NCBI GenBank assembly: GCA_016218715.1
Contig: JACRDG010000053.1
Location: 124,001-188,000 of the forward strand
Direction: 5' to 3'
DNA length: 64,000 nt
DNA from: Desulfomonile tiedjei
GTDB lineage: Bacteria > Desulfobacterota > Desulfomonilia > Desulfomonilales > Desulfomonilaceae
A program made the translations under genes and the position numbers. Positions 1 to 64,000 of this stretch are shown here, piece by piece (the first letter of the stretch is position 1; the number at the start of each line of letters is the position of its first letter). The notes beneath the pieces were generated by a model. It did not search any database, was not told the DNA's origin, and was given only the letters and a program-made list of their open reading frames with translations.

Positions 1-42
1 TAGTATGACTGTTTCAAGACTATAGATGAGGTAGGTTAACTG

Positions 43-357
43 CTACGAGCGATGGTGAGCGATTCGTGGGGTTTTGAAGCGGATTTTGAGACGTCGGCCG
101 TTCGTGGGAAGGGGGACCGTCGAGTCAGGAGTGTGGACCGGGACCTCGGGCACTGTCGGAAGGTCACTCGATGCACTCTCGTTTTGAGAGTCCATCCATA
201 ACTGGTAGCTCGCACACAGATCGCGGACATTTTCCGGGTCAAGCTCTCGATACCAAGCCTGCAGCCCGGGCACGTCAACCGACCCGAGGGTCTCCTCCAT
301 CGCGATGAGAGTTTCATCGGGGATCTCGACGGAATAGAAGGCGTCTCGGATGGTCAT
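43..357 (-). CDS. hypothetical acidic protein
   Basis: This encodes 104 residues that match no family I recognise. The first 70 residues are acidic and look helical, with short runs such as AMEETLGSVDVPG and WYRELDPENVRDL. The tail is basic. The start is an ATG without a clear Shine-Dalgarno sequence, so the gene call rests on composition and an open frame. It reads away from the recombinase gene to its right and lies in the accessory region. Confidence 0.4.
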   Translation of the reverse strand: MTIRDAFYSVEIPDETLIAMEETLGSVDVPGLQAWYRELDPENVRDLCASYQLWMDSQNESASSDLPTVPEVPVHTPDSTVPLPTNGRRLKIRFKTPRIAHHRS

Positions 358-668
358 GGCTCATCTATAAGCGAAGCGCTTTCGGTGTGCAAGTTGCACA
401 GGTTTTTTTTCAGCCACCTCACACAACGAGTGGACATAATCGACAGGATAACCCGATGATTTTCTCCCCTCACTGATCACAAACTCAAAGTCTGTGATCA
501 CAGCGGACCGCTTCCACGTTCCTCAGGGGAGATATCACCATGATACTGCAATGTTATGGCTATTATAGAGAAACTCCCAGTCACTACCAGAAAAAGCTTG
601 ACCTCTTTTGTTGTAATCAAATAACATACCTGTTACATAATCACTGCTATAGGAATGGAGCAAAGAGG
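358..668. other. gene-free stretch left of the recombinase
   Basis: I see no convincing gene here. The stretch is AT-richer than its surroundings. It separates the leftward hypothetical gene from the rightward recombinase and carries the paired palindromes listed separately, so it may be a shared control region. Confidence 0.4.
471..503. promoter_or_regulatory. paired palindromes, possible operator
   Basis: A perfect 12-bp palindrome CTGTGATCACAG lies at 492-503. A related TGATCA half-core lies at 474-479. The two centres are 21 bp apart, about two helical turns, as expected for a protein binding one DNA face as two dimers. The site is about 165 bp upstream of the recombinase start. The binding protein is unknown. 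Confidence 0.3.
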
Positions 669-1351
669 ATGAAGGCTATCAGCTACCGGAGAGTATCCGC
701 TCAGGAGCAGATAGACGGGACTTCACTGAGAAGCCAGGGAGAACAGGCCCGAGCTTATGCGGCCCTGAAGGGAATGGACTTGATCGAGGTGTTGACAGAC
801 GCCGGTGTCTCTGGGGGATGCCTCTCGCGGACAGGCCTGCAGGACGCCGGGTGGTCGAGATGCTCGCCAACCACGAAGCCGACTGTCTGATCATCACGAA
901 GCTGGACCGGGGGTTTCGCAGCGCTTCCGATTGTCTCGTCAATGTGGAAGCATGGGAGAAGCTGGGTGTGGGCCTTCATATCCTGAACCTCGGTGGACAG
1001 ACGATTGATACCAGCACACCGACCGGGAAATTTTTCATCACCGTCATGGCTGGAGCTGCTGAACTAGAGCGCAACCTGATTAATGAGCGCTGTTCTGAAG
1101 GTCGCAAAGCACGAGCGGCCGAAGGAAGGCGAATCGGTACCATCCCTTTCGGCTTCGCCTTAGGGAAGGATGGCCGCACATTGGTAGTCAACCCTGACGA
1201 ACAGGAGGCAATTGCAATATGTCGCAACCTATCAGACTCGGGCATGAGTATCCGTCAGATAGTGGCGGAATTGAACGCACGGCGAATCAAGACAAGGGGG
1301 GGAGCGTGGAGCTTCACCCAGGTTCACCGGATTCTCAGGAAAGCAGCTTAG
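669..1351 (+). pseudogene. serine recombinase (resolvase/invertase family), frameshifted
   Basis: The first frame (ATG at 669, GGAG eight bases upstream) gives the resolvase N-terminus YRRVSAQEQ with the presumed nucleophile Ser10, and runs to DAGVSGG. The continuation, MPLADRPAGRRVVEML, lies in another frame and carries KLDRGFRS, the ELERNLINER helix and a C-terminal recombinase/helix-turn-helix region ending VHRILRKAA. The frames would join exactly if the GGGGG run at 813-817 had one more G, giving about 227 residues. All other family landmarks look intact. The break is therefore recent or a sequencing error. Such enzymes cut and rejoin DNA for integration, resolution or inversion, which fits the accessory setting. 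Confidence 0.8.
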
Positions 1352-1409
1352 ACCGTCTCGCTGAGTTAGTCTCTGCTTTACCTGACAGCCGTCAGGAGGA
1401 TTTTTGCGA

Positions 1410-1781
1410 ATGGCTAGAAAGAGAGATACCGTGAGCGAGGAAACGAAACAGCAAAGGGCTGTCCTGCCGCCTGAGCTGGTCAAGCTACTTGTGGACATGT
1501 ACGAAGCCGGGGACCTCCAGGCATTGACTGCTCGACGGGATAAGGGAGATTACTGCGTGATAGGGGTTGAACCACGGCCCGAATTGCGCGGCCCGGCGGG
1601 AAAGGGCAGAAGGAATACTGGCATCCTGATAGACGAACAGATCAAAGACTTGGCAATGGCTAAAGCCAAAAGGGAACGCCACATTACGGGAGGGAGCCTG
1701 TCGCTTCTAGTGGAGTGGCTCCTTTGGAAATACCTGGGGGAACCTCAAGAGTTCATCAAGCAAGAGACCGACGCACCCTGA
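1410..1781 (+). CDS. hypothetical protein downstream of the recombinase
   Basis: This encodes 123 residues. The start is the ATG preceded by AGGAGGA at the proper distance; an upstream TTG in the same frame has no ribosome site. The protein is basic at the N-terminus (MARKRDTV). The middle contains GRRNTGILIDEQIKDLAMAK, and the C-terminal half looks helical, ending in a tryptophan-rich stretch (VEWLLWKYLGEP). The middle resembles the strand-helix arrangement of small DNA-binding proteins, but I cannot assign a family. It lies 58 bp after the recombinase and may be co-transcribed. Confidence 0.55.
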   Translation: MARKRDTVSEETKQQRAVLPPELVKLLVDMYEAGDLQALTARRDKGDYCVIGVEPRPELRGPAGKGRRNTGILIDEQIKDLAMAKAKRERHITGGSLSLLVEWLLWKYLGEPQEFIKQETDAP

Positions 1782-1789
1782 CGCGTCCC

Positions 1790-2412
1790 ATGATGTCTGT
1801 CTCATCATAATCGCCCTGCCTGTCCATCTCGATGCCTATGTCCTCGATCCATACGCGGATCCGCGACGTTCACCACAAGCCTCTGAGTGCCCAGACGCAA
1901 AGAGCCACCCTGGAATTGAGCTGCACCCCCCCGGGATATTGGGACCCACGGCCGGGTCACGGCCTCCGGGGAGCGGAAGTAAATTACCCCGCGTAAATTG
2001 CTGACATATTTCTGCTCTTTCGCCAAACACCTTCTCTTCGCAGCCATTTCCCCTTTGGCCGACGAGCCGAAGATTCGCCTTGACCACGCGACTTGCGGTG
2101 AGGTACGGTCAACTTCAGGGGAAAAAGGGGGTTTTTCAGTAACGTGACGACGGTTTTGCCTTCGGGGATGCGTGCGTCTATCTACGGCGACCCTTCTGGG
2201 ATCAGCGGGGCGAACTCTCTGCTCCTCAAGTCTGCCAAAACCGTCAAAATGGTAAGACCCCCGCATAATTCCGGTTGGAACCTAACGTCTGGGTTCAACT
2301 TTCCCTTGGATTGTGGAATGGCCGCAATCTTCGGTTGCGCTTCCACTGCCGAGATTCGTTTGCCCGATAATTGCAGGGTCAAAACGTTCCGAGCTTGAGG
2401 ATGGAGATTATC
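1790..2412. other. no confident gene; possible decayed coding remnant
   Basis: Open frames on both strands here have no family resemblance. One short minus-strand stretch around 1775-1850 reads like protein (WIEDIGIEMDRQGDYDETD) but is preceded by a stop and has no start, so it may be the end of a lost gene. Confidence 0.3.
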
Positions 2413-3681
2413 ATGGATCGAGAAACTGAAAGCGAAACAAAGGTGTTGCGACGCTCAATTCTGAAAGGAATCGGGGCGCTTGCTCTATCTCCACTGTGTT
2501 TCGGTAATAATACAGCATTTGCTTCCTCATCCAGCTCAATAGCTGAGAAAAACTACAATACCAGGTTGGTTTTGTTGGGAACCACTGGAGGGATGACTTG
2601 GTGGCCTGGTTCAAACCGCGCCAGCGCGTCGCAGGTTTTGGTTGTCGGTGACGCGATGTATATTATAGATTTGGGCTTTGGCGCTACCCATCGCCTCGCA
2701 GAAGCGTTCAATTGGGGAACATTTATCACTGTTGATGGCCAGAAAACGCAAGCTGACCTGTCTAGCTTTCTCAAGAAAGTTCGTGCCGTCTTTCTCACGC
2801 ACCTTCATATGGACCATTTAGGCGATTATCCAACTTTCCTGGAAATCGGTGCTCGGGCAGGCTTTGGTGTTCCCAACCCCCTACAGATTATCGGACCTGG
2901 TAATAGGGGAAGGCTGGAAGAAAACACTTCCGGCTACACTGGCACTATCATTCAGACAGAGAAGAGCGATTCTTCACAGGCCACGTCCACTCCAGGCACC
3001 AAGCAGATGACCAACCTGATATTGCAGGCATTCGCCCAGACATTCAACGATTGTGCCCTGGACGTGGGCTACCCTGATCTGGCTAAAATTATCGATGTTA
3101 AGGAGATCGGTGACCCCCAGGCCATTCCATGGCCCGTCAATTTCACTCCTCCCGATCCGACCAAAGTGTGGACTGATGCCGAAACCTGTCCGGCGATGGA
3201 TCCGTTTGAAATTTACAAAGACGATCTGGTCAGCGTTTCGGCCATTCTGGTCGATCATCGCCAGGTCTATCCGGCTTTCGCCTTCCGCTTCGACACTGAT
3301 GACGGGTCTCTCGTCATTTCTGGCGATACTGGTCCTAATACCAAGGGGAATCTGCAAAAATTGGCTAAGGACGCCGATGTCCTCGTTCATGAGGTCATCG
3401 ACAAAACTTGGATTGACACCGCCTTCAAAGGCGTCAAGCAAGGAGATCCGGCTTGGCCGCTCTACATTCACACCATATCCGCGCATACGGTCATTGAGGA
3501 TGTCGGAAAAGTCGCACAGCAGTGTTGCGCCAAGACGTTGATTCTCAGCCATATCGGCCCGGGAAATACACCGATTCACCGATTGCGGAAGGCGCAGCAC
3601 AACTTTTCCGGGAAGTTGATCATTGGCGAAGATCTGATGCAGATCGGCATAGGAAAGATTCGCGGCCGTTCTCGTGGGTAG
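2413..3681 (+). CDS. Tat-exported metallo-beta-lactamase-fold hydrolase
   Basis: This 422-residue protein opens with a twin-arginine signal (LRRSILKGIGALALSP), which predicts export in the folded state. The zinc-site motif HLHMDH is at residues 130-135. Later landmarks are a buried aspartate (VISGDTGP), a helix with LVHEVID and a C-terminal histidine in LILSHIGPG. These are typical of the RNase Z/arylsulfatase-like branch of the metallo-beta-lactamase fold, which hydrolyses esters, phosphodiesters or sulfate esters. The substrate cannot be read from sequence. ATG 2413 has GGAG six bases upstream and is preferred over ATG 2401. No partner genes flank it. Confidence 0.82.
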   Translation: MDRETESETKVLRRSILKGIGALALSPLCFGNNTAFASSSSSIAEKNYNTRLVLLGTTGGMTWWPGSNRASASQVLVVGDAMYIIDLGFGATHRLAEAFNWGTFITVDGQKTQADLSSFLKKVRAVFLTHLHMDHLGDYPTFLEIGARAGFGVPNPLQIIGPGNRGRLEENTSGYTGTIIQTEKSDSSQATSTPGTKQMTNLILQAFAQTFNDCALDVGYPDLAKIIDVKEIGDPQAIPWPVNFTPPDPTKVWTDAETCPAMDPFEIYKDDLVSVSAILVDHRQVYPAFAFRFDTDDGSLVISGDTGPNTKGNLQKLAKDADVLVHEVIDKTWIDTAFKGVKQGDPAWPLYIHTISAHTVIEDVGKVAQQCCAKTLILSHIGPGNTPIHRLRKAQHNFSGKLIIGEDLMQIGIGKIRGRSRG

Positions 3682-3780
3682 ACTGGATGCTGCACGACAA
3701 AACCTCTTTGCAACTCAAGGATCATGCCCTTAGCTCCGCAAATGTTACTGTCGATGTTGACAGTTCGATCAGCGACTTGA

Positions 3781-4023
3781 TCAGCGCTCGGCATGGATTT
3801 TGCCCAGCGCTGCCTGCAGATCCCGGTGTGCTGTGGGGAATAAGCCATCTGCTGAGACCTCGTGGCTCTCCTGTGCGTTGTTGGTCGTTTTCGTCGCCGT
3901 GTCGATATTTTCCGACTGGCTGTTGATAACTTCCGGGTCGCTGTTGATGACTCCCGGCATGGGGTTAATGGTTTCCGATTCGCTGTTGACAGATTCCGGC
4001 GTGGTGTTGACAGTCTCGCTCAT
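3781..4023 (-). CDS. small protein with seven-residue tandem repeats
   Basis: This encodes 80 residues. A good ribosome site (AGAGGAG, nine bases before the ATG) supports translation. The N-terminal half consists of about six copies of a seven-residue unit, roughly [SP]-E-x-[VI]-N-x-x. The rest is hydrophilic with no signal peptide or membrane segment. The repeat reflects a 21-bp tandem DNA array. The protein may be disordered or form a small stacked structure. I know of no matching family. The alternative is that the DNA repeat itself is functional. Confidence 0.5.
   Translation of the reverse strand: MSETVNTTPESVNSESETINPMPGVINSDPEVINSQSENIDTATKTTNNAQESHEVSADGLFPTAHRDLQAALGKIHAER
3910..4014. 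repeat. five 21-bp direct tandem repeats
   Basis: Five end-to-end units of exactly 21 bp follow the pattern TTCCGnnnnnctGTTGAnnn, at 3910, 3931, 3952, 3973 and 3994. The third is the most diverged. Each unit contains a GTTGATAA-like core. The period keeps the minus-strand reading frame, and 21 bp is also two helical turns, as in iteron arrays. Confidence 0.75.
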
Positions 4024-4421
4024 GGGTGTGGTCTCCTCTGGGGTTGCTCTGGTTGAGGGGATTGCGATAGTGGAGCGCTTGCTCGTCTCTGCCCAAACGA
4101 GACAGCTCGTGAGCGTGTGTCAGGTGGTGGTGGGGAGGTCATATTACCATGGATCAATATGCCTTTTCGGCGGGAATGGACAAAGGTGGTCGGGTTTGGA
4201 TGGGCCACAAGTTCCAAAGGTGAGCTATGCCCGTATCGTACCCGTCTTTCTCTTGCACAGCTCGCTTTCGGCTCCGCTCACACTACTGGCTGTTGTGCTT
4301 CCCCATCACGCGGAATAAGCGGGAATAATGCGGAACAGCAATCTGTTGGGAATCAAGAGAAAGGTCGTGATTAATCACAGAACTCTGGTGCGGCTCGTTT
4401 ATCGGCCGCTCTGCTCAGCCG
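4024..4421. other. gene-free stretch
   Basis: This stretch holds the ribosome site of the leftward repeat-protein gene at its left edge. I see no supported gene or RNA in the rest. Confidence 0.35.
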
Positions 4422-5054
4422 TTAAAGTCGGCCCTTGTTTAGGAATTTGTGGAAGGGATCACGATTTGGATCGGAATTCCACTCGTATTCGGTACCATCA
4501 GCAATCCGGCGTGCTCGTTTTTCTCCAAAAAGCCGCGCGATGATCCCGAGAGCCATATCCGTGCCTGCTGACACTCCGGAAGAGGTCGCGAACGGACCAT
4601 CCTCGACCCAGCGTGCTTGAGCAACCCAATTTACCTTGTCGCTTTGGGAAGTGGCCAGATTGAAGTACCATTTGTTGGAAGTGGCACGCCGACCGTCAAG
4701 TAGACCAGCCCTCGCAAGGATTGCGGAACCAGAGCACACGGACATGGTGATCTCAGCCAGTGCGGAACGATCCCGAAGGAAGGAGAGCATTCGGTCATTC
4801 CCAAGCTGTTCAACCGTGCCGAATCCGCCGGGAAGAAGAATCAAGTCAAGACTGGGGCACTCATCGAAGCTATACTCCGCCACCGTCTGTGGTCCTTGAT
4901 AAGACCGAATGGATTCTGTTTGCTGAGCGACAGTCACAATACGCAATTCCGGACCGACCTGTCCAAACATCTCTAGCGGGCCGTACAAGTCGAGAAGCTC
5001 AAAACCTTTATACAGAATTCCACCCAATGTTCGACCCTTGATCTGTTCAGTCAT
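4422..5054 (-). CDS. DJ-1/PfpI family protein
   Basis: This encodes 210 residues of the class I glutamine-amidotransferase-like fold. The nucleophile-elbow cysteine is Cys107 in MSVCSGSAILARAGLLDG, and the acidic partner region is ILYKGFELLDLYGPLEMF near the N-terminus. LLPGGFGT is the usual glycine turn. This pattern resembles the isonitrile hydratase/ThiJ-like branch. Members include hydratases, glyoxalases and regulatory subdomains; with no AraC domain, an enzyme is likelier. The start has GGGAGAG upstream. It is a single-gene unit. Confidence 0.82.
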   Translation of the reverse strand: MTEQIKGRTLGGILYKGFELLDLYGPLEMFGQVGPELRIVTVAQQTESIRSYQGPQTVAEYSFDECPSLDLILLPGGFGTVEQLGNDRMLSFLRDRSALAEITMSVCSGSAILARAGLLDGRRATSNKWYFNLATSQSDKVNWVAQARWVEDGPFATSSGVSAGTDMALGIIARLFGEKRARRIADGTEYEWNSDPNRDPFHKFLNKGRL

Positions 5055-5689
5055 CTCTTCTCTCCCAATGCACAGACATCAAAATCGGGGGAGAGGCGGA
5101 TTCTTCACTGCATTAGCTGTAACGATTCCACTCACCCTCTTTTGAGCCGGAATTATGCGGCGGTCTTGCCATTCTAACTGTCTCGGGACCTTTGAGCGGC
5201 AGAGGGGTCGTCCCGCTGACCGCAAGAAGGCCTCCGTGGGGAGGCCACGCGGCCTGACCGGGGCAAAACCGTCGTCGCGTTGATGAAAGTACCCCTTTCT
5301 TGCCCTTGTTCTAAGCGTACTTCGCCTTCCGTCACTCCGTCAATCATTTTTTCCGCTGTGGCCGCCACCCGAACACAGGGCGTCAATATCCTGCCAAGCT
5401 GCTGCATAATCGCACAGGGATCTCGGCCACGTTGGCCGGGTGTGTCTGATTTCGTCGATCGGTGTTCGCTCACCGCGCCACCGCCGTCTGCTCACCTGCT
5501 CCCCGTGCATCGTTTTGTCTGGGGGGACGTCAACCTGACGTGACCTGCCAGCAAAATGTTTCACAAATTTGCAGCGTAAACGCTTTTGTGCAATCGTCAA
5601 TGTAGTCCGACAGAGCCGACACAATTTGGCCCAGCCGGACACTAGTTGAGCGTTTGACCTCGAATTAATACAGACCCGAGGCGTGAAAC
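5055..5689. other. gene-free stretch
   Basis: Open frames cross this stretch on both strands, but none has recognisable protein character or a ribosome site. It probably holds the promoter of the small-gene operon that begins at 5690. Confidence 0.4.
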
Positions 5690-5884
5690 ATGGCCCGTCG
5701 CAAGAAGTCCCCTTTCCAAAAGCAGGTTCTAAGTGTTCGCGTGAGCCCGCACGAGCTGGCCCACTTTCAGAAGATAGCTGCGCTGCGCAATATGACGCTG
5801 AGTGACCTGATCCGGGGGTGTCTCGCCAACATGGGCATAGGTTCACGCACTGGCCTGGTAAGTGGTCAAGCGGCTCAGCGATAA
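5690..5884 (+). CDS. small ribbon-helix-helix-like protein
   Basis: This encodes 64 residues. After a basic start (MARRKKSPFQKQ), the sequence LSVRVSPHELAHFQKIAALRN followed by MTLSDLIRGCLANMG fits one beta strand and two helices, the ribbon-helix-helix DNA-binding fold of antitoxins, plasmid repressors and relaxosome proteins. It heads a run of four closely spaced genes and may autoregulate it. The ribosome site is weak. Its strand-helix-helix layout resembles the protein at 7765. Confidence 0.65.
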   Translation: MARRKKSPFQKQVLSVRVSPHELAHFQKIAALRNMTLSDLIRGCLANMGIGSRTGLVSGQAAQR

Positions 5885-5914
5885 GACGGAATTGATAACG
5901 GAGGTGATTGACCA

Positions 5915-6574
5915 ATGGCGAAATTGAGTGACGTTTACGAGCGCGACTTCTTTGACCTGAAGGTGTTGCTCCTGGAGTACAACGAGAAAGCCCTGGCTAA
6001 TTCTCTCGATGGCCCGGACCGTGAGATATACCGCAAACTGATTGCCGCTGTCTTTGCCTTGAACGAGCGCCGCAAGCTGCGTATCCCCTCCCCGCCGGTT
6101 TGTCTGCTCCGTGAATTGCGTGTTGAACTGGGCATGACCCAGGACGAATTGGCCACGGAGATTGACGACCTCTACCAGAAGCATTTCCGCGAGATAGAGA
6201 CGGAAAAGCGTTTGCAACATGATGCCAAGGAGCTGGCGAATCGCGGCGAATTGCATCAAACCCTTTACCAGGAGGGTAAGATCGACCTTGGCTATAGGCG
6301 CCGACCGACCCCCAAGCGCCTCACTGGCAGAGACATCAACTGGGCAGAGATGAACCGACCGCATCGTGAAAAGGCTGATTCCGATTTCGTGGCCGCCTGC
6401 GAATTCTATTTCAACCGCTCATTCGAGGCCCTCATGAGCCCAGCTCCCGAGGCACCCGAGAAGAAAAAGAAGCCGACGAAACCTGTCACAGAGCGGCCAG
6501 TGGAAACCACGCCCGTGGACATTCCGCCCGTCGACGCGGGGCAACCAGTTGAGCCCACCGCGGCCGTAGGATAG
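5915..6574 (+). CDS. unrecognised protein with HTH-like segment and proline-rich tail
   Basis: This encodes 219 residues preceded by a near-perfect ribosome site (GGAGGTGATT). The N-terminal half is charged and helical. LRELRVELGMTQDELATEID (about residues 67-86) reads like helix 2-turn-helix 3 of an XRE/Cro-type domain. After residue 165 the protein becomes a lysine/proline-rich tail (KKKKPTKPVTERPVETTP and onward), probably unfolded. It is the second gene of the operon. A partition or regulatory protein of a mobile element is possible, but I cannot name a family. Confidence 0.6.
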   Translation: MAKLSDVYERDFFDLKVLLLEYNEKALANSLDGPDREIYRKLIAAVFALNERRKLRIPSPPVCLLRELRVELGMTQDELATEIDDLYQKHFREIETEKRLQHDAKELANRGELHQTLYQEGKIDLGYRRRPTPKRLTGRDINWAEMNRPHREKADSDFVAACEFYFNRSFEALMSPAPEAPEKKKKPTKPVTERPVETTPVDIPPVDAGQPVEPTAAVG

Positions 6575-6578
6575 GGGG

Positions 6579-6899
6579 TTGGAATTGTCGCAAAAAGTTG
6601 AAGAGACCACATGCCTGTTGAGGGTGCGTCGCAAAGAGTTAAGCTTCTCGACGGCCGAACTTGCTGATGAGGTCAATTTCGCCTGCGCGGAACAGTTTGC
6701 CGATAGACAGCGCTTGGCGGCGGCCCGAGGGGATAAGGTGCCCTGCATAGCCCGACGTCAAGTCAGCCACCGGGACATCAAGCTCATAGAGGAAGTCCGT
6801 CCGGACCGAGGTAATGTGCACCCGGATGTTGTTGAAGCCCTGGAGGCCTACATGGAAATACCCTGGGAAGCTCTTATGCAGACATCCCAGGGGGCTTAG
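6579..6899 (+). CDS. unrecognised small protein, possible DNA-binding
   Basis: This encodes 106 residues and starts four bases after the previous stop at a TTG preceded by TAGGGGG; a second TTG six bases on is an alternative. The segment FSTAELADEVNFACAEQF resembles a helix-turn-helix. The end, VHPDVVEALEAYMEIPWEALM, is similar in style to the C-termini of XRE-like proteins. Tight spacing on both sides shows co-expression with its neighbours. Confidence 0.55.
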   Translation: MELSQKVEETTCLLRVRRKELSFSTAELADEVNFACAEQFADRQRLAAARGDKVPCIARRQVSHRDIKLIEEVRPDRGNVHPDVVEALEAYMEIPWEALMQTSQGA

Positions 6900-6907
6900 G
6901 AGATATC

Positions 6908-7570
6908 ATGCCTGGACAAACTGTCAATCAAGCTGGTGCGACGATAGCGAAACGCATCCAGAAAGAGGTTGCCACATTCGACTCCATCCTATGGGGCGCG
7001 TTGGGGCAACAGAAAGCCAACCCCAAGAAGCGCACCGAGATGGTAGCGGCCGCGTTCGACAATCTCCGGAGTTTCATGGTCAAGACGCTGGCTTCGGCCG
7101 GAACAACGAAAATCGCCAGGCCAGACATGGCCGGTAAAGGAGTTTCAACAATGCCAGTCAAGGAAAAAATTGAGAGCGACATACAGCGGTTGCACCAGCG
7201 GATAGCGGTCCTGAAAGGGGACCCAGCCAACGCGGCGTTCTTCGTCCAGGGTGGCGGGCAGATGTTAGACCCCATAAGTGTAGCAGAGCTGGTCGGAAAG
7301 CCAGTCGTGGATGACGCGCAGCCGGAGGATTTGGCCGACGCCCTCGCCACGCTTCAAGAAGCTGTCGGCTCTCTTCTGACCGAAATTCAGACGCTTTCAG
7401 CGCAAAGTCAGGTTGCCAAGGCCGCCGCGGATCCGAATGCCAGCTCGTGGGATGGAATTTACACTAAGGCCAACGAACGTCAGCAGCTCATCGCCAAATT
7501 CGCCCAGGAAAAACGGAAGAGCTTCGACCAGCCGGCGAATTGGGATGGAGTCTGGTCCGGTCGCGCGTAA
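6908..7570 (+). CDS. unrecognised helical protein, last gene of the small operon
   Basis: This encodes 220 residues, starting eight bases after the previous stop with AGGAG upstream. It looks almost wholly helical and alanine-rich, with heptad-like stretches around KEKIESDIQRLHQRIAVLKGD and LATLQEAVGSLLTEIQTLSA, so a coiled coil is likely. The C-terminus has tryptophans in NWDGVWSGRA and SSWDGIY. It has no signal peptide or membrane segment. I recognise no family. Its place suggests a structural or accessory role for the mobile element. Confidence 0.6.
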   Translation: MPGQTVNQAGATIAKRIQKEVATFDSILWGALGQQKANPKKRTEMVAAAFDNLRSFMVKTLASAGTTKIARPDMAGKGVSTMPVKEKIESDIQRLHQRIAVLKGDPANAAFFVQGGGQMLDPISVAELVGKPVVDDAQPEDLADALATLQEAVGSLLTEIQTLSAQSQVAKAAADPNASSWDGIYTKANERQQLIAKFAQEKRKSFDQPANWDGVWSGRA

Positions 7571-7764
7571 TCAAGACCATGTCAGCACGTGGCGTCTCTT
7601 AGTCTTTGGTCAGCGCCCCGTGATTCCCCGGGCGGTGCACTCCCACCGGCCCGGGAAACCCCGTCTCTCCCGCTTCGCGTGCTCGGCCGGGTACGTGAAG
7701 CGCTTCCTACCTACAAGGGGAGTCCGCCTTGACGTGGGCTCCCTCCACACCGAGGTTGTCACCG

Positions 7765-7941
7765 ATGCCGAAGACCGATTCTCTGCTACTGTCCCGAGGT
7801 TTCAGGCTCTCGCCTGAGATGGATGATGAACTTATCGAGACGGCCAAGCGCCTCAAGACAGACGTCAGCAAGCTTCTCCGCACCATGTGCAGCACATGCC
7901 TGTTTGAGTGGAAGGGCAAGGATGACGTGCAGTGGCCTTGA
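7765..7941 (+). CDS. small ribbon-helix-helix-like protein
   Basis: This encodes 58 residues. FRLSPEMDDELIETAKRLKT followed by DVSKLLRTMCSTCL gives strand-helix-helix, as in ribbon-helix-helix repressors. The ATG at 7765 is chosen because the fold begins just after it. CGAGG lies nine bases upstream. It is separated from the operon by about 195 bp, so it probably has its own promoter. Confidence 0.5.
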   Translation: MPKTDSLLLSRGFRLSPEMDDELIETAKRLKTDVSKLLRTMCSTCLFEWKGKDDVQWP

Positions 7942-7971
7942 TGGTTCGCCCACCCCTCTCCGCGATGGCCC

Positions 7972-8042
7972 TGTGAATAGAATTTGCCGCCTGTTGATAA
8001 CTTTTCCGAGGGTGTGAAGAAACAGCGAGCCCCTGTGGATAG
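7972..8042 (+). other. cluster of DnaA-box-like 9-mers
   Basis: Three relatives of the reverse-complement DnaA box (TGTGGATAA) lie in one direction: TGTGAATAG at 7972, TGTTGATAA at 7992 and TGTGGATAG at 8034. They sit in a gene-free gap after the RHH gene. Each has one or two mismatches, so this is only a hint of a replication origin. Confidence 0.25.
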
Positions 8043-8129
8043 ATTCGCTAAGCGTGGAGTTCGTCCCTGAATGCAGATGAGTCAGGCAGCGGCAGCCTGA
8101 CCATAGGCGGTAAGGTCTGCCTCATTCGA

Positions 8130-8753
8130 TCATTTGCTCTCCGACATCAAAAGCTCTACGACCTCTTTACAGCCCCCCTCTTTCTTGTTTCCGTTTTCTC
8201 CGCGGGCTGCGCATTCCCTGGCCAAGTCAAGGGCTGTCTTTCCGCTTGCGTCTTTGATTAACTTGTCAGCACCATTGGCGAGCAAAAGCCTTACCAGGGT
8301 AGGAGATCCTTGGATTGTAGCTTTGGGTGCGGTTGCTTTCCCTGAACCGAAACTAAAGTCGAAATGCGGAACGTATCCCTCTGTGGCAGCCAACATCAGA
8401 GAGGTCCTTCCTTCTTGAGACCTAAAATTGACGTCCGCACCTTTTGCCAGGAGGGCCTCGGCAACCCGCTTCCTAACATCGACTCCGGTCATTGATATCA
8501 CCGCTGCTCCACTCCCCTCGACAGGATTGACGGAAGAGCACGCCATCATGAGGGTAGAATACCCGCGGGCGTCCCTGAAATTTGGGTTTGCCCCCTTATC
8601 AAGAAGCTGACCGACGGCTTTCTCATCGAATTTTGACACGGCTTTCAAAAGGTCGTTGTCGAGATCCTCTGCATGAGCCCAAGAAGTGGACAAACCTAAG
8701 AGGAACGCGCACGCCAACACTGGAATACTGCAAATCCCCTGCTTTGATCTCAC
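8130..8753 (-). CDS. secreted ankyrin-repeat protein
   Basis: This encodes 207 residues from a GTG with a G-rich ribosome site. The N-terminus is a Sec signal peptide (IPVLACAFLLGLSTSWAHA, cleavage about residue 28). About four ankyrin repeats follow, with typical LLDKGANPNFRDARGYSTLM and LLANGADKLIKDASGKTAL turns. The middle repeat has a longer insert (around SFGSGKATAPKAT). The protein should act in the periplasm as a binding scaffold. The partner is unknown. Two much larger cytoplasmic ankyrin proteins occur elsewhere in the window. Confidence 0.8.
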   Translation of the reverse strand: MRSKQGICSIPVLACAFLLGLSTSWAHAEDLDNDLLKAVSKFDEKAVGQLLDKGANPNFRDARGYSTLMMACSSVNPVEGSGAAVISMTGVDVRKRVAEALLAKGADVNFRSQEGRTSLMLAATEGYVPHFDFSFGSGKATAPKATIQGSPTLVRLLLANGADKLIKDASGKTALDLARECAARGENGNKKEGGCKEVVELLMSESK

Positions 8754-8830
8754 GATTCATACCCCCATGTTGATCAACAACTTCACTGGATGGGCCTCAC
8801 GGCTCACCTCCGCGAGGTCAGGAAAGCCTC

Positions 8831-9049
8831 TCATTTCTCTGGGAACTCTTTGACTTCCACGTTCACCGTATCGAGGTAACCACAAAACTCAGTCTCTTTG
8901 CAGAGAGCCTCGACTCGCGTCTCGTGAAGAGTGATCTCTTTCTTGACGAGCTTGTATTGCCTGACGAGATTCTCAATTAGCCTTCTAAGCTGATTCCGAC
9001 GATTCTTTGCCGCTTCAAGTGCTGTGACAGTGTCCTCGAATTCGCCCAT
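8831..9049 (-). CDS. small coiled-coil protein
   Basis: This encodes 72 residues. ATG 9049 is preferred because GGGGGAG precedes it; the longer frame has no ribosome site. Nearly the whole protein is a heptad-rich helix (AAKNRRNQLRRLIENLVRQY and onward), so it likely forms a coiled coil. Two cysteines sit near the C-terminus (ALCKETEFCGY). The family is unknown. It is the last likely gene before the tRNA fragment. Confidence 0.5.
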   Translation of the reverse strand: MGEFEDTVTALEAAKNRRNQLRRLIENLVRQYKLVKKEITLHETRVEALCKETEFCGYLDTVNVEVKEFPEK

Positions 9050-9385
9050 GCACTCCCCCCCTGGATGAAAGCGCTTGATCCTGTCCCCGAGCATAGTGCG
9101 GGTGGTCTGACGGGTCAAGGACTATCTGTGTCGGGTAAACATCCGTGGATCGGTACGCGGCCGGGAGGTGACGCGGGACATACGCGCACAAAGGGGGAGG
9201 TTGACGGGGTACGGCCCCCCTACCCTCCACTGATTTTCAGTGAGTAGACTGTACCAAAATTGAGCAGATTTCTCTGTGTCAGATTTGTGTCTTTGGGTTA
9301 TGCGCCGTCGTGATTTGTGGTAGATTTTGCAACGTGGACGTCTGGTTAAGTGGTTGGTTTCATGATGTGTTACGCCTTCCCTTTG

Positions 9386-9433
9386 GGACTTCTAATCCGT
9401 AGGTCACAGGTTCGAATCCTGTCGGGCGTGCCA
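9386..9433 (+). other. 3' fragment of tRNA-Arg(TCT), probable attachment site
   Basis: The sequence from GGACTTCTAATCC through the T-arm (ACAGG, TTCGAAT, CCTGT) to the encoded CCA matches the 3' two-thirds of tRNA-Arg with anticodon TCT. Identity begins inside the anticodon stem. The D-arm and 5' acceptor strand are absent: the bases before 9386 neither pair with the 3' acceptor nor contain a D-loop. Duplication of a tRNA 3' end is the standard footprint of integrative elements, so this probably marks one end of the accessory element to the left. Confidence 0.7.
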
Positions 9434-9455
9434 AAAAAGACAAGCCAAAGCACTA

Positions 9456-9618
9456 AGAAACTGTCTCAAAACCCTGGAAGCGATGACTATCGTGCTACGC
9501 CGTCCGCCCTCACCCTCCCCTCTCCCAGAGGGAGAGGGGAGGGTGAGGGTTCTTTTGAGCCTTCTAGACCGAGTCGTGCCACGATTTCCTCTGTGTCGAG
9601 AGTTTTGAGACGGCTTCC
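9456..9618. mobile_element. MITE-like element with TA flanks
   Basis: A 163-bp segment is bounded by imperfect terminal inverted repeats. The left end AGAAACTGTCTCAAAACCC matches the reverse complement of the right end at 15 of 19 positions. A TA dinucleotide lies directly outside each end (9454-9455 and 9619-9620), as left by IS630/Tc1-mariner transposition. The centre holds a perfect 20-bp palindrome. It has no coding capacity, so it would depend on a transposase elsewhere. Confidence 0.6.
9507..9549. repeat. perfect 20-bp hairpin within the MITE
   Basis: The arms 9507-9526 and 9530-9549 are exact reverse complements with a 3-nt loop AGA. They are made of CCCTCACCCTCC-type pyrimidine sequence. 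As RNA this would be a very stable stem. It forms the core of the MITE-like element. Confidence 0.85.
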
Positions 9619-9633
9619 TAAGCACAGGGTTTC

Positions 9634-9819
9634 GTAAGTACTGTCATGGATTCTCGCGAAACGCTGTTTGTGTCAACCACCGCGGCCTCTCTGGCTGTAT
9701 TGGTGGGACAGGCGTCCCGCCTGTCATTTCCCCATGGACCGGCAAGATGCCGGCCCCACTGAACAGCCTAACGCACGGCCCCCAAGGGAGACACCGTATT
9801 TGTGAAAACCTGTACTAAG
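9634..9819. repeat. 186-bp composite palindromic repeat element
   Basis: The left end (TAAGTACT followed by a TTCGCGAAACGCTGTTTGTGTC-like stretch) and the right end (GACACCGTATTTGTGAAAACC then TGTACTAAG) are imperfect inverted copies of one another. Inside are two hairpins: GACAGGCGTCCCGCCTGTC (9707-9725) and the REP core CCGGCAAGATGCCGG (9739-9753), which continues into CCCACTGAACAGCC. Related termini and cores recur at 16.4, 19.1, 51.4, 52.1 and 56 kb. The right end reaches into an RHH gene. Confidence 0.6.
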
Positions 9820-9913
9820 CCGTCGGCAGGCCTTTGACCTCTCCGAGTTTGTCGAGCCTCTCTTTCAGTTCCGGGTCCAACCTCACGGTAAGACGAACCT
9901 CACTTTCCTCCAT
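9815..9913 (-). pseudogene. truncated ribbon-helix-helix protein
   Basis: Only 32 residues remain: VRLTVRLDPELKERLDKLGEVKGLPTA is the first strand and helix of an RHH antitoxin-like protein. The frame then stops at a TAG formed by the terminus of the composite repeat. The second helix needed for the fold is missing. The repeat most likely landed in the gene and cut off its C-terminus. Confidence 0.55.
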
Positions 9914-10543
9914 GGTCTTGCTCCCGTACCCCTCCGAAGGGATTCCTAATGCGGGCTGAAAGACGGTCTTTTTCGTGTGGCATATCGCGAGTGACAAGAG
10001 AGATAGTATGCTGACCGGGGGCGGTCAACTTCGCAGGATTTCTTGTCGAGGGTGAATAGATGAGTGGACGATCACGATTTATCGGCTCTGGCAATTAATG
10101 ATATGAGTAGTCTACTGGATCGCAAAAGGAAGTCACAAGTAAAATACTTACTCCCCAGGTGAAAATAGATTGTTCACAACGTGCTATAGTCATTAACTAA
10201 TAGTCCTATGGATATCCACAGAATGACGAATCCCTATATTCTGCGTCACGTTTCGTCGGCCTCCGGAATTCGACAGGCCTTTGTGTCGATTTTGGATCCG
10301 GCGGAGCGTACGCGCGCAGGCTGACAACAGGGGATTTCGCAGCTCGCCGACGGGTACCCGCAAGAGCGTCGAGATTGTCCTTGACCAAAGGGAGTAGTAC
10401 GGCGTACGCTCGCGAGAGGGAGAGCACCGCCGCATAGTTCCGGATGTACGATGTCCCAGTTGTGGCCGAGTCAGCGTTTCTCCGCCTGATCTACACGCAT
10501 TTCCATCCTGACTGAAGAGCGACGGGAAAGGGGGCCAACTACC
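9914..10543. other. gene-free stretch before the enoyl-CoA hydratase gene
   Basis: I find no credible gene here. The stretch contains AT-rich tracts around 10090-10200 that could hold promoters, and the upstream region of the truncated RHH gene. Confidence 0.35.
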
Positions 10544-11335
10544 ATGCCAGTCAAGTTTGATAAAACGGAGAGAATAGCGATCCTTACAATCAGTCGACCG
10601 CTGGCCATGAACGCTCTCGATGGGGAGACTCTGGCTTCACTGAACAAGGCCTGGATCGATTTTCGCGACAATCCCGAGCTCTGGGTAGCCATTATCACTG
10701 GGGCCGGTGTCAAGGCCTTTTGCGCAGGAGCAGACATCAGGGGCTTGGCCCATTACTACAGCAGCACGACTGCAGACCAGCGGAAAGCAGACGCCGACAC
10801 GGAACCGGGGCTGGGAGGAATTACGCGCAACCTTCAGATATGGAAGCCCATCATAGCTGCGATCAACGGGTATTGTTTGGCAGGTGGCCTGGAAATCGCC
10901 CTGGCCTGTGACATCAGAATAGCCTCCGAAACGGCTACATTTGGACTCACCGAAGTGAGCCGTGGAATCATCCCGGTGGCCGGCGGGACACAGAGGCTCC
11001 CGAGGCTTATCTCTCTTGGCAAGAGCCTGGAGATGATCCTCACCGGGGAAACGATCGATGCTCAGGAAGCTTATCGGATCGGGCTTGTCAACAGAGTTGT
11101 GCCTTCCGATCAATTGCTCTCCGAAGCCACGAAACTGGCTGAACGGATCTGCCGGAATGCGCCCCTTGCTGTGCAGGCTGCTAAAGAGGCAGTTTACCGG
11201 GGGATGGATCGTCCCCTTTCTGAGGGATTGCGGCTGGAGCAATTATTGGCCGAGCCTGTTTTTCAGTCCGAAGATGCAAAGGAAGGTCCAAGGGCCTTTT
11301 TCGAGAAAAGGCCTGCTCTGTTCAAAGGAAAATAG
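10544..11335 (+). CDS. enoyl-CoA hydratase/isomerase family protein
   Basis: This encodes 263 residues, the usual crotonase length. The oxyanion-hole segment CAGADIRGL and both catalytic-type glutamates are present: Glu117 in AGGLEIAL and Glu137 in FGLTEVSRGIIPVAGG. They are 20 residues apart, as in authentic hydratases, so hydration of enoyl-CoA is likely. The C-terminus FFEKRPALFKGK is standard. It would act in the cytoplasm on fatty or aromatic acyl-CoA intermediates. It has no operon partners. A ribosome site (AAAGGGGG) precedes the ATG. Confidence 0.92.
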   Translation: MPVKFDKTERIAILTISRPLAMNALDGETLASLNKAWIDFRDNPELWVAIITGAGVKAFCAGADIRGLAHYYSSTTADQRKADADTEPGLGGITRNLQIWKPIIAAINGYCLAGGLEIALACDIRIASETATFGLTEVSRGIIPVAGGTQRLPRLISLGKSLEMILTGETIDAQEAYRIGLVNRVVPSDQLLSEATKLAERICRNAPLAVQAAKEAVYRGMDRPLSEGLRLEQLLAEPVFQSEDAKEGPRAFFEKRPALFKGK

Positions 11336-11460
11336 AACCGGCCAAAGATAATTGAAATTCTGACTTCGTCGGTCCTCCGTCCGACAATCTCGTTTGCCGA
11401 CCAAGTTACGGAGGAAAGGTCCGAGGGATCGTCCCCCAGCGATCCGCGACTACCCGCGAC

Positions 11461-11562
11461 AGGGCACGGTCGTCCAAACACAAGCAACTGGCCCGTGAAT
11501 TCGTCTCATTCCTCCAAAGCGAAGAGGGCCACCAGGTGTTTCGGAAGTGGGGGTGGAAATAG
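11461..11562 (+). pseudogene. C-terminal remnant of a ModA/WtpA-like binding protein
   Basis: An open stretch reads SSKHKQLAREFVSFLQSEEG then HQVFRKWGWK and a stop. This is the typical end of molybdate/tungstate periplasmic binding proteins (A..F..FL.S.EG...F.K.GW). No start or upstream domain survives. It lies directly before trmO and is a relic of a lost gene. Confidence 0.5.
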
Positions 11563-11622
11563 CTTCAGGCTGCGGAGCAAAGCTGCCGCCTCACCGGGAC
11601 TCTTGAGAATGAAAGGAGAGAA

Positions 11623-12027
11623 ATGGAATTCCTCGTGCACCCTGTCGGTCGCGTCCGGTCCTCGTTGACGGATTTGAGCCAATGCCCCAACCAAGGGCAG
11701 GAAGGGTCACCAGAAGCATGGATAGAGATTGATCCCGCGTACGTGGACGGTCTCATGGGGATAGAATCTGGCACAGAGGTCATCATCCTCACCTGGATGC
11801 ACCTTGCGGACAGGCAGACCCTGCAAGTCCATCCTCAGAAGAACCTCAACAAGCCGATGAAGGGGGTTTTCGGGACTCGATCGGCCGACCGGCCCAATCC
11901 TATCGCTCTGCACAAAGTGACCATTGTAAAAATCGAGCCGCCTACACGGCTGTTGGTAAAGCCCCTGGAAGCTCTGGACCAGACCCCGGTGATTGACATC
12001 AAGATATCTTTGCCGGACGGCGCCTGA
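11623..12027 (+). CDS. trmO: tRNA methyltransferase TrmO (TsaA/YaeB family)
   Basis: This encodes 134 residues forming the TsaA-like beta-barrel domain. The signature GVFGTRSADRPNPIALH is nearly canonical, and VHPVGRVRS is the usual N-terminal strand. TrmO N6-methylates threonylcarbamoyl-adenosine 37 in certain tRNAs using S-adenosylmethionine. The E. coli enzyme is about 235 residues; short single-domain versions such as this are common. AAAGGAGAG precedes the start. Confidence 0.88.
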   Translation: MEFLVHPVGRVRSSLTDLSQCPNQGQEGSPEAWIEIDPAYVDGLMGIESGTEVIILTWMHLADRQTLQVHPQKNLNKPMKGVFGTRSADRPNPIALHKVTIVKIEPPTRLLVKPLEALDQTPVIDIKISLPDGA

Positions 12028-12114
12028 ACGTGATTGCGCCTCTCTAAGGTATCGGTGACACCACTTCGTCACCGTCATTTGAAGAGCAGAGCCGGTGCCG
12101 CACAATCCGTCACC

Positions 12115-13308
12115 ATGAATCCAGGCGCAACTATGGTTGAGACGCGATCCTTCGTCGGGCTACAGTTTTTGGTTTTCTCTCTTGTGACGGCCGCATTCAC
12201 GACCATCTACATCACTCAGCCGGTGCTCCCGATTATTCAGCGCGAATTTGGAGTCGGAGAAATCTGGGCATCGCTCACCATTTCCGCGGTGATCTTCGGA
12301 ATAGCGCTGTCCAATTTGCCTCTAGGACGTGCGGCAGACCGCTTCCCGATCAAACCCATCATCATTACCGGCGGCTGCGTCATTACGCTCTGCGGTCTGG
12401 TGTGTGCTCTCACAGGCAGCATCTCCGTCCTGATAGCTACCCGTTTCTTTCAGGGGCTGTTCATTCCTTGTTTGACTACATGCGTTGCGGCTTACCTTGC
12501 CAAGACGCTTCCGAAGGAGAGTCTTAACGTGGCCATGGGGTCTTACGTATCTGCTACCGTGGCCGGAGGGCTCGGAGGCCGATTGCTCGGAGGCTTTATC
12601 CATCCTCCTCTTCATTGGCGCTACGCCTTCGTTACTGCATCGGTCTTCTTGCTTTTGGCCACTCTTGCGGCCTATTTCTTTTTGCCCCCTGAGAAAAAGG
12701 ACCCGACTCCCACGGAGGAGACCCTCGGATTTGTGGATCTGTTGACACGGCCGGATTTGCTGCGAGTCTTGTCAGTGGCGTTCAGCGCCTTCTTCGTTTT
12801 TTCTTCCGTGTTCAATTACCTCCCGTTCTACCTCGCCGGTCATCCTTTTGGGGCCTCCACCGAGGCGATCACTTTTACGTACTTTGCCTATCTCGTCGGA
12901 ATTGTCGCGGGACCGCTCGCAGGACGACTAAGCAACCGGATCGGCAATGGAGCGACCATGGCAATGGGGGCGGTGGTATTCGGGGTGTCGCTGGCCGCGA
13001 CCCTGATAACGACCATTCCTGCGGTCGCAACAAGCCTCACGGCAATCTGCGCGGGCTTCTTTTCCATCCACGCCGCGGCCGCGGGTTCCCTGAACAGGCG
13101 GCTCGAATCCAGCAGAGGACGAGCGAACTCCCTGTACGTGCTCTTCTACTATGTGGGAGGATTCACGGGCATAAGCTTGAGCGGATACGTGTACCTCTCC
13201 TATGGTTGGATCGGGATTGTGGCACTGGGCGCGATCATGCTCGCCGTTCCGCTCGCGAGTGGGCTGTGGGAAGTCTTGACGGAACGAGGGAGAGTGGGTC
13301 GGTGGTGA
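12115..13308 (+). CDS. MFS transporter, YnfM-like
   Basis: This encodes about 397 residues with 12 predicted membrane segments. The loop 2-3 motif is SNLPLGRAADRFPIKPIII, the MFS motif A. Early sequence TTIYITQPVLPIIQREFGV is typical of the YnfM/arabinose-efflux-like group of proton-driven exporters. The substrate is unknown. The frame is open from 12034, but the first 27 residues lack membrane or MFS character, so ATG 12115 (or 12133) is preferred. It follows trmO closely. Confidence 0.88.
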   Translation: MNPGATMVETRSFVGLQFLVFSLVTAAFTTIYITQPVLPIIQREFGVGEIWASLTISAVIFGIALSNLPLGRAADRFPIKPIIITGGCVITLCGLVCALTGSISVLIATRFFQGLFIPCLTTCVAAYLAKTLPKESLNVAMGSYVSATVAGGLGGRLLGGFIHPPLHWRYAFVTASVFLLLATLAAYFFLPPEKKDPTPTEETLGFVDLLTRPDLLRVLSVAFSAFFVFSSVFNYLPFYLAGHPFGASTEAITFTYFAYLVGIVAGPLAGRLSNRIGNGATMAMGAVVFGVSLAATLITTIPAVATSLTAICAGFFSIHAAAAGSLNRRLESSRGRANSLYVLFYYVGGFTGISLSGYVYLSYGWIGIVALGAIMLAVPLASGLWEVLTERGRVGRW

Positions 13309-13427
13309 CGGAATTCAGGCACGGCGACTGAGTGGCAGCGCTCCACAGCCCGATGCCCTCTGCCTCCTCGCCTCTTCTTGAAAGCCCCCTGCTCCCGGTG
13401 TAAGCCTCTGACTCGCATGCCACAAGT

Positions 13428-14582
13428 CTATGACAGGGTTTGCTCCCTCACAGAATCCCGGCCATGAGGGCGAGGACGGGATTCCGGCAACCCCTCTAAC
13501 TTCTGTGAATCGCCGCGTACCTGAAATTCTCTTCCCACCGAGATCTGGTGTACGTAGACGTCTCTCGCAGGAAAGGGAAAGCCAATGCCCTCAGCAATGA
13601 ACTGCTTGAAGATCTCCGAGTTCAATTTGTCAATGACCCGGCCCTTGTCCTTTGGATAGCCAGTCCAGCAGAGGAGTTCGAATTCCAGCCATGAATCGCC
13701 GAAGGACCGGAATCGCACTCGCGGATGCGGTTCGGACAGAACCAGAGGGTTGGCTTCCGCCGCGTCCCGGAGAACCTCCTTGACTCGATCGATATCACTG
13801 TCGTAAGCGACGGAAATCTTTATGCGTACCCGCATCCTAGGATAAGGTGCGCTCTCGTTCACGATCTTCGTATTAACGATTATGGAATTCGGTATGGCGA
13901 TGAGAACATCGTCGCGGGTCAGGACGCGGGTACTCCTCATGCCGATATCGACCACCTTGCCACGCTCTCCAGTGTTCAGGACGATGTAGTCCCCAACCCT
14001 GAACGGCCGATCGAGAAAGACGCTTATCCCTCCAAAGAAATTGCCCAGAGTATCCTTGGCAGCCAAAGCGACTATCACCCCGGCAATACCGGCCGACGCG
14101 AGAAGAGGGGTCACATTGATCTCCCACAATGCGAGAATCAGGAGTCCTCCCATGACCCCGACAAAGGCCATGCCGATGTTCTCGATCAACCGCAGCATCT
14201 CCGCCCCGTTGGGATAATAACCGCCCAGTCTGGAGCAAACCAGTCGCAGGGTTCTCGCGAGCACGATCATCCAAATGATGGCCAGGCCGGTTTTCGCCGC
14301 ACCTGAGACCAGGAATTCCACGGGCGCAGATGGCATGAGCCAATGCACTTCGGCCAATACCCCGACCAAGCCGACGCTCATCCACATTGGGACGCGGATG
14401 ATGTCGAAGAGTTGTGTTCGGATACCCAGTCCAGACCACCGAGACAGAGCCAACGATATCTTGTCTCCCAGGAATCGTACAGCTATTGCAGCAATGATGG
14501 TGCCCACAGCAATCATCGCAGAGCCCAGGAGAGGAGCAATCCCCATTCCCAGCAACCACTCGCTGACGAGATCCGTTATCAT
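13428..14582 (-). CDS. small-conductance mechanosensitive channel (MscS family)
   Basis: This encodes 384 residues. Four or so membrane helices fill the N-terminal half. The pore helix and beta-domain start are clear: LLASAGIAGVIVALAAKDTL, then GNFFGGISVFLDRPFRVGDY. The C-terminal alpha-beta vestibule follows (PNSIIVNTKIVN, RVRIKISVAYDSDIDRVKEV). It opens under membrane tension to release solutes on osmotic downshock. GGAGGAGG precedes the ATG. The last 30 residues are a charged tail. Confidence 0.93.
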   Translation of the reverse strand: MITDLVSEWLLGMGIAPLLGSAMIAVGTIIAAIAVRFLGDKISLALSRWSGLGIRTQLFDIIRVPMWMSVGLVGVLAEVHWLMPSAPVEFLVSGAAKTGLAIIWMIVLARTLRLVCSRLGGYYPNGAEMLRLIENIGMAFVGVMGGLLILALWEINVTPLLASAGIAGVIVALAAKDTLGNFFGGISVFLDRPFRVGDYIVLNTGERGKVVDIGMRSTRVLTRDDVLIAIPNSIIVNTKIVNESAPYPRMRVRIKISVAYDSDIDRVKEVLRDAAEANPLVLSEPHPRVRFRSFGDSWLEFELLCWTGYPKDKGRVIDKLNSEIFKQFIAEGIGFPFPARDVYVHQISVGREFQVRGDSQKLEGLPESRPRPHGRDSVREQTLS

Positions 14583-15013
14583 TTCAACCTCCTCCGCGCT
14601 CTGCCCGCGGCCATTGCGGGGTTACAGACTCCGAGTGGTACGGAAACGCAGTGGCATCACGCTGGCTTGAGTCTCGTCCTGCGTGCGAAGGCTCCTTTGC
14701 GCGGCCCGTACTCACGGAGCATTTCCTCTCCCCCTTTACTGGAGGGTAGTACCTCCGCGAGAACTCCACAAGGGTCTTTCCGTGAGGCCGATCTCAGATC
14801 CGACTTGGGAGCTTCGAGAAAGATAGTTGGGAGCGCCGCTCTCCAAAACTCTCGGCACTCATAAGGTCGGAAGGACTTGTACCGGTTCGCTTTCCAAGAA
14901 ATAATCCGGAGAGAACCTCTTTGTATAAAGAAGTTCCCCCCAAAGTCACTCTTTGACCCGGCATAGATCAGACAGGCTTAATGAGACGATCGGAACATTC
15001 TGCAACTGCTGAG
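14583..15013. other. gene-free stretch
   Basis: I see no supported gene. The stretch contains the upstream region of the leftward mscS gene at its left side and the downstream region of the leftward SH3 gene at its right side. Confidence 0.4.
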
Positions 15014-16174
15014 CTATCTGCGGCGTCCACCGCCGCCTCCCCCGCCTCCGCGGAACTGCATGCCCCCTCCGCCACCCATGCCTCCACCGATACGGGCGCC
15101 GCCACCCATGCCTGCACGGCCACTGAAACTGGAGCCTCCACCGATGCCGGAGCCTCCGCGAAAACTGGGACTTCCGCCCATGCGGGCGCCTCCGCGGAAA
15201 GAGGAGCCTCCGCCGATGCTGGCACCTCCGCGGGAAGGCATGCTCGGCCTAAAACCGGTGCTGCCTGAAGACCCGCCGCCGAAGCTTCTGCTTCGAATGC
15301 TGCCCGACCGGCTTGTATTCGGGATCGAAAAGCTTCGTCCCGAACGGCTCGGGCTCATCGAACCCGAACGGAATCGACTCGAGTCGAACCGGGGCACGGT
15401 AGGAGATGAAACACTGGACCGATTCGTGGTGAAATTCCTTCTCGTACCAGGACTCATGCGGGTCCCAGGCCTCGCGTTTATGTCAGACCTCAGCCCTGTC
15501 CCAGGCCTCACGCCAGTCCCGGACCGCAGGTTTGTCCCGGGCCTCACGTTTGCCCGTCCTCGCGTATTGGCGTTGAAGGCGCGATTCCGGTCCCACACTT
15601 TGTTGCCGTGATGCCGACCTCGGTGGGCCCACCACGGATGGTGTCTATGCCAAACCTTGGCGTTGTAGAGAAAAATCGGGATCCCACCGTACCAATACGT
15701 TGCGTATCCGTAATCCGGCAGGTACGTGTCCGGGTAAACCTCGTAATAGTCGGGAGATGCTCCCTCAACCACCCAATACTCCGGAGGTTGAGAGTACGCG
15801 GTCCGAGGAGGCCGCAAATCGGTCTGAATCTGCGGACCGTAGACCCATCCGTTGTCCGCGAGCTGGGCCCAATCATTTGAGGTCCAAACACCAGTGATGT
15901 TTAATTGTTCACCCAGGGCAGCGCATCCGATGAGATCATACTCGCTCCCGGGTCCGCTCCTGATTCGGAGGCAATTGTCAGGCTGATCCACTCCGATGAC
16001 CGTGGCAACTCCGCCTTTCGGCTGAGGAGCCTGCCTGACTCCCTGACTCGTCTGGTTGTCGTTAACTGAGGCCGGGCCGACCGGTTGCGGAGTCTCCGCA
16101 AAGGTTGCGGTCGGTATGAATGCAACCATAGCCAACCCGACCAAGATCGCAAGGATGGTTCTTAGTTTCTTCAT
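15014..16174 (-). CDS. exported SH3-domain protein with Arg/Ser and Gly-rich tail
   Basis: This encodes 386 residues. A Sec signal (TILAILVGLAMVAFIPTATFA) leads to a bacterial SH3 domain (LRIRSGPGSEYDLIGCAALG, WAQLADNGWVYGPQ; residues about 60-115). A Tyr/Pro/His-rich linker (YATYWYGGIPIF, HRHHPWW) follows. The rest is low complexity: arginine/threonine repeats of the R-PGT type, then serine/arginine, then GGGSSFRGGARMGG-like glycine repeats ending in a poly-Gly and Arg tail. Bacterial SH3 domains bind peptidoglycan or metals. The tail may be disordered or sticky. The ATG has AAGGAG upstream. Confidence 0.8.
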   Translation of the reverse strand: MKKLRTILAILVGLAMVAFIPTATFAETPQPVGPASVNDNQTSQGVRQAPQPKGGVATVIGVDQPDNCLRIRSGPGSEYDLIGCAALGEQLNITGVWTSNDWAQLADNGWVYGPQIQTDLRPPRTAYSQPPEYWVVEGASPDYYEVYPDTYLPDYGYATYWYGGIPIFLYNAKVWHRHHPWWAHRGRHHGNKVWDRNRAFNANTRGRANVRPGTNLRSGTGVRPGTGLRSDINARPGTRMSPGTRRNFTTNRSSVSSPTVPRFDSSRFRSGSMSPSRSGRSFSIPNTSRSGSIRSRSFGGGSSGSTGFRPSMPSRGGASIGGGSSFRGGARMGGSPSFRGGSGIGGGSSFSGRAGMGGGARIGGGMGGGGGMQFRGGGGGGGGRRR

Positions 16175-16680
16175 TATCAATCTCTCCTTCGTCTTGGTTC
16201 TTGGATGGTTCGAGAAGACGATTATCGGCGATTGGGAGACGAACTACCATTCTTTCCATCGCCTTTTCTTTGTTAGACGGATTTCCTGCGCGGGTGTTAA
16301 ATGAATGCTTGCCCCAGGTCGTGTTGGCTTTCCGCTCGGCCCCCCTTAGTGCTCTTATTCTTAGCCCCGGTCGGGCATTCTTGTGGGCAGAGGTTCCGGT
16401 GATCAGCGCTGCCTCACTGGCTGTATTGGTGGTACAGGTAATGAGCGACCGAACGTGCGAAAAGGTGTACTAAGTTTGATTGCCCGATCTATCTGTCTGG
16501 CATGCCCAGTCCTCCCAGCGATCAGGCGAACTAAAAAAGACATGACAAAGCAGCATGTTAGGGATACGATGGTACGGGATGCGTCGAACACTCCGTACGT
16601 GGTTCTTCGCCCGGGACGATGACGCGGCTTTTGCAGATCCATGCTGGGTTATTTCGGCCTGCAGGCGAAGGAGGTCAGTT
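16175..16680. other. gene-free stretch with a repeat relic
   Basis: Apart from the partial composite repeat at 16409-16474, I find nothing. The frame of the following CDF gene extends back into this stretch, but that part has no membrane or CDF character. Confidence 0.4.
16409..16474 (+). repeat. partial copy of the composite repeat
   Basis: The left half (GCTGCCTC then ACTGGCTGTATTGGTGGTACAGG) matches the inner part of the 9634-9819 element. The right end (GTGCGAAAAGGTGTACTAAG) matches its terminus. The central REP hairpins are missing, so this is a deletion derivative. Confidence 0.55.
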
Positions 16681-17739
16681 GTGGATTCTAACGGCTCGTT
16701 CACAGCCTGCCGAAGCGACGGCGAAAAGATTGAATCAAGGAACGGTCCGGCGGAACAGGCGGCTCTCCGGTTCAATTTCCGCACCATGCTCGCCGCCTTC
16801 GTGGTTGGGATAACCTTGATGGGCCTCAAATTCGTGGGTTACTGGATCACCGGCTCATCAGCGATTCTCTCCGATGCACTCGAATCCATCATCAACGTGG
16901 TTGCCAGTGGGTTTGGGCTCGGCAGCATCTTGCTCTCGGCCAAACCCGCGGATGAAAGCCATCCTTACGGTCACGGAAAAATCGAGTTCTTTTCTGCTGG
17001 GTTCGAAGGGGCCCTCATCATCGGGGCTGCTTGCGGAATCTTCTATGAAGGGGTGAAGCAAATCCTGTGGCCCCAGGATCTCCTGCACCTGGACCAGGGA
17101 CTCCTCTTCCTCGTCCTCGCCGGCCTGGGCAACCTGGCGCTGGGGGTTATCCTGCTCAGGGTCGGTCGACGAACCAAGTCACTCGTCCTGGAGGCGGATG
17201 GAAGACACCTTCTGACCGACGTGTTTACATCCGCGGCCGTGCTCATCGGTGTCGCGGTGGTGTATTTCACAGGCTGGTTCCGGGTCGACGGACTGGTCGC
17301 CTGCCTGGCCGGCATCAATGTTGTGTTCTGGGGCCTGCAACTGGTTCGTGAGGCTTTCGGCGGCCTCATGCACGCGGCGGATCCTGCGTTGCTGGACGAG
17401 ATCTGCGATGTCCTCGCGCAACACAGAAAGGAAATCTGGATCGACGTCCACCGCCTCCGGGCCTGGAGATCCGGAAGGCGCCTCCACGTGGATTTCCACC
17501 TGGTCATGCCGAGAGAGATTCCGTTGGAGGATGCCCATCGGGAGGTCAAGGAACTGGAACGGGTCTTCGCGGAACACTTCGGCGCGACGTCGGATATTCT
17601 CATTCACCTGGACCCATGCGAAGAACCGGCATGTCCGGTCTGCGACCTTGACCCCTGCGACCTTCGCCGGGAGGTCGCAGGCCACAAGAAGATATGGAAC
17701 CGCAACAACTTAACAAGCGAAACCAACAACCACCATTAG
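16681..17739 (+). CDS. cation diffusion facilitator family transporter
   Basis: This encodes 352 residues from a GTG, chosen because AAGGAGGT sits five bases upstream. Family landmarks are SSAILSDALESIINVVASG (membrane helix with the metal-site acid), SHPYGHGKIEFF (cytoplasmic loop) and ADGRHLLTDVFTS (second metal half-site). Five to six membrane helices lead to a cytoplasmic ferredoxin-like domain (VHRLRAWRSGRRLHVDFHLV). The last 35 residues carry four cysteines (CEEPACPVCDLDPC), an unusual possible metal-binding tail. It probably exports Zn2+, Fe2+ or a similar divalent ion by proton antiport. Confidence 0.92.
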   Translation: MDSNGSFTACRSDGEKIESRNGPAEQAALRFNFRTMLAAFVVGITLMGLKFVGYWITGSSAILSDALESIINVVASGFGLGSILLSAKPADESHPYGHGKIEFFSAGFEGALIIGAACGIFYEGVKQILWPQDLLHLDQGLLFLVLAGLGNLALGVILLRVGRRTKSLVLEADGRHLLTDVFTSAAVLIGVAVVYFTGWFRVDGLVACLAGINVVFWGLQLVREAFGGLMHAADPALLDEICDVLAQHRKEIWIDVHRLRAWRSGRRLHVDFHLVMPREIPLEDAHREVKELERVFAEHFGATSDILIHLDPCEEPACPVCDLDPCDLRREVAGHKKIWNRNNLTSETNNHH

Positions 17740-18151
17740 CATTGCGAAGGTCTCAGACTACTGGGAGCACGTCTCCCGCTGCAAGTCAATTTTTTGCCGC
17801 ACAGAGTGAATCGATTCCCGGTCGATGGACATCTATACCGTAAAGCAGATGCCAAGAGCAACGGCCGATTCGATGGCTGCGGTCCTGGGGAACCGGTCAA
17901 AACTCTTGGCCTCTACCACAGAGGACTCGCGGTTCATAGCGGGCCACGAGGCCTGGTTCCGGCGATACCCATCGCCGAGTCTATTGAATCGCGGCTCCTG
18001 TAGCACGTTCCATTCTCCGGGGTGGGCAAAGGGTCCATTCCGGAGGGACAAGCGTGAGGACGCGATAGAACCCGCGAGACCTCACGTCTTCGCAGCACGG
18101 TGGTGCGCCCTGAGCATTGAGGGAGCGTCAAACCACGCGGGAGGGACGAAA
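17740..18151. other. gene-free stretch
   Basis: I find no recognisable gene, RNA or repeat in this stretch between the CDF gene and the small membrane peptide. Confidence 0.35.
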
Positions 18152-18292
18152 TTGCTCCAAGCGCTGGTTCTCATGGTTAAAGGGACCCTGATCCTTTGGG
18201 GTCTGTTTATGTCAGCAGCGGTGATCGCTGCACTGGTAAAGTTCTGGCTGTCGGGGAATGGGAGTTGCCTGAACTCGAATTGCCGGTTCTGA
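18152..18292 (+). CDS. small single-span membrane protein
   Basis: This encodes 46 residues from a TTG preceded by GGGAGGG at six bases. One hydrophobic helix (LILWGLFMSAAVIAALVKFWL) is followed by a short tail with two cysteines (GSCLNSNCRF). The call rests on the good ribosome site and membrane helix. No family is known. It lies about 190 bp before the ferritin-like gene. Confidence 0.35.
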   Translation: MLQALVLMVKGTLILWGLFMSAAVIAALVKFWLSGNGSCLNSNCRF

Positions 18293-18479
18293 CTGGCGAG
18301 TTACCCGGGAGACAACACGAGCGGAGGGATCGTTGTGTGGAGCGCTCTGTGATGTGGATTTTCGCGTTTTCGTAAGCGTGAGTCTGAGGGCGCAATGTGA
18401 TACAATACGTCCCCATGCACCCTCAGGATCTCGATACTTGAGGTTCGATTCGGGAGTTCTTAATTATCAGGAGGCTTGA

Positions 18480-18992
18480 ATGTTTGTTTTTGGAACCGCC
18501 GACGACGTCTTTGCTCTGGCCATTCGCATCAAGGAGAACGGGAGAGCCTTTTACTCGCAAGCTGCCCAAATGGGCGACGACCCGGTCGTGAAGAAGCTCT
18601 TTGAGGATCTGGCAATACTGGAAGGATGCCATATCGAGTGTTTCAAGTGTCTTCAGGGTCAGTTGCCCGACTACTTCCCGGAAGAGGCGGTATGGGACCC
18701 GGAAGGTTTGGCCAAGAGCTATCTGGAAGCGGCTGCAGATACCCATGTCTTTACCGCGGAAGCCGCGGCGGAACGACTGAAGAGGGTTCAGACCCCCATG
18801 GAAGCGCTGGACATGGCGCTGCAGTTCGAGAAGGATTCGGTGCACTTCTTCCTGGGTATTAAGGAGATGATCCCCGACGCGGCAGCGAAGACCGAACTCG
18901 ACAAACTCATCACCGATGAAATGGACCATATCCGCAGGTTGTCCCAGGCCAAGAAACAGTGTTCGCCGATCGAGTGCGAGATTCTGCCATAA
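18480..18992 (+). CDS. ferritin-like (rubrerythrin-type) protein
   Basis: This encodes 170 residues of a four-helix bundle. Metal-ligand-like carboxylates appear in AIRIKENGRAFYSQAAQ (helix 1), DLAILEGCHIECFKCLQG (helix 2), ALQFEKDSVHFFLGI (helix 3) and ITDEMDHIRRLSQAK (helix 4). This is the spacing of the rubrerythrin diiron site. The rubredoxin FeS4 domain is absent, so it is an erythrin-type stub. A role in peroxide removal or iron handling in the cytoplasm is likely. AGGAGG precedes the ATG. Confidence 0.85.
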   Translation: MFVFGTADDVFALAIRIKENGRAFYSQAAQMGDDPVVKKLFEDLAILEGCHIECFKCLQGQLPDYFPEEAVWDPEGLAKSYLEAAADTHVFTAEAAAERLKRVQTPMEALDMALQFEKDSVHFFLGIKEMIPDAAAKTELDKLITDEMDHIRRLSQAKKQCSPIECEILP

Positions 18993-19564
18993 TCCGGCAG
19001 CCTCTGGTGCCGCTCGTTGAATTCATGACACTGACGGCCTCGAGTTCTGGGGATACGCGGAGATAAGCTTGTCAGTTCGCGTCGACTCATCATGAGGAGT
19101 TCCTAAATACCCGGTTCCGCAAATGCGGGGTCTTGCCCGGGTGCCTGCCCCAAGGGCGTTCAGTGGGGCCGGCATCTTGCCGGCCGGAGAGGGAGCGGTC
19201 CCTTTCCGGAGAGTTCGGAATTCATCATGAGGACGTCGCAGCAATCCAGAGTGACGAAACCTCGGCACACGCGAACGGTTCTGTAGAGCTTTGCTCGCTT
19301 CTTCAGCGTACCTGAAAGCCTTCCCATACCGGGTGATTGCGCTTGACTTGAAGCCCAGCGGCTGATAATCTCGGCCCCAATGCGGCATTACCCGGCCGCG
19401 AACGACGTTTCCTCCGGATCTTCCAAACAGAATGCCACAGATCATGTGCCCACACGTTCCCCCGCTGCGTGTAGGTCGCCCTTGGAAGGGTCGTCCTGCT
19501 TCCGGCCTCTTATACCGAACTGCGGAAGGCGCGAGGACCGCGGCATACCGGAATGGGACGTAAC
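18993..19564. other. gene-free stretch before the cobamide genes
   Basis: This stretch holds the repeat cluster at 19096-19185. I looked for a cobalamin riboswitch B12-box before cobU and did not see one. There are no other supported genes. Confidence 0.4.
19096..19185. repeat. composite repeat relic with a REP core
   Basis: TTCCTAAATACCCGG then TTCCGCAAATGCGGGG at the left resembles a terminus of the composite element. At 19158-19185 a REP core in reverse orientation (GTTCAGTGGGGCC then GGCATCTTGCCGG) forms a hairpin. It lies downstream of the ferritin-like gene. Confidence 0.55.
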
Positions 19565-20116
19565 ATGGCCGATGTGATCCTCATCACCGGAGGAAGCCGA
19601 AGTGGAAAGTCCGATTACGCTCTGAAGACGGCAGAGTCATTGCCGGGCCCGAGAGCTTTTGTGGCCACCTGCCCTCCCCTCGACCAGGAGATGGCCGATC
19701 GCATCGAAAAGCACCGGCAGAAGCGGGCGAACTCGGACTGGCTTACCATCGAAGAGCCCTTTGACCTGGCAGGCGTTCTGCAGTCGCATCGCGATATCCG
19801 GCTCTTTCTCGTGGATTGTTTGACGCTCTGGATAAATAACCTGCTGTATCAGGCCCATCAGAACGGAACGAGCCTGAGTGAAGAAGAGACTTCCGCGCGG
19901 TGCGCCGAGGTCATCGAGATCTGTCAGGAACTTTCCGGAACGGTGATCTTTGTGACCAACGAGGTCGGATGGGGAATTGTGCCAGGCACTCCTCTTTCCC
20001 GGACCTATCGCGATCTCGTGGGCCGCTGCAATCAGGTCATCGCCGAGGCTGCCCGTCAGGTAACGCTCGTGGCGTGCGGTATTCCAATGACTTTGAAGGA
20101 GAGGAGATTTCTTTGA
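19565..20116 (+). CDS. cobU: adenosylcobinamide kinase/guanylyltransferase
   Basis: This encodes 183 residues. The P-loop GGSRSGKS is at residues 9-16. [20 protein letters not shown] carries the guanylate-attachment region, and [12 protein letters not shown] is the family signature. The enzyme phosphorylates adenosylcobinamide and adds GMP, during assembly of the cobamide nucleotide loop. ATG 19565 is chosen for GGGA six bases upstream; ATG 19553 is an in-frame alternative. The stop overlaps the cobT start. Confidence 0.93.
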
Positions 20117-21177
20117 CCCTTTTGAACCAGACCCTGACGCGGATCGTCCCTCAGGACGCGTCTGCTCGCGAACAAGCCAAGACCCGACTGGATCAACTCA
20201 CCATGCCGCACTGGGCCCTTGGCAGACTCATGGACCTGGCACTGGATCTGGCGGGGATGACGCGAACCGTCCGCCCGCAGGTGGACCGTCGAGTGGTGGT
20301 GGTCATGGCCGGTGACCATGGAGTGGTGGCAGAAGGAGTGACCAAGTATCCCCAGGAGGTCACCTGCCAAATGATTCTGAACTTCCTGCGCAAGGGCGCG
20401 GGGATCAATGCTCTCGCGCGGGTGGTCGAGGCCTCGGTCCTCGTGGTGAACATGGGTGTGGCAGGAGATCTGGGTAACCTGATCGGGCACGCATCGTTCA
20501 TTTCCAGGCCGGTCGGTCCTGGAACCCGCAACATGGCAGCAGGTCCTGCGATGACCCGTGAAGAAGCGCTCCGATCGATCGAAACGGGAATTCAACTTGC
20601 ACTCGACCTCGGACCATCCTACGATGTGTTGGGAACGGGCGAGATGGGGATCGGAAACACCACGCCGAGCAGTGCCATTGTCGCCGCCGTGACCGGTTCG
20701 TCGCCGGAGGAAGTAACTGGTCACGGGACCGGAATCGACGACGACCAGCACAGGCACAAGATCACCGTCGTGGAAAGAATCCTGGCGAGAAATAACCCCG
20801 ACCCTTCCGACCCCCTCGACGTGCTGACAAAAGTCGGCGGATTTGAGATCGGGGGCCTGGCAGGATTGATTCTCGGCGCAGCCTCGATGCAGAAACCGGT
20901 GGTGGTGGACGGCTTCATATCGACGGCCGCAGCGCTGATCGCCTATGGTCTGAGCGCTACGGCAGGGGAATACATGATAGCCGCGCACCGGAGTGTCGAG
21001 CGAGGCCACCAAGTGGCGTTGGATCACCTGAAGAAGCAGCCGCTCCTGGATCTGGACCTTAGATTGGGGGAAGGGACCGGAGCAGCTCTGGCGATGGCCT
21101 TTGTGGAGGCAGCGGTCAGGATCCTAACCGAAGTCGCGACCTTTGAAGAGGCTTCCGTATCTCAGGCAATCGAGTAA
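20113..21177 (+). CDS. cobT: nicotinate-nucleotide--dimethylbenzimidazole phosphoribosyltransferase
   Basis: This encodes 354 residues. The TTG start overlaps the cobU stop by four bases (TTGA) behind AGGAGAGGAG, which implies translational coupling. Family marks are [36 protein letters not shown], and [12 protein letters not shown] with the catalytic glutamate. It transfers phosphoribose from nicotinate mononucleotide to the lower base to make alpha-ribazole phosphate. With cobU it completes the nucleotide loop. The lower base actually used cannot be told. Confidence 0.95.
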
Positions 21178-21300
21178 ACTGAAGAAGGGCACGCGATTCT
21201 GGCACACGGGGCCCTACCGCGACGAAGCCTAACTCGCGGAGGGTCTCGATCCTCCAAGAAATGACCACCTGCCCCTGATAATCCCCGGGAGAATGCGGGC

Positions 21301-22029
21301 ATGGAACCAGGGTTTCTCTATGGCATAAGTGTCGGGCCGGGCGACCCCGAGTTGCTGACGGTCAAGGCTGCCAAGATACTGGGGTCGTGTCTTCACATCT
21401 TTGTTCCGAAGAGCCGGGAAGGAGTGGAGAATGCGGTCGCGGCGATCATACGCGATTATCTCCGTAGCGACGCTGAGCTGCACCCAATCGGCTTCCCCAC
21501 GACCGTGGACCGGTCTGACCGGCACTCCGGATGGGAAGAACCCGCCAGGCGTATCGCGGAAGTGCTGGAGACCGGGCAGGATGCCTGCTTCCTCCTTCGC
21601 GGAGACATACTCCTCTATTCGACCTATCCCCATCTGTTGCGGGCCCTGCAGCGAAGGATACCGACTTTGAAAGTGCTCACCATTCCGGGAATTCCGCCGT
21701 TTTGCGCGGCCGCGGCGCTGGTTAACTTCCCGCTGGGTCGGGGGACCGAGACCGTCACGGTCGTTCCGGCCAGAGACGACCTGGAAGGCGTCAGGCGAGC
21801 CGTGGCCCAAGGCGGCGCAGTCATCCTGATCAATATCGGGCTGCGTCTCGGCGGGATATTGGATATCCTGGAAAATGCCGGAGTCTTCGGAAGGGCCGTA
21901 TTTGTGGCCAACGCCGGGTTGCACAACCAGTATGTGGAGAAAGACCTGAGTCGTCTCAGAGGACTCGATGCTGAAACAGGCCGGCATTCCACCATATTGA
22001 TTCAGGGCAAACCGGAAGATTTCACGTGA
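21301..22029 (+). CDS. cbiL: precorrin-2/cobalt-factor II C20-methyltransferase
   Basis: This encodes 242 residues of the tetrapyrrole methylase fold. The SAM-site strand-loop YGISVGPGDPELLTVKAAKI opens the protein, LLRGDILLYSTYPHLL is the second family loop, and TIPGIPPFCAAAALVNFPLG the third. It methylates C20 of precorrin-2 or its cobalt form. In an anaerobe the early-cobalt (CbiL) route is more likely than CobI. No other corrin-ring genes are in the window. It may be co-transcribed with cobT. Confidence 0.9.
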   Translation: MEPGFLYGISVGPGDPELLTVKAAKILGSCLHIFVPKSREGVENAVAAIIRDYLRSDAELHPIGFPTTVDRSDRHSGWEEPARRIAEVLETGQDACFLLRGDILLYSTYPHLLRALQRRIPTLKVLTIPGIPPFCAAAALVNFPLGRGTETVTVVPARDDLEGVRRAVAQGGAVILINIGLRLGGILDILENAGVFGRAVFVANAGLHNQYVEKDLSRLRGLDAETGRHSTILIQGKPEDFT

Positions 22030-22114
22030 GGCCGCTGCGCGCTTAGTGGGTCCGGGAGGAAACCCGGATGCCTGTTACGCAGCGCCGGCGATTCACGAAG
22101 AAAGGTCGAGTCAG

Positions 22115-22453
22115 ATGCTACCGGTCGCAGAACTGGCGGAAGAACACGGCCTTGACGTGGAAGACGTGATCGAACTGCTCAATGATTTTGTGAATTACAC
22201 CGAATTGGAAAACCTGCCCGCAATGAGACAAGGACTCGTGACCCGCGATCACTCGTCGGTGAGCAGAGCAGCTCACTCGATAAAGGGCGCGGCCATGAAC
22301 CTCAGGCTTGTCGAGATCGGGTCCTTGGCACGGCAGATCGAGGAGCAATCGAGAGCGGGCGATCTCGTGGGAATCGACGAATTGATGAACTCGCTGGCGG
22401 AACTCGTCAAAGGTCTGGCAGGGGAGCTTAGCGATCGGATTGTGGGCGGATAA
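22115..22453 (+). CDS. histidine-containing phosphotransfer (Hpt) protein
   Basis: This encodes 112 residues, a complete stand-alone Hpt four-helix domain. The phospho-accepting histidine is His54 in RAAHSIKGAAMNL. In multistep phosphorelays Hpt proteins pass phosphate between receiver domains. No histidine kinase is adjacent; a lone receiver lies at 49.5 kb but no link is implied. AAAGG precedes ATG 22115; the longer upstream frame has no Hpt character. Confidence 0.85.
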   Translation: MLPVAELAEEHGLDVEDVIELLNDFVNYTELENLPAMRQGLVTRDHSSVSRAAHSIKGAAMNLRLVEIGSLARQIEEQSRAGDLVGIDELMNSLAELVKGLAGELSDRIVGG

Positions 22454-22716
22454 CCTCGTTCCCTGAACCCGCCCGCGGACTACTTCGCGATGGCCATTGC
22501 GCGGCAAGGCCAGTTCCGGCCGGACCTCCTCCGGTTGGCAGGCCCTCCTTGAGAACGATCGGCCGCGCCTTTCGCCGCGGTTTGACATGGCGCGTCCTGC
22601 CGTTTATTCTGGCGATCCAGATCTGGAACTGGTAGACGAGACTCGAGGCTCACCCGGTTTTGCCACCGGTCGTCTCGAGCTGTGGCACATCCAAGTGTGC
22701 GTGGAGGACTTTCACT

Positions 22717-25700
22717 TTGTGCGGAATAGCAGGATTCCTGAGTAACCCTGATTGGCATAAGAAACAGGACCTTTCGTGGCTTGACCACATTATCGACGCT
22801 TGCGAGCGCTCCATCGCGTCCGAGAAATGGGAGGATCTCAGCAGACCGATCCAGGAACTGATCGGACGCTTCGACCAGTTGATGTGCTTCGACCTGCACA
22901 TGGCGCTGGTGGATGACCCGGAGACGCTGGCAAAGGTCGATCGACTCTCGCACATTCTCGCCCATTTGACCGAGCGGATCGCGACGGTCATTGCCGAACA
23001 TGGCAGGACCGACCTGCTGGAGCTTCTGGCTGAGGACAGCCGGGACTGCCACTGGCAATTGGAACAAGAGGTCCTCGGGAACGTCCACCGTACGACCAGG
23101 CTTCTCCCGCTCACGCTCAGTGCTTCCGATGCCACCCGTTCCCGACACTTTCTTGCCTGGAGCATCGAGCTGGTGATGGAGAACCTGGACCGACTGGAGG
23201 TGCGCGGGAGGGATTCTGCTGGCATCTCTATCCAATGCGTTCTTCCTGCCTCGACAGCGCCCCCGGTACCGCCCGAGTCTGGTTCCAGCCTGCGCTGCTA
23301 CCCTGGCGAGAAGGGGGAGAATACCGTAGAACGGCAGATGCATCTGGGGCAGTCCGCCGATGGGGCGCCGGTGTACACGTTTGTGCACAAGGTCGCCAAT
23401 CTCGTCGGCCGACTCGGCGACAACACCGCCGCGCTCCGTGAATCGATTCGCGACGACCCCTTCCTTTGGGAAATCGGCGCGACGATCGAAAGCATCAGCA
23501 TAGCAGCCCACACGCGATGGGCATCGAACGGCATCATCAGCTTGCCTAACTGCCATCCCGCCAACGGTGCGCTCCACGGAACGGACCACGATCAGAGCAG
23601 ACTAGACGTTGACGTGCAATTCGTCCTGAACGGAGACGTGGACAACTATCCGCTGCTGATGAGCGAACAGCTCGGTCAGAAGGGGTATGGAATCGACCCG
23701 GCCATTACCACCGATGCCAAGATCCTGCCGGTGTATTACCGGCTCGGTACCGATTGCAGCCAACCCCCGGAAGACCGGTTCGCGCACCTCATGAACGCGT
23801 GCGAAGGCTCGCTCGCCATTGTGATGCAGCATCCGCGGCATCCTCGGGCGTTGTTCCTCAGCCAAAAAGGGAGCGGCCAAAGCCTGTTTGTCGGCAGAGT
23901 CATCGACGGCTTTATCCTGGCATCCGAGGTTTACGGCCTGGCTGCACGGACGCGTCGCTCGTACGCGCTCATCGGGACCGAGCGAGGCGGAACACAGCTC
24001 ACACTGTCAGCGGAGACCGCAGCCGCGGACACGATGGTGGGCCGATACCTCGAAGATTTGCAGCCCTTCGAGATCGTGTCCGAACCGATCTACATCCATT
24101 CCCGAGACATCTTTCGCGGCTCATATGACTACTACTTCGAGAAGGAGATCAACGAGGCCCCCTCCAGCGTGCGCAAGACCATCAAGGGAAAGTACCGGAA
24201 AAGTGGGGGAAAGATCGACTTCGACCTGGACGGGAAAGGGGTGTTTCACACGCTCTTGGGCCGCCTGCGAGACCCTGACCAGCCACCGATCCGGCGGATC
24301 ATGTGTATCGGTCAAGGAACGGCTGCAGTAGCCGCCATGGGTACTGCTCACCTGATACACCGAGCGCTTGCCAGGTCTCGGATCACCGTCGGCTGGAGCA
24401 AGGCTTCGGAAATGTCGGGATTTCTGGCCAACGAGCCACTGAGCGATATGCTGGTCATAGCCATCTCTCAGAGCGGCACCACCACCGACACCAACCGCAC
24501 CGTGGACGTGGCCGGCATGCTCGGAGCCTGGATCCATGCCATTGTCAATCGTCGCAACTCTCCGCTCGTCTCCAAGTCGGACTCGCACCTCTATACGAGC
24601 GACGGCCGGGATGTGGAGATGGCAGTGGCATCGACCAAGGCCTTCTACTCGCAGATTGCCGCAGGCAAGCTTACCGCGCTGGTGCTGGCTCGAGAGCTGG
24701 AATGCCTCACCGATGATGAAATCTATCAAGAAATCACAGACCTGGAAGGACTGCCCGCGGCCATTGAAGCAGTGTTGAGCCTAAACCGGCTCATCAGGGA
24801 GAGCGCAGAGAAACTTGGCCCGAGCAGCAGAAACTGGGCCGTGGTGGGGAACGGACCGAACAAGATCGCTGCGGACGAAATCAGGATTAAACTCAGCGAG
24901 TTGTGCTACAAATCGATCCCCTGCGATTTCACCGAGGACAAGAAGCATATCGACCTGTCAACCGAGCCGCTCACCATCGTGATCGCGAACGACCTCCCCG
25001 AACAGATCGTCCAGGATACGGCCAAGGAAGTGGCAATCTTCAAGGCCCACAACGGGAAACCGCTGGTCATGTGCTCACAAGGGGAAAAAAGGTTCCATCC
25101 CTATTCAGAGATGCTCATCGAGCTGCCGATCATCGGCGGCGGACTCGGCTTCGTGCTCGCTACGGTCGCGGGCCATCTGTGGGGTTTCTACGCGGCCAAG
25201 GCCGTGGACGCCGGCGTTGAAGATATCAGAAAACTGCGTGCCATGCTGGCCGACGCTCTGGATAACCCAAGCGCATGGAACGCATCGGCAGTAAAGAGCA
25301 AGTTCACCGAGGTGTTGGAACCCATCGCCCGGGGCGAGATGAATGCAGCTCTCCCTGCGTCTACAGCGGCGTCACTGGCCCTGTACCGGGCACGATTGGA
25401 CGGTGACGTCTCGACCCCAACGGACCTCCGGGACGAAGTGGAAAAAGGTATCGCTCTGTTGAACAAGGCCGTCGAAGAGATGACCCGGCCCATCGACACC
25501 ATTCGCCATCAGGCCAAGACCGTAACGGTCGGCATTTCCCGGCCCCAGGAGATGCTTCCTCCCATCCTGTTGGCTGCTTTCGAAGAACTCTCCGTTGCGG
25601 CAACTCAGATAAAAGAACAGGACCGTCGGGCGTTGCGCGCCGTCGCACCCGTCATCTCCGAGGTGGCTGGCGGCCTGCTCTATCGACTCGTCCGCCCGTC

Positions 25701-26169
25701 CGGCAGCACTCCCGGCAGTAGGCCTGGAGATCCGCCCTGGATACAAGTGACCCAACGATTCGGTTTTTGTGAGGGAAAAACGTCTCGGTACGACAAGCCG
25801 AGGCCTGCAGGAGGAAGCAAGCGGACCGCACTCAGGCTCGAACGAGCCGTCTGGACTGCAGGACCTGGCGGAGACGAAAGCCTGGTGATCGTCCCCCTCA
25901 TCGACGAGACAGGTGGGGAAAGCCCGGGCATACTCCTCTTTCACCTGGTGTTTGCATCTCGGGCATCGGTGCAGCAGAAGCTGGGAATCATTCGGGGACT
26001 GGGTAACCGGTACCACGAGTTCGTGGAGCGGCTCGAAGAAGTGTCCGATTCCCGCAACCTCGAAGATGCGCTGGAACGGGTTCCTCCTCGCGACCTGATC
26101 CTCGCGCCGATCGAACGCCTTGCGGTTCCCGTAACCCATCCGGGGGGTGCGGACAGGCCTAGAATTTAG
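22717..26169 (+). CDS. very large GlmS-like glutamine amidotransferase/SIS protein
   Basis: This encodes 1,150 residues; ordinary GlmS has about 610. TTG 22717 is chosen because it puts cysteine second (MCGIAGFL), as class II amidotransferases require, with GGAGG nine bases upstream. A roughly 150-residue helical insert follows before RGRDSAGISI (163-169). Then come AHTRWASNG, FVLNGDVDNY, SIS domain 1 (CIGQGTAAVAAMG about 530, SQSGTTTDTNRT about 585) and SIS domain 2 (VVGNGPNKIAADEI about 708). The last 270 residues are an added helical and alpha-beta region I cannot assign. It probably makes glucosamine-6-phosphate or a related amino sugar. The extensions suggest regulation or another acceptor. 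Confidence 0.85.
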   Translation: MCGIAGFLSNPDWHKKQDLSWLDHIIDACERSIASEKWEDLSRPIQELIGRFDQLMCFDLHMALVDDPETLAKVDRLSHILAHLTERIATVIAEHGRTDLLELLAEDSRDCHWQLEQEVLGNVHRTTRLLPLTLSASDATRSRHFLAWSIELVMENLDRLEVRGRDSAGISIQCVLPASTAPPVPPESGSSLRCYPGEKGENTVERQMHLGQSADGAPVYTFVHKVANLVGRLGDNTAALRESIRDDPFLWEIGATIESISIAAHTRWASNGIISLPNCHPANGALHGTDHDQSRLDVDVQFVLNGDVDNYPLLMSEQLGQKGYGIDPAITTDAKILPVYYRLGTDCSQPPEDRFAHLMNACEGSLAIVMQHPRHPRALFLSQKGSGQSLFVGRVIDGFILASEVYGLAARTRRSYALIGTERGGTQLTLSAETAAADTMVGRYLEDLQPFEIVSEPIYIHSRDIFRGSYDYYFEKEINEAPSSVRKTIKGKYRKSGGKIDFDLDGKGVFHTLLGRLRDPDQPPIRRIMCIGQGTAAVAAMGTAHLIHRALARSRITVGWSKASEMSGFLANEPLSDMLVIAISQSGTTTDTNRTVDVAGMLGAWIHAIVNRRNSPLVSKSDSHLYTSDGRDVEMAVASTKAFYSQIAAGKLTALVLARELECLTDDEIYQEITDLEGLPAAIEAVLSLNRLIRESAEKLGPSSRNWAVVGNGPNKIAADEIRIKLSELCYKSIPCDFTEDKKHIDLSTEPLTIVIANDLPEQIVQDTAKEVAIFKAHNGKPLVMCSQGEKRFHPYSEMLIELPIIGGGLGFVLATVAGHLWGFYAAKAVDAGVEDIRKLRAMLADALDNPSAWNASAVKSKFTEVLEPIARGEMNAALPASTAASLALYRARLDGDVSTPTDLRDEVEKGIALLNKAVEEMTRPIDTIRHQAKTVTVGISRPQEMLPPILLAAFEELSVAATQIKEQDRRALRAVAPVISEVAGGLLYRLVRPSGSTPGSRPGDPPWIQVTQRFGFCEGKTSRYDKPRPAGGSKRTALRLERAVWTAGPGGDESLVIVPLIDETGGESPGILLFHLVFASRASVQQKLGIIRGLGNRYHEFVERLEEVSDSRNLEDALERVPPRDLILAPIERLAVPVTHPGGADRPRI

Positions 26170-26291
26170 GGAAAACTCCGTTGTGCAAATAGGTTGCGGC
26201 CGGACCAGCCCGTTGAAAGCGAGTCGCCATAAGGCTCTCTAGTGGAGCTCAACACCTTACCTTGAATTCATAGATCTCTGGGAGGCCGAAG

Positions 26292-26555
26292 TTGTCTGTC
26301 ACACTCATCAATCCATTCGAGGTTCCCGAGGGTAAAGAGGAAGAGGCGTTGGCCTTCTGGGAGAGAGTTGCGGATTACATGAGAAAACAGCCGGGCTTCA
26401 TCTCGACCCAGCTTCACAGGGCGGTTGTGACATGGGCTCGTTTCTCTCTCATCAACGTCGCCGAGTGGCAATCGGCGGCCGACTTCGAGACTGCTGTCAA
26501 CAGCGAAGAGTTCAAGAAGCTGACCGAGCCTTACATGGAGGTATTTCCCCACTAG
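26292..26555 (+). CDS. antibiotic biosynthesis monooxygenase (ABM) domain protein
   Basis: This encodes 87 residues, starting at a TTG with GGGAGG upstream. It is a single ferredoxin-like ABM domain: LINPFEVPEGKEEEALAFWE, QPGFISTQLHRAV and LINVAEWQSAADFETAVNSE are the usual strands and helices. Members include cofactor-free monooxygenases and dimeric proteins of unknown function. A monooxygenase role seems unlikely in an anaerobe. It is a single-gene unit. Confidence 0.8.
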   Translation: MSVTLINPFEVPEGKEEEALAFWERVADYMRKQPGFISTQLHRAVVTWARFSLINVAEWQSAADFETAVNSEEFKKLTEPYMEVFPH

Positions 26556-26965
26556 CCTGGCCTCTATGAAGTGGTACGAACCTAGACAATGAAATCTGTC
26601 CTGCAGGTCTGTCGCGGGAGGGATTAATCTCCGCCCACCGAGGCAATTCATTGTCAAGAGAGTTCTCCCCAGATTACGTCTTCGACAGCAACTCGGCGTG
26701 CTTCAGAGGATAGTCTCAGCCCTCCCCCCTTCACAAGTCTACGCCTACCGGCCCGGTCGTGCGGACCGCGCCATCTCCGAAAGTTGACTCCTACCCCGTC
26801 TTCTCACCGCGTAGGTGACGTAAACGAAGGCACCTGACCTCGCGGTGGATCGGGCGGACCGGGCAAATACCGCTTGACAAACTGTTCAAGAAACTATATA
26901 AGAAACTAGGAAGTTAAATCGTAACCTTCAACTAGTTTATGAACTATAGGTTGCGGAGGCCTTTG
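26556..26965. other. gene-free stretch with promoter
   Basis: This stretch holds the sigma-70-type promoter listed at 26874-26902 and an AT-rich leader before the LysM gene. Nothing else is recognised. Confidence 0.5.
26874..26902 (+). promoter_or_regulatory. sigma-70-type promoter of the LysM gene
   Basis: TTGACA at 26874-26879 and TATAAG at 26897-26902 are separated by exactly 17 bp. They lie about 65 bp before the LysM gene start in an AT-rich stretch that stands out from the GC-rich surroundings. This is the best promoter match I found in the window. Confidence 0.65.
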
Positions 26966-28051
26966 ATGCTGTACAAAAGACTATTGGTTGCGCTTGCGGT
27001 CCTCCTGCCTCTTGTCGTCCCGTGCCTCCACGGAGGCGCCCTGGGCTTCGAGCTGTTCCCCCGTCCTGAGGGACAGTACACGGTCCATCGGGGTGACACA
27101 CTCTACGGTATCGCAGGGTACTACTATACGAATCCGGCTCTCTGGCCCTTTCTGTGGAACCAGAATCCGGCCGTAAAGATCACGGATCGCGGCGGCGCAC
27201 CGGAGAACCAGCCGCTCACTCCTGGGACTAAGATCAACCTCTACCACACGCGCACCCCGTCCGCGATCATGAACGAGACGTACAACCCGCCGAACGGCGT
27301 TCCGGACGATCTGCGGTATTTCGTCACCGAGATTCCCTACAAAGGGATTCCGTATGACAAGAAGTATTTTCGGTACAAGCTGAGCCGGAGACCTACCCGC
27401 CTGTGGGGCTACATTGTCAGTTCTCCGGAGGTGACCAAGACTCGTTACCTCGAGCGGGATCTGGTGTACCTTCGTTTTCGCCCCTCCAAGAAGCAGGCCA
27501 TTCTCGTGGGAGATCGATTAGGCATCTACCGCGACCGTGGCCCCCTGTTCAGCCCGGTCAACCCGAAGCGCCAGGTAGGGTACTTGAGCGAGGTCGTGGG
27601 GGAAGTGGAAATCACGAGTACCGGCCACGAATTGGCCACGGCCATCATCCTGGAAAGCTTCGTTGACATCGGCGTGGGGGACAAGATCTGTCTGTTCGCT
27701 CCCCGGCCCAAGGAGATCGTCCCGACCAAGACTCATCGAATGCTGACGGGAACCATACTCGTGACAGCCAGCAGGGACGACCCCCAAATGACCCACGCCA
27801 ATTACGAGAATGACATTGTCGTCATCGATCGGGGGGAATGCGATGGGATGAAGGAGGGCATTCTCCTGAACATCTATCGCCCGTCTCACCCGGTTGAAGA
27901 CCCCTTCTTCCCCCAACGCCTCAAGCTGCCGGACCGCTTTGTGGGCGAAGGCATGGTTCTCAAAGCGTTCGATAAGACCTCGACGGTGCTGATCAACGCT
28001 ACGAGAGAAGAGGTTTTCCCCGGTGATGTGATCAAGAGCGTCTCCGACTAG
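26966..28051 (+). CDS. exported LysM-domain protein
   Basis: This encodes 361 residues. Start ATG 26966 has GCGGAGG six bases upstream. A Sec signal (LLVALAVLLPLVVPCLHGGA) precedes a LysM domain (YTVHRGDTLYGIAGYYYTN, residues about 37-85), which binds peptidoglycan. The remaining 270 residues are beta-rich with repeated GD-turns (VGDRLGIYRDRGP, VGDKICLFAPRP, PGDVIKSV), as in envelope proteins often annotated 'LysM peptidoglycan-binding'. It is probably periplasmic or outer-membrane associated. A strong promoter precedes it and a long hairpin follows. Confidence 0.85.
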   Translation: MLYKRLLVALAVLLPLVVPCLHGGALGFELFPRPEGQYTVHRGDTLYGIAGYYYTNPALWPFLWNQNPAVKITDRGGAPENQPLTPGTKINLYHTRTPSAIMNETYNPPNGVPDDLRYFVTEIPYKGIPYDKKYFRYKLSRRPTRLWGYIVSSPEVTKTRYLERDLVYLRFRPSKKQAILVGDRLGIYRDRGPLFSPVNPKRQVGYLSEVVGEVEITSTGHELATAIILESFVDIGVGDKICLFAPRPKEIVPTKTHRMLTGTILVTASRDDPQMTHANYENDIVVIDRGECDGMKEGILLNIYRPSHPVEDPFFPQRLKLPDRFVGEGMVLKAFDKTSTVLINATREEVFPGDVIKSVSD

Positions 28052-28084
28052 GACAACTCTCGTTTACGCAAACGAATCGACTCA

Positions 28085-28114
28085 GCAGAGGGAGCTTCAC
28101 GAAGCTCCCTCTGC
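28085..28114. terminator. 14-bp hairpin after the LysM gene
   Basis: The arms 28085-28098 and 28101-28114 are perfect reverse complements (GCAGAGGGAGCTTC pattern). The stop codon of the LysM gene is about 35 bp upstream. No T-run follows, so it may end transcripts poorly or protect the 3' end of the mRNA. Confidence 0.6.
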
Positions 28115-28455
28115 CGTTATCGGGCACGGTAAATCCTCCCACCTCCTACGGTTCCCTCCCTTGCATCATCCTTCGGCGTTTTCCCGTTGACAGGTTGAAC
28201 CGGTTGCTCTACCCTGCGACCGTTTGTGGTCCAGGACGGTCTGATATCGGTTCGTTCGGGAAACGACTGAGATCGGGGGAATATCTTTGTGGGAAAAGGT
28301 TTCTCTTCGATCGCTTTCTTGAAGCCGAATGCAGATGATACCCGGAAACTCCTTGCTGGGCCACTCTCCGGCCGGGCGCTCTTGACCGGTTGTTACGAAT
28401 AGCTGCCCATTCAAGCAGGAAATCCCTTGTTCCCAAGCACGGTGGCCCCAGACCC
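28115..28455. other. gene-free stretch before dprA
   Basis: I see no supported gene. The dprA frame extends back to 28390 but that part has no similarity to the family. Confidence 0.35.
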
Positions 28456-29598
28456 ATGCGGACGCCTGATACGCTTCGATCATGTGATTCCTCACTGTTT
28501 CACTGGCTTGCATTGGAACGGATTCCACGCGTCGGGCCACTGACCATTGCTCGCCTCATCAAGGCTTTCGGCAGGCCCGAAGCAGCCATGCAAGCTGACT
28601 TCGCCCAGATTGTGCGCCTCGCGGGCCTTTCAGAGAAGATCGCTCGTTCGATTGCCGAATTCCAGGTCCCTGCCGACGAGATCCTGAAGGACATGGCAAC
28701 GCTTGAACGCCTCGGCGCCCGCGTGATCACCCGATGGGACTCCGATTACCCGGCTAATCTCCAGCAGATCTATGATCCGCCCGCGATGCTCTTCGTCCGG
28801 GGAGACTTTTGCCCCGAGGACAATCGAGCGGTGGCGGTGGTCGGTTCGCGCAACGCGACCCTCTACGGCCTGGAAATGGCCGAGAGCATCACGCGGGACC
28901 TGATTCGGGCCGAGGTGACCATCGTCAGCGGTTTGGCTCGGGGCGTGGACACTGCAGCGCATAAGACGGCATTGAAACACGGTGGTCGCACTATCGGGGT
29001 CCTGGGATGCGGGCTCGACATCAACTATCCCCGCGAGAATCGCTCGCTCGTGACGGAGATGCTCCGTTCCGGTGCAGTGATCAGCGAGTTTCGGCCACGA
29101 GCCGCGCCGCTTGCGACGAACTTCTACCGCAGGAACAGAATCGTATCCGGCCTGGCCAAAGGGGTGGTGGTGATCGAAGCGAGTCGAACCAGTGGTTCAC
29201 TCATCACTGCCGCGCATGCCTTGGACCAGAACCGTGACGTCTTGGCTGTCCCCGGCAATGTAATGAATTCCCGTTCCAAAGGGCCGCATCATTTGATAAA
29301 GCAGGGAGCGGCCCTCGTGGAGTCCGGGGAAGACGTCGTTCGCGCGTTGTTCGAGTCATCGGCAGGACCGATGCAGCAATCGATCTTCGAGCCGCCGGCG
29401 CCGGAGCGCGACCCGCTCTCGGCCGCTTGGAAGACCGTGTTGGATGCGCTGGACCCCGATCCCGTCCCCATTGACTCCCTCTGCGATACGCTGAAGATGG
29501 ACGCAGGACAGCTCTCGGGAATATTGCTGGAGCTGGAGTTGGAAGGCCTGATCAGGCAACACCCGGGAAAGATGTTCTCTCGTGTTCTGGATCTGTAA
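28456..29598 (+). CDS. dprA: DNA-processing protein DprA
   Basis: This encodes 380 residues. The N-terminal helical domain contains IPRVGPLTIARLIKAFG. The Rossmann-like DprA core follows: VAVVGSRNATLYG, VSGLARGVDTAAHKTAL, FYRRNRIVSGLAKGVVVIEA and SGSLITAAHALDQ. A winged-helix C-terminus (ESLCDTLKMDAGQLSGILLE-like) completes it. DprA binds incoming single-stranded DNA and loads RecA during natural transformation. The dprA-topA order is widely conserved. ATG 28456 is chosen as the point where family similarity begins. Confidence 0.93.
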   Translation: MRTPDTLRSCDSSLFHWLALERIPRVGPLTIARLIKAFGRPEAAMQADFAQIVRLAGLSEKIARSIAEFQVPADEILKDMATLERLGARVITRWDSDYPANLQQIYDPPAMLFVRGDFCPEDNRAVAVVGSRNATLYGLEMAESITRDLIRAEVTIVSGLARGVDTAAHKTALKHGGRTIGVLGCGLDINYPRENRSLVTEMLRSGAVISEFRPRAAPLATNFYRRNRIVSGLAKGVVVIEASRTSGSLITAAHALDQNRDVLAVPGNVMNSRSKGPHHLIKQGAALVESGEDVVRALFESSAGPMQQSIFEPPAPERDPLSAAWKTVLDALDPDPVPIDSLCDTLKMDAGQLSGILLELELEGLIRQHPGKMFSRVLDL

Positions 29599-29672
29599 TG
29601 CAGATCCTTGACTTTCTTGCCACGCACATGAATGTTAAGGGAAGACCTCAAGAGCAGGAAGGATGATACTTT

Positions 29673-31955
29673 ATGGAGAAGGCTCTGGTAGTAGTTGAAT
29701 CACCAGCCAAAGCGAAAACCATCAAGAAGTACCTCGGCCCCGGTTACGAAGTCAAGGCCTCGGTCGGTCACATAAAAGACCTGCCGCAAAAAGAGCTGGG
29801 TGTCAAAGTAGCCGAAGGCTTCGCCCCTGATTATCAGATCATCGAGGGCAAGGAGAAGGTGGTCAAGGAACTGAGCTCTGCGGCTCAGAAGGCCGACTTG
29901 GTTTTCCTAGCAACAGACCCCGACCGGGAAGGGGAAGCCATTGCCTGGCATCTCAACGAGGCCCTGAAAAAGCCGTCTGAGAAGGTCTTCCGGGTGCTGT
30001 TCAACGAGCTGACCGAAAGGACGATCAAAGAGGCGATGAAGAATCCTTCCCGCCTGGACGAGAAGCGGTACAACGCTCAGCAGGCGCGGCGCATCCTCGA
30101 CCGGATCGTCGGATACTTCCTGAGTCCACTCCTCTGGGACAAGGTTCGCTACGGCCTCAGCGCAGGGAGAGTGCAATCGGTCGCATTGAGACTCATCGTC
30201 GATAGACAGAACGAGATCGAGGCTTTCGTCCCCCGGGAGTATTGGACGATTACCGCTCAACTCGAGGCCGGCTCGCCGCCGCCGTTCGAAGCCAAGCTCA
30301 TCGAGGATGACGGCCGCAAACTCGAGATATCTGACGCGCAGGCCGCGGCCGCATTGGCGGCTCGGGTGGGCACGAACCCGTTCAAGGTCGTCGACGTGAA
30401 GCGACGCGAACGAACCCGCAAGCCGTTGCCGCCGTTTATCACCTCGACGCTTCAGCAGGCAGCGTCCCGCAAGCTACGATTTACCGGCAGCCGAACCATG
30501 AGGATCGCCCAGCAACTGTACGAAGGGATCGAACTCGGCGCGGAAGGTGCGGTTGGTCTGATCACCTATATGAGGACGGACTCTCCCCGGATCGCTCCCG
30601 AAGCCCTGGATGCGGTGCGCGGCTGGATCGCGACCACCTATGGAGAGAAGTATCTCCCAACCAAACCGCACGTGTACAAGGGGAGAAAGACAGCTCAGGA
30701 GGCACACGAAGCGATTCGCCCGACGTCCATGAATTTCACTCCCGAAAAGGTCGCTCGCTTTCTGGATAAGGATCAACTCGCTCTGTACACCCTGATTTGG
30801 CAACGTTTTGTGGCGAGCCAAGCTGCGCCGGCTGTTTTCGATCATACGACGGCAACGCTAGAGTGCGGGAAGCTCGTATTCCGAGTATCCGGCTCGGTGA
30901 TGAAATTCGACGGATACACCAGGATATACTCGGAGGGAAAGGAAGACGAGGCCGATGGCTCTAACGGCGACGCGGATGACTCGGAGCGACGCCTGCCGCC
31001 TCTGCACCCGGGAGATGTGCTCCGACTCAGTGCCCTCGTCCCGCGGCAGCATTTCACGCAACCGCGTCCGGCGTTCAATGAAGCATCCCTGATAAAAGAG
31101 CTGGAAGAATCGGGGATCGGACGGCCGTCAACCTATGCGGAAACCGTGGCCACCATTCAGAAGCGTAAGTACGTGGAGCTCCAGGACAAGAAGTTCATCC
31201 CGACGCTCCTGGGCCGGATCATTGCGAAATTGCTGGTGGAGAGCTTCCCGAATCTCGTGAACAAGCGCTTTACCGCTGAAATGGAGTCGTCCCTCGACCT
31301 GATCGAGGAAGGGACCGCTTCGTGGAAGGAGACTCTCCAAGGCTTCTTCGACCCCTTCGAGCTGGACCTGGCACGTGCCAAGAAGCAGATGCGGAACATT
31401 AAGAAAGACGGGCTCGCCACCCCAGAGGCTTGCCCGGCATGCGGACGGCAGCTGCTGATCCGTTCCGGACGATACGGTCTCTTTATGGGGTGCTCCGCGT
31501 ATCCTGCGTGCACGTACACGCGAAAGATCGAAGACCAGGCCACCCCGGCAAAAGAACCAATCCCGACCGATGAAAAATGCCTCGAATGCGGGGCGCAGAT
31601 GGTCATTCGGGAAGGCCGCACCGGGCCGTTCCTCTCGTGTTCGCGCTATCCCGAGTGCAAGGCCGCAAGGCCCATTTCAACAGGGCTGGCCTGTCCGAAA
31701 TGTGGCGAAGGCCAGTTGGCTCAACGCCGGACGAAAAAGCGCAAGATCTTCTATTCGTGCACGCGGTACCCTCAGTGCGATTACCTCATGTGGAACAAAC
31801 CGGTCAGCGGAACCTGCCCCAATCCAGACTGCGATTCGTCGCTCATGGAGGAACACCGGTCCCGGAACGGCAAGACATTTCTGCAATGCCCGAAATGCAA
31901 GGCCAAAGTCACCCCGGCCGAAGACCAGCCTCAGGGTACCGGTGTGGCCGTGTGA
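29673..31955 (+). CDS. topA: DNA topoisomerase I
   Basis: This encodes 760 residues. The TOPRIM domain shows VVVESPAKAKTIKKYLG and ATDPDREGEAIAWHL (acidic metal site). The catalytic tyrosine is Tyr299 in GLITYMRTDSPRIAPEA. ESGIGRPSTYAETVATIQKR is the usual domain-I/III closure. From residue 587 four zinc-ribbon segments follow, each with paired CxxC-type cysteines. The type IA enzyme relaxes negative supercoils. AAGGATG precedes the ATG. It lies 74 bp after dprA. Confidence 0.97.
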   Translation: MEKALVVVESPAKAKTIKKYLGPGYEVKASVGHIKDLPQKELGVKVAEGFAPDYQIIEGKEKVVKELSSAAQKADLVFLATDPDREGEAIAWHLNEALKKPSEKVFRVLFNELTERTIKEAMKNPSRLDEKRYNAQQARRILDRIVGYFLSPLLWDKVRYGLSAGRVQSVALRLIVDRQNEIEAFVPREYWTITAQLEAGSPPPFEAKLIEDDGRKLEISDAQAAAALAARVGTNPFKVVDVKRRERTRKPLPPFITSTLQQAASRKLRFTGSRTMRIAQQLYEGIELGAEGAVGLITYMRTDSPRIAPEALDAVRGWIATTYGEKYLPTKPHVYKGRKTAQEAHEAIRPTSMNFTPEKVARFLDKDQLALYTLIWQRFVASQAAPAVFDHTTATLECGKLVFRVSGSVMKFDGYTRIYSEGKEDEADGSNGDADDSERRLPPLHPGDVLRLSALVPRQHFTQPRPAFNEASLIKELEESGIGRPSTYAETVATIQKRKYVELQDKKFIPTLLGRIIAKLLVESFPNLVNKRFTAEMESSLDLIEEGTASWKETLQGFFDPFELDLARAKKQMRNIKKDGLATPEACPACGRQLLIRSGRYGLFMGCSAYPACTYTRKIEDQATPAKEPIPTDEKCLECGAQMVIREGRTGPFLSCSRYPECKAARPISTGLACPKCGEGQLAQRRTKKRKIFYSCTRYPQCDYLMWNKPVSGTCPNPDCDSSLMEEHRSRNGKTFLQCPKCKAKVTPAEDQPQGTGVAV

Positions 31956-32053
31956 AGCCACTGCAGCGTCGCGAAAGATCCCGAAACCCTCACTCCGCCT
32001 TGCCTTACTGGTGACTTGTGGTCACGAATTGATGTGAGGTCTTCAAACCGCTG

Positions 32054-32446
32054 CTAGGGCTCCCAAGAGGGCCTGCTCGACACAGGAGGCGCTGGCGGGA
32101 TCTGTCCGAGCTTCACCGCATCGAAGGGGTTCGACGCTCCAGGTGCAGCCGCCGGGACCGCTCTGGCGTCCGAGTCAGACCCTTCCCTGTATCGCTGAAT
32201 GTACGCGTCGGCAGCGTCGAAAGGATAGCTGATGAGCTTGCCCAGCGCCCAGAATACGTAGAGCTGGTCAGCTGCGGTGGGTTGCCCGTTTGCGGTCGCG
32301 GGACGGGCCTGCTGAACCGCTTGGGCATCGATTTCAGCCGCGCGCTTGGCGGGAACGAGGTTCCTGCGCTGATCCTCGGCCTGGCTCGAAAGGACGGCGC
32401 ACAGCGTCACAGTGATGGTAACAAAGAACAGAAGCCATCTAGACAC
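32054..32446 (-). CDS. small exported protein
   Basis: This encodes 130 residues. GTG 32446 is preferred over GTG 32455 because GGGGAGG then lies at normal spacing. A Sec signal (WLLFFVTITVTLCAVLSSQA) is followed by an Ala/Gln-rich stretch, a short hydrophobic segment (LYVFWALGKLISYPFDAADA) and a proline-rich end. I recognise no family. It is convergent with topA. Confidence 0.6.
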   Translation of the reverse strand: MSRWLLFFVTITVTLCAVLSSQAEDQRRNLVPAKRAAEIDAQAVQQARPATANGQPTAADQLYVFWALGKLISYPFDAADAYIQRYREGSDSDARAVPAAAPGASNPFDAVKLGQIPPAPPVSSRPSWEP

Positions 32447-32766
32447 GACAAACACCTCCCCAACTCATGTGCGCCCCCTCTATCACATCTTTCGGGAAAA
32501 TCCAGCTTTTTTTGAGGCGGCCGAAAACCATTCACTTACGCCGGGCACGTGAGAGCTTAACCCAGAGTATCGTGAAGGAGAGTTCCTTGTCCGTCATTCC
32601 GGCGGAGGCCAGAATCCAGTCTTGCGTTTCACTGAAGTCGTCATATCCCGGACCTCGGCCTTCGCCGGGGTGACGACGTGGGGCCGCCGGCTTGTGGATG
32701 CCTCGACAGCGCCTGACTCTTGCCTTGGACAACTGAATGCTTCGGGTGAAGGCGATCCGGCTTGGC
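32447..32766. other. gene-free stretch
   Basis: This stretch holds the inverted-repeat relic at 32593-32674, the upstream region of the small exported-protein gene at its left side and the 3' flank of the LysR gene. No gene is seen. Confidence 0.4.
32593..32674. repeat. inverted repeat of the CGTCATTCC type
   Basis: Arms at 32593-32610 (GTCATTCCGGCGGAGGCC) and 32657-32674 pair at about 15 of 18 positions. The sequence resembles the dispersed CGTCATTCC/GGAATCCAG repeats found in many proteobacterial genomes. It sits at the 3' side of the LysR gene. Confidence 0.55.
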
Positions 32767-33705
32767 TCAGGAGCGATCTCCTCCGGGTACGAATTGCAGT
32801 TCACTCGGTTTGAGCACGCCGATCTCGGGCGGTTTTCTGGCAATCTTGATGAAGTAGCGCATCGGAACGGAAAGGGGTTCGTCCCGCAGGGTCACGATGT
32901 CCGCGTGGAACGTGATGTTCCCCTCTGCAAGATGCACCTGCTTCAAGACTCCTGCTGCCAGCTCACGATCGACGTCGTGGGACAAGATAAAGGAGACCCC
33001 CATCCTGCGCTCGATGTAGGCCAGAATAAAACTGAGGCTTTCCGATTCCACCACGACCGAAGGAGTGACTGCATGGTACGTCAGTTTCTTCATGATGGCA
33101 TCGCGGGAGCCCGAGCCCTGTTCTCGTATGATGAGCGATTCTCCGTCCAATTCTTTCACGGACACCGCCCCGCCGAGAGCAAGCGGGTGGTCCGGCCGCG
33201 TCACGAGGATAAACTCGGCTTTGGCAAACGGAATGGCCCTGAGTCCCGAGTCGTACGCGGTCCGCGCCACCACCACGAGGTCTTCGCGTCTGCTGCGCAG
33301 CCTCGCGATGAGATCCGCAGAGTTGCCCTCGCTGAGCCGCACCTGGATCCTTGGGAATTTCTTCTGGAACTGAGCCAGGAGGTCGGGCATGAGAGAGCGC
33401 GCGTAGGCTTTGGTGCTCCCTATTCTGAGCCGCTCCTGATGGGTCTTCCGGGCCTTGTCGAGGAGACCCTCGATCTGCTCGACCCGGCAAAAGATCCTCT
33501 TGCTCAGGAGAAAGAGCGAGTCCCCCACATCGGTCAGTTTGTACTGATTCCCCGCCCGGAAGAACAGCTTGACCCCGCATTCCGCCTCGAAACTCCGCAA
33601 CTGCTGCGACACGGCCGGTTGCGAAACGTTCAGGTGATTCGCGGTCAGGCTCATGCTGCCCAGGCGACAGAAATAATGGAAGGTTTCGAGATGCTTCAGG
33701 TTCAT
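32767..33705 (-). CDS. LysR-type transcriptional regulator
   Basis: This encodes 312 residues. The winged helix-turn-helix is clear at the N-terminus (TFHYFCRLGSMSLTANHLNV then SQPAVSQQLRSFEAECGVKL). The effector-binding domain follows (LRIGSTKAYARSLMPDLLAQ). It is transcribed away from the ubiX-pps-ubiD cluster with a 554-bp gap between them. This is the standard arrangement for a LysR protein that controls its divergent neighbours in response to a pathway substrate. A phenolic or CoA-thioester ligand is an inference. Confidence 0.92.
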   Translation of the reverse strand: MNLKHLETFHYFCRLGSMSLTANHLNVSQPAVSQQLRSFEAECGVKLFFRAGNQYKLTDVGDSLFLLSKRIFCRVEQIEGLLDKARKTHQERLRIGSTKAYARSLMPDLLAQFQKKFPRIQVRLSEGNSADLIARLRSRREDLVVVARTAYDSGLRAIPFAKAEFILVTRPDHPLALGGAVSVKELDGESLIIREQGSGSRDAIMKKLTYHAVTPSVVVESESLSFILAYIERRMGVSFILSHDVDRELAAGVLKQVHLAEGNITFHADIVTLRDEPLSVPMRYFIKIARKPPEIGVLKPSELQFVPGGDRS

Positions 33706-34259
33706 AGAGTGACCCGACCGCCGAGAATGAAGTCAATTTCGGCATTGTCTGAGAAACTTTGGCGAGCAATGCCGCGCGCTGAGCGCCGGTCTCAATGAGG
33801 TTCAGCATACCACACTATAAGGCAAACTAATACAGGTATAATTTTTTGTGACTTGACTTCCTTCCTTACCTCCCGGAGAATCTTTCCAGATCAAGATACG
33901 ATGCTCCTTCTGGAGCGTTGCCCCTTGATCGTCGCATCTCCTTTCTTGATAACGTTCGTCGTTCTTTTCCGGCCGGCCCGATCGGGGGCGCCGGTCGCTG
34001 GGGCATAGGCGAGACGGTGGACACGTTCAGGTAATAACCAGCCTTTTGAGCACAGCAGCATTCGGATGGATGATCGGAGAATCAGGTCTTTGTACGTTCA
34101 TCCGCCTGAAAGTATAACCAGAGAGGCGCAGGGGTTCAAGCCGTTCGAAGTCGGGTAGTCCGAGCCCGTGGGGGTCGTCAGACTTCGACCGGGAGCGTAA
34201 GTCTTCAGGCTTCCGGTGAAGTTCGATCTCGGGCCTTCTCCACGGAGAAAGTTGTTCTC
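33706..34259. promoter_or_regulatory. divergent control region of the phenol cluster
   Basis: This 554-bp gene-free stretch lies between the leftward LysR gene and rightward ubiX. An AT-rich part at 33800-33860 near the LysR start is a likely promoter and LysR-binding area. I could not define a single T-N11-A box with confidence, and I see no other gene. Confidence 0.45.
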
Positions 34260-34823
34260 GTGAAAAGGATCATTGTCGGCATAAGCGGAGCCAGCGGTAC
34301 CATCTACGGCATTCGTCTCCTGGAAGTCCTCAAAGAGACCGAAGGGGTCGAGTCGCATCTTATCCTCAGCCGCGGGGCCAGGATCGCGATGCAGCACGAG
34401 ACCTCCCGGACTCCCGATGAGGTAGAAGCGCTCGCGGATCACGTCCATGCCCCGGAGAATCTGGCCGCTGCCGTATCCAGCGGATCGTTTCGCATTGAAG
34501 GCATGATCGTCGCTCCTTGTTCCATGAAGAGCTTGTCGATGATCGCCAACTCCCTCAATGACAACCTCCTCATCCGCGCGGCGGACGTCACGCTCAAGGA
34601 GAGGCGCAAGCTCGTGCTCATACCGAGGGAAACGCCCCTCCATCTGGGACATCTCCGCCACATGATTGCAGTCACCGAGATGGGCGGGGTCATTCTCCCG
34701 CCGGTCCCCTCGTTCTACCACCAGCCGAGAAGCATAGAGGACATCATCGACCAGACCATTGGCAAGGCATTGGACCAGTTGGGGGTCGACCACCAACTTT
34801 TTCGGCGCTGGGGCGGCGGATGA
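34260..34823 (+). CDS. ubiX: flavin prenyltransferase UbiX
   Basis: This encodes 187 residues from a GTG. The FMN-binding start IIVGISGASGTIYGIRLLEV, the middle MIVAPCSMKSLSMIANSLND and LIPRETPLHLGHLRHMIAVT are diagnostic. UbiX joins a dimethylallyl group to FMN, producing the prenylated FMN cofactor of UbiD enzymes. A UbiD gene lies 4 kb downstream in the same direction, so this copy probably serves the phenol pathway. It is the first gene of the rightward cluster. Confidence 0.95.
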   Translation: MKRIIVGISGASGTIYGIRLLEVLKETEGVESHLILSRGARIAMQHETSRTPDEVEALADHVHAPENLAAAVSSGSFRIEGMIVAPCSMKSLSMIANSLNDNLLIRAADVTLKERRKLVLIPRETPLHLGHLRHMIAVTEMGGVILPPVPSFYHQPRSIEDIIDQTIGKALDQLGVDHQLFRRWGGG

Positions 34824-35332
34824 CCCGGGAAGAGCTGGAAGAGATCGTGATTCGCTTCATGGACAGGTTCACGACCATGACGCTGGCATGTTGTGTCGCG
34901 AAGACTCCGTGGACTGCAGCGGTCTACTACGCGAGACAGGGTTACGACCTGATTTTCTTTTCCTCACCCCGGTCGCGGCATGCGATGGCATTTGCGTCGA
35001 ATCCCGCGGCTGCGGCAGCAATACACGGCGATTATAGACTCTGGCAAGAAATCAAAGGTCTTCAGATGCAAGGCCGCGTGCAACCGATCACATCGCCTCT
35101 GGCATTAGCCAAGGCCACAGCAACGTACCTGAGGAAGTACCCTTTTGTTCGCGAGTTCCTATCCGATCCGGCTTCGCTATCTCCCACTGTGGTGAAGAAG
35201 ATGGCCAAGGTCTCCTTGTACGTCTTTCGACCGGACAGCGTCTGGTACGTGGATAACGAAGCAGGATTCGGAACGAGATGGAAGCTGGACATCGAGGATG
35301 GCGCGGTCGTGGGAGACCCTGTCCTGGCGTGA
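34820..35332 (+). CDS. pyridoxamine 5'-phosphate oxidase-like flavin protein
   Basis: This encodes 170 residues. The ATG overlaps the ubiX stop (ATGA), so the two are translationally coupled. MTLACCVAKTPWTAAVYYAR followed by DLIFFSSPRSRHAMAFASNP fits the split-barrel flavin fold of PNPOx-like proteins. LQMQGRVQPIT is the next strand. Such proteins reduce or bind flavins, haem or F420. The coupling to ubiX suggests a role in prenyl-FMN supply or maturation, which is inference. Confidence 0.8.
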   Translation: MTREELEEIVIRFMDRFTTMTLACCVAKTPWTAAVYYARQGYDLIFFSSPRSRHAMAFASNPAAAAAIHGDYRLWQEIKGLQMQGRVQPITSPLALAKATATYLRKYPFVREFLSDPASLSPTVVKKMAKVSLYVFRPDSVWYVDNEAGFGTRWKLDIEDGAVVGDPVLA

Positions 35333-35566
35333 CGTCGGCCCGGACCGGAACCTGTCGTGCCTTCGCCCCGATGGACTTCTCATGAGGCAAGCAGCACTTG
35401 TTCCCCAAGGTCGGCACCGACCGGGTACGTGGAGGATTGGCCTCCACAGGGGAGCGAGCAGTGGGTCGCTGGTGAGGTTCTTGAATCCGCGGAAGCCGGG
35501 GCTTCTCGGAATCGGGGACGGTAGCCTGCTCTACTTCGGCACAACAACCAGGAGGAGGTAGGAGAG

Positions 35567-37399
35567 ATGGCCGAGTTGAAGTTCCCCAGTCCACATGAGG
35601 CCGAGAAGATTCCGGGCACTGAAGGATGGGAGCGGATGTATCCGTATCACTATCAGTTCAGCACGACCAACCCGGACCGCAAGGCGTACGAAGAAGGCAT
35701 GTTCTGGTTCTATGACGGTCTGCACTATCCCGAACCGATGTACCCCTTTGACATCATCTGGGACGAAGCGTGGTTCCTGGCGTTGTCACAGTACAACCAG
35801 CGCATCTTCATCGTCCCCCCCGCTATGGGGATCGATCATCGTATCCACAACGGTTACATCTACATAACCCCGCTGCCCGTTCCCGACCCGACAGACATCC
35901 CCAAGAGAGCAGAACTGTTCATGAAACGGGCAGGATACTATTACCAGAATTGGGATAAGCTCCACGACAACTGGGTCGAGAAGATGCAAGGGATTATCAA
36001 GGAGCTTGGCGACCTCGAGATACCCGGGCTCCCGGAAGTGGAAGAGGAGAAGGTTGTCACGGAAGGCCTCGGCATCTCAACCGGGTACCGACTCCTGAAC
36101 GCCTATGACAAGCTCATCGACCTGGGCATCCTCTGCTGGCAATACCACTTCGAGTTTCTCAATCTGGGATATGCGGCCTACGTTTTCTTCGTGGATTTTT
36201 GCCAGAAGGCCTTCCCGGACATCCCGCTTCAGAAGATCACCCAGATGGTGGCCGGCATCGATGTCATCATCTACCGCCCTGACGAAGAGCTGAAGAAACT
36301 CGCTAAACTGGCCATTGAGCTCGGAGTGGAAGACATCGCGATGAACGGCACGGCAGAGCACGTGCTCAAGTCGATGGAAGGCTCGGCCAACGGGAAGAAG
36401 TGGCTCGAAGCCTTCCAGGCCGCACGAGAGCCGTGGTTCTACGTCTCCACCGGAACGGGTTGGTACCATCACGACCGGTGCTGGAACGACGACCTCGATG
36501 TTCCCATTGACGCGCTCCGGATCTACCTCGAGAAGCTGAAGAAAGGGGACAACATCGACCGCCCGACCCAGCAGGTCATCGCAGAACGGGATCGGCTTGC
36601 TGCGGGATATCGGGAGTTGATGACCACCGATGCCGACCGCCAGACCTTCGACCAAATGCTCGGCCAGGCAAGGACCGTCTTCCCCTATGTGGAAAACCAT
36701 CTGTTCTACGTGGAACACTGGTTCCACAGCTTGTTCTGGAACAAGATCCGCGAAGTGTCCAAGACCCTGGTCGAATACAAATTCATCAAAGACATCGAAG
36801 ACGTCTGGTACCTGTCACGTTCGGAGATCAAGGAAGCGCTCTGGGACGTGGTGACCTCGTGGGCCACCGGCAGCAACGCTCGCGGACCGCTCGTGTGGCC
36901 GCAGGAAGTGGAGTGGCGCAAGGGCGTTATGGAAAAATTCCGCCAGTGGAGCCCTCCCGACGCGATGGGCACGGTCCCTGAGACGATCACCGAGCCGTTC
37001 ACGATTGTCCTCTGGGGCATCACCTCGGATTCCATGACTCAGTGGGCCAGACTCAAGAGCGTCGCGGAAGGCGATTTGACGAGAATCATCGGATTCCCCG
37101 GCTCGCCCGGAATCGTCGAGGGACCGGTTCGCGTCTGCCGTACCGTCAAGGAGATCGGAGAACTCAGGGACGGGGAAATCCTCGTGGCCCCCACCACGTC
37201 TCCGAGCTGGGCTCCAGCGTTTCAGAAGATCAAAGCAGCGATAACCGACGTCGGCGGTGTCATGTGCCACGCGGCCATCGTATGTCGTGAGTACGGTCTT
37301 CCCGCAGTTGTGGGGACCGGTTCCGCCACTTCCAGGTTGAAGACAGGTCAGAAGATCAGAGTGGATGGCGCCAAGGGAGAGATAGAAATCCTCCCCTGA
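35567..37399 (+). CDS. ppsA: phenylphosphate synthase subunit A-like (phosphohistidine subunit)
   Basis: This encodes 610 residues. The last 100 form the PEP-utilising swivelling domain: GFPGSPGIVEGPVRV, then TSPSWAPAF and DVGGVMCHAAIVCREYGLPA. The phospho-accepting histidine is His568; from memory the Thauera aromatica phenylphosphate synthase has His569 at this place. The N-terminal 480 residues are aromatic-rich and match the non-catalytic part of that 70-kDa subunit in style and length. It would pass phosphate from subunit B to phenol. GGAGGAGG with GGAGAG precedes the ATG. The name ppsA here means phenylphosphate synthase, not PEP synthase. Confidence 0.88.
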   Translation: MAELKFPSPHEAEKIPGTEGWERMYPYHYQFSTTNPDRKAYEEGMFWFYDGLHYPEPMYPFDIIWDEAWFLALSQYNQRIFIVPPAMGIDHRIHNGYIYITPLPVPDPTDIPKRAELFMKRAGYYYQNWDKLHDNWVEKMQGIIKELGDLEIPGLPEVEEEKVVTEGLGISTGYRLLNAYDKLIDLGILCWQYHFEFLNLGYAAYVFFVDFCQKAFPDIPLQKITQMVAGIDVIIYRPDEELKKLAKLAIELGVEDIAMNGTAEHVLKSMEGSANGKKWLEAFQAAREPWFYVSTGTGWYHHDRCWNDDLDVPIDALRIYLEKLKKGDNIDRPTQQVIAERDRLAAGYRELMTTDADRQTFDQMLGQARTVFPYVENHLFYVEHWFHSLFWNKIREVSKTLVEYKFIKDIEDVWYLSRSEIKEALWDVVTSWATGSNARGPLVWPQEVEWRKGVMEKFRQWSPPDAMGTVPETITEPFTIVLWGITSDSMTQWARLKSVAEGDLTRIIGFPGSPGIVEGPVRVCRTVKEIGELRDGEILVAPTTSPSWAPAFQKIKAAITDVGGVMCHAAIVCREYGLPAVVGTGSATSRLKTGQKIRVDGAKGEIEILP

Positions 37400-37424
37400 C
37401 GCGTAAGTGGACGAGGGTTTTCCG

Positions 37425-38504
37425 ATGGATGTATCACGGTACCTCATTCCTTTTGAAGCGTGCGACCTCACCATGATCAGCCGGGTCGGCGGCAAATGCG
37501 CCAGCCTGGGAGAGCTTCTGAGGGCGCAGATTCCCGTTCCTCCGGGTTTCGCGATCACGACGGACTCGTACTCGCGATTCCTGGAGGAAAACGGCCTCAC
37601 GGACAAGGTCCAGGAACGGCTCAAGGGGCTCGACGTCAGCATGTTGGACGAAATCCACACTGCATCCGATGAGATAAGGGCCTGGATCGAGTCAGGGACC
37701 ATAAGCGAGCCCCTGGAAGATATCTTCGCGGAGAACTACCGGGTGCTCTCGCGAAGATGCCGGACCCCCGCACTGCCGGTGGCCGTTCGTTCGTCCGCCA
37801 CCGCGGAGGACCTCCCGGATGCCAGCTTCGCCGGGCAGCAGGACACGTACCTCTGGATCCGGGGGGTCGACGACCTCCTGGACAGAATATGCAAGTGCTG
37901 GTCGAGCCTCTTCACCCCCCGGGCGATCTCTTACCGCATCAAGAACAAGTTCGACCACGCACAGGTGCTCATCAGCGTAGCGGTCCAGAAGATGGTCCGG
38001 TCGTTCACCGCTGGGGTCATGTTCACCATCAATCCCGCGACCGGAGATCGAGCCACCGTGGTGATCGACTCAAACTGGGGGTACGGCGAAAGCGTCGTCT
38101 CGGGCGAGGTGACGCCGGACCAGATCCACGTGAACAAGATCACCATGGAGGTGAGTAAGAAGACCATCTCCAAGAAGGTCATGTATTACACGACCGACCC
38201 GCACACCGACCAGGTGGTGAAGATAGAACTTGATGCCGAGCGGCAGGAATCCCAGAGCCTCTTGGACTCGGAGGCCATCGAACTGGCCAAGCTGGCCAAG
38301 ATAATCGAACGGCACTACGGCAAGCCCATGGATATCGAATGGGCCACCGAGAAATCGCTGCCGTACAAAGGTGACATCTACATTGTCCAGAGCCGGCCGG
38401 AGACCGTCTGGAGCCAGAAGGAGGTGAAACCCGTGGTGGAGCCCAAAGCCAGCGCTATAGAACATATCATGGCCGGGCTCATCAAGGGAAAGAAGATTAC
38501 GTAG
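37425..38504 (+). CDS. ppsB: phenylphosphate synthase subunit B-like (ATP-binding subunit)
   Basis: This encodes 359 residues, the PEP synthase/PPDK N-terminal ATP-grasp alone. VGGKCASLGELLRAQIPVPP, VAVRSSATAEDLPDASFAGQ, GVMFTINPATGD and DIYIVQSRPETVW are the standard landmarks. In phenylphosphate synthase the 40-kDa subunit B uses MgATP to phosphorylate the histidine of subunit A. It starts 25 bp after subunit A (GAGGG before ATG 37425). The split of PEP-synthase-like domains into two adjacent genes is the hallmark of this enzyme. Confidence 0.9.
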   Translation: MDVSRYLIPFEACDLTMISRVGGKCASLGELLRAQIPVPPGFAITTDSYSRFLEENGLTDKVQERLKGLDVSMLDEIHTASDEIRAWIESGTISEPLEDIFAENYRVLSRRCRTPALPVAVRSSATAEDLPDASFAGQQDTYLWIRGVDDLLDRICKCWSSLFTPRAISYRIKNKFDHAQVLISVAVQKMVRSFTAGVMFTINPATGDRATVVIDSNWGYGESVVSGEVTPDQIHVNKITMEVSKKTISKKVMYYTTDPHTDQVVKIELDAERQESQSLLDSEAIELAKLAKIIERHYGKPMDIEWATEKSLPYKGDIYIVQSRPETVWSQKEVKPVVEPKASAIEHIMAGLIKGKKIT

Positions 38505-38834
38505 GCCATGGCTACTGGACCTATGCGGGAACGATACCCTTTCTCTTTCACGAAAATCCCGTCAGTGGGTTAAATCCCACGGCTCGTTAGGGAACGGCCT
38601 TTCGCGACGGGATCGCAAAATCTCCCAAGGGGTTCACGGGGAATGGCCCGGTGTTTTGCCTTGGGCCGGCCGGACAAGTGCGCTCCGATCCAGTTGGATT
38701 GTCTCGAGTGGTCCACAGGGGAGAATAAAGAACCGGGGTAAGGAAAGGTTACGTCTCCAGGTGTCCGAATTGAAGCATAACAGGCCTGGTGCCTGAAGCC
38801 AGTACTGATTGCAACAAAGGAGAGAAAGATTCCC
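38505..38834. other. 330-bp gap between ppsB and ubiD
   Basis: This is the only large gap inside the cluster. No gene, hairpin terminator or repeat is obvious. It may contain a second promoter for ubiD and the genes after it. Confidence 0.35.
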
Positions 38835-40241
38835 ATGAAAGACATGAGAGATTTTATCAGAGAGGGCGAGGCGAAGGGATTGTGCAAACGCATTACAGCG
38901 CCGGTTGACTGGAACCTGGAGCTCTCGCATATCGCCAAGCTGAACGAGGAGGCGTGCGGACCCGCTCTCCTTTTTGAAAACGTCAAGGATTACAGCACAC
39001 CGGTTATCACCAGCGTATGCACCACCACGCAACGGCTGGCCCTGATCATGGGGCAACCACTGGAGTCCACTTTGGTGAATCTTTACGATGCGTGGGCAAG
39101 GCTGGGCGAGAATTTGCTGCCGCCGAAGTATGTCGACAAGGCTCAAGCACCGTGCAAGGAAAACATCCTGACCGGAGATCAGATCGATCTTTTCAAGTTC
39201 CCCGTACCCAAATGGTACCCGCTGGACGGCGGACGTTATATCGGCACCGCCCACTTTTTCGTCACCAAGGACCCTGAATCGGGCTGGATAAACCTGGGCA
39301 CGTACCGAGCCCAACTGCTGGGCAAGGACAAGATGGGGACCCAGTTCATCAAAGGCAAGCACGCGGATATCATGCTGAAGAAATACCAGGCGATGGGTAA
39401 GAAAATGCCGGTGGCATCGATCATCGGATGCGATCCCCTCCTGTTCATTCTCGGAGCCGCGCGCGTCTCCGCTTTTGTGTCGGAATATGATGTGGCCGGC
39501 GCGCTTAGAGGAACAGCGGTGGAAGTGGTGAAGGGTGAAACCGTCGACCTCCCCATCCCGGCACACGCGGAAATCGTTATCGAAGGCGAGGTGGATCCCA
39601 ACAAATTCATGGAAGAGGGACCGTTTGGCGAGTACACAGGCTATTACTCGGGCGTCGGAACGGATCCGCGCAATTTTGTGGATGTGAAATGCGTTACGCA
39701 CCGGAACAATCCGATTCTGTGGGGGACCACCGTCGGCCGGGCGGTAACCGATACCCACATGACCATGGCGCTTTCCTACGGCGCGACGCTTTGGCAGCAG
39801 CTTCTGGCCATGAAGATCCCGGGTCTGAAAGCCGTGTACTGTCCGCCAGAGGGTTCAGGCAGGTTCCTCGCCATCATCTCCGTGAAACAGATGTATCCGG
39901 GCCACGCGGACCAGGTGCTCACCGCGGCTATCTCCACGGAAATGGGCGCCTATGGCCTGAAGACAGTGATCGTCGTGGACGAGGACATCGATCCCTGGGA
40001 TATTCCGCGGGTGATGTACGCACTGAGTTTCAGGTTCCAGCCCAACCGTTCCCAGGTCATAAAACGTGGCCGCTCCACGCCGCTCGACCCGTCTCTGCCC
40101 ATCGAAGCGAGAGACATCACGGGCAGGCTGCTCCTCGATGCCACCATACCCTATGACTGGAAAGAAAAGCCGGTCCCCATCGAATTGGACGCGGAAATGG
40201 TGAAAAGAGTCAAGAGCAGGTGGTCCGAGCTGGGATTTTGA
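38835..40241 (+). CDS. UbiD-family (de)carboxylase, phenylphosphate carboxylase candidate
   Basis: This encodes 468 residues. The UbiD signature EEGPFGEYTGYYSGVG is intact. The N-terminal FIREGEAKGLCKRITAPVDW, the middle GTQFIKGKHADIML and VASIIGCDPLLFILGAARV, and VYCPPEGSGRFLAIISVKQM follow the family order. UbiD enzymes use prenyl-FMN and Mn2+ to add or remove CO2 from aromatic or unsaturated substrates. Next to phenylphosphate synthase subunits it most likely carboxylates phenylphosphate to 4-hydroxybenzoate. Only one UbiD is present here, whereas the Thauera enzyme has two UbiD-like subunits plus smaller ones. Confidence 0.92.
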   Translation: MKDMRDFIREGEAKGLCKRITAPVDWNLELSHIAKLNEEACGPALLFENVKDYSTPVITSVCTTTQRLALIMGQPLESTLVNLYDAWARLGENLLPPKYVDKAQAPCKENILTGDQIDLFKFPVPKWYPLDGGRYIGTAHFFVTKDPESGWINLGTYRAQLLGKDKMGTQFIKGKHADIMLKKYQAMGKKMPVASIIGCDPLLFILGAARVSAFVSEYDVAGALRGTAVEVVKGETVDLPIPAHAEIVIEGEVDPNKFMEEGPFGEYTGYYSGVGTDPRNFVDVKCVTHRNNPILWGTTVGRAVTDTHMTMALSYGATLWQQLLAMKIPGLKAVYCPPEGSGRFLAIISVKQMYPGHADQVLTAAISTEMGAYGLKTVIVVDEDIDPWDIPRVMYALSFRFQPNRSQVIKRGRSTPLDPSLPIEARDITGRLLLDATIPYDWKEKPVPIELDAEMVKRVKSRWSELGF

Positions 40242-40340
40242 GCCCTGACCCAGTGATTTCGTTCTTGTTCCCAAAGAGGGTGTGGGAACCCATGCCGGAC
40301 CCCCAGCGTCCCGCAAGTGCAGACTCCAAGGAGGCCTCCG

Positions 40341-42002
40341 TTGAAACCGATTCGTTATAAACAGGATATGGTAGATGAATTCGTGAAGAACGGGTATTGG
40401 ACCCAGGAGACCTTTTACGATTTCTGGGACCGAAACGCCCGTGAATATGGAGACAGAGAGGCCTTGGTGGATTCCAAGTACCGCTTGACCTGGGCCGAAG
40501 CCAAGCGCCTTGTGGACGCCATGGCGATATCATGGGTGGAAATGGGGATCCCGAAGCATTCCCGCATGATCGTCCAGTCCCCCAACAGCGTCTACGGTTT
40601 TTTGTCCAGGATTGCCTGTGAAAGGGCCGGCCTGATCTCTCTGACCGTTTATCCTTACCTCCGACAGAGGGAACTGGAATATATGGTTGAGCGGACACAG
40701 GCGTCGGCCGTTATCATCGTCAACATTTACAACAAGTTTAATTACCTGGAAATGTACGAGGGACTCCAGAAGCGGTTCCCGCATTTGAAGAACATATTTT
40801 TGTTCGATGATGAAGTTCCGAAGTCCGCGCCCGAGGGGACCTTCTCGCTGACCCGCATCGTAAACGAGCGTGCAAAGAAGCCCGTGGACGAGTCCGTCCT
40901 CGCGGAACGACGGCTGGATCCCATCTGGAATGTGGCCCTCCTCACCACAACATCGGGGACCACCGGGATTCCCAAGCTCGTGGAATGGCCCATCGCTCCC
41001 CGGGTCTGCACGTCCAAGGGCCGAGTCGATATCTGGAACCTGACCAAGGACGACATTACCATGGCTATCGCGCCTCATGCCGGTGGCGCGGCCGGCACGC
41101 TCACGTATTTTGCCGCGCCGCTGGCCGGGGCAAAGACCGTAATGTTGGAGGACTTCTCTCCCGACGGGGCACTGGCCCTCATCGAAAAGGAAAAGGCAAC
41201 GGCCATCGGTGTGGTACCCACGCACCTCGTGAGAATGCTCGACGCGGATGCGTCCAAGTACGATCTCAGCTCGCTTCGCTTTATCCGCTCCGCGGGCGGC
41301 TATCTTTCTCCCCAGATTGCCGAGGAAGCCGAGAAGGCTTTCGGCGCTTCGATCACCAGCGATCTGGGCACCCAGGACATGGGGTCGGTGTCCGGATGCC
41401 GGGTCGAGGATTCCAGGGACCTGCGTCGCAGGACCGTGGGTCGCATGCTTCCCGGAAACCAGGTCCGTCTCATGGACGAATCAGCAAAAAACCAAGTTCC
41501 CGACGGAGAACCCGGTGTGCTCTATTTCCGCGGCCCGCATGCCCCGGCCGGGTACTACCGCGACGAGGAGCTTACTGCCACGGTCTTCGATCCCAACGGT
41601 TGGACCACCACCGGCGATATCGTCAAATTCGACCAGGGGTGCCTGTGGATCCTGGGAAGAGCCAAGGACATGATTATCCGGGGAGGGCAGAATATTTATC
41701 CTGCGGAAATCGAGGGCCTTCTGAACGATCATCCCAAGGTGACCTCCGTCGCGGTTGTCGGCTATCCGGACCGGGAAATGGGCGAACGGGCATGCGCCTA
41801 CGTAATTCCCAGGGCAGGACAGGAATTCACTTTCGCGGAGATGGTGGATTTTCTGAAATCGAGGAAGATCGCCATGTTCAAGCTCCCCGAGCGTTTGGAG
41901 GTGGTGTCCGACTTTCCCACCGTGGGGGATTCTGGAAAGGTTAACAAAGAAACTTTGAAGATAGATATCAGGGAAAAATTGGCTGCGGAGGGCAAAGCCT
42001 GA
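40341..42002 (+). CDS. AMP-forming acyl-CoA ligase, 4-hydroxybenzoate-CoA ligase candidate
   Basis: This encodes 553 residues. TTG 40341 is chosen because AAGGAGG precedes it by six bases. The adenylation core has LLTTTSGTTGIPKLVEWP (P-loop), TTTGDIVKFD (hinge/ribose site) and GDSGKVNKETLKI (catalytic lysine near the end). The enzyme would activate a carboxylic acid with ATP and CoA. Its place directly after UbiD points to the carboxylation product, 4-hydroxybenzoate. Aryl specificity cannot be confirmed from sequence by eye. Its stop overlaps the next start. Confidence 0.9.
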   Translation: MKPIRYKQDMVDEFVKNGYWTQETFYDFWDRNAREYGDREALVDSKYRLTWAEAKRLVDAMAISWVEMGIPKHSRMIVQSPNSVYGFLSRIACERAGLISLTVYPYLRQRELEYMVERTQASAVIIVNIYNKFNYLEMYEGLQKRFPHLKNIFLFDDEVPKSAPEGTFSLTRIVNERAKKPVDESVLAERRLDPIWNVALLTTTSGTTGIPKLVEWPIAPRVCTSKGRVDIWNLTKDDITMAIAPHAGGAAGTLTYFAAPLAGAKTVMLEDFSPDGALALIEKEKATAIGVVPTHLVRMLDADASKYDLSSLRFIRSAGGYLSPQIAEEAEKAFGASITSDLGTQDMGSVSGCRVEDSRDLRRRTVGRMLPGNQVRLMDESAKNQVPDGEPGVLYFRGPHAPAGYYRDEELTATVFDPNGWTTTGDIVKFDQGCLWILGRAKDMIIRGGQNIYPAEIEGLLNDHPKVTSVAVVGYPDREMGERACAYVIPRAGQEFTFAEMVDFLKSRKIAMFKLPERLEVVSDFPTVGDSGKVNKETLKIDIREKLAAEGKA

Positions 42003-43246
42003 TGGATAGAGCCATCTTGCTCGTTTCGACCCTGGATACCAAGGGACCGGAGACCTTGTTCCTGCGCGATCGCATCCACGAGAGGGGGGGGCATCCCGTG
42101 ATCCTCGACATGAGTATGTCCGGGGATTCGTCGGAGGCCGATATCCCTCCCTCGGAAGTGGCCGCTGCCGCGGGTGCCAACATCCAGGAGATCCGAAGCT
42201 CACGCGAGCGAAGAGAGATCACCCGAAAGATGATCAACGGCGGGATCAAGCTCGCCAAGGACTTGCTCGAAGCCGGCCGTCTGGCGGGAATCGTCGGGTT
42301 GGGGGGCTCCACGGGGAGCCTCATGGCCACGGAAGTTATGAGGACGCTCCCCTTCGGGATTCCCAAACTCATGGTCTCTTCCACTGCCGCTCTCCCCGGA
42401 CTGGCTACCCGATACATCGGGACCGGTGACATCTCGATCCTCCACACGGTCATCGAGATCTCGGGGCTCAGCGCACCGCTCTGCAACCTCCTGGACAGAG
42501 CGGCCGGAGCTATCGTCGGGATGGCCGAGGTGGCACCCTTGACCGTGCAGTCGGCTCGGCGGGAAGGGAAGCCGCTGGTGGCCATGTCCATGTTCGGACC
42601 CACCGAGCGATGCGCGCACCACGTCCAGATGAGCCTGGAACAAGCGGGGTATCAGGTCATCGGCTTCTCCGCCGCGGGTGTGTGTGACCGCGCGATGGAA
42701 GACATGATAGGGAGCGGCTTCTTCGATGCCGTGGTGGACCTCGCGCCGGGCGGCGTGGGTGAGGAGGTTCTTGGGGGCATGAGAGCTGCCGGGCCGAACC
42801 GCCTCAGCGCCGCTGGGAAACTCGGCATCCCGCAGGTGATTGCCCCGGGCGGCGTGAACCTCACCAGCCCGAGAAAATCCCGGTACACACCCGACCACCA
42901 CCAGCGCAGAAAGTACGAACTCGACGAATTGAGGACGTTCTTGCGCGTCTCGGATGAGGAGATGGAGCAGGTGGCTCGGGTCTTCGCCGAGAAACTCAGC
43001 TCGGCCACGGGGCCGACTATCTTCCTCTTCCCCGCTCAAGGGTGGTCTGCGGTAGATCCTCCCACAGGACATATGTTCGATGCGGAGCAGGACCGGCTCT
43101 TCCTCGGCATCTTGCGGGGTCACGTAAATTCCGCCGTCATTATCCGGGAAGTGGATGCCAACCTGGAAGACGAGCGCTTTGCCGATGCCGTGGTCGAGGC
43201 ATGCCTGGAGCTGTTCCCTCGTGCCTCAACGAGCGCGGGCTCTTGA
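42002..43246 (+). CDS. Tm-1-like (UPF0261) ATP-binding protein
   Basis: This encodes 414 residues, starting one base before the ligase stop ends, so it is coupled to it. AILLVSTLDTKGPETLFLRD, VGLGGSTGSLMATEVMRTLP, FGIPKLMVSSTA and LFPAQGWSAVD are family landmarks of UPF0261/Tm-1. The plant member Tm-1 binds ATP and a viral replicase; bacterial function is not established. Two nucleotide-fold halves are expected. Its position inside a phenol-carboxylation operon suggests a metabolic or chaperone-like role, but no known step needs it. Confidence 0.88.
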   Translation: MDRAILLVSTLDTKGPETLFLRDRIHERGGHPVILDMSMSGDSSEADIPPSEVAAAAGANIQEIRSSRERREITRKMINGGIKLAKDLLEAGRLAGIVGLGGSTGSLMATEVMRTLPFGIPKLMVSSTAALPGLATRYIGTGDISILHTVIEISGLSAPLCNLLDRAAGAIVGMAEVAPLTVQSARREGKPLVAMSMFGPTERCAHHVQMSLEQAGYQVIGFSAAGVCDRAMEDMIGSGFFDAVVDLAPGGVGEEVLGGMRAAGPNRLSAAGKLGIPQVIAPGGVNLTSPRKSRYTPDHHQRRKYELDELRTFLRVSDEEMEQVARVFAEKLSSATGPTIFLFPAQGWSAVDPPTGHMFDAEQDRLFLGILRGHVNSAVIIREVDANLEDERFADAVVEACLELFPRASTSAGS

Positions 43247-43265
43247 CCGGAACAGGGAGGTCGTC

Positions 43266-43904
43266 ATGTTGGTAAAGAACTGGATGTTGCCCCAGCATTA
43301 CTCCATATCCAGCGACGCGCTGGCTGTGGACGCCGTCATGTTGATTCGCGAGCACGACCTCAAGATGCTCCCCGTGGTCGACGAAGGGCGTCTCAGGGGC
43401 GTGGTGCATCGCCGAGATCTGAGCGAAGCCGCATATTGCGTCAGCGAAAGCGGTGACGTCTGCGAGGTCAACTACTTCTGCAACAAACTCAAGGTGAAGG
43501 ATGTCATGGTCCGTATGCCGGTCACGGTCTCCGTCGACGACGCGGTGGAGGAGACGCTCATCAAGGGCCGGGATATGATGATGAGCACCTTTCCGGTCAT
43601 GGACGGCGAGCGGGCCGTCGGGGTGGTATCGGACCGTGAGATTTTCGTCACCCTTTTCAAGGTGCTGGAGGCAGGTACCAAACGTACCCGAATCACCTTG
43701 ACCGGAGTCACGCTCGAAAAAGGGACTCTTTCGGATATCCTGCGCGTCGTCGACGGCTATAACGCCATAGCGCGGGCGGTGTTCACCGTGTCTGACGGAA
43801 ACGGTAACGTCCGGGTGGTGTTGCGACTTCAGACGGAAGACCCGGAAGCCATCCGCAAAGGACTCGAAGATAGCGGTTACACAATCCTGGAATACGCACC
43901 CTGA
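43266..43904 (+). CDS. ppsC: CBS-domain protein, phenylphosphate synthase subunit C-like
   Basis: This encodes 212 residues. Two CBS motifs fill the first 140: MLPQHYSISSDALAVDAVML through LPVVDEGRLRGVVHRRDL, then MVRMPVTVSVDDAVEETLIK through FPVMDGERAVGVVSDREIF. The last 70 look like a small ferredoxin-like (ACT-type) domain. In Thauera the 24-kDa CBS subunit C stimulates phenylphosphate formation. Size, domains and location all fit, though three genes separate it from ppsB. GGGAGG precedes ATG 43266. Confidence 0.82.
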   Translation: MLVKNWMLPQHYSISSDALAVDAVMLIREHDLKMLPVVDEGRLRGVVHRRDLSEAAYCVSESGDVCEVNYFCNKLKVKDVMVRMPVTVSVDDAVEETLIKGRDMMMSTFPVMDGERAVGVVSDREIFVTLFKVLEAGTKRTRITLTGVTLEKGTLSDILRVVDGYNAIARAVFTVSDGNGNVRVVLRLQTEDPEAIRKGLEDSGYTILEYAP

Positions 43905-43991
43905 TGACTCCGGTCCCCACGGTACGGTTCCGAAGAATTATATTATGCGCAAGACTCCTGCCCGGAGGACTCAAAGCTCAAGGAGGTTGCC

Positions 43992-44354
43992 ATGATTGAC
44001 GAGTTCTGTTTCTTCGAGATACCCGGCGACGACCTGGACAAGCTGCAAGAATTCTACGGGACCATGTTCAACTGGTCCTTCGAGAAGGCTCCGGGGGCCT
44101 TCAGGTACCACGTGATTCATACCCCCGGCAATAGCCTCAAGGGAGGCCTGACCGCGCGTCAGGACCCGGAACATGCACTGGTGAATTACGTCAAGGTGGC
44201 GTCCGCCGAAGAGAGTCTGGCCAGGGCCGTCAAACTCGGAGCGACCGTTGTCGTTCCCCGAAACCCGGTTCCGGGCATAGGCTGGTACGCGGTGATCAAG
44301 GATCCCGAGGGGAATCGTCTGGGACTGTGGGAAGATAACGTCCAGGCGCGGTAG
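43992..44354 (+). CDS. VOC (glyoxalase/dioxygenase superfamily) protein
   Basis: This encodes 120 residues, one VOC domain of two beta-alpha-beta-beta-beta modules: FCFFEIPGDDLDKLQEFYGT plus FNWSFEK, and VIKDPEGNRLGLWEDN at the end. The metal-ligand glutamates expected at strand ends are visible. It is the last gene of the rightward cluster, with AAGGAGG before the ATG. It might act on an aromatic side product or be a metal-dependent lyase. Its substrate is unknown. Confidence 0.85.
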   Translation: MIDEFCFFEIPGDDLDKLQEFYGTMFNWSFEKAPGAFRYHVIHTPGNSLKGGLTARQDPEHALVNYVKVASAEESLARAVKLGATVVVPRNPVPGIGWYAVIKDPEGNRLGLWEDNVQAR

Positions 44355-44404
44355 ATGCACGCGGGACAGGCGCAGACGGTTTCCCACAGCTCGAACGCAG
44401 CGCC

Positions 44405-46087
44405 TCACCGCATGAAGCTATGAGAGGACCGGCTCTGCGGCGAATTGCTCGCCAGGTACGGACCGTCTCGCATGCCGACTTGAGAGACGAACAAGCGAAC
44501 ATCACGGGGTCCACGTTTCTCCGTACCCAGGCTTACATCCCTCGGTAAGCGCTCGGGGCGGGATCTCGTGTGCACGAGAATTCGCAATCGGTTGCCGGGA
44601 TAGTGGAGATTCAACAAGGATTTGATGCTGTAGTCGTTCAAGTAACCGACTTCTCGCGCCCTTGGAGTCTCATCCTCATAATGCCTGATCGCTGCCGGAA
44701 GGTTGTAAATATGCACCGTAACTTCGGCAGGCAGGCGAGGCACGATTGCCCCCAACTTCTTGAAAAAGAGCGAGGATATCTTCCCGCTGTCCGCCACTTC
44801 AGGATAGTGTCGCAGCAACGGAGAGCTTGCCATGAGTGACACGGCGACCGCGGCCGCAAATCCGATGCAACAATAGTTCAGACGCATCATGCCGAGCGAG
44901 GCTGCCGGCGGTGCTTCGCTACACGACTCACACCTGTTCCTCGCGGACGCCTCTCTCGCGTACCGCAGACCGTTAACCAGCACCCAACTCAACAATGCAG
45001 AAAATGGAATCACGGCCACATACATATTGCGATGGCTGAAGGTCGCGCTGAGCACGAATACCGCAAGCGGTAAACACAGCCAAACCGCAAGAAAACAAGG
45101 CACTCTTACGTTCGTTCGACCAGACGGATCACGCCGACCAATGCCTACGAGGACGCACCCCGCGGTCAAAATGACGAGAAGGAATATAAATCGGGACTGG
45201 AGCATCACGGCAGAGATGTTCAACAGGTCCTGGGGGTACAGGAGATCGTGAAAGTAGAGAACCACAATGTCCATGGACTTTGCGATGGCATTCGTGATGC
45301 TGACGGGGTTCTCCGGGTACCCGCCCATGCTACCGAGGAGGTGTATTCTCCAGGCCAGGTAACCGAGCGTCGCGAGGAAAAAGATCGCGCTGCCACGCGC
45401 GGCCGCCAGAAATCTCTCCCGAACTCGGGCTTTCTCCGAGAACACCCCGTGATAAGCAAGCACGAGGCAGGGAAAGAAAATTGCGGTCTCCTTGGCGCCG
45501 AGGGCCAACACGTAGCTGCAGACCGCGGCCACAACAGCCCTTCTGCTTGGTGAGGTCCCAGGCCCGGTTCTGACAAGGAGACAGAGCGCGGCGAGCAAAA
45601 ACAAAGCTGCCAGAGAATCGTGACGCAGCGCGGGCGCCGGAACGCTTTCCACCAGGATCGGATGAATCGCGAACAGCGCAGCGGCAGTGCCGGCGACCCA
45701 GAGGTCGCCTCGGGTGAGGAACCAGACCAACCAGCCCGCCAGCGCGACTACGAGTAGGTGCAGGGCCAGGTCAGTCAGATGGTACCCGAAAGGATTCAAC
45801 CCCCAGATGGCGTGATCGAGCGCGTAGGACAGGACCGCGATCGGTCTGTAAAACTTCCCCCGTTCGACGAAACTCGTGCCTGCCATCAGAGGTGTGGTGA
45901 AGACTCTCTGCAGGTCGCGGTAGGAAGCAACGGACGCGGTTTCGATGAGGGTCAGGGTGTCGGTGCCGGTAAAGAAATACCCGAGGGTAGGCTTGTAGGC
46001 GAAAAACCCGATCAGGCACACGAACCCGATCGCGCCCCACATCTTCAGACAGCCTGCCTTTTTACGACATGTCCGGTCCTCAGGCAT
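44405..46087 (-). CDS. polytopic membrane glycosyltransferase-like protein (GT39/TMTC type)
   Basis: This encodes 560 residues with about ten membrane helices. FYRPIAVLSYALDHAIWGLN followed by PFGYHLTDLALHLL closely resembles the luminal-loop motif of TMTC/GT39-like mannosyltransferases that use polyprenyl-phosphate sugars. The acidic residue in FFTGTDTLTLIE matches the catalytic aspartate position. The tetratricopeptide repeats common in this group are missing; a 150-residue soluble C-terminus follows instead. It is convergent with the phenol cluster. Start ATG 46087 has a weak ribosome site; ATG 46042 is an alternative. Confidence 0.75.
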   Translation of the reverse strand: MPEDRTCRKKAGCLKMWGAIGFVCLIGFFAYKPTLGYFFTGTDTLTLIETASVASYRDLQRVFTTPLMAGTSFVERGKFYRPIAVLSYALDHAIWGLNPFGYHLTDLALHLLVVALAGWLVWFLTRGDLWVAGTAAALFAIHPILVESVPAPALRHDSLAALFLLAALCLLVRTGPGTSPSRRAVVAAVCSYVLALGAKETAIFFPCLVLAYHGVFSEKARVRERFLAAARGSAIFFLATLGYLAWRIHLLGSMGGYPENPVSITNAIAKSMDIVVLYFHDLLYPQDLLNISAVMLQSRFIFLLVILTAGCVLVGIGRRDPSGRTNVRVPCFLAVWLCLPLAVFVLSATFSHRNMYVAVIPFSALLSWVLVNGLRYAREASARNRCESCSEAPPAASLGMMRLNYCCIGFAAAVAVSLMASSPLLRHYPEVADSGKISSLFFKKLGAIVPRLPAEVTVHIYNLPAAIRHYEDETPRAREVGYLNDYSIKSLLNLHYPGNRLRILVHTRSRPERLPRDVSLGTEKRGPRDVRLFVSQVGMRDGPYLASNSPQSRSSHSFMR

Positions 46088-46262
46088 GTGACGGCCCCGA
46101 AACGAGTTACCGGCCCTTCAAGGGACGACCTTCAGCATAAACGCAGTAACCGTAGCCGGCTCATTGAAGTGGTGTCAACAAAAAAGCGAACTGCGCGCGC
46201 AATGACTGACCGGGCACCTCCGGGGCCTTTCCCGATTTGGCTGCCATATTTCTCTACGATTA

Positions 46263-48536
46263 CTACCCGGGCTCGGCGAGGAGTGCCAAAATCTCGGTGA
46301 GGCCTCTCTCGAAGGCATGCATGACCGCGGTCTTCCCATGATTGTCCGCCGCGTTGACATCGGCCCCCCAGGTACGCAGTAGTCTTACGCCTTCGATGTT
46401 CCGCTTGACCACCGCCCATGCAAGCGCGGTTCGCCCCTCATGGTCCTGCGCATCGAGGTCCGGCCCTGAAGCGAGCACAAGTTTGATCAGATCGGGCGAC
46501 TTGTTGAAGCAAGCCCACATGAGGCATGTCATGCCGTTCTGGTCTCTCAGATCCGGGTCGCCGCCTCCGTCGAGGAGCAGCTCCATGAGATCGGGGTCGC
46601 CTTGAAGCGCTGCCCAGGTCATGGCTGTTCGGCCCGTGTTGTCCTGGACGTTCACATCCGCGCCTCTTTCCAGAAGGTATCGAGCAACGGCGGTGCGATT
46701 CTTGTAACACGCCCAACTCAATGGTGTCCTGCCGGAGCTGTCGGTACTGTTGATATCAACGCCGAGGTTCAACAGGTACTCCACATCATTGACAGATCCT
46801 CGCAAGCAGGCTTCCATCAAGAGGTCGATGTTGTGCCGCAGGCTTTCGATATCTTCGAGGACCGTCTCCGATCTGATTTCCGGGTATCCGTTTCCCACGG
46901 TCACGTCCGGCCTGCCCAGGTCGGCCGCAGCACGTTGCCGGGCCGCCGAGGAGGGAGCCCATTCCAGCAAGAGGTCGGCGATCTCGGCGTGCCCATGCAC
47001 GCCGGCCCATGCCAGGGCATTGAATCCCGCTTCATCCTGGGCCTCTGTATCGGCGCCGCCTTCCAGCAGCAGTGCGACGATTGGGATGTGGCCCTTGTAC
47101 GCTGCCTTCATCAACGACGTATGGCCTCCCGTGGTAGCCGCGTTCACATCCGCCCCGTGATGCAAGAGGAGGCGTGCGATCTCCTCCCATCCCGCGGAGC
47201 AAGCCCGGATCAGAGCGGTTTTTCCATCTCTGTCCCCCACGTTGACCTCAGCGCCTCTTTCCAGCAGCAGTTTGACCACCTCCAGGTGCCCCCGGTGAGC
47301 CGCTCGCATAAGGGGAGTGAGACCATATTCATTCCGCGTGTCGACATCTTCTCCAGCGTCCAGCAGATGAGTGACGTCCTCGACCATCCCTTGGGCCGCG
47401 GCCCCGGTGAGAGTCAACTCCCCTTCTTTTCCCGACGCCTCCACGAGGTAACCTCGATCGAGGGTGAGATCCAGCGTTTCAGTAAACCCCTCATCGGAGA
47501 CCTCGATCAGTGCCTCCATGGTGGTTGCTTCTTCAGGAGTGAGGTCAGCCCCTCTTTCCAGGAGCAATTCGACCACCCCGCCGTGACCCTCCTGTGAGGC
47601 CCAGGCAAGAGCGCCTATGTTCGCGCGGTCCACGATGTCGGGCCGTGCCCCCTGGTCCAGCAACATGCGCACCACCTGGATGCGGCCGGTTCTCGCGGCC
47701 CACATGAGCGCGGTTCTGCCGGCCGAGTCCTGCAGGTCGACCTGAGCTCCCCGATCGAGAATGAGCTTCACCGCGGGCACATGGCCTTTGTCCGCGGCCA
47801 CCATGAGTGCGTTCCACCCCGCTTTGTCCTGGGCGTCGACGTTGGCTCCCTTGTCCAGGAGCACCTCCATGGCCTCAAGGTGGCCTCGGTTGGCTGCTTT
47901 CATCAATGCGGTGCGCCCCGCTTCATCGACAGCGTTGACGTCCGCGCCTCTCTTCATCAAGAGGTTCATCAGCCCGAGGTTGCCGTTGAATGTGGCTCTC
48001 ATCAACGGCGTTCGTCCTGCCTCGTCTCGCGTTTCGCGGTCCGCGCCGGCATCCAGCAGCTTCGCCACTATCAAGGACTCGCCTGACAGGAGTGCGAGCA
48101 TCAGCGCCGTCTTGCCTTCATGGGACCGTATTTCGGTGTTCGCGCCGGCATCCAGTAAGAGCTTGACCATCTCTCGTCGGCCTGATTGGACGCACCTCAT
48201 GAGTACGGTGTACCCATCGTTGTCCTGGGCGTTCCGATCAGCCCCCATTTCTATCAGCATCTTCGCCAACGAAGCGTTTTCCGTGAGGCACGCGCCGAAG
48301 AGTGCGGTGTAGCCTCGGTGGTCGCTGACATGGACGTCGGCTTTTGCCTGGAGCAGCATTTTGGCAATCGTCCCCTGTCCGGCCGACGCGGCAATCAGTA
48401 GGGGTGTGGCCCCCGACTCGTCTCGGACATTGACGTCCGTCCCCTTGTCGAGAAGCTCTTTGATCAGGTGTCGGTCACGTTTCTGGACGGCTTCGATCAG
48501 GCGATTGCCTTTTTCTCTCCCGAATATCTTGAGCAC
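46263..48536 (-). CDS. large ankyrin-repeat protein (about 22 repeats)
   Basis: This encodes 757 residues, nearly all 33-residue ankyrin repeats of the type GRTALMKAANRGHLEAMEVL. I count about 16 repeats, a 36-residue linker (around PDVTVGNGYPEIRSE), then six more. Repeat 11 is degenerate. It has no signal peptide or membrane helix, so it is cytoplasmic. Such long arrays act as protein-binding scaffolds; no target is suggested. The high identity between repeats implies recent duplication within the gene. Confidence 0.92.
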   Translation of the reverse strand: MLKIFGREKGNRLIEAVQKRDRHLIKELLDKGTDVNVRDESGATPLLIAASAGQGTIAKMLLQAKADVHVSDHRGYTALFGACLTENASLAKMLIEMGADRNAQDNDGYTVLMRCVQSGRREMVKLLLDAGANTEIRSHEGKTALMLALLSGESLIVAKLLDAGADRETRDEAGRTPLMRATFNGNLGLMNLLMKRGADVNAVDEAGRTALMKAANRGHLEAMEVLLDKGANVDAQDKAGWNALMVAADKGHVPAVKLILDRGAQVDLQDSAGRTALMWAARTGRIQVVRMLLDQGARPDIVDRANIGALAWASQEGHGGVVELLLERGADLTPEEATTMEALIEVSDEGFTETLDLTLDRGYLVEASGKEGELTLTGAAAQGMVEDVTHLLDAGEDVDTRNEYGLTPLMRAAHRGHLEVVKLLLERGAEVNVGDRDGKTALIRACSAGWEEIARLLLHHGADVNAATTGGHTSLMKAAYKGHIPIVALLLEGGADTEAQDEAGFNALAWAGVHGHAEIADLLLEWAPSSAARQRAAADLGRPDVTVGNGYPEIRSETVLEDIESLRHNIDLLMEACLRGSVNDVEYLLNLGVDINSTDSSGRTPLSWACYKNRTAVARYLLERGADVNVQDNTGRTAMTWAALQGDPDLMELLLDGGGDPDLRDQNGMTCLMWACFNKSPDLIKLVLASGPDLDAQDHEGRTALAWAVVKRNIEGVRLLRTWGADVNAADNHGKTAVMHAFERGLTEILALLAEPG

Positions 48537-48846
48537 GTATCGTTCCTTTCGGCTTCCGGCCGCCGGGTGAAGGAATCAGGACCGTCGGATGAGATCGATC
48601 CGATTCCACAAGGAATATCGGGCGTCCGCGCGATTGGAGTTCGATGTTTCCGGTTATTGTCCTGTCTTGGGCATAACTTGAGCCTCGAAGCGGCATACAC
48701 AGATAGGTATCTGTCATACCCTCACGGATGTCAACCGGCTTGTGTAACGAGAACACCGATGGGGGTCCCAAAACCGACGTGCGAAATACTTGCTGCATCG
48801 ACCCGTTCCTGTATACTTTGGACAACGGAGACCGGAGGCAGTCCAG
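48537..48846. promoter_or_regulatory. divergent intergenic region
   Basis: This 310-bp stretch between the leftward ankyrin gene and the rightward PilZ gene must hold both promoters. I see no clear consensus or gene. Confidence 0.35.
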
Positions 48847-49377
48847 ATGCCGAAACGCAGAATTGTCATCAGAGAGTTTATCGGCGATGTTCGTGACGGG
48901 AAGACCGACTACGAACTCATGCAGAAGTACGACCTCGACCCGTGGGGTCTCAAGAATGCGCTGGCAAAGATGGTGGAAATCAAGGCCTTGCTGCCGAGTG
49001 ACCTGGAGAGCCGGCAGCCTCACTCGGGATCCGCTGCGGACAGCGCCGACCGCCGCGAGTTTCCTCGGCAGTACGTCTTGTTCTCATTCCCCGTGTACCT
49101 TGCCAAAGATCTCCAGTCTGAGGGCTTCGTAAACGACATCAGCGAAAGAGGGCTCCAGGTAACCGGTCTTGAATTCGCCGTGGGAGATACCAAGAGTCTC
49201 TTGATCCGCGCGGACGAGTTTGCGGACATTTATCCGTTCGTATTCGACGCCACCTGCCGATGGAGTACCCGAGAAACAACGACCGACCAATTCACTGTAG
49301 GGCTGGAGATAGCCAATATCTCCGATCGTGGCCGGGAAGAGCTTCGCAACCTGATCGATCTGCTGGCATTTCCCTGA
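48847..49377 (+). CDS. PilZ-domain protein with N-terminal helical module
   Basis: This encodes 176 residues. The first 55 (IREFIGDVRDGKTDYELMQK, then YDLDPWGLKNALAKM) look like a small helix-turn-helix module. A PilZ barrel follows: FVNDISERGLQVTGLEFAVG is the D/NxSxxG-type strand of the c-di-GMP site, and CRWSTRET and FTVGLEIANIS complete it. The RxxxR half of the nucleotide motif is only partly visible (RREFPRQYV). This two-part arrangement is common in Deltaproteobacteria. It probably senses cyclic di-GMP. Confidence 0.8.
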   Translation: MPKRRIVIREFIGDVRDGKTDYELMQKYDLDPWGLKNALAKMVEIKALLPSDLESRQPHSGSAADSADRREFPRQYVLFSFPVYLAKDLQSEGFVNDISERGLQVTGLEFAVGDTKSLLIRADEFADIYPFVFDATCRWSTRETTTDQFTVGLEIANISDRGREELRNLIDLLAFP

Positions 49378-49473
49378 GCGCTCCTATGGATTCGGTACAG
49401 TTCCCGGGACGCGGGACCGCTCCGCCAAAGCCGGCAAACGGATCGGTCGTTTGTTTCGGCAGCTACTAGAAAC

Positions 49474-49851
49474 TTATGCGGGACCGTTGAGGTACTCGGT
49501 AATCTTCTTCGGGAAGGCTCTCGTATCGATGGGCTTGGCTATGTATCCGCTGCATCCCGCAGAAAGGGCTTTGTCTTCGTCTCCTTTCATGGCGTGTGCG
49601 GTCAGAGCCACAACGGGGATGTGTTTTGTCCGTGGATCCTGCTTCAGGGCCGCTGTGGCTGTCAGGCCGTCCATGCCCGGCAGCGAAATGTCCATGAGTA
49701 TCAGCGCCGGCTGGAGCGCCCCTGCTATGCGAATACCGTCTTCAGCGGTCCATGCCTGGAGCACCTCACACTCCGCCGCTTCCAGCAATGCCGTTACCAG
49801 CTCCATATTCGGCCTATTGTCTTCGACCACGAGTATTCTTTCGCCTGCCAT
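49474..49851 (-). CDS. stand-alone receiver-domain response regulator
   Basis: This encodes 125 residues, one CheY-like domain. ILVVEDNRPNMELVTALLE gives the acidic pocket, Asp54 in LILMDISLPGMDG is the phosphorylation site, and VVALTAHAM and GYIAKPID supply the switch threonine and lysine. There is no output domain, as in DivK/CheY-type proteins. ATG 49851 is chosen for GGGGAAGG upstream; the longer frame lacks similarity. Confidence 0.93.
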   Translation of the reverse strand: MAGERILVVEDNRPNMELVTALLEAAECEVLQAWTAEDGIRIAGALQPALILMDISLPGMDGLTATAALKQDPRTKHIPVVALTAHAMKGDEDKALSAGCSGYIAKPIDTRAFPKKITEYLNGPA

Positions 49852-50213
49852 GTGCCACACCTTCCCCTGAGTGGTGAATCCGCGCTGCCCTTCTATCCCC
49901 CCTGGGGGGGTTGCGTCGCGCGTGACGGAATGCACCAAACCGGCTGCTAACCAAACTGCCGGCCAGCCCAGTCGCTCGGAGAAACAAACCCTCGTACGGC
50001 CGATGGACCTTACCGGTGCTCGCTCCCGGGATGACCCGGTCAGGCCTCGGCAATGAATAGAGACAGACTGTATTGTACATCGTTGAGTTGCCAAGGTCAA
50101 AGACTTGCCCGTGCGGCCTCCAAGGCAATCGCGGCGGTCTTGCCAACGACCCGGCATTCGTGAGATAGTCCGCTCCGATGCTGTCCATGGCAACTCATGG
50201 GGAGGTGACGAAC
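49852..50213. promoter_or_regulatory. divergent intergenic region
   Basis: This stretch between the leftward receiver gene and the rightward FMN reductase contains the C/G-run CCCCCCTGGGGGGG near 49899. No gene is supported. Confidence 0.35.
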
Positions 50214-50789
50214 ATGAAAGTCGTGGCTTTTAATGGCAGCCCTCGCAGAGACGGCAATACCACGATCCTCATCAATCGGGTGTTTGAAGAGCTGGATAGA
50301 GAGGGGATCGAAACCGAGCTGTACACGCTTGCGGGGAAACGGATCCGGGGTTGTGTTGCCTGCTACAAGTGCTGGTCCAAGAAAAACGGGCGCTGCGCCA
50401 ACGACGAAGACGTGTTGAACGAATGTATCGAGAAGATCGTCGCGGCTGACGGCGTGATTTTCGGGTCACCGACGTATTTCATGAATGTGACCCCCGAACT
50501 CAAGGCGCTTATCGACCGCACGGGCATGGTGGCCATGGCCAATGGCGGGATGTTCCGGCGTAAGGTCGGCGCGGCCGTGGTGGCGGTGCGCAGGGCCGGC
50601 GCGGTCCACGTGCTGGACTCGATTCACCACCACTTCCTCATGGCGCAAATGATCGTCCCCGGTTCCCGGTACCTCAACATCGGGTACGGCCTGGACAAAG
50701 GGGAAGTGGAAAAGGACCAGGAAGGCATGCTCACCATGCAGACCCTCGGCGAGAATATGGCCTGGCTGCTGAAAAAACTCCAAGTTTGA
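50214..50789 (+). CDS. flavodoxin-fold NAD(P)H-dependent FMN reductase
   Basis: This encodes 191 residues. KVVAFNGSPRRDGNTTILIN is the FMN phosphate loop, and GVIFGSPTYFMNVTPELKAL is the second flavin loop. CVACYKCWSKKNGRC near residue 50 has the cysteine spacing seen in iron-sulfur flavoproteins, so a 4Fe-4S cluster is possible. It probably shuttles electrons in the cytoplasm. GGGGAGGTGAC precedes ATG 50214. It forms a likely unit with the HNH gene 15 bp downstream. Confidence 0.88.
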   Translation: MKVVAFNGSPRRDGNTTILINRVFEELDREGIETELYTLAGKRIRGCVACYKCWSKKNGRCANDEDVLNECIEKIVAADGVIFGSPTYFMNVTPELKALIDRTGMVAMANGGMFRRKVGAAVVAVRRAGAVHVLDSIHHHFLMAQMIVPGSRYLNIGYGLDKGEVEKDQEGMLTMQTLGENMAWLLKKLQV

Positions 50790-50804
50790 CCGGAGGGCGA
50801 ACGG

Positions 50805-51185
50805 ATGTCACCACGGACTCCTCGCAAAGAGGGTGGCAAACTGGATGAGGTCCTTGCGGAGGCTCGCCGAAACCGGGAGCAACGAGATGTGGCCTATCGA
50901 GGGCGTGCGCTCAAACTGTTCCCGCCGATCTGTGCGCGATGCGGCCGCGAATTCTCGGGCAAGCGGCTTCGTGAGCTGACCGTCCATCACAAGGACCACG
51001 ACCACGACAACAACCCTCCTGACGGCAGCAACTGGGAGCTGCTCTGCATCTACTGCCACGACATGGAGCACCAGAAGTATCTCGATGAGGACGAATACGA
51101 CGACGCGTCGGGCGGCAGCCAGGACCGCGGCGCGGGGTACAAGCCGTTCGCTTCGCTGGGGGACTTGCTGAAGGACAAGAAGTAG
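50805..51185 (+). CDS. HNH nuclease, YajD family
   Basis: This encodes 126 residues. CARCGREFSGKRLRELTVHH with KDHDHDNN and NWELLCIYCHDMEHQK gives a treble-clef HNH site with two Cys pairs for zinc. The YajD family is small and of uncertain role. The C-terminal 35 residues are acidic then basic and probably flexible. It follows the FMN reductase closely. Confidence 0.85.
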   Translation: MSPRTPRKEGGKLDEVLAEARRNREQRDVAYRGRALKLFPPICARCGREFSGKRLRELTVHHKDHDHDNNPPDGSNWELLCIYCHDMEHQKYLDEDEYDDASGGSQDRGAGYKPFASLGDLLKDKK

Positions 51186-51365
51186 CCGGCCGATGAGATG
51201 TTTATCGGCACTGGGCTGTCACAAGGCCCCGCTGTGTCGCGGAGGCCGGTGAGTGGTCCGGCAGCGCCTCTCCAGTACCGTAGTCGCTGCGAAGCGCAGC
51301 GTCGCAAGGGCCATGCTGAGCCTGCCCGTACGGCCCGTTGCGGTGAACGGTCTGCCTCGGCAGTG

Positions 51366-51566
51366 GCCGGCAAGATGCCGGCCCCACTGAACAGCCCCGG
51401 GCAGGCGGCCTGGGTAAGACACACAGTATTTGCGGCACCGAGCAGCACTGGGAAGGCATCAGCTCCCTCCCCTTCCCCAGACGGCTGGTTCATGCCACCC
51501 TGCCGACCATAGGCATGCTTCTCTTCGCTTCGCTTCTCTTCAGTGGGGCCGGCATCTTGCCGGTCC
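51366..51566. repeat. inverted REP pair (BIME) left of the RAYT gene
   Basis: A forward REP core at 51366-51396 (CCGGCAAGATGCCGG then CCCCACTGAACAGCC) and a reverse core at 51541-51566 (CAGTGGGGCC then GGCATCTTGCCGGTCC) bound a 201-bp unit. The reverse core ends one base before the stop codon of the transposase. The inner sequence (GGCATCAGC then TCCCTCCCC) resembles that of the right-hand pair. The rest of this gap holds no gene. Confidence 0.75.
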
Positions 51567-51567
51567 T

Positions 51568-52023
51568 TCAGAACCCAGATCCAAAGCCCACCCAGGGGTA
51601 CTCCTCCAAGTCAGGCCATCTGGTGAAAGGGTTGCCCAGGATGTAGCCGGCCTTTTGCAGCAATTCGGCCTCATCCCTCACGATCCGGTCGCGATACTCC
51701 CGTTGCCAAACCGGTGCTGTCCTCTCCCAGCCCTTCACTAACTTCTTGGCAGCAAATGATTTCCAGGAGTGAACGATCCTCTGAAGCAGGAATTCCTCAA
51801 AAGGGATCACCAGAACGTGGATGTGGTCGTCCATAACGACATAGGCGGGGAGTGCGTAACGCTGGTTCTCGAAGTGCCTGACAGTGTTCATTACACAGGT
51901 TCGCTCCTCGGGGCCGAGAGGCGGTTGCCGCTGCGCGAGACGCCAGGTGATCAAATACACCGAGCCCTGCAAGCGCCAGTGGGGAAGCCTTCGCCAATAG
52001 ATCGTTAGTTCAGGTGTCTTCAT
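51568..52023 (-). CDS. REP-associated tyrosine transposase (RAYT)
   Basis: This encodes 151 residues of the Y1/IS200-like fold. The metal-binding HxH is HIH at 67-69 in YVVMDDHIHVLVIP. Tyr128 in GYILGNPF is the likely nucleophile, by comparison with the YI..NP motif of RAYTs. VWQREYRDRIVRDEAEL is the typical linking segment. RAYTs nick and join REP hairpins and are thought to spread them. Here the gene lies between two inverted REP pairs. The frame runs upstream of ATG 52023 only by translating REP sequence, so that ATG is preferred. Confidence 0.9.
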   Translation of the reverse strand: MKTPELTIYWRRLPHWRLQGSVYLITWRLAQRQPPLGPEERTCVMNTVRHFENQRYALPAYVVMDDHIHVLVIPFEEFLLQRIVHSWKSFAAKKLVKGWERTAPVWQREYRDRIVRDEAELLQKAGYILGNPFTRWPDLEEYPWVGFGSGF

Positions 52024-52065
52024 TGAAAGGCTCGTCAGGAGGATAAGCCAGAAGAATGGAATCCA

Positions 52066-52253
52066 GGACCGGCAAGATGCCGGCCCCACTGAACAGCCAG
52101 GGGCCGGGACTCGAAGAAAGACAGCGTAGTTGATCAACCGAGCACCACGCGGGGAGGCATCAGCGCCTTCCCCCCCGAAGCCAAGCTTTTCTGGCCCAAT
52201 CACACTATCGCGCAGCTCTCTTCTCTTCAGTGGGGCCGGCATCTTGCCGGTCC
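52066..52253. repeat. inverted REP pair (BIME) right of the RAYT gene
   Basis: A forward core at 52066-52098 (GGACCGGCAAGATGCCGG then CCCCACTGAACAGCC) and a reverse core at 52228-52253 bound a 188-bp unit similar in layout and inner sequence to the left-hand pair. It separates the transposase gene from the end of purL. Confidence 0.75.
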
Positions 52254-52288
52254 TTGCCTTCAGAAACCTGCCCTGCTGCCGACTTCGG

Positions 52289-55255
52289 TCACACACCCAG
52301 CGGGGCCTGCCATCTCTGCTTCAAGGCCCAGATATCTGCATCGACGATCACGTGTCCCGTCAGGCCGGTTATGTGCAGTTTGGAATCGGAGGTTACCACG
52401 CCGACACATGCGCAGGGAAATCCTGCCAAGGCCTGCTCGAACGCTCGCTGTTTGTCCGGACGGACGGTCACCAGGAAGCGGGACGGGGTCTCCGAGAACA
52501 GAGCGGTGTCATCGCGGTCAACATTAGTTAGCACAAGGTGAGCGAGAGATACCGTCGCGCCGAGGGCTCCTGAGAATGCGCTCTCCGCAAGCGCGACGCC
52601 GAGGCCTCCGTCGGAGAGATCGTGGCACGACGCGATCAGCCCGGCCTTGATGGCCTCGTGGAGCGCACGGTACATCCGGATGCTCGCTTCCGGGTCGATT
52701 ACCTTCGGGACCTTGTTCCCCACAAAGCCTTTGGACGCAAAATACTCCGAGCCGCCGGTCTCGTCGCGGGTTTCGCCCAGCACGTAAATCGCATCGCCCG
52801 GCCGCTTGAAATCGGGGGTCACGGCCAGACGCACGTTCGGGACGATCCCCACGGCGGAAAACAGCACGGTCGGCGGAATGGAGATCTTCGTGTCGCCGAT
52901 GTGGTAGTCGTTCTTCATGCTATCCTTGCCGGAAATGCACGGGATACGATACGCGGTGGAGATGTCGTACAACGCCTCGTTCGCGCGAACCAGTTGCGCC
53001 AGCTTGTACTCGCCGTCCGGCGTCTTCTCGGACTGAACCGGGTCGCACCAGCAGAAGTTGTCCAGCCCGGCCATCCGATCGGGATCCGCGCCAACAGCGA
53101 CGATGTTTCGGACCGCCTCGTCGATGCACGCGGCCATCATCCAGTACGTGTCGATGTCCGAATACCGGGGAGCGATTCCGCATCCCACGGCAACCCCCTG
53201 GAACCGGCCCAGCACCGGCCTCACCACCGCGGCGTCTCCGGGGCCGTCCATCCGTGCGCCGACCAGCGGCTTGATCACCGTGCCGGCCTGCACTTCGTGA
53301 TCGTACTGGCGGATCACCCGCTCCTTGGAGCAGATATTCCAGCGACCCATGAGGTCCATGAGCACCGGCGTCAGGCCGGTGTTCGCGTCAAGAGACGGCT
53401 CCGCGTGGACCGGGGGCTCCCAGCGGGCTTTGAGCCGCATCCTCGGCAAGCCGCCGTGCAGGAAATCGAGCGGCAACACTACCGCGAGCGCGCCTTTCCA
53501 CGAGACGGTGAAGAACCCGTCGTCCGTGAACTCACCGAGATCGGTCGCCTCCACATCCAGCGCCTCTGCCAGTGACAGAAACTCCTTGAGCTTCTCCCGC
53601 GGGACCGCCACGGTCATCCGCTCCTGCGCTTCGGAGAGCAGGATCTCCCACGGCTGCAGGCCCGGATACTTCAACGGGGCCCGGTCCAGTTCTAGCCTTG
53701 CGCCACCAGACTCGTTGGCCATCTCACCCACCGACGACGAAAGACCGCCCGCGCCGTTGTCGGTGATGGAGTTGTACAGGCCACGATCTCGGGCCAGGAG
53801 GAGAAAATCGGTCATCCGCTTCTGCGTGATCGGGTCGCCGATCTGCACCGCGGTCACCGGTGAGCCCTCGTGCAGCTCCTCGGAAGAAAAGGTCGCGCCG
53901 TGAATCCCGTCCTTGCCGATACGGCCGCCGGTCATGACGATCCGATCTCCCGGCAGCGCTTGCTTGAGATGTCCCGGCTTGCCGTTCACTTCCGCGGGCA
54001 TGAGCCCGCCGGTGCCGCAATAGACCAGCGGCTTGCCGAGATACCGGTCGTCGAACACGATCGCGCCGTTCACCGTGGGAATGCCGCTCTTGTTGCCGCC
54101 GTGCTCGACCCCTTCCCTGACCCCCTCGAACACGCGCCGCGGGTGGAGCAGCCGCGGGGGAATGGTCCCCTTGAAATCCGGTGGCGCGAAACAGAACACG
54201 TCGGTGTTGAAGATGAGCCGAGCGCCGAGACCGGTCCCGAACGGGTCGCGGTTGACCCCGACGATGCCGGTAAGCGCGCCGCCGTACGGGTCGAGCGCGG
54301 ACGGTGAATTGTGCGTCTCAACCTTGAACACCAGGTTCCACTCGTTGTCGAACCGAATCACCCCCGCGTTGTCCTTGAACACCGAAAGGCAGTAGTCCCG
54401 GTCCCCCAGTTCCTTGCGAATCTTCTCCGTCGCGCCCTGGATGTACGTCTTGAACAGGCTGTCGATGGTCCGGGTTCGGCCGGGCGAGCCGTACTCGATG
54501 AGCGCGTTGAAGATCTTGTGCTTGCAATGCTCCGACCAGGTCTGTGCCAACACTTCAAGCTCGCAATCGGTGATTTCCGCGCCAAGGCCGCGGGTGGCCC
54601 TCTGGTCCAGAAACTGCGGGTTCTTGAAGAAATCACGGATCGTCTGCATCTCCTCGAGACTCAGGGCAAGGACCCCTTCCTTGCTGATTAGCACGAGTTC
54701 CTCGTCGCTAATGTCCAGGTTGAGACGCTGGACCACCGCCTCGGATTTCGACGTAACCCTGGGGACCGAAACAACCCTCCGGTCATCCCCCGGGGCATAG
54801 ACACGCCAGGTCTGGATCAGATCGTTGGCCAGGAGCCCGCCCGCGATGGAATCGACCTGTTTCGGGGAAAGGCGGCCTTGAATGAAGTAGAGCTTGCGGG
54901 TGTACACGCCCTCGTCCGGGCCGAACTTCGTTCCCAGCGTACGCTCCACCGCCTCGCGCGCGGTCCGGGCCACGTTGTCCGTGACACCGGGCCGGAAGCC
55001 CACCTCGATGAGCCAGTCAAAGGGGAGATGCGTCGGTTCGTCTGTGGTAGCCTCTTGAATCACCGGATCGCGGAAGACCTCTTCCACGAGGAGTTCCAGT
55101 TCCGGTCCGGTCAAAGGCCGATCCAATACGTATTCGTCCACCACGCGCAAATCGTCCGCCACGATGCCGAGATCGGACGCGATCCTGGCCTTGAGCCTTC
55201 GACCCGGCGGATCGGGGAGCGACGGTTTGAGACTAACTTCAACTCTGTGAGCCAT
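52289..55255 (-). CDS. purL: phosphoribosylformylglycinamidine synthase with PurS-like N-terminus
   Basis: This encodes 988 residues. Two PurS-like modules appear first: VEVSLKPSLPDPPGRRLKAR (1-75) and WLIEVGFRPGVTDNVARTAR ending LLANDLIQTWRVY (about 95-175). The PurL core follows with ITDCELEVLAQTWSEHCKHK, VFKVETHNSPSALDPYGGAL, YNSITDNGAGGLSSSVGEM and, near the end, SCHDLSDGGLGVALAES. No PurQ glutaminase domain is attached, so ammonia must come from a separate PurQ. It makes FGAM in purine synthesis. AGGAAGGA precedes the ATG. Confidence 0.95.
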   Translation of the reverse strand: MAHRVEVSLKPSLPDPPGRRLKARIASDLGIVADDLRVVDEYVLDRPLTGPELELLVEEVFRDPVIQEATTDEPTHLPFDWLIEVGFRPGVTDNVARTAREAVERTLGTKFGPDEGVYTRKLYFIQGRLSPKQVDSIAGGLLANDLIQTWRVYAPGDDRRVVSVPRVTSKSEAVVQRLNLDISDEELVLISKEGVLALSLEEMQTIRDFFKNPQFLDQRATRGLGAEITDCELEVLAQTWSEHCKHKIFNALIEYGSPGRTRTIDSLFKTYIQGATEKIRKELGDRDYCLSVFKDNAGVIRFDNEWNLVFKVETHNSPSALDPYGGALTGIVGVNRDPFGTGLGARLIFNTDVFCFAPPDFKGTIPPRLLHPRRVFEGVREGVEHGGNKSGIPTVNGAIVFDDRYLGKPLVYCGTGGLMPAEVNGKPGHLKQALPGDRIVMTGGRIGKDGIHGATFSSEELHEGSPVTAVQIGDPITQKRMTDFLLLARDRGLYNSITDNGAGGLSSSVGEMANESGGARLELDRAPLKYPGLQPWEILLSEAQERMTVAVPREKLKEFLSLAEALDVEATDLGEFTDDGFFTVSWKGALAVVLPLDFLHGGLPRMRLKARWEPPVHAEPSLDANTGLTPVLMDLMGRWNICSKERVIRQYDHEVQAGTVIKPLVGARMDGPGDAAVVRPVLGRFQGVAVGCGIAPRYSDIDTYWMMAACIDEAVRNIVAVGADPDRMAGLDNFCWCDPVQSEKTPDGEYKLAQLVRANEALYDISTAYRIPCISGKDSMKNDYHIGDTKISIPPTVLFSAVGIVPNVRLAVTPDFKRPGDAIYVLGETRDETGGSEYFASKGFVGNKVPKVIDPEASIRMYRALHEAIKAGLIASCHDLSDGGLGVALAESAFSGALGATVSLAHLVLTNVDRDDTALFSETPSRFLVTVRPDKQRAFEQALAGFPCACVGVVTSDSKLHITGLTGHVIVDADIWALKQRWQAPLGV

Positions 55256-55352
55256 TTCCTTCCTCTGTTAAGAAACCCATGAAGACCTTCGGGAAACCCT
55301 TGCGGGGTGTCATTAGGTTAAGATCGTGTATCATAATCCATTTCGGACCTAT

Positions 55353-55715
55353 TCACTTGGCAAATCTCAGGCCGGCAGATATGGCCGCCAATAGAGAACC
55401 TACTCCAAACACCAGCATCGCCCACTGTGTCCAATTTGGAAAGCTTGGTGAAGGCGGGGAGCAAAGCGTCGAGATGCTGAACCAGATCAAGCACATGCCA
55501 AAGACCGCACCTGAGGAGACATCAACCCATTCCGGGTCCATGAGTCCCACCAAAGCGAGCAACCCCAATGTCGTAAATGCAACACCGAAAGATAGCCACA
55601 GGACCATTCCCTGGAAGCTCCTGTGCTTTATAAATGCGTACACAGCCCCGATGACAAGGACTCCCCCGAAAACCAGGTTCATCAAGGCGCCGAAATGCTT
55701 CACCAATAGATCCAT
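55353..55715 (-). CDS. small polytopic membrane protein
   Basis: This encodes 120 residues with four predicted membrane helices: LMNLVFGGVLVIGAVYAFI, GMVLWLSFGVAFTTLGLLAL, AVFGMCLIWFSISTL and AMLVFGVGSLLAAISAGLRF. AAGGAG sits nine bases before ATG 55715. Longer upstream reading is through repeat sequence. I recognise no family. Confidence 0.65.
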   Translation of the reverse strand: MDLLVKHFGALMNLVFGGVLVIGAVYAFIKHRSFQGMVLWLSFGVAFTTLGLLALVGLMDPEWVDVSSGAVFGMCLIWFSISTLCSPPSPSFPNWTQWAMLVFGVGSLLAAISAGLRFAK

Positions 55716-55924
55716 TGTGCTAGCTCCTTGTGAGCCGTTCGACGACAAACCGAATCGAACACGTCCTACCCCGCCACAACAGCGGCTACGCAAGAGTAGT
55801 TTGCAGTCCCGTAGGATGCGGTGAGCGAAGCGAACCGCATCTGTCGAGAGAAAGCCTCGAACGATGCGGTTCCCGATGGTCACCAGATCCTGCGCCCGCT
55901 GGGCGTTCGGTGGCCGTTCGGTGG
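55716..55924. other. gene-free stretch beside the repeat cluster
   Basis: No gene is seen. Together with the two repeat features to its right it makes up the 509-bp gap between the small membrane protein and the acyl-CoA synthetase. Confidence 0.4.
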
Positions 55925-55978
55925 GACAGGCTTCCAGCCTGTCATTTCTCAAGGGATAGGCAAGATGCCTGTCCCACC
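55925..55978. repeat. REP-type double hairpin
   Basis: GACAGGCTTCCAGCCTGTC (55925-55943) and a second hairpin around AGGCAAGATGCCT (to 55978) match, in order, the two hairpins of the 9634-9819 element. CCACCAATACAGCC follows, the reverse of the flank seen in the other copies. Confidence 0.6.
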
Positions 55979-56054
55979 AATACAGCCAAAGAAGCCGCGC
56001 AATTGACCGGAAACTGCGGGCGGCAGGAAACGGTGACCGCATTTACGATATCCT

Positions 56055-56224
56055 GACTAAGTACTCATTTTCGCAAATACGGTGTCACACTGCCACTCAC
56101 TCCGTCCTTCCTTTCCGTAGGGCCCGGCGTCCCTGCCGGGCCGTCTTGAACGACCGGCACGGCGGCCGGTCGCTACAATCAAAGACGGCCCTTGCCCTCA
56201 CAGGAGGGAATACGTGTACTAAGT
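56055..56224. repeat. composite palindromic repeat element
   Basis: This roughly 170-bp unit begins GACTAAGTAC and ends GTGTACTAAGT, inverted with respect to each other. The left terminus continues TCATTTTCGCAAATACGGTGTC, matching inversely the right terminus of the 9634-9819 element. Inside are hairpins GGCCCGGCGTCCCTGCCGGG (56121 on) and CGACCGGCACGGCGGCCGGTCG. It stops at the final codon of the acyl-CoA synthetase gene. Confidence 0.55.
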
Positions 56225-58330
56225 CTAAACCCGCAGAAAGATCCTCGCGTCGAGCACCTGGACACCTGACGGGGAAACCAGCACCGGGTTGAGGTCGATG
56301 GAATCTATCTCCTCGAACCGAACCATCAGGTGCGCCACTCGCAGGATAGCATCTTTCAGGGAGTCCCTGTCCAGAGCGGGCAGACCGCGTACCCCTCGGA
56401 AGATTTCCGACCCGGGAAGCTCGTCGATCATCCGGTCGGCTTCAGCAGCCGAGAAAGGCGCCATGCGCAGCGATGTTCTTTTCATGATCTCCACAAAGAT
56501 CCCGCCATATCCCAGCAACACCATCGGTCCGAACTGCGGGTCCCGCTTGCCGCCGACGATCATCTCACGGCTGCCGGCCTCCTGGAGCGCCATCTGCTGG
56601 ACCAGGACGCCCCGAACGCCGCTGTCCGGATTGGAGCTGAACCGGTTGAGCATCGCGCCCGCAATCGGGGTGAGCGTCCCTTCGTCGGGGATACCGAGCG
56701 CGACGCCGCCCACATCGGATTTGTGCGAAATCCCGGCTGCGATCACCTTCACCGCATACGGGCCACAGAAGGCACCCGGCCCGAGGCTCAACTCCTCCGC
56801 GTCGCGGAACACCGCAAACTCCGGCACGGGCAGGCCCGCGGCACCGACTATGCCGAGGGCTTCGTGGAGCAACGGGCTTCGACCCTCGCCACGAGCCTTT
56901 TGCAGAATATCACCCACAATCCTGTCGTCTGAAGGAGGTTCGGGCAAGCTTGCAGGGCGGTCCGTCGCGAGAAAGCGCCGCCGCTCGCCGCGCCTGATAG
57001 CCGTGTCCATCGCGGCAACGGCACGTTCGGGGCTGAGGTATATGGGGAATTCGAACTCCTTGTGCAGCCGCGAAATCTCGAACTGCTCCGTGGAAACACA
57101 TAGGGCTATTGGCTTGTTGTACTTCTCCGAGAGCGAAGCCGCGGCTTGCAGGAGTTTCCGCGAAGCCTCTCCTTCGATGGCAGCAAAATACGTGTGCAGA
57201 AACAGGATTGCGTCCACGTTCTTCTGCTGGATCGTGTGTTCGAGGATGCGCACGTACATGTCGAAATCGAACAGGTCGCCCAGGTCCAGGGGATTGCCCA
57301 GGCGAATCACGTCCGCGCGCAGGTGGCGGCGGATCTCATCGAGAAAGGCAGCCTCGAACGGGGGGAGATGAAATCCGCTGAGAAATGCCGCATCCGCTGC
57401 GATCACCGCATGGCCACCCGAGCGCGAGACGATCGCCAGGTTCCGACCGCGTATCTCGGGCAACTGGAGGATCTTGACGAAGTCGAGGTACCCCTGAAGG
57501 TCGCGGAATCTCGCCACCCCTGCCTGGCGCAGTGCGGCATCCACCACCATGTCGTCATTTGCCAGCGCCTGCGTGTGAGACTCCGCGATCACGCGGCTCA
57601 GCGATCCGACATTCGCCTTGTGGACTACGATCGGCTTGGTGGAACTCCGCGCGATGTCCGTTAGGCGCCGGCCGTCCCGGATCGATTCGAGGTACAGGCA
57701 AACGACGCTGGTTTCGGGGTCGTCAATATAGTATTCGAGCAGGTCGTTCTCATCGACGTTCAATTTGTTGCCAATCGCAGCGAACTTGCTGTATCCGAGC
57801 TGCTCTCCGTGGAACATATTCAAGAACGTCAGCGCCACGCCTCCGCTCTGAGCGATGATCCCGACTCCGCCTTTCGGAAAGACGTTCCTCATCGCGGTGA
57901 ACGGCGTCACCAGACCGTTCGCGGAATTCATGATCCCTATGCAGTTGGGGCCGATGAACCGGATGCCGTATCGGGCCGCAATGGACTGCAGCTCCTCGCC
58001 GAGTTTGTGGCCCTCAGCGCCCAACTCGCCGAAACCGCCGCTCTCGATGACCACGCGGCGGATTCCTTTCTTGCCGCACTGTTCCATGATCGGGGGAACG
58101 GTCCTTGCCGGGGTGAGAATGATCGCCAGGTCCACCGGTTCGGCGATCTCGTCCAGGGAGGCATGAATGCGTCGGCCGAAGAGGATTCCGCCCTGCGGCC
58201 CTATGAAGTGGATGACTCCGTTATAGGTGAATTCAAAGAGGTTCTTGGCAATCTCTTTGCCGAGGTTCATCGGTTTGCTAGACACGCCGATGACAACGAC
58301 AGACGACGGATAAAAGAAATCCTTCACCAC
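56225..58330 (-). CDS. ADP-forming acyl-CoA synthetase, fused alpha-beta
   Basis: This encodes 701 residues. The CoA-binding domain starts VVVIGVSSKPMNLGKEIAKN and RFIGPNCIGIMNSANG. The ligase domain has GIIAQSGGVALTFLNMF and VSRSGGHAVIAADAAFLSG. The C-terminal ATP-grasp carries VKVIAAGISHKSDVGGVALG and LLGYGGIFVEIMKRTSLR. Such enzymes interconvert acyl-CoA and acid while making ATP by substrate-level phosphorylation, common in anaerobes degrading acids. The first codons are two GTGs in a row; either may start translation. The substrate is unknown. Confidence 0.92.
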   Translation of the reverse strand: MVKDFFYPSSVVVIGVSSKPMNLGKEIAKNLFEFTYNGVIHFIGPQGGILFGRRIHASLDEIAEPVDLAIILTPARTVPPIMEQCGKKGIRRVVIESGGFGELGAEGHKLGEELQSIAARYGIRFIGPNCIGIMNSANGLVTPFTAMRNVFPKGGVGIIAQSGGVALTFLNMFHGEQLGYSKFAAIGNKLNVDENDLLEYYIDDPETSVVCLYLESIRDGRRLTDIARSSTKPIVVHKANVGSLSRVIAESHTQALANDDMVVDAALRQAGVARFRDLQGYLDFVKILQLPEIRGRNLAIVSRSGGHAVIAADAAFLSGFHLPPFEAAFLDEIRRHLRADVIRLGNPLDLGDLFDFDMYVRILEHTIQQKNVDAILFLHTYFAAIEGEASRKLLQAAASLSEKYNKPIALCVSTEQFEISRLHKEFEFPIYLSPERAVAAMDTAIRRGERRRFLATDRPASLPEPPSDDRIVGDILQKARGEGRSPLLHEALGIVGAAGLPVPEFAVFRDAEELSLGPGAFCGPYAVKVIAAGISHKSDVGGVALGIPDEGTLTPIAGAMLNRFSSNPDSGVRGVLVQQMALQEAGSREMIVGGKRDPQFGPMVLLGYGGIFVEIMKRTSLRMAPFSAAEADRMIDELPGSEIFRGVRGLPALDRDSLKDAILRVAHLMVRFEEIDSIDLNPVLVSPSGVQVLDARIFLRV

Positions 58331-58405
58331 ACCCTCATTTCTGGTACAACAGTGAAACTATGCGGCCTTCCCGGCCCTACCCTCTATGTCTGGATCCGCT
58401 CAGCA

Positions 58406-59569
58406 TCACGCGGGGCTTTGTCGGCCGATTAGAGTGGAAATGGCGTCAGTTGAGGCATAGTCAAGAGCCGTCTTGCCCTTCGCGTCTGCGATGGTGACGT
58501 CCGAGCCTTTCTCCAGCAGCGCTTTGACGATATCGATGAACCCGCGATGCGCGGCCATCATGAGGGCTGTACGCCCCAGGTGATCCCGGACATTCGGGTC
58601 GGCCTCTCGGCTGAGGAGCAACTGCACCGCCTTCACGTGGCCTTTAACACATGCCTTCATCAAAGCGGTGAAGCCATTTGCCGCGTCCCGCACGTTCACG
58701 TCCGTGCCCGCGGATATGAGCAGCTTCATGACCTCGGTGAAACCGCGGTACGACGCCCTCATGAGAGGGTTGTTCCCCGAGCTGTCCGCGAGCCCGACGT
58801 TGGCCCCAGCCGCGATCAGACGGTCCACCACGTCGGCATAACCGCCTCGACACGCGACCATCAGGGCGGTGTTGCCGCGGCCGTCCCTGATTTCCACGTC
58901 GGTTCCCGCGTCGAGCAGGTATTCCACGATGCGCGTGTACCCACCCCGACATGCGGCGATGAGCGCGGTGCTGCCATACACGTTCCTGGAGTTTTCCGCT
59001 GCGCCCTGCGTCAGGAGCAGTTTTACGACTTCTGTTCTGCCCAGACTGGCTGCAGCGATGAGCGCAGTGTTTCCATCCGCATCGGTGCCGTTGAGATTCG
59101 CTCCCGCGTTCAGCAGGAGCTTGACCACTTCTTCGTACCCGCCCAGAGCGGACTCGATCATGGGCGTATTGCCGTACTTGTTTCTGACAAACGTCGCAGC
59201 GCCACGTTTGAGGAGGAATTGCACCACCTCAGGGTGACCGCGATAGGAGGCCCGGTGCAGAGCAGTATTGCCGTATTCGCTCTTGGCGTTTATGTCCGCG
59301 CCTCGGTCCAGGAGCAGCTCGACGACGTTCCGGTGCCCTTTGTAAGCGGCGAGGATCAACGCTGTGTCACCGGCAGTGGTCTTCGCACGAACGCTGGCTC
59401 CCTCCTTCAGCAGGCGACCCGCAACCTCCGCGTCCCCTTCTAGGACAGCACCCAATAAGGCAGCGTTCAGTTCGCCGGAGCCCGAGTCCATATCCATCAC
59501 CCGGGTTTCCGGTTCATTCAGGGCGAACCATTCGGCGAACTTGGAACGCTCGGTGGGCACATCAGCCAT
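58406..59569 (-). CDS. ankyrin-repeat protein (about 10 repeats)
   Basis: This encodes 387 residues. After about 30 residues, regular 33-residue ankyrin repeats fill the protein (for example GDTALILAAYKGHRNVVELL and GNTALMVACRGGYADVVDRL). The repeats are very similar, above all positions 3-8. It has no signal peptide, so it is cytoplasmic. It lies 75 bp upstream of the acyl-CoA synthetase gene in the same direction and could be co-transcribed. GGGGGTGA precedes the ATG. Confidence 0.92.
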   Translation of the reverse strand: MADVPTERSKFAEWFALNEPETRVMDMDSGSGELNAALLGAVLEGDAEVAGRLLKEGASVRAKTTAGDTALILAAYKGHRNVVELLLDRGADINAKSEYGNTALHRASYRGHPEVVQFLLKRGAATFVRNKYGNTPMIESALGGYEEVVKLLLNAGANLNGTDADGNTALIAAASLGRTEVVKLLLTQGAAENSRNVYGSTALIAACRGGYTRIVEYLLDAGTDVEIRDGRGNTALMVACRGGYADVVDRLIAAGANVGLADSSGNNPLMRASYRGFTEVMKLLISAGTDVNVRDAANGFTALMKACVKGHVKAVQLLLSREADPNVRDHLGRTALMMAAHRGFIDIVKALLEKGSDVTIADAKGKTALDYASTDAISTLIGRQSPA

Positions 59570-60223
59570 TGTTCACCCCCGTCACGCGCTTCGGTCGACG
59601 CGCGGCCGAGACCAGTCGGAGAACCTTATAACGTTCCTCGGGTACACGGCGGAGAGAAAGGTCGGTCTTCCGGCCCCCCGACGCGCAAGCGCGCAGAGGC
59701 CCGGTTTGCCGCGGCGGCCACCACGAGGTTCGATGGTGTTTGCTCTGCTATTCTTCTTAGCAAAAGCCACGCTGAAGGTGAATTCTTTCTTTGATTGGGG
59801 GCTGCAAAAACATCACCGGCCCTAACGCGCGAGACTTTGCGTCAAGAGCTTAGCCGAGGACCTTCCGCTGTCTCAGGTGATCGGACACGGAGAGCCACCC
59901 CGCTGCCCGTCGTTCGGTCTTGATTCCGCTCGCTCGGAATGCTAAATTGGCCTATGCGCTATCTGCGGGTCGGCGGGTGTAGTCCGCTTGAAAGAGCCCT
60001 CAGCTTTTGCACCCGGGATTCTAAGGGGTTACGGGTGCCGCGGATGATGCGCGATGTCCGTGGAAGCGATCGAGGGTGGACCGTGAATGGGGCCGCAGGC
60101 AATCCCGTATGCACAGGCGTTCCCCTCTTCCATCCCGAGCGTCGGCCCAATGACAGACCCAATTCCCCGGCACATCCATCAGAGCAAGACGATCGATTCC
60201 CTTGCCGTTCTGAGGTGGAAACT
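59570..60223. promoter_or_regulatory. gene-free divergent region before fdhA
   Basis: This 654-bp stretch lies between the leftward ankyrin gene and rightward fdhA. The fdhA frame is open from 59939, but residues encoded there have no formate-dehydrogenase similarity. It must hold both promoters. I see no clear sigma-54 or ModE box. Confidence 0.4.
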
Positions 60224-62287
60224 ATGGAACTGAACTACGTACGGACCACTTGCCCTTATTGCGGGTGCGGCTGCGAAATGCTGCTGGAAGTCCTGGATGG
60301 AAAGCTCCTTGGGACGTTTCCTGCCAAGACGAACCCGATGAACCAGGGCAAGCTTTGCATCAAAGGGTGGAATGCCCACGAATTCGTCCAAAGCCCGGAG
60401 AGGCTGACCAAGCCCTTGATCCGCAAGAACGGCGAACTGGTCGAGGTTTCCTGGGACGAGGCGCTGGACTTCACCGCCTCAAAGCTCAAGGAGATCAAGG
60501 ACGCTCACGGAGGCGACAGCGTAGCGTTCCTGACGTCGGCCAAATGCACCAACGAGGAGAACTACCTGTTGCAGAAGTTCTGTCGGATAGGATTCGGGAC
60601 CAACAACATAGATCACTGCGCACGTCTCTGACACTCTTCGACGGTGGCAGGTCTTGCCGCCGCTTTCGGAAGTGGTGCCATGACAAACTCGATCGCTGAG
60701 ATCGAGGATTCCCAGTGCGTCTTCGTTATCGGGTCGAATACCACCGTGGCCCATCCGCTGGTGGCTCACCGGATCTATCGCGCGAAGGCCAAAGGTGCGA
60801 AGGTAATCGTTGCGGACCCGCGCAGAATACACCTCGCCTCCATCGCGGATATACACGTGAGCCAGAACCTCGGGTCGGATGTGGCCCTTGTCAACGGGAT
60901 GATGAATGTCATCCTCTCGAAGGGGCTGCACGATAAGGCTTTCGTGGAGGAGCGCACGGAAGGATTCGACGCGCTGCAGGAAATGGTCAAGAACTACCCG
61001 CCGGAACGCGCAGCGGAAATCACCGGCATATCAGCGGAGGACATCGTCCGTATGGCCGAAACCTACGCCGGGGCCGAGGCCGCGTCCATTCTGTACACCA
61101 TGGGGATCACCCAGCATACCCACGGCGTCGATAACGTCAAGAGCCTGGCGAACCTGGCCATGCTCACCGGGAACCTGGGCAAGTACGGCGCGGGCGTGAA
61201 CCCGCTGAGAGGACAGAACAACGTCCAGGGCGCGTGCGATATGGGCGGGCTCCCCAACGTCTATCCCGCGTACCAGGTGGTCACCGACGCAGGCAACAAG
61301 CAGAAATTCGAGGACGCCTGGCAAGCCAAACTGTCGGATCGGGTCGGGTATACCGTCATGGAGATGATGCACGGCCTTGAAGACGGCTCACTCAAAGGGA
61401 TGGTGATCCTGGGAGAAAACCCGGTGGGGAGCGACCCTGACACCACCCACGTCAAACATGCCCTGGAATCTGCGGAATTCCTCGCGGTCATCGACATCTT
61501 CCTCACCGATACGGCCAAACTCGCGCACGTGGTCCTTCCGGGGGCTTCGTACGCAGAAAAAGACGGCACCTTCAGCAATACCGAACGGAAAGTGCTCCGG
61601 GTTCGCAAGGCCGTCGAGCCGGTGGGCGAATCAAAGCCCGACTGGCAGATCATTTGCGAACTCTCGACGCGCTTCGGGCTTCCCATGGCTTACAGCTCGC
61701 CGAGCGAGATCTTCGACGAGATAGCAAAGGTGGCGCCCAGTTACGGGGGCCTCAGCTACGAACGCATCGAGGCCTGCGGAATTCCGTGGCCCTGCCCGTC
61801 GCCGGATCATCCGGGCACGCCGATACTCCACAAGGATCGGTTCACGAGAGGCAAGGGTCTGTTTCACGCCATCGAGTATCGGCCGCCTGACGAGCTGATC
61901 GATGACGAGTTCCCACTCCAACTCACCACGGGCCGGTACTTCCCGCACTACCACACCGGCACCATGACGAGAAACTCGCCGACACTCCATGCCGAAATGC
62001 CCGAAGGACACGTGGAGATAAATCAGGAGGATGCGTCACGCCTCGGCCTGAAAGACCGCGAACAAGCCAGGATCGTGTCCCGCAGGGGCGAGATTGTGAG
62101 CAAAGTTATCGTCACCGACTCGATCGATCCCGGCATGGTCTTCATGAGCTTTCACTTCATGGAAGCCAATGCGAACGTCCTGACCAACCCCGCACTCGAC
62201 CCGATCTGCAAGATCCCGGAATACAAGGTCTGCGCGGTCCGAGTGGAAAAACTCGAGCAAGTCCAAGCCGCAGCCGCGGCTGAATGA
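60224..62287 (+). CDS. fdhA: selenocysteine-containing formate dehydrogenase catalytic subunit
   Basis: This encodes 687 residues when the in-frame TGA at 60629-60631 is read as selenocysteine 136. The context CARL-Sec-HSSTVAGL is the classic active site of FdhF-type enzymes. The 4Fe-4S cysteines are 10, 13, 17 and 45 (TCPYCGCGC, KLCIKG). Bis-MGD binding regions include VIGSNTTVAHPLVAHR, GVNPLRGQNNVQGACDMGG, VILGENPVGSDPD and TGRYFPHYHTGTMTRN. It has no signal peptide, so it is cytoplasmic. It interconverts formate and CO2. No electron-transfer subunit adjoins it. ATG 60224 with GAGGTGG upstream is preferred. Confidence 0.95.
60642..60662 (+). promoter_or_regulatory. SECIS hairpin of fdhA
   Basis: Starting 10 nt after the selenocysteine TGA, arms 60642-60649 (CGGTGGCA) and 60655-60662 (TGCCGCCG) pair in all eight positions, counting one G-T wobble. 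The loop is GGTCT, the same loop core as in the E. coli fdhF element bound by SelB. This supports selenocysteine insertion rather than termination. Confidence 0.9.
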
Positions 62288-62312
62288 ACCCAGAGAACAA
62301 TACACTGTGATC

Positions 62313-62340
62313 GGGAAGCCTTGTTACAGCAGGGCTTCCC
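62313..62340 (+). terminator. hairpin after fdhA
   Basis: Arms GGGAAGCC (62313-62320) and GGCTTCCC (62333-62340) are perfect complements around a 12-nt loop. It lies 25 bp after the fdhA stop, between convergent genes. No strong T-run follows. Confidence 0.55.
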
Positions 62341-62399
62341 TCAGCTATCCCCCTTTCGACACACCTCCAACGTGGTCCCGGGAAACCTTCTGAGGGTCT

Positions 62400-62666
62400 C
62401 TAAGCTTCTGGGCTCGTGTACAGCTCCGGTTTCAGCGCATCGTCATCCGTGAAGAGTCGCCGGAAGGAGAGACCCACCAGGATCATGCTCCCAATGGCCG
62501 CGGCCGCGGTAATCATGAGCATGACCACAATCTGGTACCGGGCCGCTTCCGCTGGGTCCACCCCACCAAGAATCTGACCGGTCATCATGCCGGGTATGCT
62601 GACCATCCCTACTACCATGAGTGTGTTGATTGTGGGGGTCATCCCTGCACGGATAGCTTCCCGCAC
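62400..62666 (-). pseudogene. C-terminal remnant of a FetB/YbbM-type membrane permease
   Basis: Only 88 residues remain of a protein usually about 250 long. REAIRAGMTPTINTLMVVGM, then VSIPGMMTGQILGGVDP, is the signature of the UPF0014/FetB iron-export permease, followed by one more membrane helix. The frame is closed by a TGA immediately before the first preserved codon, and fdhD ends 40 bp away, so the N-terminal two-thirds is deleted. It is unlikely to function alone. Confidence 0.75.
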
Positions 62667-62708
62667 TCAGTCGATCGCCGGGCTTTCAACGGTAAGAAGG
62701 CGCAAGGA

Positions 62709-63524
62709 TCACTCTTGGGACAGGTCGGCCCCACCATGGGGAAAGTAGTTGAAACGTCCGCCTCGGACGTACGTGACCACGTCGATACGCGATTGGCGAG
62801 CGATGGACACTGCCAGAGCGCTTGCGCTGGATCGGGAAACCACGATGGGGAAGCGACTTCTGGCAGCCTTCGTGATGACCTCCGAAGTAATCCTTCCGGT
62901 GGTGAGGAGCAGTTTGTCCCTTGTCACGATCCCGTTGAGAAAACAGTGGCCTATGACCTTGTCCACCGCATTGTGGCGCCCCAGGTCTTCCCGAATGAAA
63001 TGATTGCGATCTCCATCCGCCAGGGACGACGCGTGCACCCCCCGCGTGACGCGATAGAGCCCTGGATAGGTGTCCAGTTCCTGCATTCGCTTCAGGATCA
63101 CCGAACACGAGACGCGCAGGGGTTCTCGCCGGTCATCCCTGGGGGCCAATGCGGCTTTGACTGAAAACACCACCCCGCCGGCGCACCCCGATGTAAGCAT
63201 CCCTTTCTGCCCGACGGTTTCCATGCGTTCTTCCGGAACGTCCAACTCCAGGCGGACGATCCTGCTTCCGTGGTCCACATGGCATACCAGGATTTCGGCC
63301 GGCGCCTCCAACACCCCCTCTGAGACGAGAAAGCCCACGAACAACTCTTCGATGTGGGTCGGGAGCGTCGCGATGGAGAGGATCTCTCGATCGTTGACGA
63401 AGAGCGTGTAGGGGATTTCCCGGGCCAGGGAGATCGGGTAGGGTTCCAACGCGCCCTTGGAGTAGCGCAGCGCGGGAACTTCTACAGTGAGTGGGTCGAT
63501 GGTGCCCGTGTTTCGATCAGACAA
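62709..63524 (-). CDS. fdhD: formate dehydrogenase accessory sulfurtransferase FdhD
   Basis: This encodes 271 residues. TSGCAGGVVF holds Cys114, here a lone cysteine where the E. coli protein has a CxxC pair. EDLGRHNAVDKVIGHCFLNG and LLTTGRITSEVITKAARSRF are diagnostic. FdhD passes sulfur from IscS to the Mo/W-bis-MGD cofactor so that formate dehydrogenase becomes active. The facing fdhA is the obvious client. The start is a TTG with AAGGGA upstream. It lies downstream of the ModE-like gene in the same direction. Confidence 0.95.
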   Translation of the reverse strand: MSDRNTGTIDPLTVEVPALRYSKGALEPYPISLAREIPYTLFVNDREILSIATLPTHIEELFVGFLVSEGVLEAPAEILVCHVDHGSRIVRLELDVPEERMETVGQKGMLTSGCAGGVVFSVKAALAPRDDRREPLRVSCSVILKRMQELDTYPGLYRVTRGVHASSLADGDRNHFIREDLGRHNAVDKVIGHCFLNGIVTRDKLLLTTGRITSEVITKAARSRFPIVVSRSSASALAVSIARQSRIDVVTYVRGGRFNYFPHGGADLSQE

Positions 63525-63611
63525 TAAATTATCCCTTCTGGAGTTGAGCCCCGGCAGGTCACAGGTAATCCTCCGGACGGTCTAAACCATGCTTTGGCGC
63601 AGCGGCAATGC

Positions 63612-63992
63612 TCAAAGCGCTCCACTATCGCTCTCTTCGTGCTCCAGAGGTGTGGGCTGGACCCCATCAATGAGAAAGAGATCCTCGAACTGAGTGTCGG
63701 TGTACCGCTTGCAGCGATTACGGAGCCGGGTGTAGGTCTCCAGGAGTTCCAGCCCTTCTTTGGTGAGCCGGGACCCGTCCCCGGTCCTCTCCACGATCTT
63801 GAACCCACAGCGTTTCTCGGTGGCCTTGATCTTTCCCCACACCGCCCTGAATGGCTGCTTCAGCCGTCGAGCGGCCTTGTTCATCGAACCGAGTTCGAGA
63901 ATCGACTCCAGTATGCGGAGTCTGCCCGTGCCGATGACAAGCTCTCCCGCGTCATTCTCGATCCATATCTTGGAACGGACTCGAAGAGTCAT
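63612..63992 (-). CDS. ModE N-terminal-domain-like regulator
   Basis: This encodes 126 residues. VIGTGRLRILESILELGSMN, then KAARRLKQPFRAVWGKIKAT, is the LysR-like winged helix of ModE. ERTGDGSRLTKEGLELLETY completes the domain. The molybdate-binding Mop domains of full ModE are absent, as in many anaerobes. It is followed by fdhD and probably regulates genes of Mo/W cofactor enzymes. How it senses a signal is unclear. It ends 8 bp from the window edge. Confidence 0.85.
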   Translation of the reverse strand: MTLRVRSKIWIENDAGELVIGTGRLRILESILELGSMNKAARRLKQPFRAVWGKIKATEKRCGFKIVERTGDGSRLTKEGLELLETYTRLRNRCKRYTDTQFEDLFLIDGVQPTPLEHEESDSGAL

Positions 63993-64000
63993 TCAACACC

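Follow-up and report, generated by a model that had tools for sequence, protein, structure and literature searches.

A probable phenol-activation operon of the one-UbiD kind in Desulfomonile tiedjei, with a UPF0261 protein as candidate partner of UbiD

How could phenol be carboxylated by an operon with one UbiD instead of a four-subunit carboxylase of the Thauera type? This question is raised by a gene cluster at positions 34260–44354 of a 64,000-nucleotide stretch of Desulfomonile tiedjei DNA (hereafter the window). Phenol enters anaerobic metabolism through carboxylation, and so does benzene, via phenol, in Geobacter metallireducens, as described in the available part of PMC13101534. We read the cluster as an operon for anaerobic phenol activation with a single UbiD, in which a UPF0261 (Tm-1-like) protein is the putative partner of UbiD, and put the probability of this reading at roughly 0.6. 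The one-UbiD layout is not new in itself, having already been reported for G. metallireducens and Desulfatiglans anilini. The UPF0261 protein, which the initial annotation listed but did not discuss, is, judged from locus distributions, the part that co-varies with this design. No role for such a protein in phenol clusters was found in the open-licence literature searched, as far as its available text goes.

The cluster had been described as nine genes in one direction opposite a LysR gene, which was borne out by coordinates, strands and Pfam domains. The nine genes share the + strand, and the LysR-type regulator (32767–33705, − strand; LysR_substrate and HTH_1), which lies outside the interval 34260–44354, is divergent from them; a homolog with 60–65% identity was found at the same position in six same-family loci. 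The intergenic spacings were operon-like with two exceptions: ppsA is preceded by a gap of 234 bp, and 330 bp separate ppsB from ubiD. Taken from the ends of tblastn matches, the ppsB–ubiD distance was 41–43 bp in three of the six relatives; the other three had 129, 220 and 778 bp. Gene order was conserved in all six same-family loci examined (L049, L050 and L135–L138), except that tblastn in these loci did not detect the PNPOx gene in L136 and detected the VOC gene in just two of them, L135 and L137, at the same place and with 55–61% identity. The products of these two genes are a PNPOx-like protein (34820–35332; PNPOx_N 30 bits, cut-off 28.1), 34% identical to that of the PNPOx gene beside the pps genes of Azoarcus sp. 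KH32C, and a VOC/glyoxalase-like protein (43992–44354; Glyoxalase_6 in Pfam). Of 17 further genomes of the family that were searched, 16 have a PpsA ortholog with 76–82% identity. This, the gene order kept in relatives and the invariance of His568 of PpsA (see below) indicate that the arrangement is no chance. No Rfam match was obtained in the window, and the repeats in 32000–45000 belonged to short families only. As to the description of the operon as complete-looking, every listed gene is present, but no 4-hydroxybenzoyl-CoA reductase is encoded inside it.

Counterparts of all three subunits of a phenylphosphate synthase were found. The split PEP-synthase-like halves noted in the initial annotation, with His568 in the swivelling subunit, were confirmed as separate PEP-utilizers and PPDK_N proteins. 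The swivelling alpha subunit PpsA (35567–37399) carries its PEP-utilizers domain at residues 534–604, and the catalytic His568 was invariant in 14 of 14 aligned PpsA; the protein scored 985.4 bits (cut-off 723) with NF006152, a model that carries the name 'hypothetical protein'. The ATP-binding beta subunit PpsB (37407–38504) gave 399.4 bits with PPDK_N. The third subunit is assigned by likeness, being a PpsC (gamma)-like CBS-pair protein (43263–43904, start possibly ATG at 43266) with two CBS stretches in Pfam, as had been annotated, and 36% identity to the KH32C CBS protein. With 63% and 56% identity to their KH32C counterparts, PpsA and PpsB resemble phenol-type synthases. On a PpsA tree of 49 rows (45 accompanied by UbiD or ppc genes and four picked UbiD-less ones; L065 was left out, its PpsA being shorter than 500 aa), the window PpsA grouped in one clade with the PpcA-bearing clusters, separate from the four rows that lack UbiD. 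A second Pps-like pair was observed in the same genome on contig C80, with UPF0261 present and no UbiD, an occurrence that counts against the partner role proposed below for UPF0261.

Synthases of this kind are known for more than phenol: the available portions of PMC9618137 and PMC7500099 describe Pps-like enzymes for 4-cresol (CreHI), hydroxyphenylethanones (HpeHI) and aniline (Pas). Furthermore, in one relative (L135) the UbiD and the ligase differ as a unit, as if the product chemistry were changeable. The operon might serve a different phenol (catechol, cresols, hydroquinone) or an aromatic amine (aniline) in place of phenol itself. We consider this unlikely, in view of the identity and tree position of PpsA just given and of a cluster without an Hpe-type biotin carboxylase; in D. 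anilini, moreover, Pas-alpha is merely 26.7% identical to the organism's own Pps-alpha (PMC7500099, available part). A pathway from phenol to 4-hydroxybenzoyl-CoA is, on the gene content, probable with good confidence.

The UbiD (38835–40241; three UbiD domains in Pfam) was assigned to the PpcB type, with 508.1 bits against the PpcB equivalog TIGR02724 (cut-off 468.95) and an identity of 50% to PpcB and 33% to PpcA of KH32C. The initial annotation had proposed a UbiD tree as a check; on this tree (54 rows, with L061 and L124 left out because their UbiD was shorter than 380 aa or broken) the protein resembled the UbiDs of phenol-type pps-ppc clusters. The motif columns of the 54 rows place Arg158, Glu261 and Glu266 in the window UbiD, which we take to be the Arg-Glu-Glu catalytic triad known from Fdc1. 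A UbiX flavin prenyltransferase, the predicted source of prFMN for UbiD, is encoded at 34260–34823 (Flavoprotein in Pfam; NF004685 273.4 bits, cut-off 188; TIGR00421 248.6, cut-off 108.9), so that both features used to recognize a prFMN-dependent UbiD are present, and the UbiX and UbiD signatures annotated earlier agree with the curated models.

The earlier proposal of one UbiD rather than a four-subunit carboxylase was examined across the genome. The sole other UbiD is MqnL by score (621.1 bits vs a cut-off of 495.9) and lies, by eye, beside MqnA-like and UbiA-type prenyltransferase-like genes; it was rejected as an alpha subunit. No protein in the genome exceeded the PpcA cut-off, the best match being the window UbiD itself (221.9 vs 564.6 bits), and none exceeded that of PpcD, with one match at 159.6 vs 281.95 bits. 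Since the other UbiD is MqnL and no PpcA or PpcD exceeds its cut-off, the one-UbiD proposal holds at sequence level. In the 64-kb window, tblastn yielded nothing for PpcG and, UbiD itself aside, nothing for PpcA or PpcD; KH32C PpcG (85 aa) had no match to E 10 there, and its matches in the 14 other genome stretches tried were all at chance level. The PpcD model also matched in 8 of 14 control genomes, with 0 over the cut-off. Its match in our genome makes up the C-terminal portion of a 471-aa frame whose start resembles KdsA by eye and whose neighbors look pyrG-like and LPS-transport-like. Because of the score, the KdsA-like frame and the LPS-gene surroundings, this KdsC-like HAD protein was rejected as a dedicated PpcD; as it is 46% identical to KH32C PpcD, it may have a second, borrowed PpcD role.

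Such a borrowed subunit touches on another explanation, in which UbiD has a partner resembling alpha or delta whose gene lies elsewhere and escapes the curated models, and UPF0261 merely hitch-hikes. D. anilini has been read in this way: the available text of PMC6114531 ascribes alpha and delta to unlinked genes, and its delta is 46% identical to that of Thauera, as our HAD protein is to KH32C PpcD. The same text states that no gamma was found and that carboxylase activity could not be measured in vitro, and its authors propose a different catalytic mechanism. The reverse primer for the D. anilini 'ppc alpha', moreover, corresponds to WSELGF, the residues with which the window UbiD and further UbiDs of this type end, unlike the six PpcA rows. 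Since the D. tiedjei genome offers just one further UbiD, clearly MqnL by score, and a single HAD match, we regard an unlinked partner as quite improbable.

What accompanies the single UbiD is the UPF0261 protein (42002–43246; UPF0261 N and C domains). Among 80 PpsA loci, the best 80 of 565 confirmed relatives, counted on the contigs available, many of them short, and with L067 and L070 scored as without UbiD, it was found in 18 of 28 loci with a PpcB-type UbiD and no PpcA, in 0 of 4 with PpcA, and in 0 of 48 without a nearby PpcB-type UbiD. UPF0261 as a mere companion of PpsAB was rejected on the last count, and the strict rule that a single UbiD always comes with UPF0261 was rejected on the 10 of 28 loci without it. 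Two of these ten, L063 and L066, are whole-looking betaproteobacterial single-UbiD clusters with UPF0261 nowhere in their genomes, so a single UbiD can manage without it. In 49 hand-chosen genomes or records (our own, six others of the family, eight of the same phylum, the genomes of 33 PpsA loci, and KH32C; the contigs of L049 and L050 match contigs of the family members G015 and G014 in length), UPF0261 lay within 10 kb of UbiD in 30 of 40 without PpcA vs 0 of 9 with PpcA, distances among UbiD, PpcA, HAD and UPF0261 being read by eye from printed coordinates. Fisher's test gave p = 4.5 × 10–5, ignoring kinship and applied to a non-random sample chosen around PpsA. A PpcD-like HAD adjoined PpcA in 9/9, five of them over the cut-off.

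On the PpsA tree, where L067 was labelled PpcA-type from its genome (at the locus itself ppcD alone is seen), six changes between the PpcA and single-UbiD types were required, some of them inside Sulfuritalea. For the independent-pair test 44 rows were used (L061 and the four UbiD-less rows left out; the two clusters L141 and L142 come from the same genome). In the six independent pairs UPF0261 moved opposite to PpcA in four to six and in the same direction in none, with a median p of 0.031 (range 0.031–0.125). Two Sulfuritalea loci, L059 and L062, are 90% identical in PpsA and 85% in PpsB, and the carboxylase module is swapped directly after ppsB. Such swaps behind near-identical synthases, with UPF0261 co-varying, make it a concrete candidate for a missing carboxylase component. 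Tentatively, UPF0261 could be the partner of the single UbiD in place of the alpha and delta (and perhaps gamma) subunits, although not universally. Somewhat more doubtfully, a second, simpler phenylphosphate carboxylase might exist, made of a PpcB-type UbiD and a dedicated UPF0261 replacing PpcA, PpcD and PpcG, the two kinds being exchanged as cassettes behind the same synthase.

The predicted UPF0261 model (pLDDT 91.6) contained both domains and matched the family fold. The fold was shared over the whole length, with 29% identity, with Saro_1862 of Novosphingobium aromaticivorans (9mpy) and tomato Tm-1 (3wrw), a plant virus-resistance factor (VIA Z 33.4 and 41.6, respectively). Lower-ranking structure matches outside UPF0261, among them UDP-GlcNAc 2-epimerases, had Z ≤13 and were not used. 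On a quick tree, the UPF0261s labelled as cassette by their distance to a same-strand UbiD were set apart from the rest by a branch with an SH-aLRT of 99%, the exceptions being second copies in L145 and L147, labelled cassette and lying outside, and L139, labelled other and lying on the cassette side. When 29 cassette-side rows were compared with 14 other rows, residue 251 was Gly in 27 and Ala in two of the former vs Glu in 14/14 of the latter, and residue 229 was Asp in 29/29 vs Gly in 13/14; the Glu251 criterion was chosen in this analysis and is no published family feature. The cassette subfamily also differed at residue 132 and others. The window protein has Gly251, whereas Saro_1862 and Tm-1, as read off the alignment, have the equivalents of Glu251 and Gly229.

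Saro_1862, the nearest bacterial solved relative, was solved with bound acetovanillone, a phenol. In N. aromaticivorans, as far as the available literature describes it, acetovanillone catabolism starts with the single-component kinase MarK, while elsewhere the two-component HpeHI or AcvAB is used. We infer that MarK is Saro_1862; PDB searches with PpsA and PpsB, which display molecule names and no organisms, gave no molecule named MarK. UPF0261 could accordingly be pictured as an independent second phenol kinase of the MarK kind (one ATP to ADP) beside PpsAB and unrelated to UbiD. We find this unlikely, because UPF0261 tracks the single UbiD and not PpsAB in the 80-locus count, is missing exactly where PpcA and PpcD occur with near-identical PpsA, and in the cassette form has residues 251 and 229 unlike those of Saro_1862 and Tm-1. 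The bound phenol also bears on a role as a maturation or chaperone factor for UbiD. LpdD, which binds reduced prFMN and aids the activation of E. coli UbiD (PMC10865409, available part), is a precedent, and the UPF0261 gene is only two genes from ubiD; but LpdD is small and of a different fold, and a ligand-holding relative such as 9mpy speaks against a factor of this type, which we judge improbable.

The preferred reading, with UPF0261 as partner of UbiD, leads to the following scheme. PpsB would take ATP and load His568 of PpsA, which would hand the phosphate to phenol to give phenylphosphate, aided by the CBS protein as an accessory subunit. Carboxylation at the para position, with departure of the phosphate, would then be the work of the PpcB-type UbiD and its UbiX-derived prFMN, and the aryl-CoA ligase would convert the resulting 4-hydroxybenzoate to 4-hydroxybenzoyl-CoA, from which a reductase encoded elsewhere (contig C48) would yield benzoyl-CoA. 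UPF0261 would take on phosphoryl-handling and/or assembly tasks of Thauera PpcA (an alpha UbiD), PpcD (a HAD phosphatase) and PpcG (gamma), presumably binding phenol or phenylphosphate and acting on the bound compound jointly with UbiD. UPF0261 may even run in reverse, passing the phosphate of phenylphosphate to ADP while phenolate is carboxylated; the grounds for this are a relative with a bound phenol and the probable presence of a phenol kinase in the family. We hold this step to be very unlikely; if true, it would save energy for poor anaerobes. UPF0261 as a carboxylase component may also have a bearing on how sulfate reducers balance their energy, a point called unclear in the available part of the D. 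anilini paper (PMC6114531).

The ligase (40317–42002; AMP-binding in Pfam) is 2,3-dihydroxybenzoate-AMP-ligase-like, with 1md9 as its best solved relative (252 bits); among the 25 NCBIfam models shown, none was over its cut-off. The initial annotation had suggested looking for 4-hydroxybenzoyl-CoA reductase genes elsewhere in the genome. An HcrA-like candidate was found on contig C48, with 1rm6 as best solved match (600 bits, next 314) and 69–70% identity to proteins within the phenol clusters L068 and L141; but the HCR-like sets were below both curated cut-offs (HcrA-like 906.8 vs 994.55; best HcrB 207.1 vs 404.55), and the FAD subunit adjoining the candidate scored higher as XdhB (226) than as HcrB (103). 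BamA was over its cut-off (541.4 vs 464.45), which 0 of 14 controls exceeded. No benzoyl-CoA reductase was identified in the genome by searches with BCR models, PF06050 and AOR: three HGD-D proteins and one activase were below all BCR cut-offs, and all four AORs had better scores with other AORs than with BamB (4z3w), one by a narrow margin (184 vs 160 bits).

Compared with known systems, the window shares PpsA, PpsB, the CBS protein, a PpcB-type UbiD, UbiX and a nearby PNPOx gene with the pps-ppc cluster of Azoarcus sp. KH32C (plasmid pAZKH, NC_020548), which is of the Thauera aromatica type; the function of that cluster, the sole useful one of 23 plasmid records, is annotated by model with no assay. 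The KH32C cluster has ppcD, ppcA, ppcG and a third UbiD, whereas by tblastn none of the four was found in the window, which has UPF0261. The CoA ligases are of different types (24% local match), and the regulator is LysR in the window vs sigma-54-dependent in KH32C. The phenol-induced phe cluster of D. anilini (H567DRAFT_02049–02059) is described in the available text of PMC6114531 with ppc-beta only, a gene named 2,3-dihydroxybenzoate-AMP-ligase that is induced on phenol, a ubiX-like gene, ppsA and ppsB, all in common with the window; it also contains the HCR alpha gene, unlike the window operon. A one-UbiD layout like that of the window is likewise indicated for the putative pps/ppc operon Gmet_2100–2102 of G. 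metallireducens (PMC1924859), for which a ppc-beta homologue only is mentioned in the available part of PMC6114531, and the metagenome-assembled Geobacter sp. UBA698 (L056) showed the order ppsA-ppsB-ubiD-UPF0261-CBS-ubiX. The Hpe/Acv hydroxyphenylethanone pathway differs in its biotin-dependent carboxylase HpeCBA, no domain of which was found by Pfam among the ten window cluster proteins. Finally, the cassette subfamily keeps the fold of Saro_1862 and tomato Tm-1, but lies beside UbiD and differs at residues 132, 229 and 251. UPF0261 is still called uncharacterised by Pfam, and the partner role, if true, would be a function to look for in this family.

The initial annotation had described a nine-gene phenol carboxylation operon running opposite a LysR gene (32767-33705), and this layout was confirmed by gene coordinates and Pfam domains. 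On the forward strand follow ubiX (34260-34823), a PNPOx-like gene (34820-35332), ppsA (35567-37399) and ppsB (37407-38504) for the swivelling and ATP-binding subunits of phenylphosphate synthase, ubiD (38835-40241), a CoA ligase gene (40317-42002), a UPF0261 (Tm-1-like) gene (42002-43246), a CBS-pair gene for a PpsC-like, putative third synthase subunit (43263-43904) and a VOC gene (43992-44354). His568 of PpsA, also pointed out there, was invariant in all 14 aligned PpsA proteins. The alignment showed that the window UbiD has Arg158, Glu261 and Glu266, the catalytic triad of Fdc1, and UbiX is encoded in the same operon. Between lysR and topA, identified by eye or by Pfam, a short reading frame (32532-32843) carries the wording HPGEGRGPG...ILASAGMT, typical of a dispersed bacterial repeat. 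Downstream of the operon, a 757-aa protein (46263-48536, minus strand) appeared by eye to consist of ankyrin-like repeats.

The host genome (5.55 Mb, 124 contigs, 99.99% complete) carries the window within contig C9. A PpsA ortholog (76–82% identity) was found in 16 of 17 other genomes of the family; of the 148 genomes searched, 45 including the host had a PpsA hit at 1e-20, which in some cases involved just the swivelling domain within a larger protein. Operon order was retained in all six family loci, with the PNPOx and VOC genes missing from some. UbiD and the ligase were the most conserved pair in L049, L050 and L136-L138 (90–93%, versus 79–82% for PpsA). At the sixth locus, L135 of genome G003, both were divergent (13395-16579) and the remaining operon was orthologous, with PpsA still at 76%; its UbiD was nearest to PpcB of Azoarcus sp. 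KH32C (53%), and the value for its ligase was 62%. A second UPF0261 paralog was observed near the operon in five of the six loci (L049 at 608, L050 at 6242, L136 at 17995, L137 at 5767, L138 at 14563), and its closest counterpart in the window genome lies on contig C65.

The proposal that one UbiD replaces the four-subunit Thauera-type carboxylase held at the sequence level for this genome, whose only other UbiD was the menaquinone-pathway MqnL (621.1 bits, cut-off 495.9), adjoined by genes resembling MqnA and a UbiA-type enzyme by eye. No PpcA over the model cut-off was found in the genome, and the window gave no PpcG match. The sole PpcD model match in the genome was under the cut-off and lay in a frame starting like KdsA, although it was 46% identical to KH32C PpcD. 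This 471-aa frame (contig C4, L167 7873-9288), with a KdsA-like start by eye and a KdsC/PpcD-like HAD end, is probably a KdsA-KdsC fusion; the corresponding open frame was likewise 471–509 aa in the other family genomes compared. The 'ppc delta' of D. anilini is also annotated as KDO-8-P phosphatase in the gene descriptions of PMC6114531. The one-UbiD arrangement is by itself already known and not a discovery, since the ppc-beta-only layout is reported for G. metallireducens in the account given in PMC6114531, and PpsAB, PpcB and the UbiX-like PpcY are named as the shared core in that of PMC5946492. In the primer data of PMC6114531, the D. anilini gene termed 'ppc alpha' (03563) has a reverse primer that reads WSELGF. 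The window UbiD ends in these residues, which are similar in many proteins of its type and unlike six PpcA rows. Gene 03563 may code for a UbiD of the PpcB type and not for an alpha subunit.

What is new here is that UPF0261 co-varies with the single UbiD, and that the cassette is exchanged. Among the loci of the best 80 of 565 confirmed PpsA relatives, some on short contigs, UPF0261 was present in 18 of 28 with a PpcB-type UbiD and no PpcA; it was absent from all 4 with PpcA and from all 48 whose available contig DNA carried no PpcB-type UbiD. Ten single-UbiD loci lack UPF0261 (L061, L063, L065, L066, L073, L075, L080, L081, L088 and L107), which speaks against a strict rule; the contigs of L061 and L065 stop shortly past UbiD. 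Among 49 chosen genomes or records, PpcA exceeded its cut-off in nine, all with an adjoining PpcD-like HAD (over cut-off in five). UPF0261 lay within 10 kb of UbiD or PpcA in none of these nine, some of which carry UPF0261 genes at other sites, and within 10 kb of UbiD in 30 of the 40 without PpcA (Fisher 4.5e-5, kinship ignored). By eye, L067 of Aromatoleum buckelii has ppcD directly after ppsA, hcr-like genes upstream and acyl-CoA dehydrogenase-like genes downstream; one PpcA lies ~24 kb off on this contig, and contig C5 of that genome carries a PpcD-PpcA pair.

In the PpsA tree (49 rows, including four UbiD-less), six changes were needed for the seven PpcA-type rows (bootstrap 6–6). In independent pairs, UPF0261 changed opposite to PpcA in 4–6 of 6 and in the same direction in none (median p 0.031, range to 0.125). 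Of the Sulfuritalea-titled rows, L059 and L071 were of the PpcA type and L062 of the UPF0261 type, with PpsA 89–90%, PpsB 85–86% and UbiX 90% identical (UbiX from L071, as L059 ends before it). Their DNA was collinear up to the end of ppsB, beyond which the carboxylase module was CBS-ppcB-ppcD-ppcA-ppcG in L059/L071 versus ubiD-UPF0261-CBS in L062. The UbiD tree placed the PpcB partners of PpcA in one clade of six and the window UbiD in a clade of 15 UPF0261-type UbiDs, both within the same larger group. In a quick tree of UPF0261 proteins, a branch with 99% SH-aLRT set those of the cassettes apart on one side.

The AlphaFold model of the window UPF0261 (pLDDT 91.6) matched tomato Tm-1 (3wrw, Z 41.6) and 9mpy (Z 33.4, rmsd 7.7 over 391 residues), the latter being Saro_1862, a UPF0261 domain protein of Novosphingobium aromaticivorans with acetovanillone bound. 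We infer that Saro_1862 is MarK, the single-component kinase starting acetovanillone catabolism; of the two-component kinases that others use instead, HpeHI or AcvAB, HpeHI is called a homolog of phenylphosphate synthase in the discussion of these systems in PMC9618137. From the bound acetovanillone and this assignment, the family deals with phenols, which it probably phosphorylates. Cassette UPF0261 proteins had Gly at residue 251 in 27 of 29 (otherwise Ala), Asp at 229 in 29/29 and Pro at 132 in 28/29, versus Glu (14/14), Gly (13/14) and Asp (14/14) in the other rows; Saro_1862 and Tm-1 aligned with Glu at 251 and Gly at 229. Because of these cassette-specific residues and the tie to UbiD, we favour, over a spare kinase, a role with the carboxylase, in which UPF0261 would act in phosphoryl removal or assembly. 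For the part that one-UbiD phenylphosphate carboxylases are missing, UPF0261 is a candidate that can be tested. Contig C80 has a second Pps-like pair (L131 9809-18066; 26% and 38% identical to the window PpsA and PpsB). Behind it come small genes, an aldehyde:ferredoxin oxidoreductase (AOR) gene and a UPF0261 gene, with no UbiD; by eye, a LysR-like and two oxidoreductase-like genes precede it. This locus possibly belongs to another phosphorylation-started aromatic pathway.

Elsewhere in the genome, the best 4-hydroxybenzoyl-CoA reductase candidate was on contig C48. Its large subunit matched 1rm6 best among solved structures (600 bits, next 314), was 69–70% identical to proteins coded within the L068 and L141 phenol clusters, and scored 906.8, under the curated cut-off of 994.55; against the candidate, the adjoining FAD subunit scored higher as XdhB than as HcrB. 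BamA was present (541.4, cut-off 464.45). Benzoyl-CoA reductase was not identified among the AORs and HGD-D proteins of the genome: all four AORs scored higher against other AORs than against BamB, in one case by a narrow margin, and three HGD-D proteins were below every BCR cut-off.

The phenol-carboxylation interpretation was right in outline, and most of it was known already. PpsA, PpsB, UbiX and the CBS protein were 63%, 56%, 57% and 36% identical to those of KH32C, and UbiD was 50% identical to its PpcB and 33% to its PpcA, KH32C being annotated by model rather than assay. The window UbiD was above the NCBI PpcB equivalog cut-off (508.1 bits, 468.95) and far below that of PpcA (221.5, 564.6). 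All seven PpcA-type rows and the window PpsA grouped in a single starred clade of 32 rows, outside which the four UbiD-less rows fell. The experimentally studied systems of Thauera, G. metallireducens and D. anilini were compared through published descriptions. In the description of the phenol-induced D. anilini cluster in PMC6114531, ppc-beta is the sole ppc gene, alongside a ubiX-like gene, ppsA, ppsB and a '2,3-dihydroxybenzoate-AMP ligase' of unknown function. From the KH32C identities, the PpcB score, the PpsA clade and the likeness to this cluster, our best guess is that the operon would act on phenol or a close phenol. The best solved relative of the window ligase was likewise a 2,3-dihydroxybenzoate-AMP ligase, comparable to the ligase gene of the D. 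anilini cluster.
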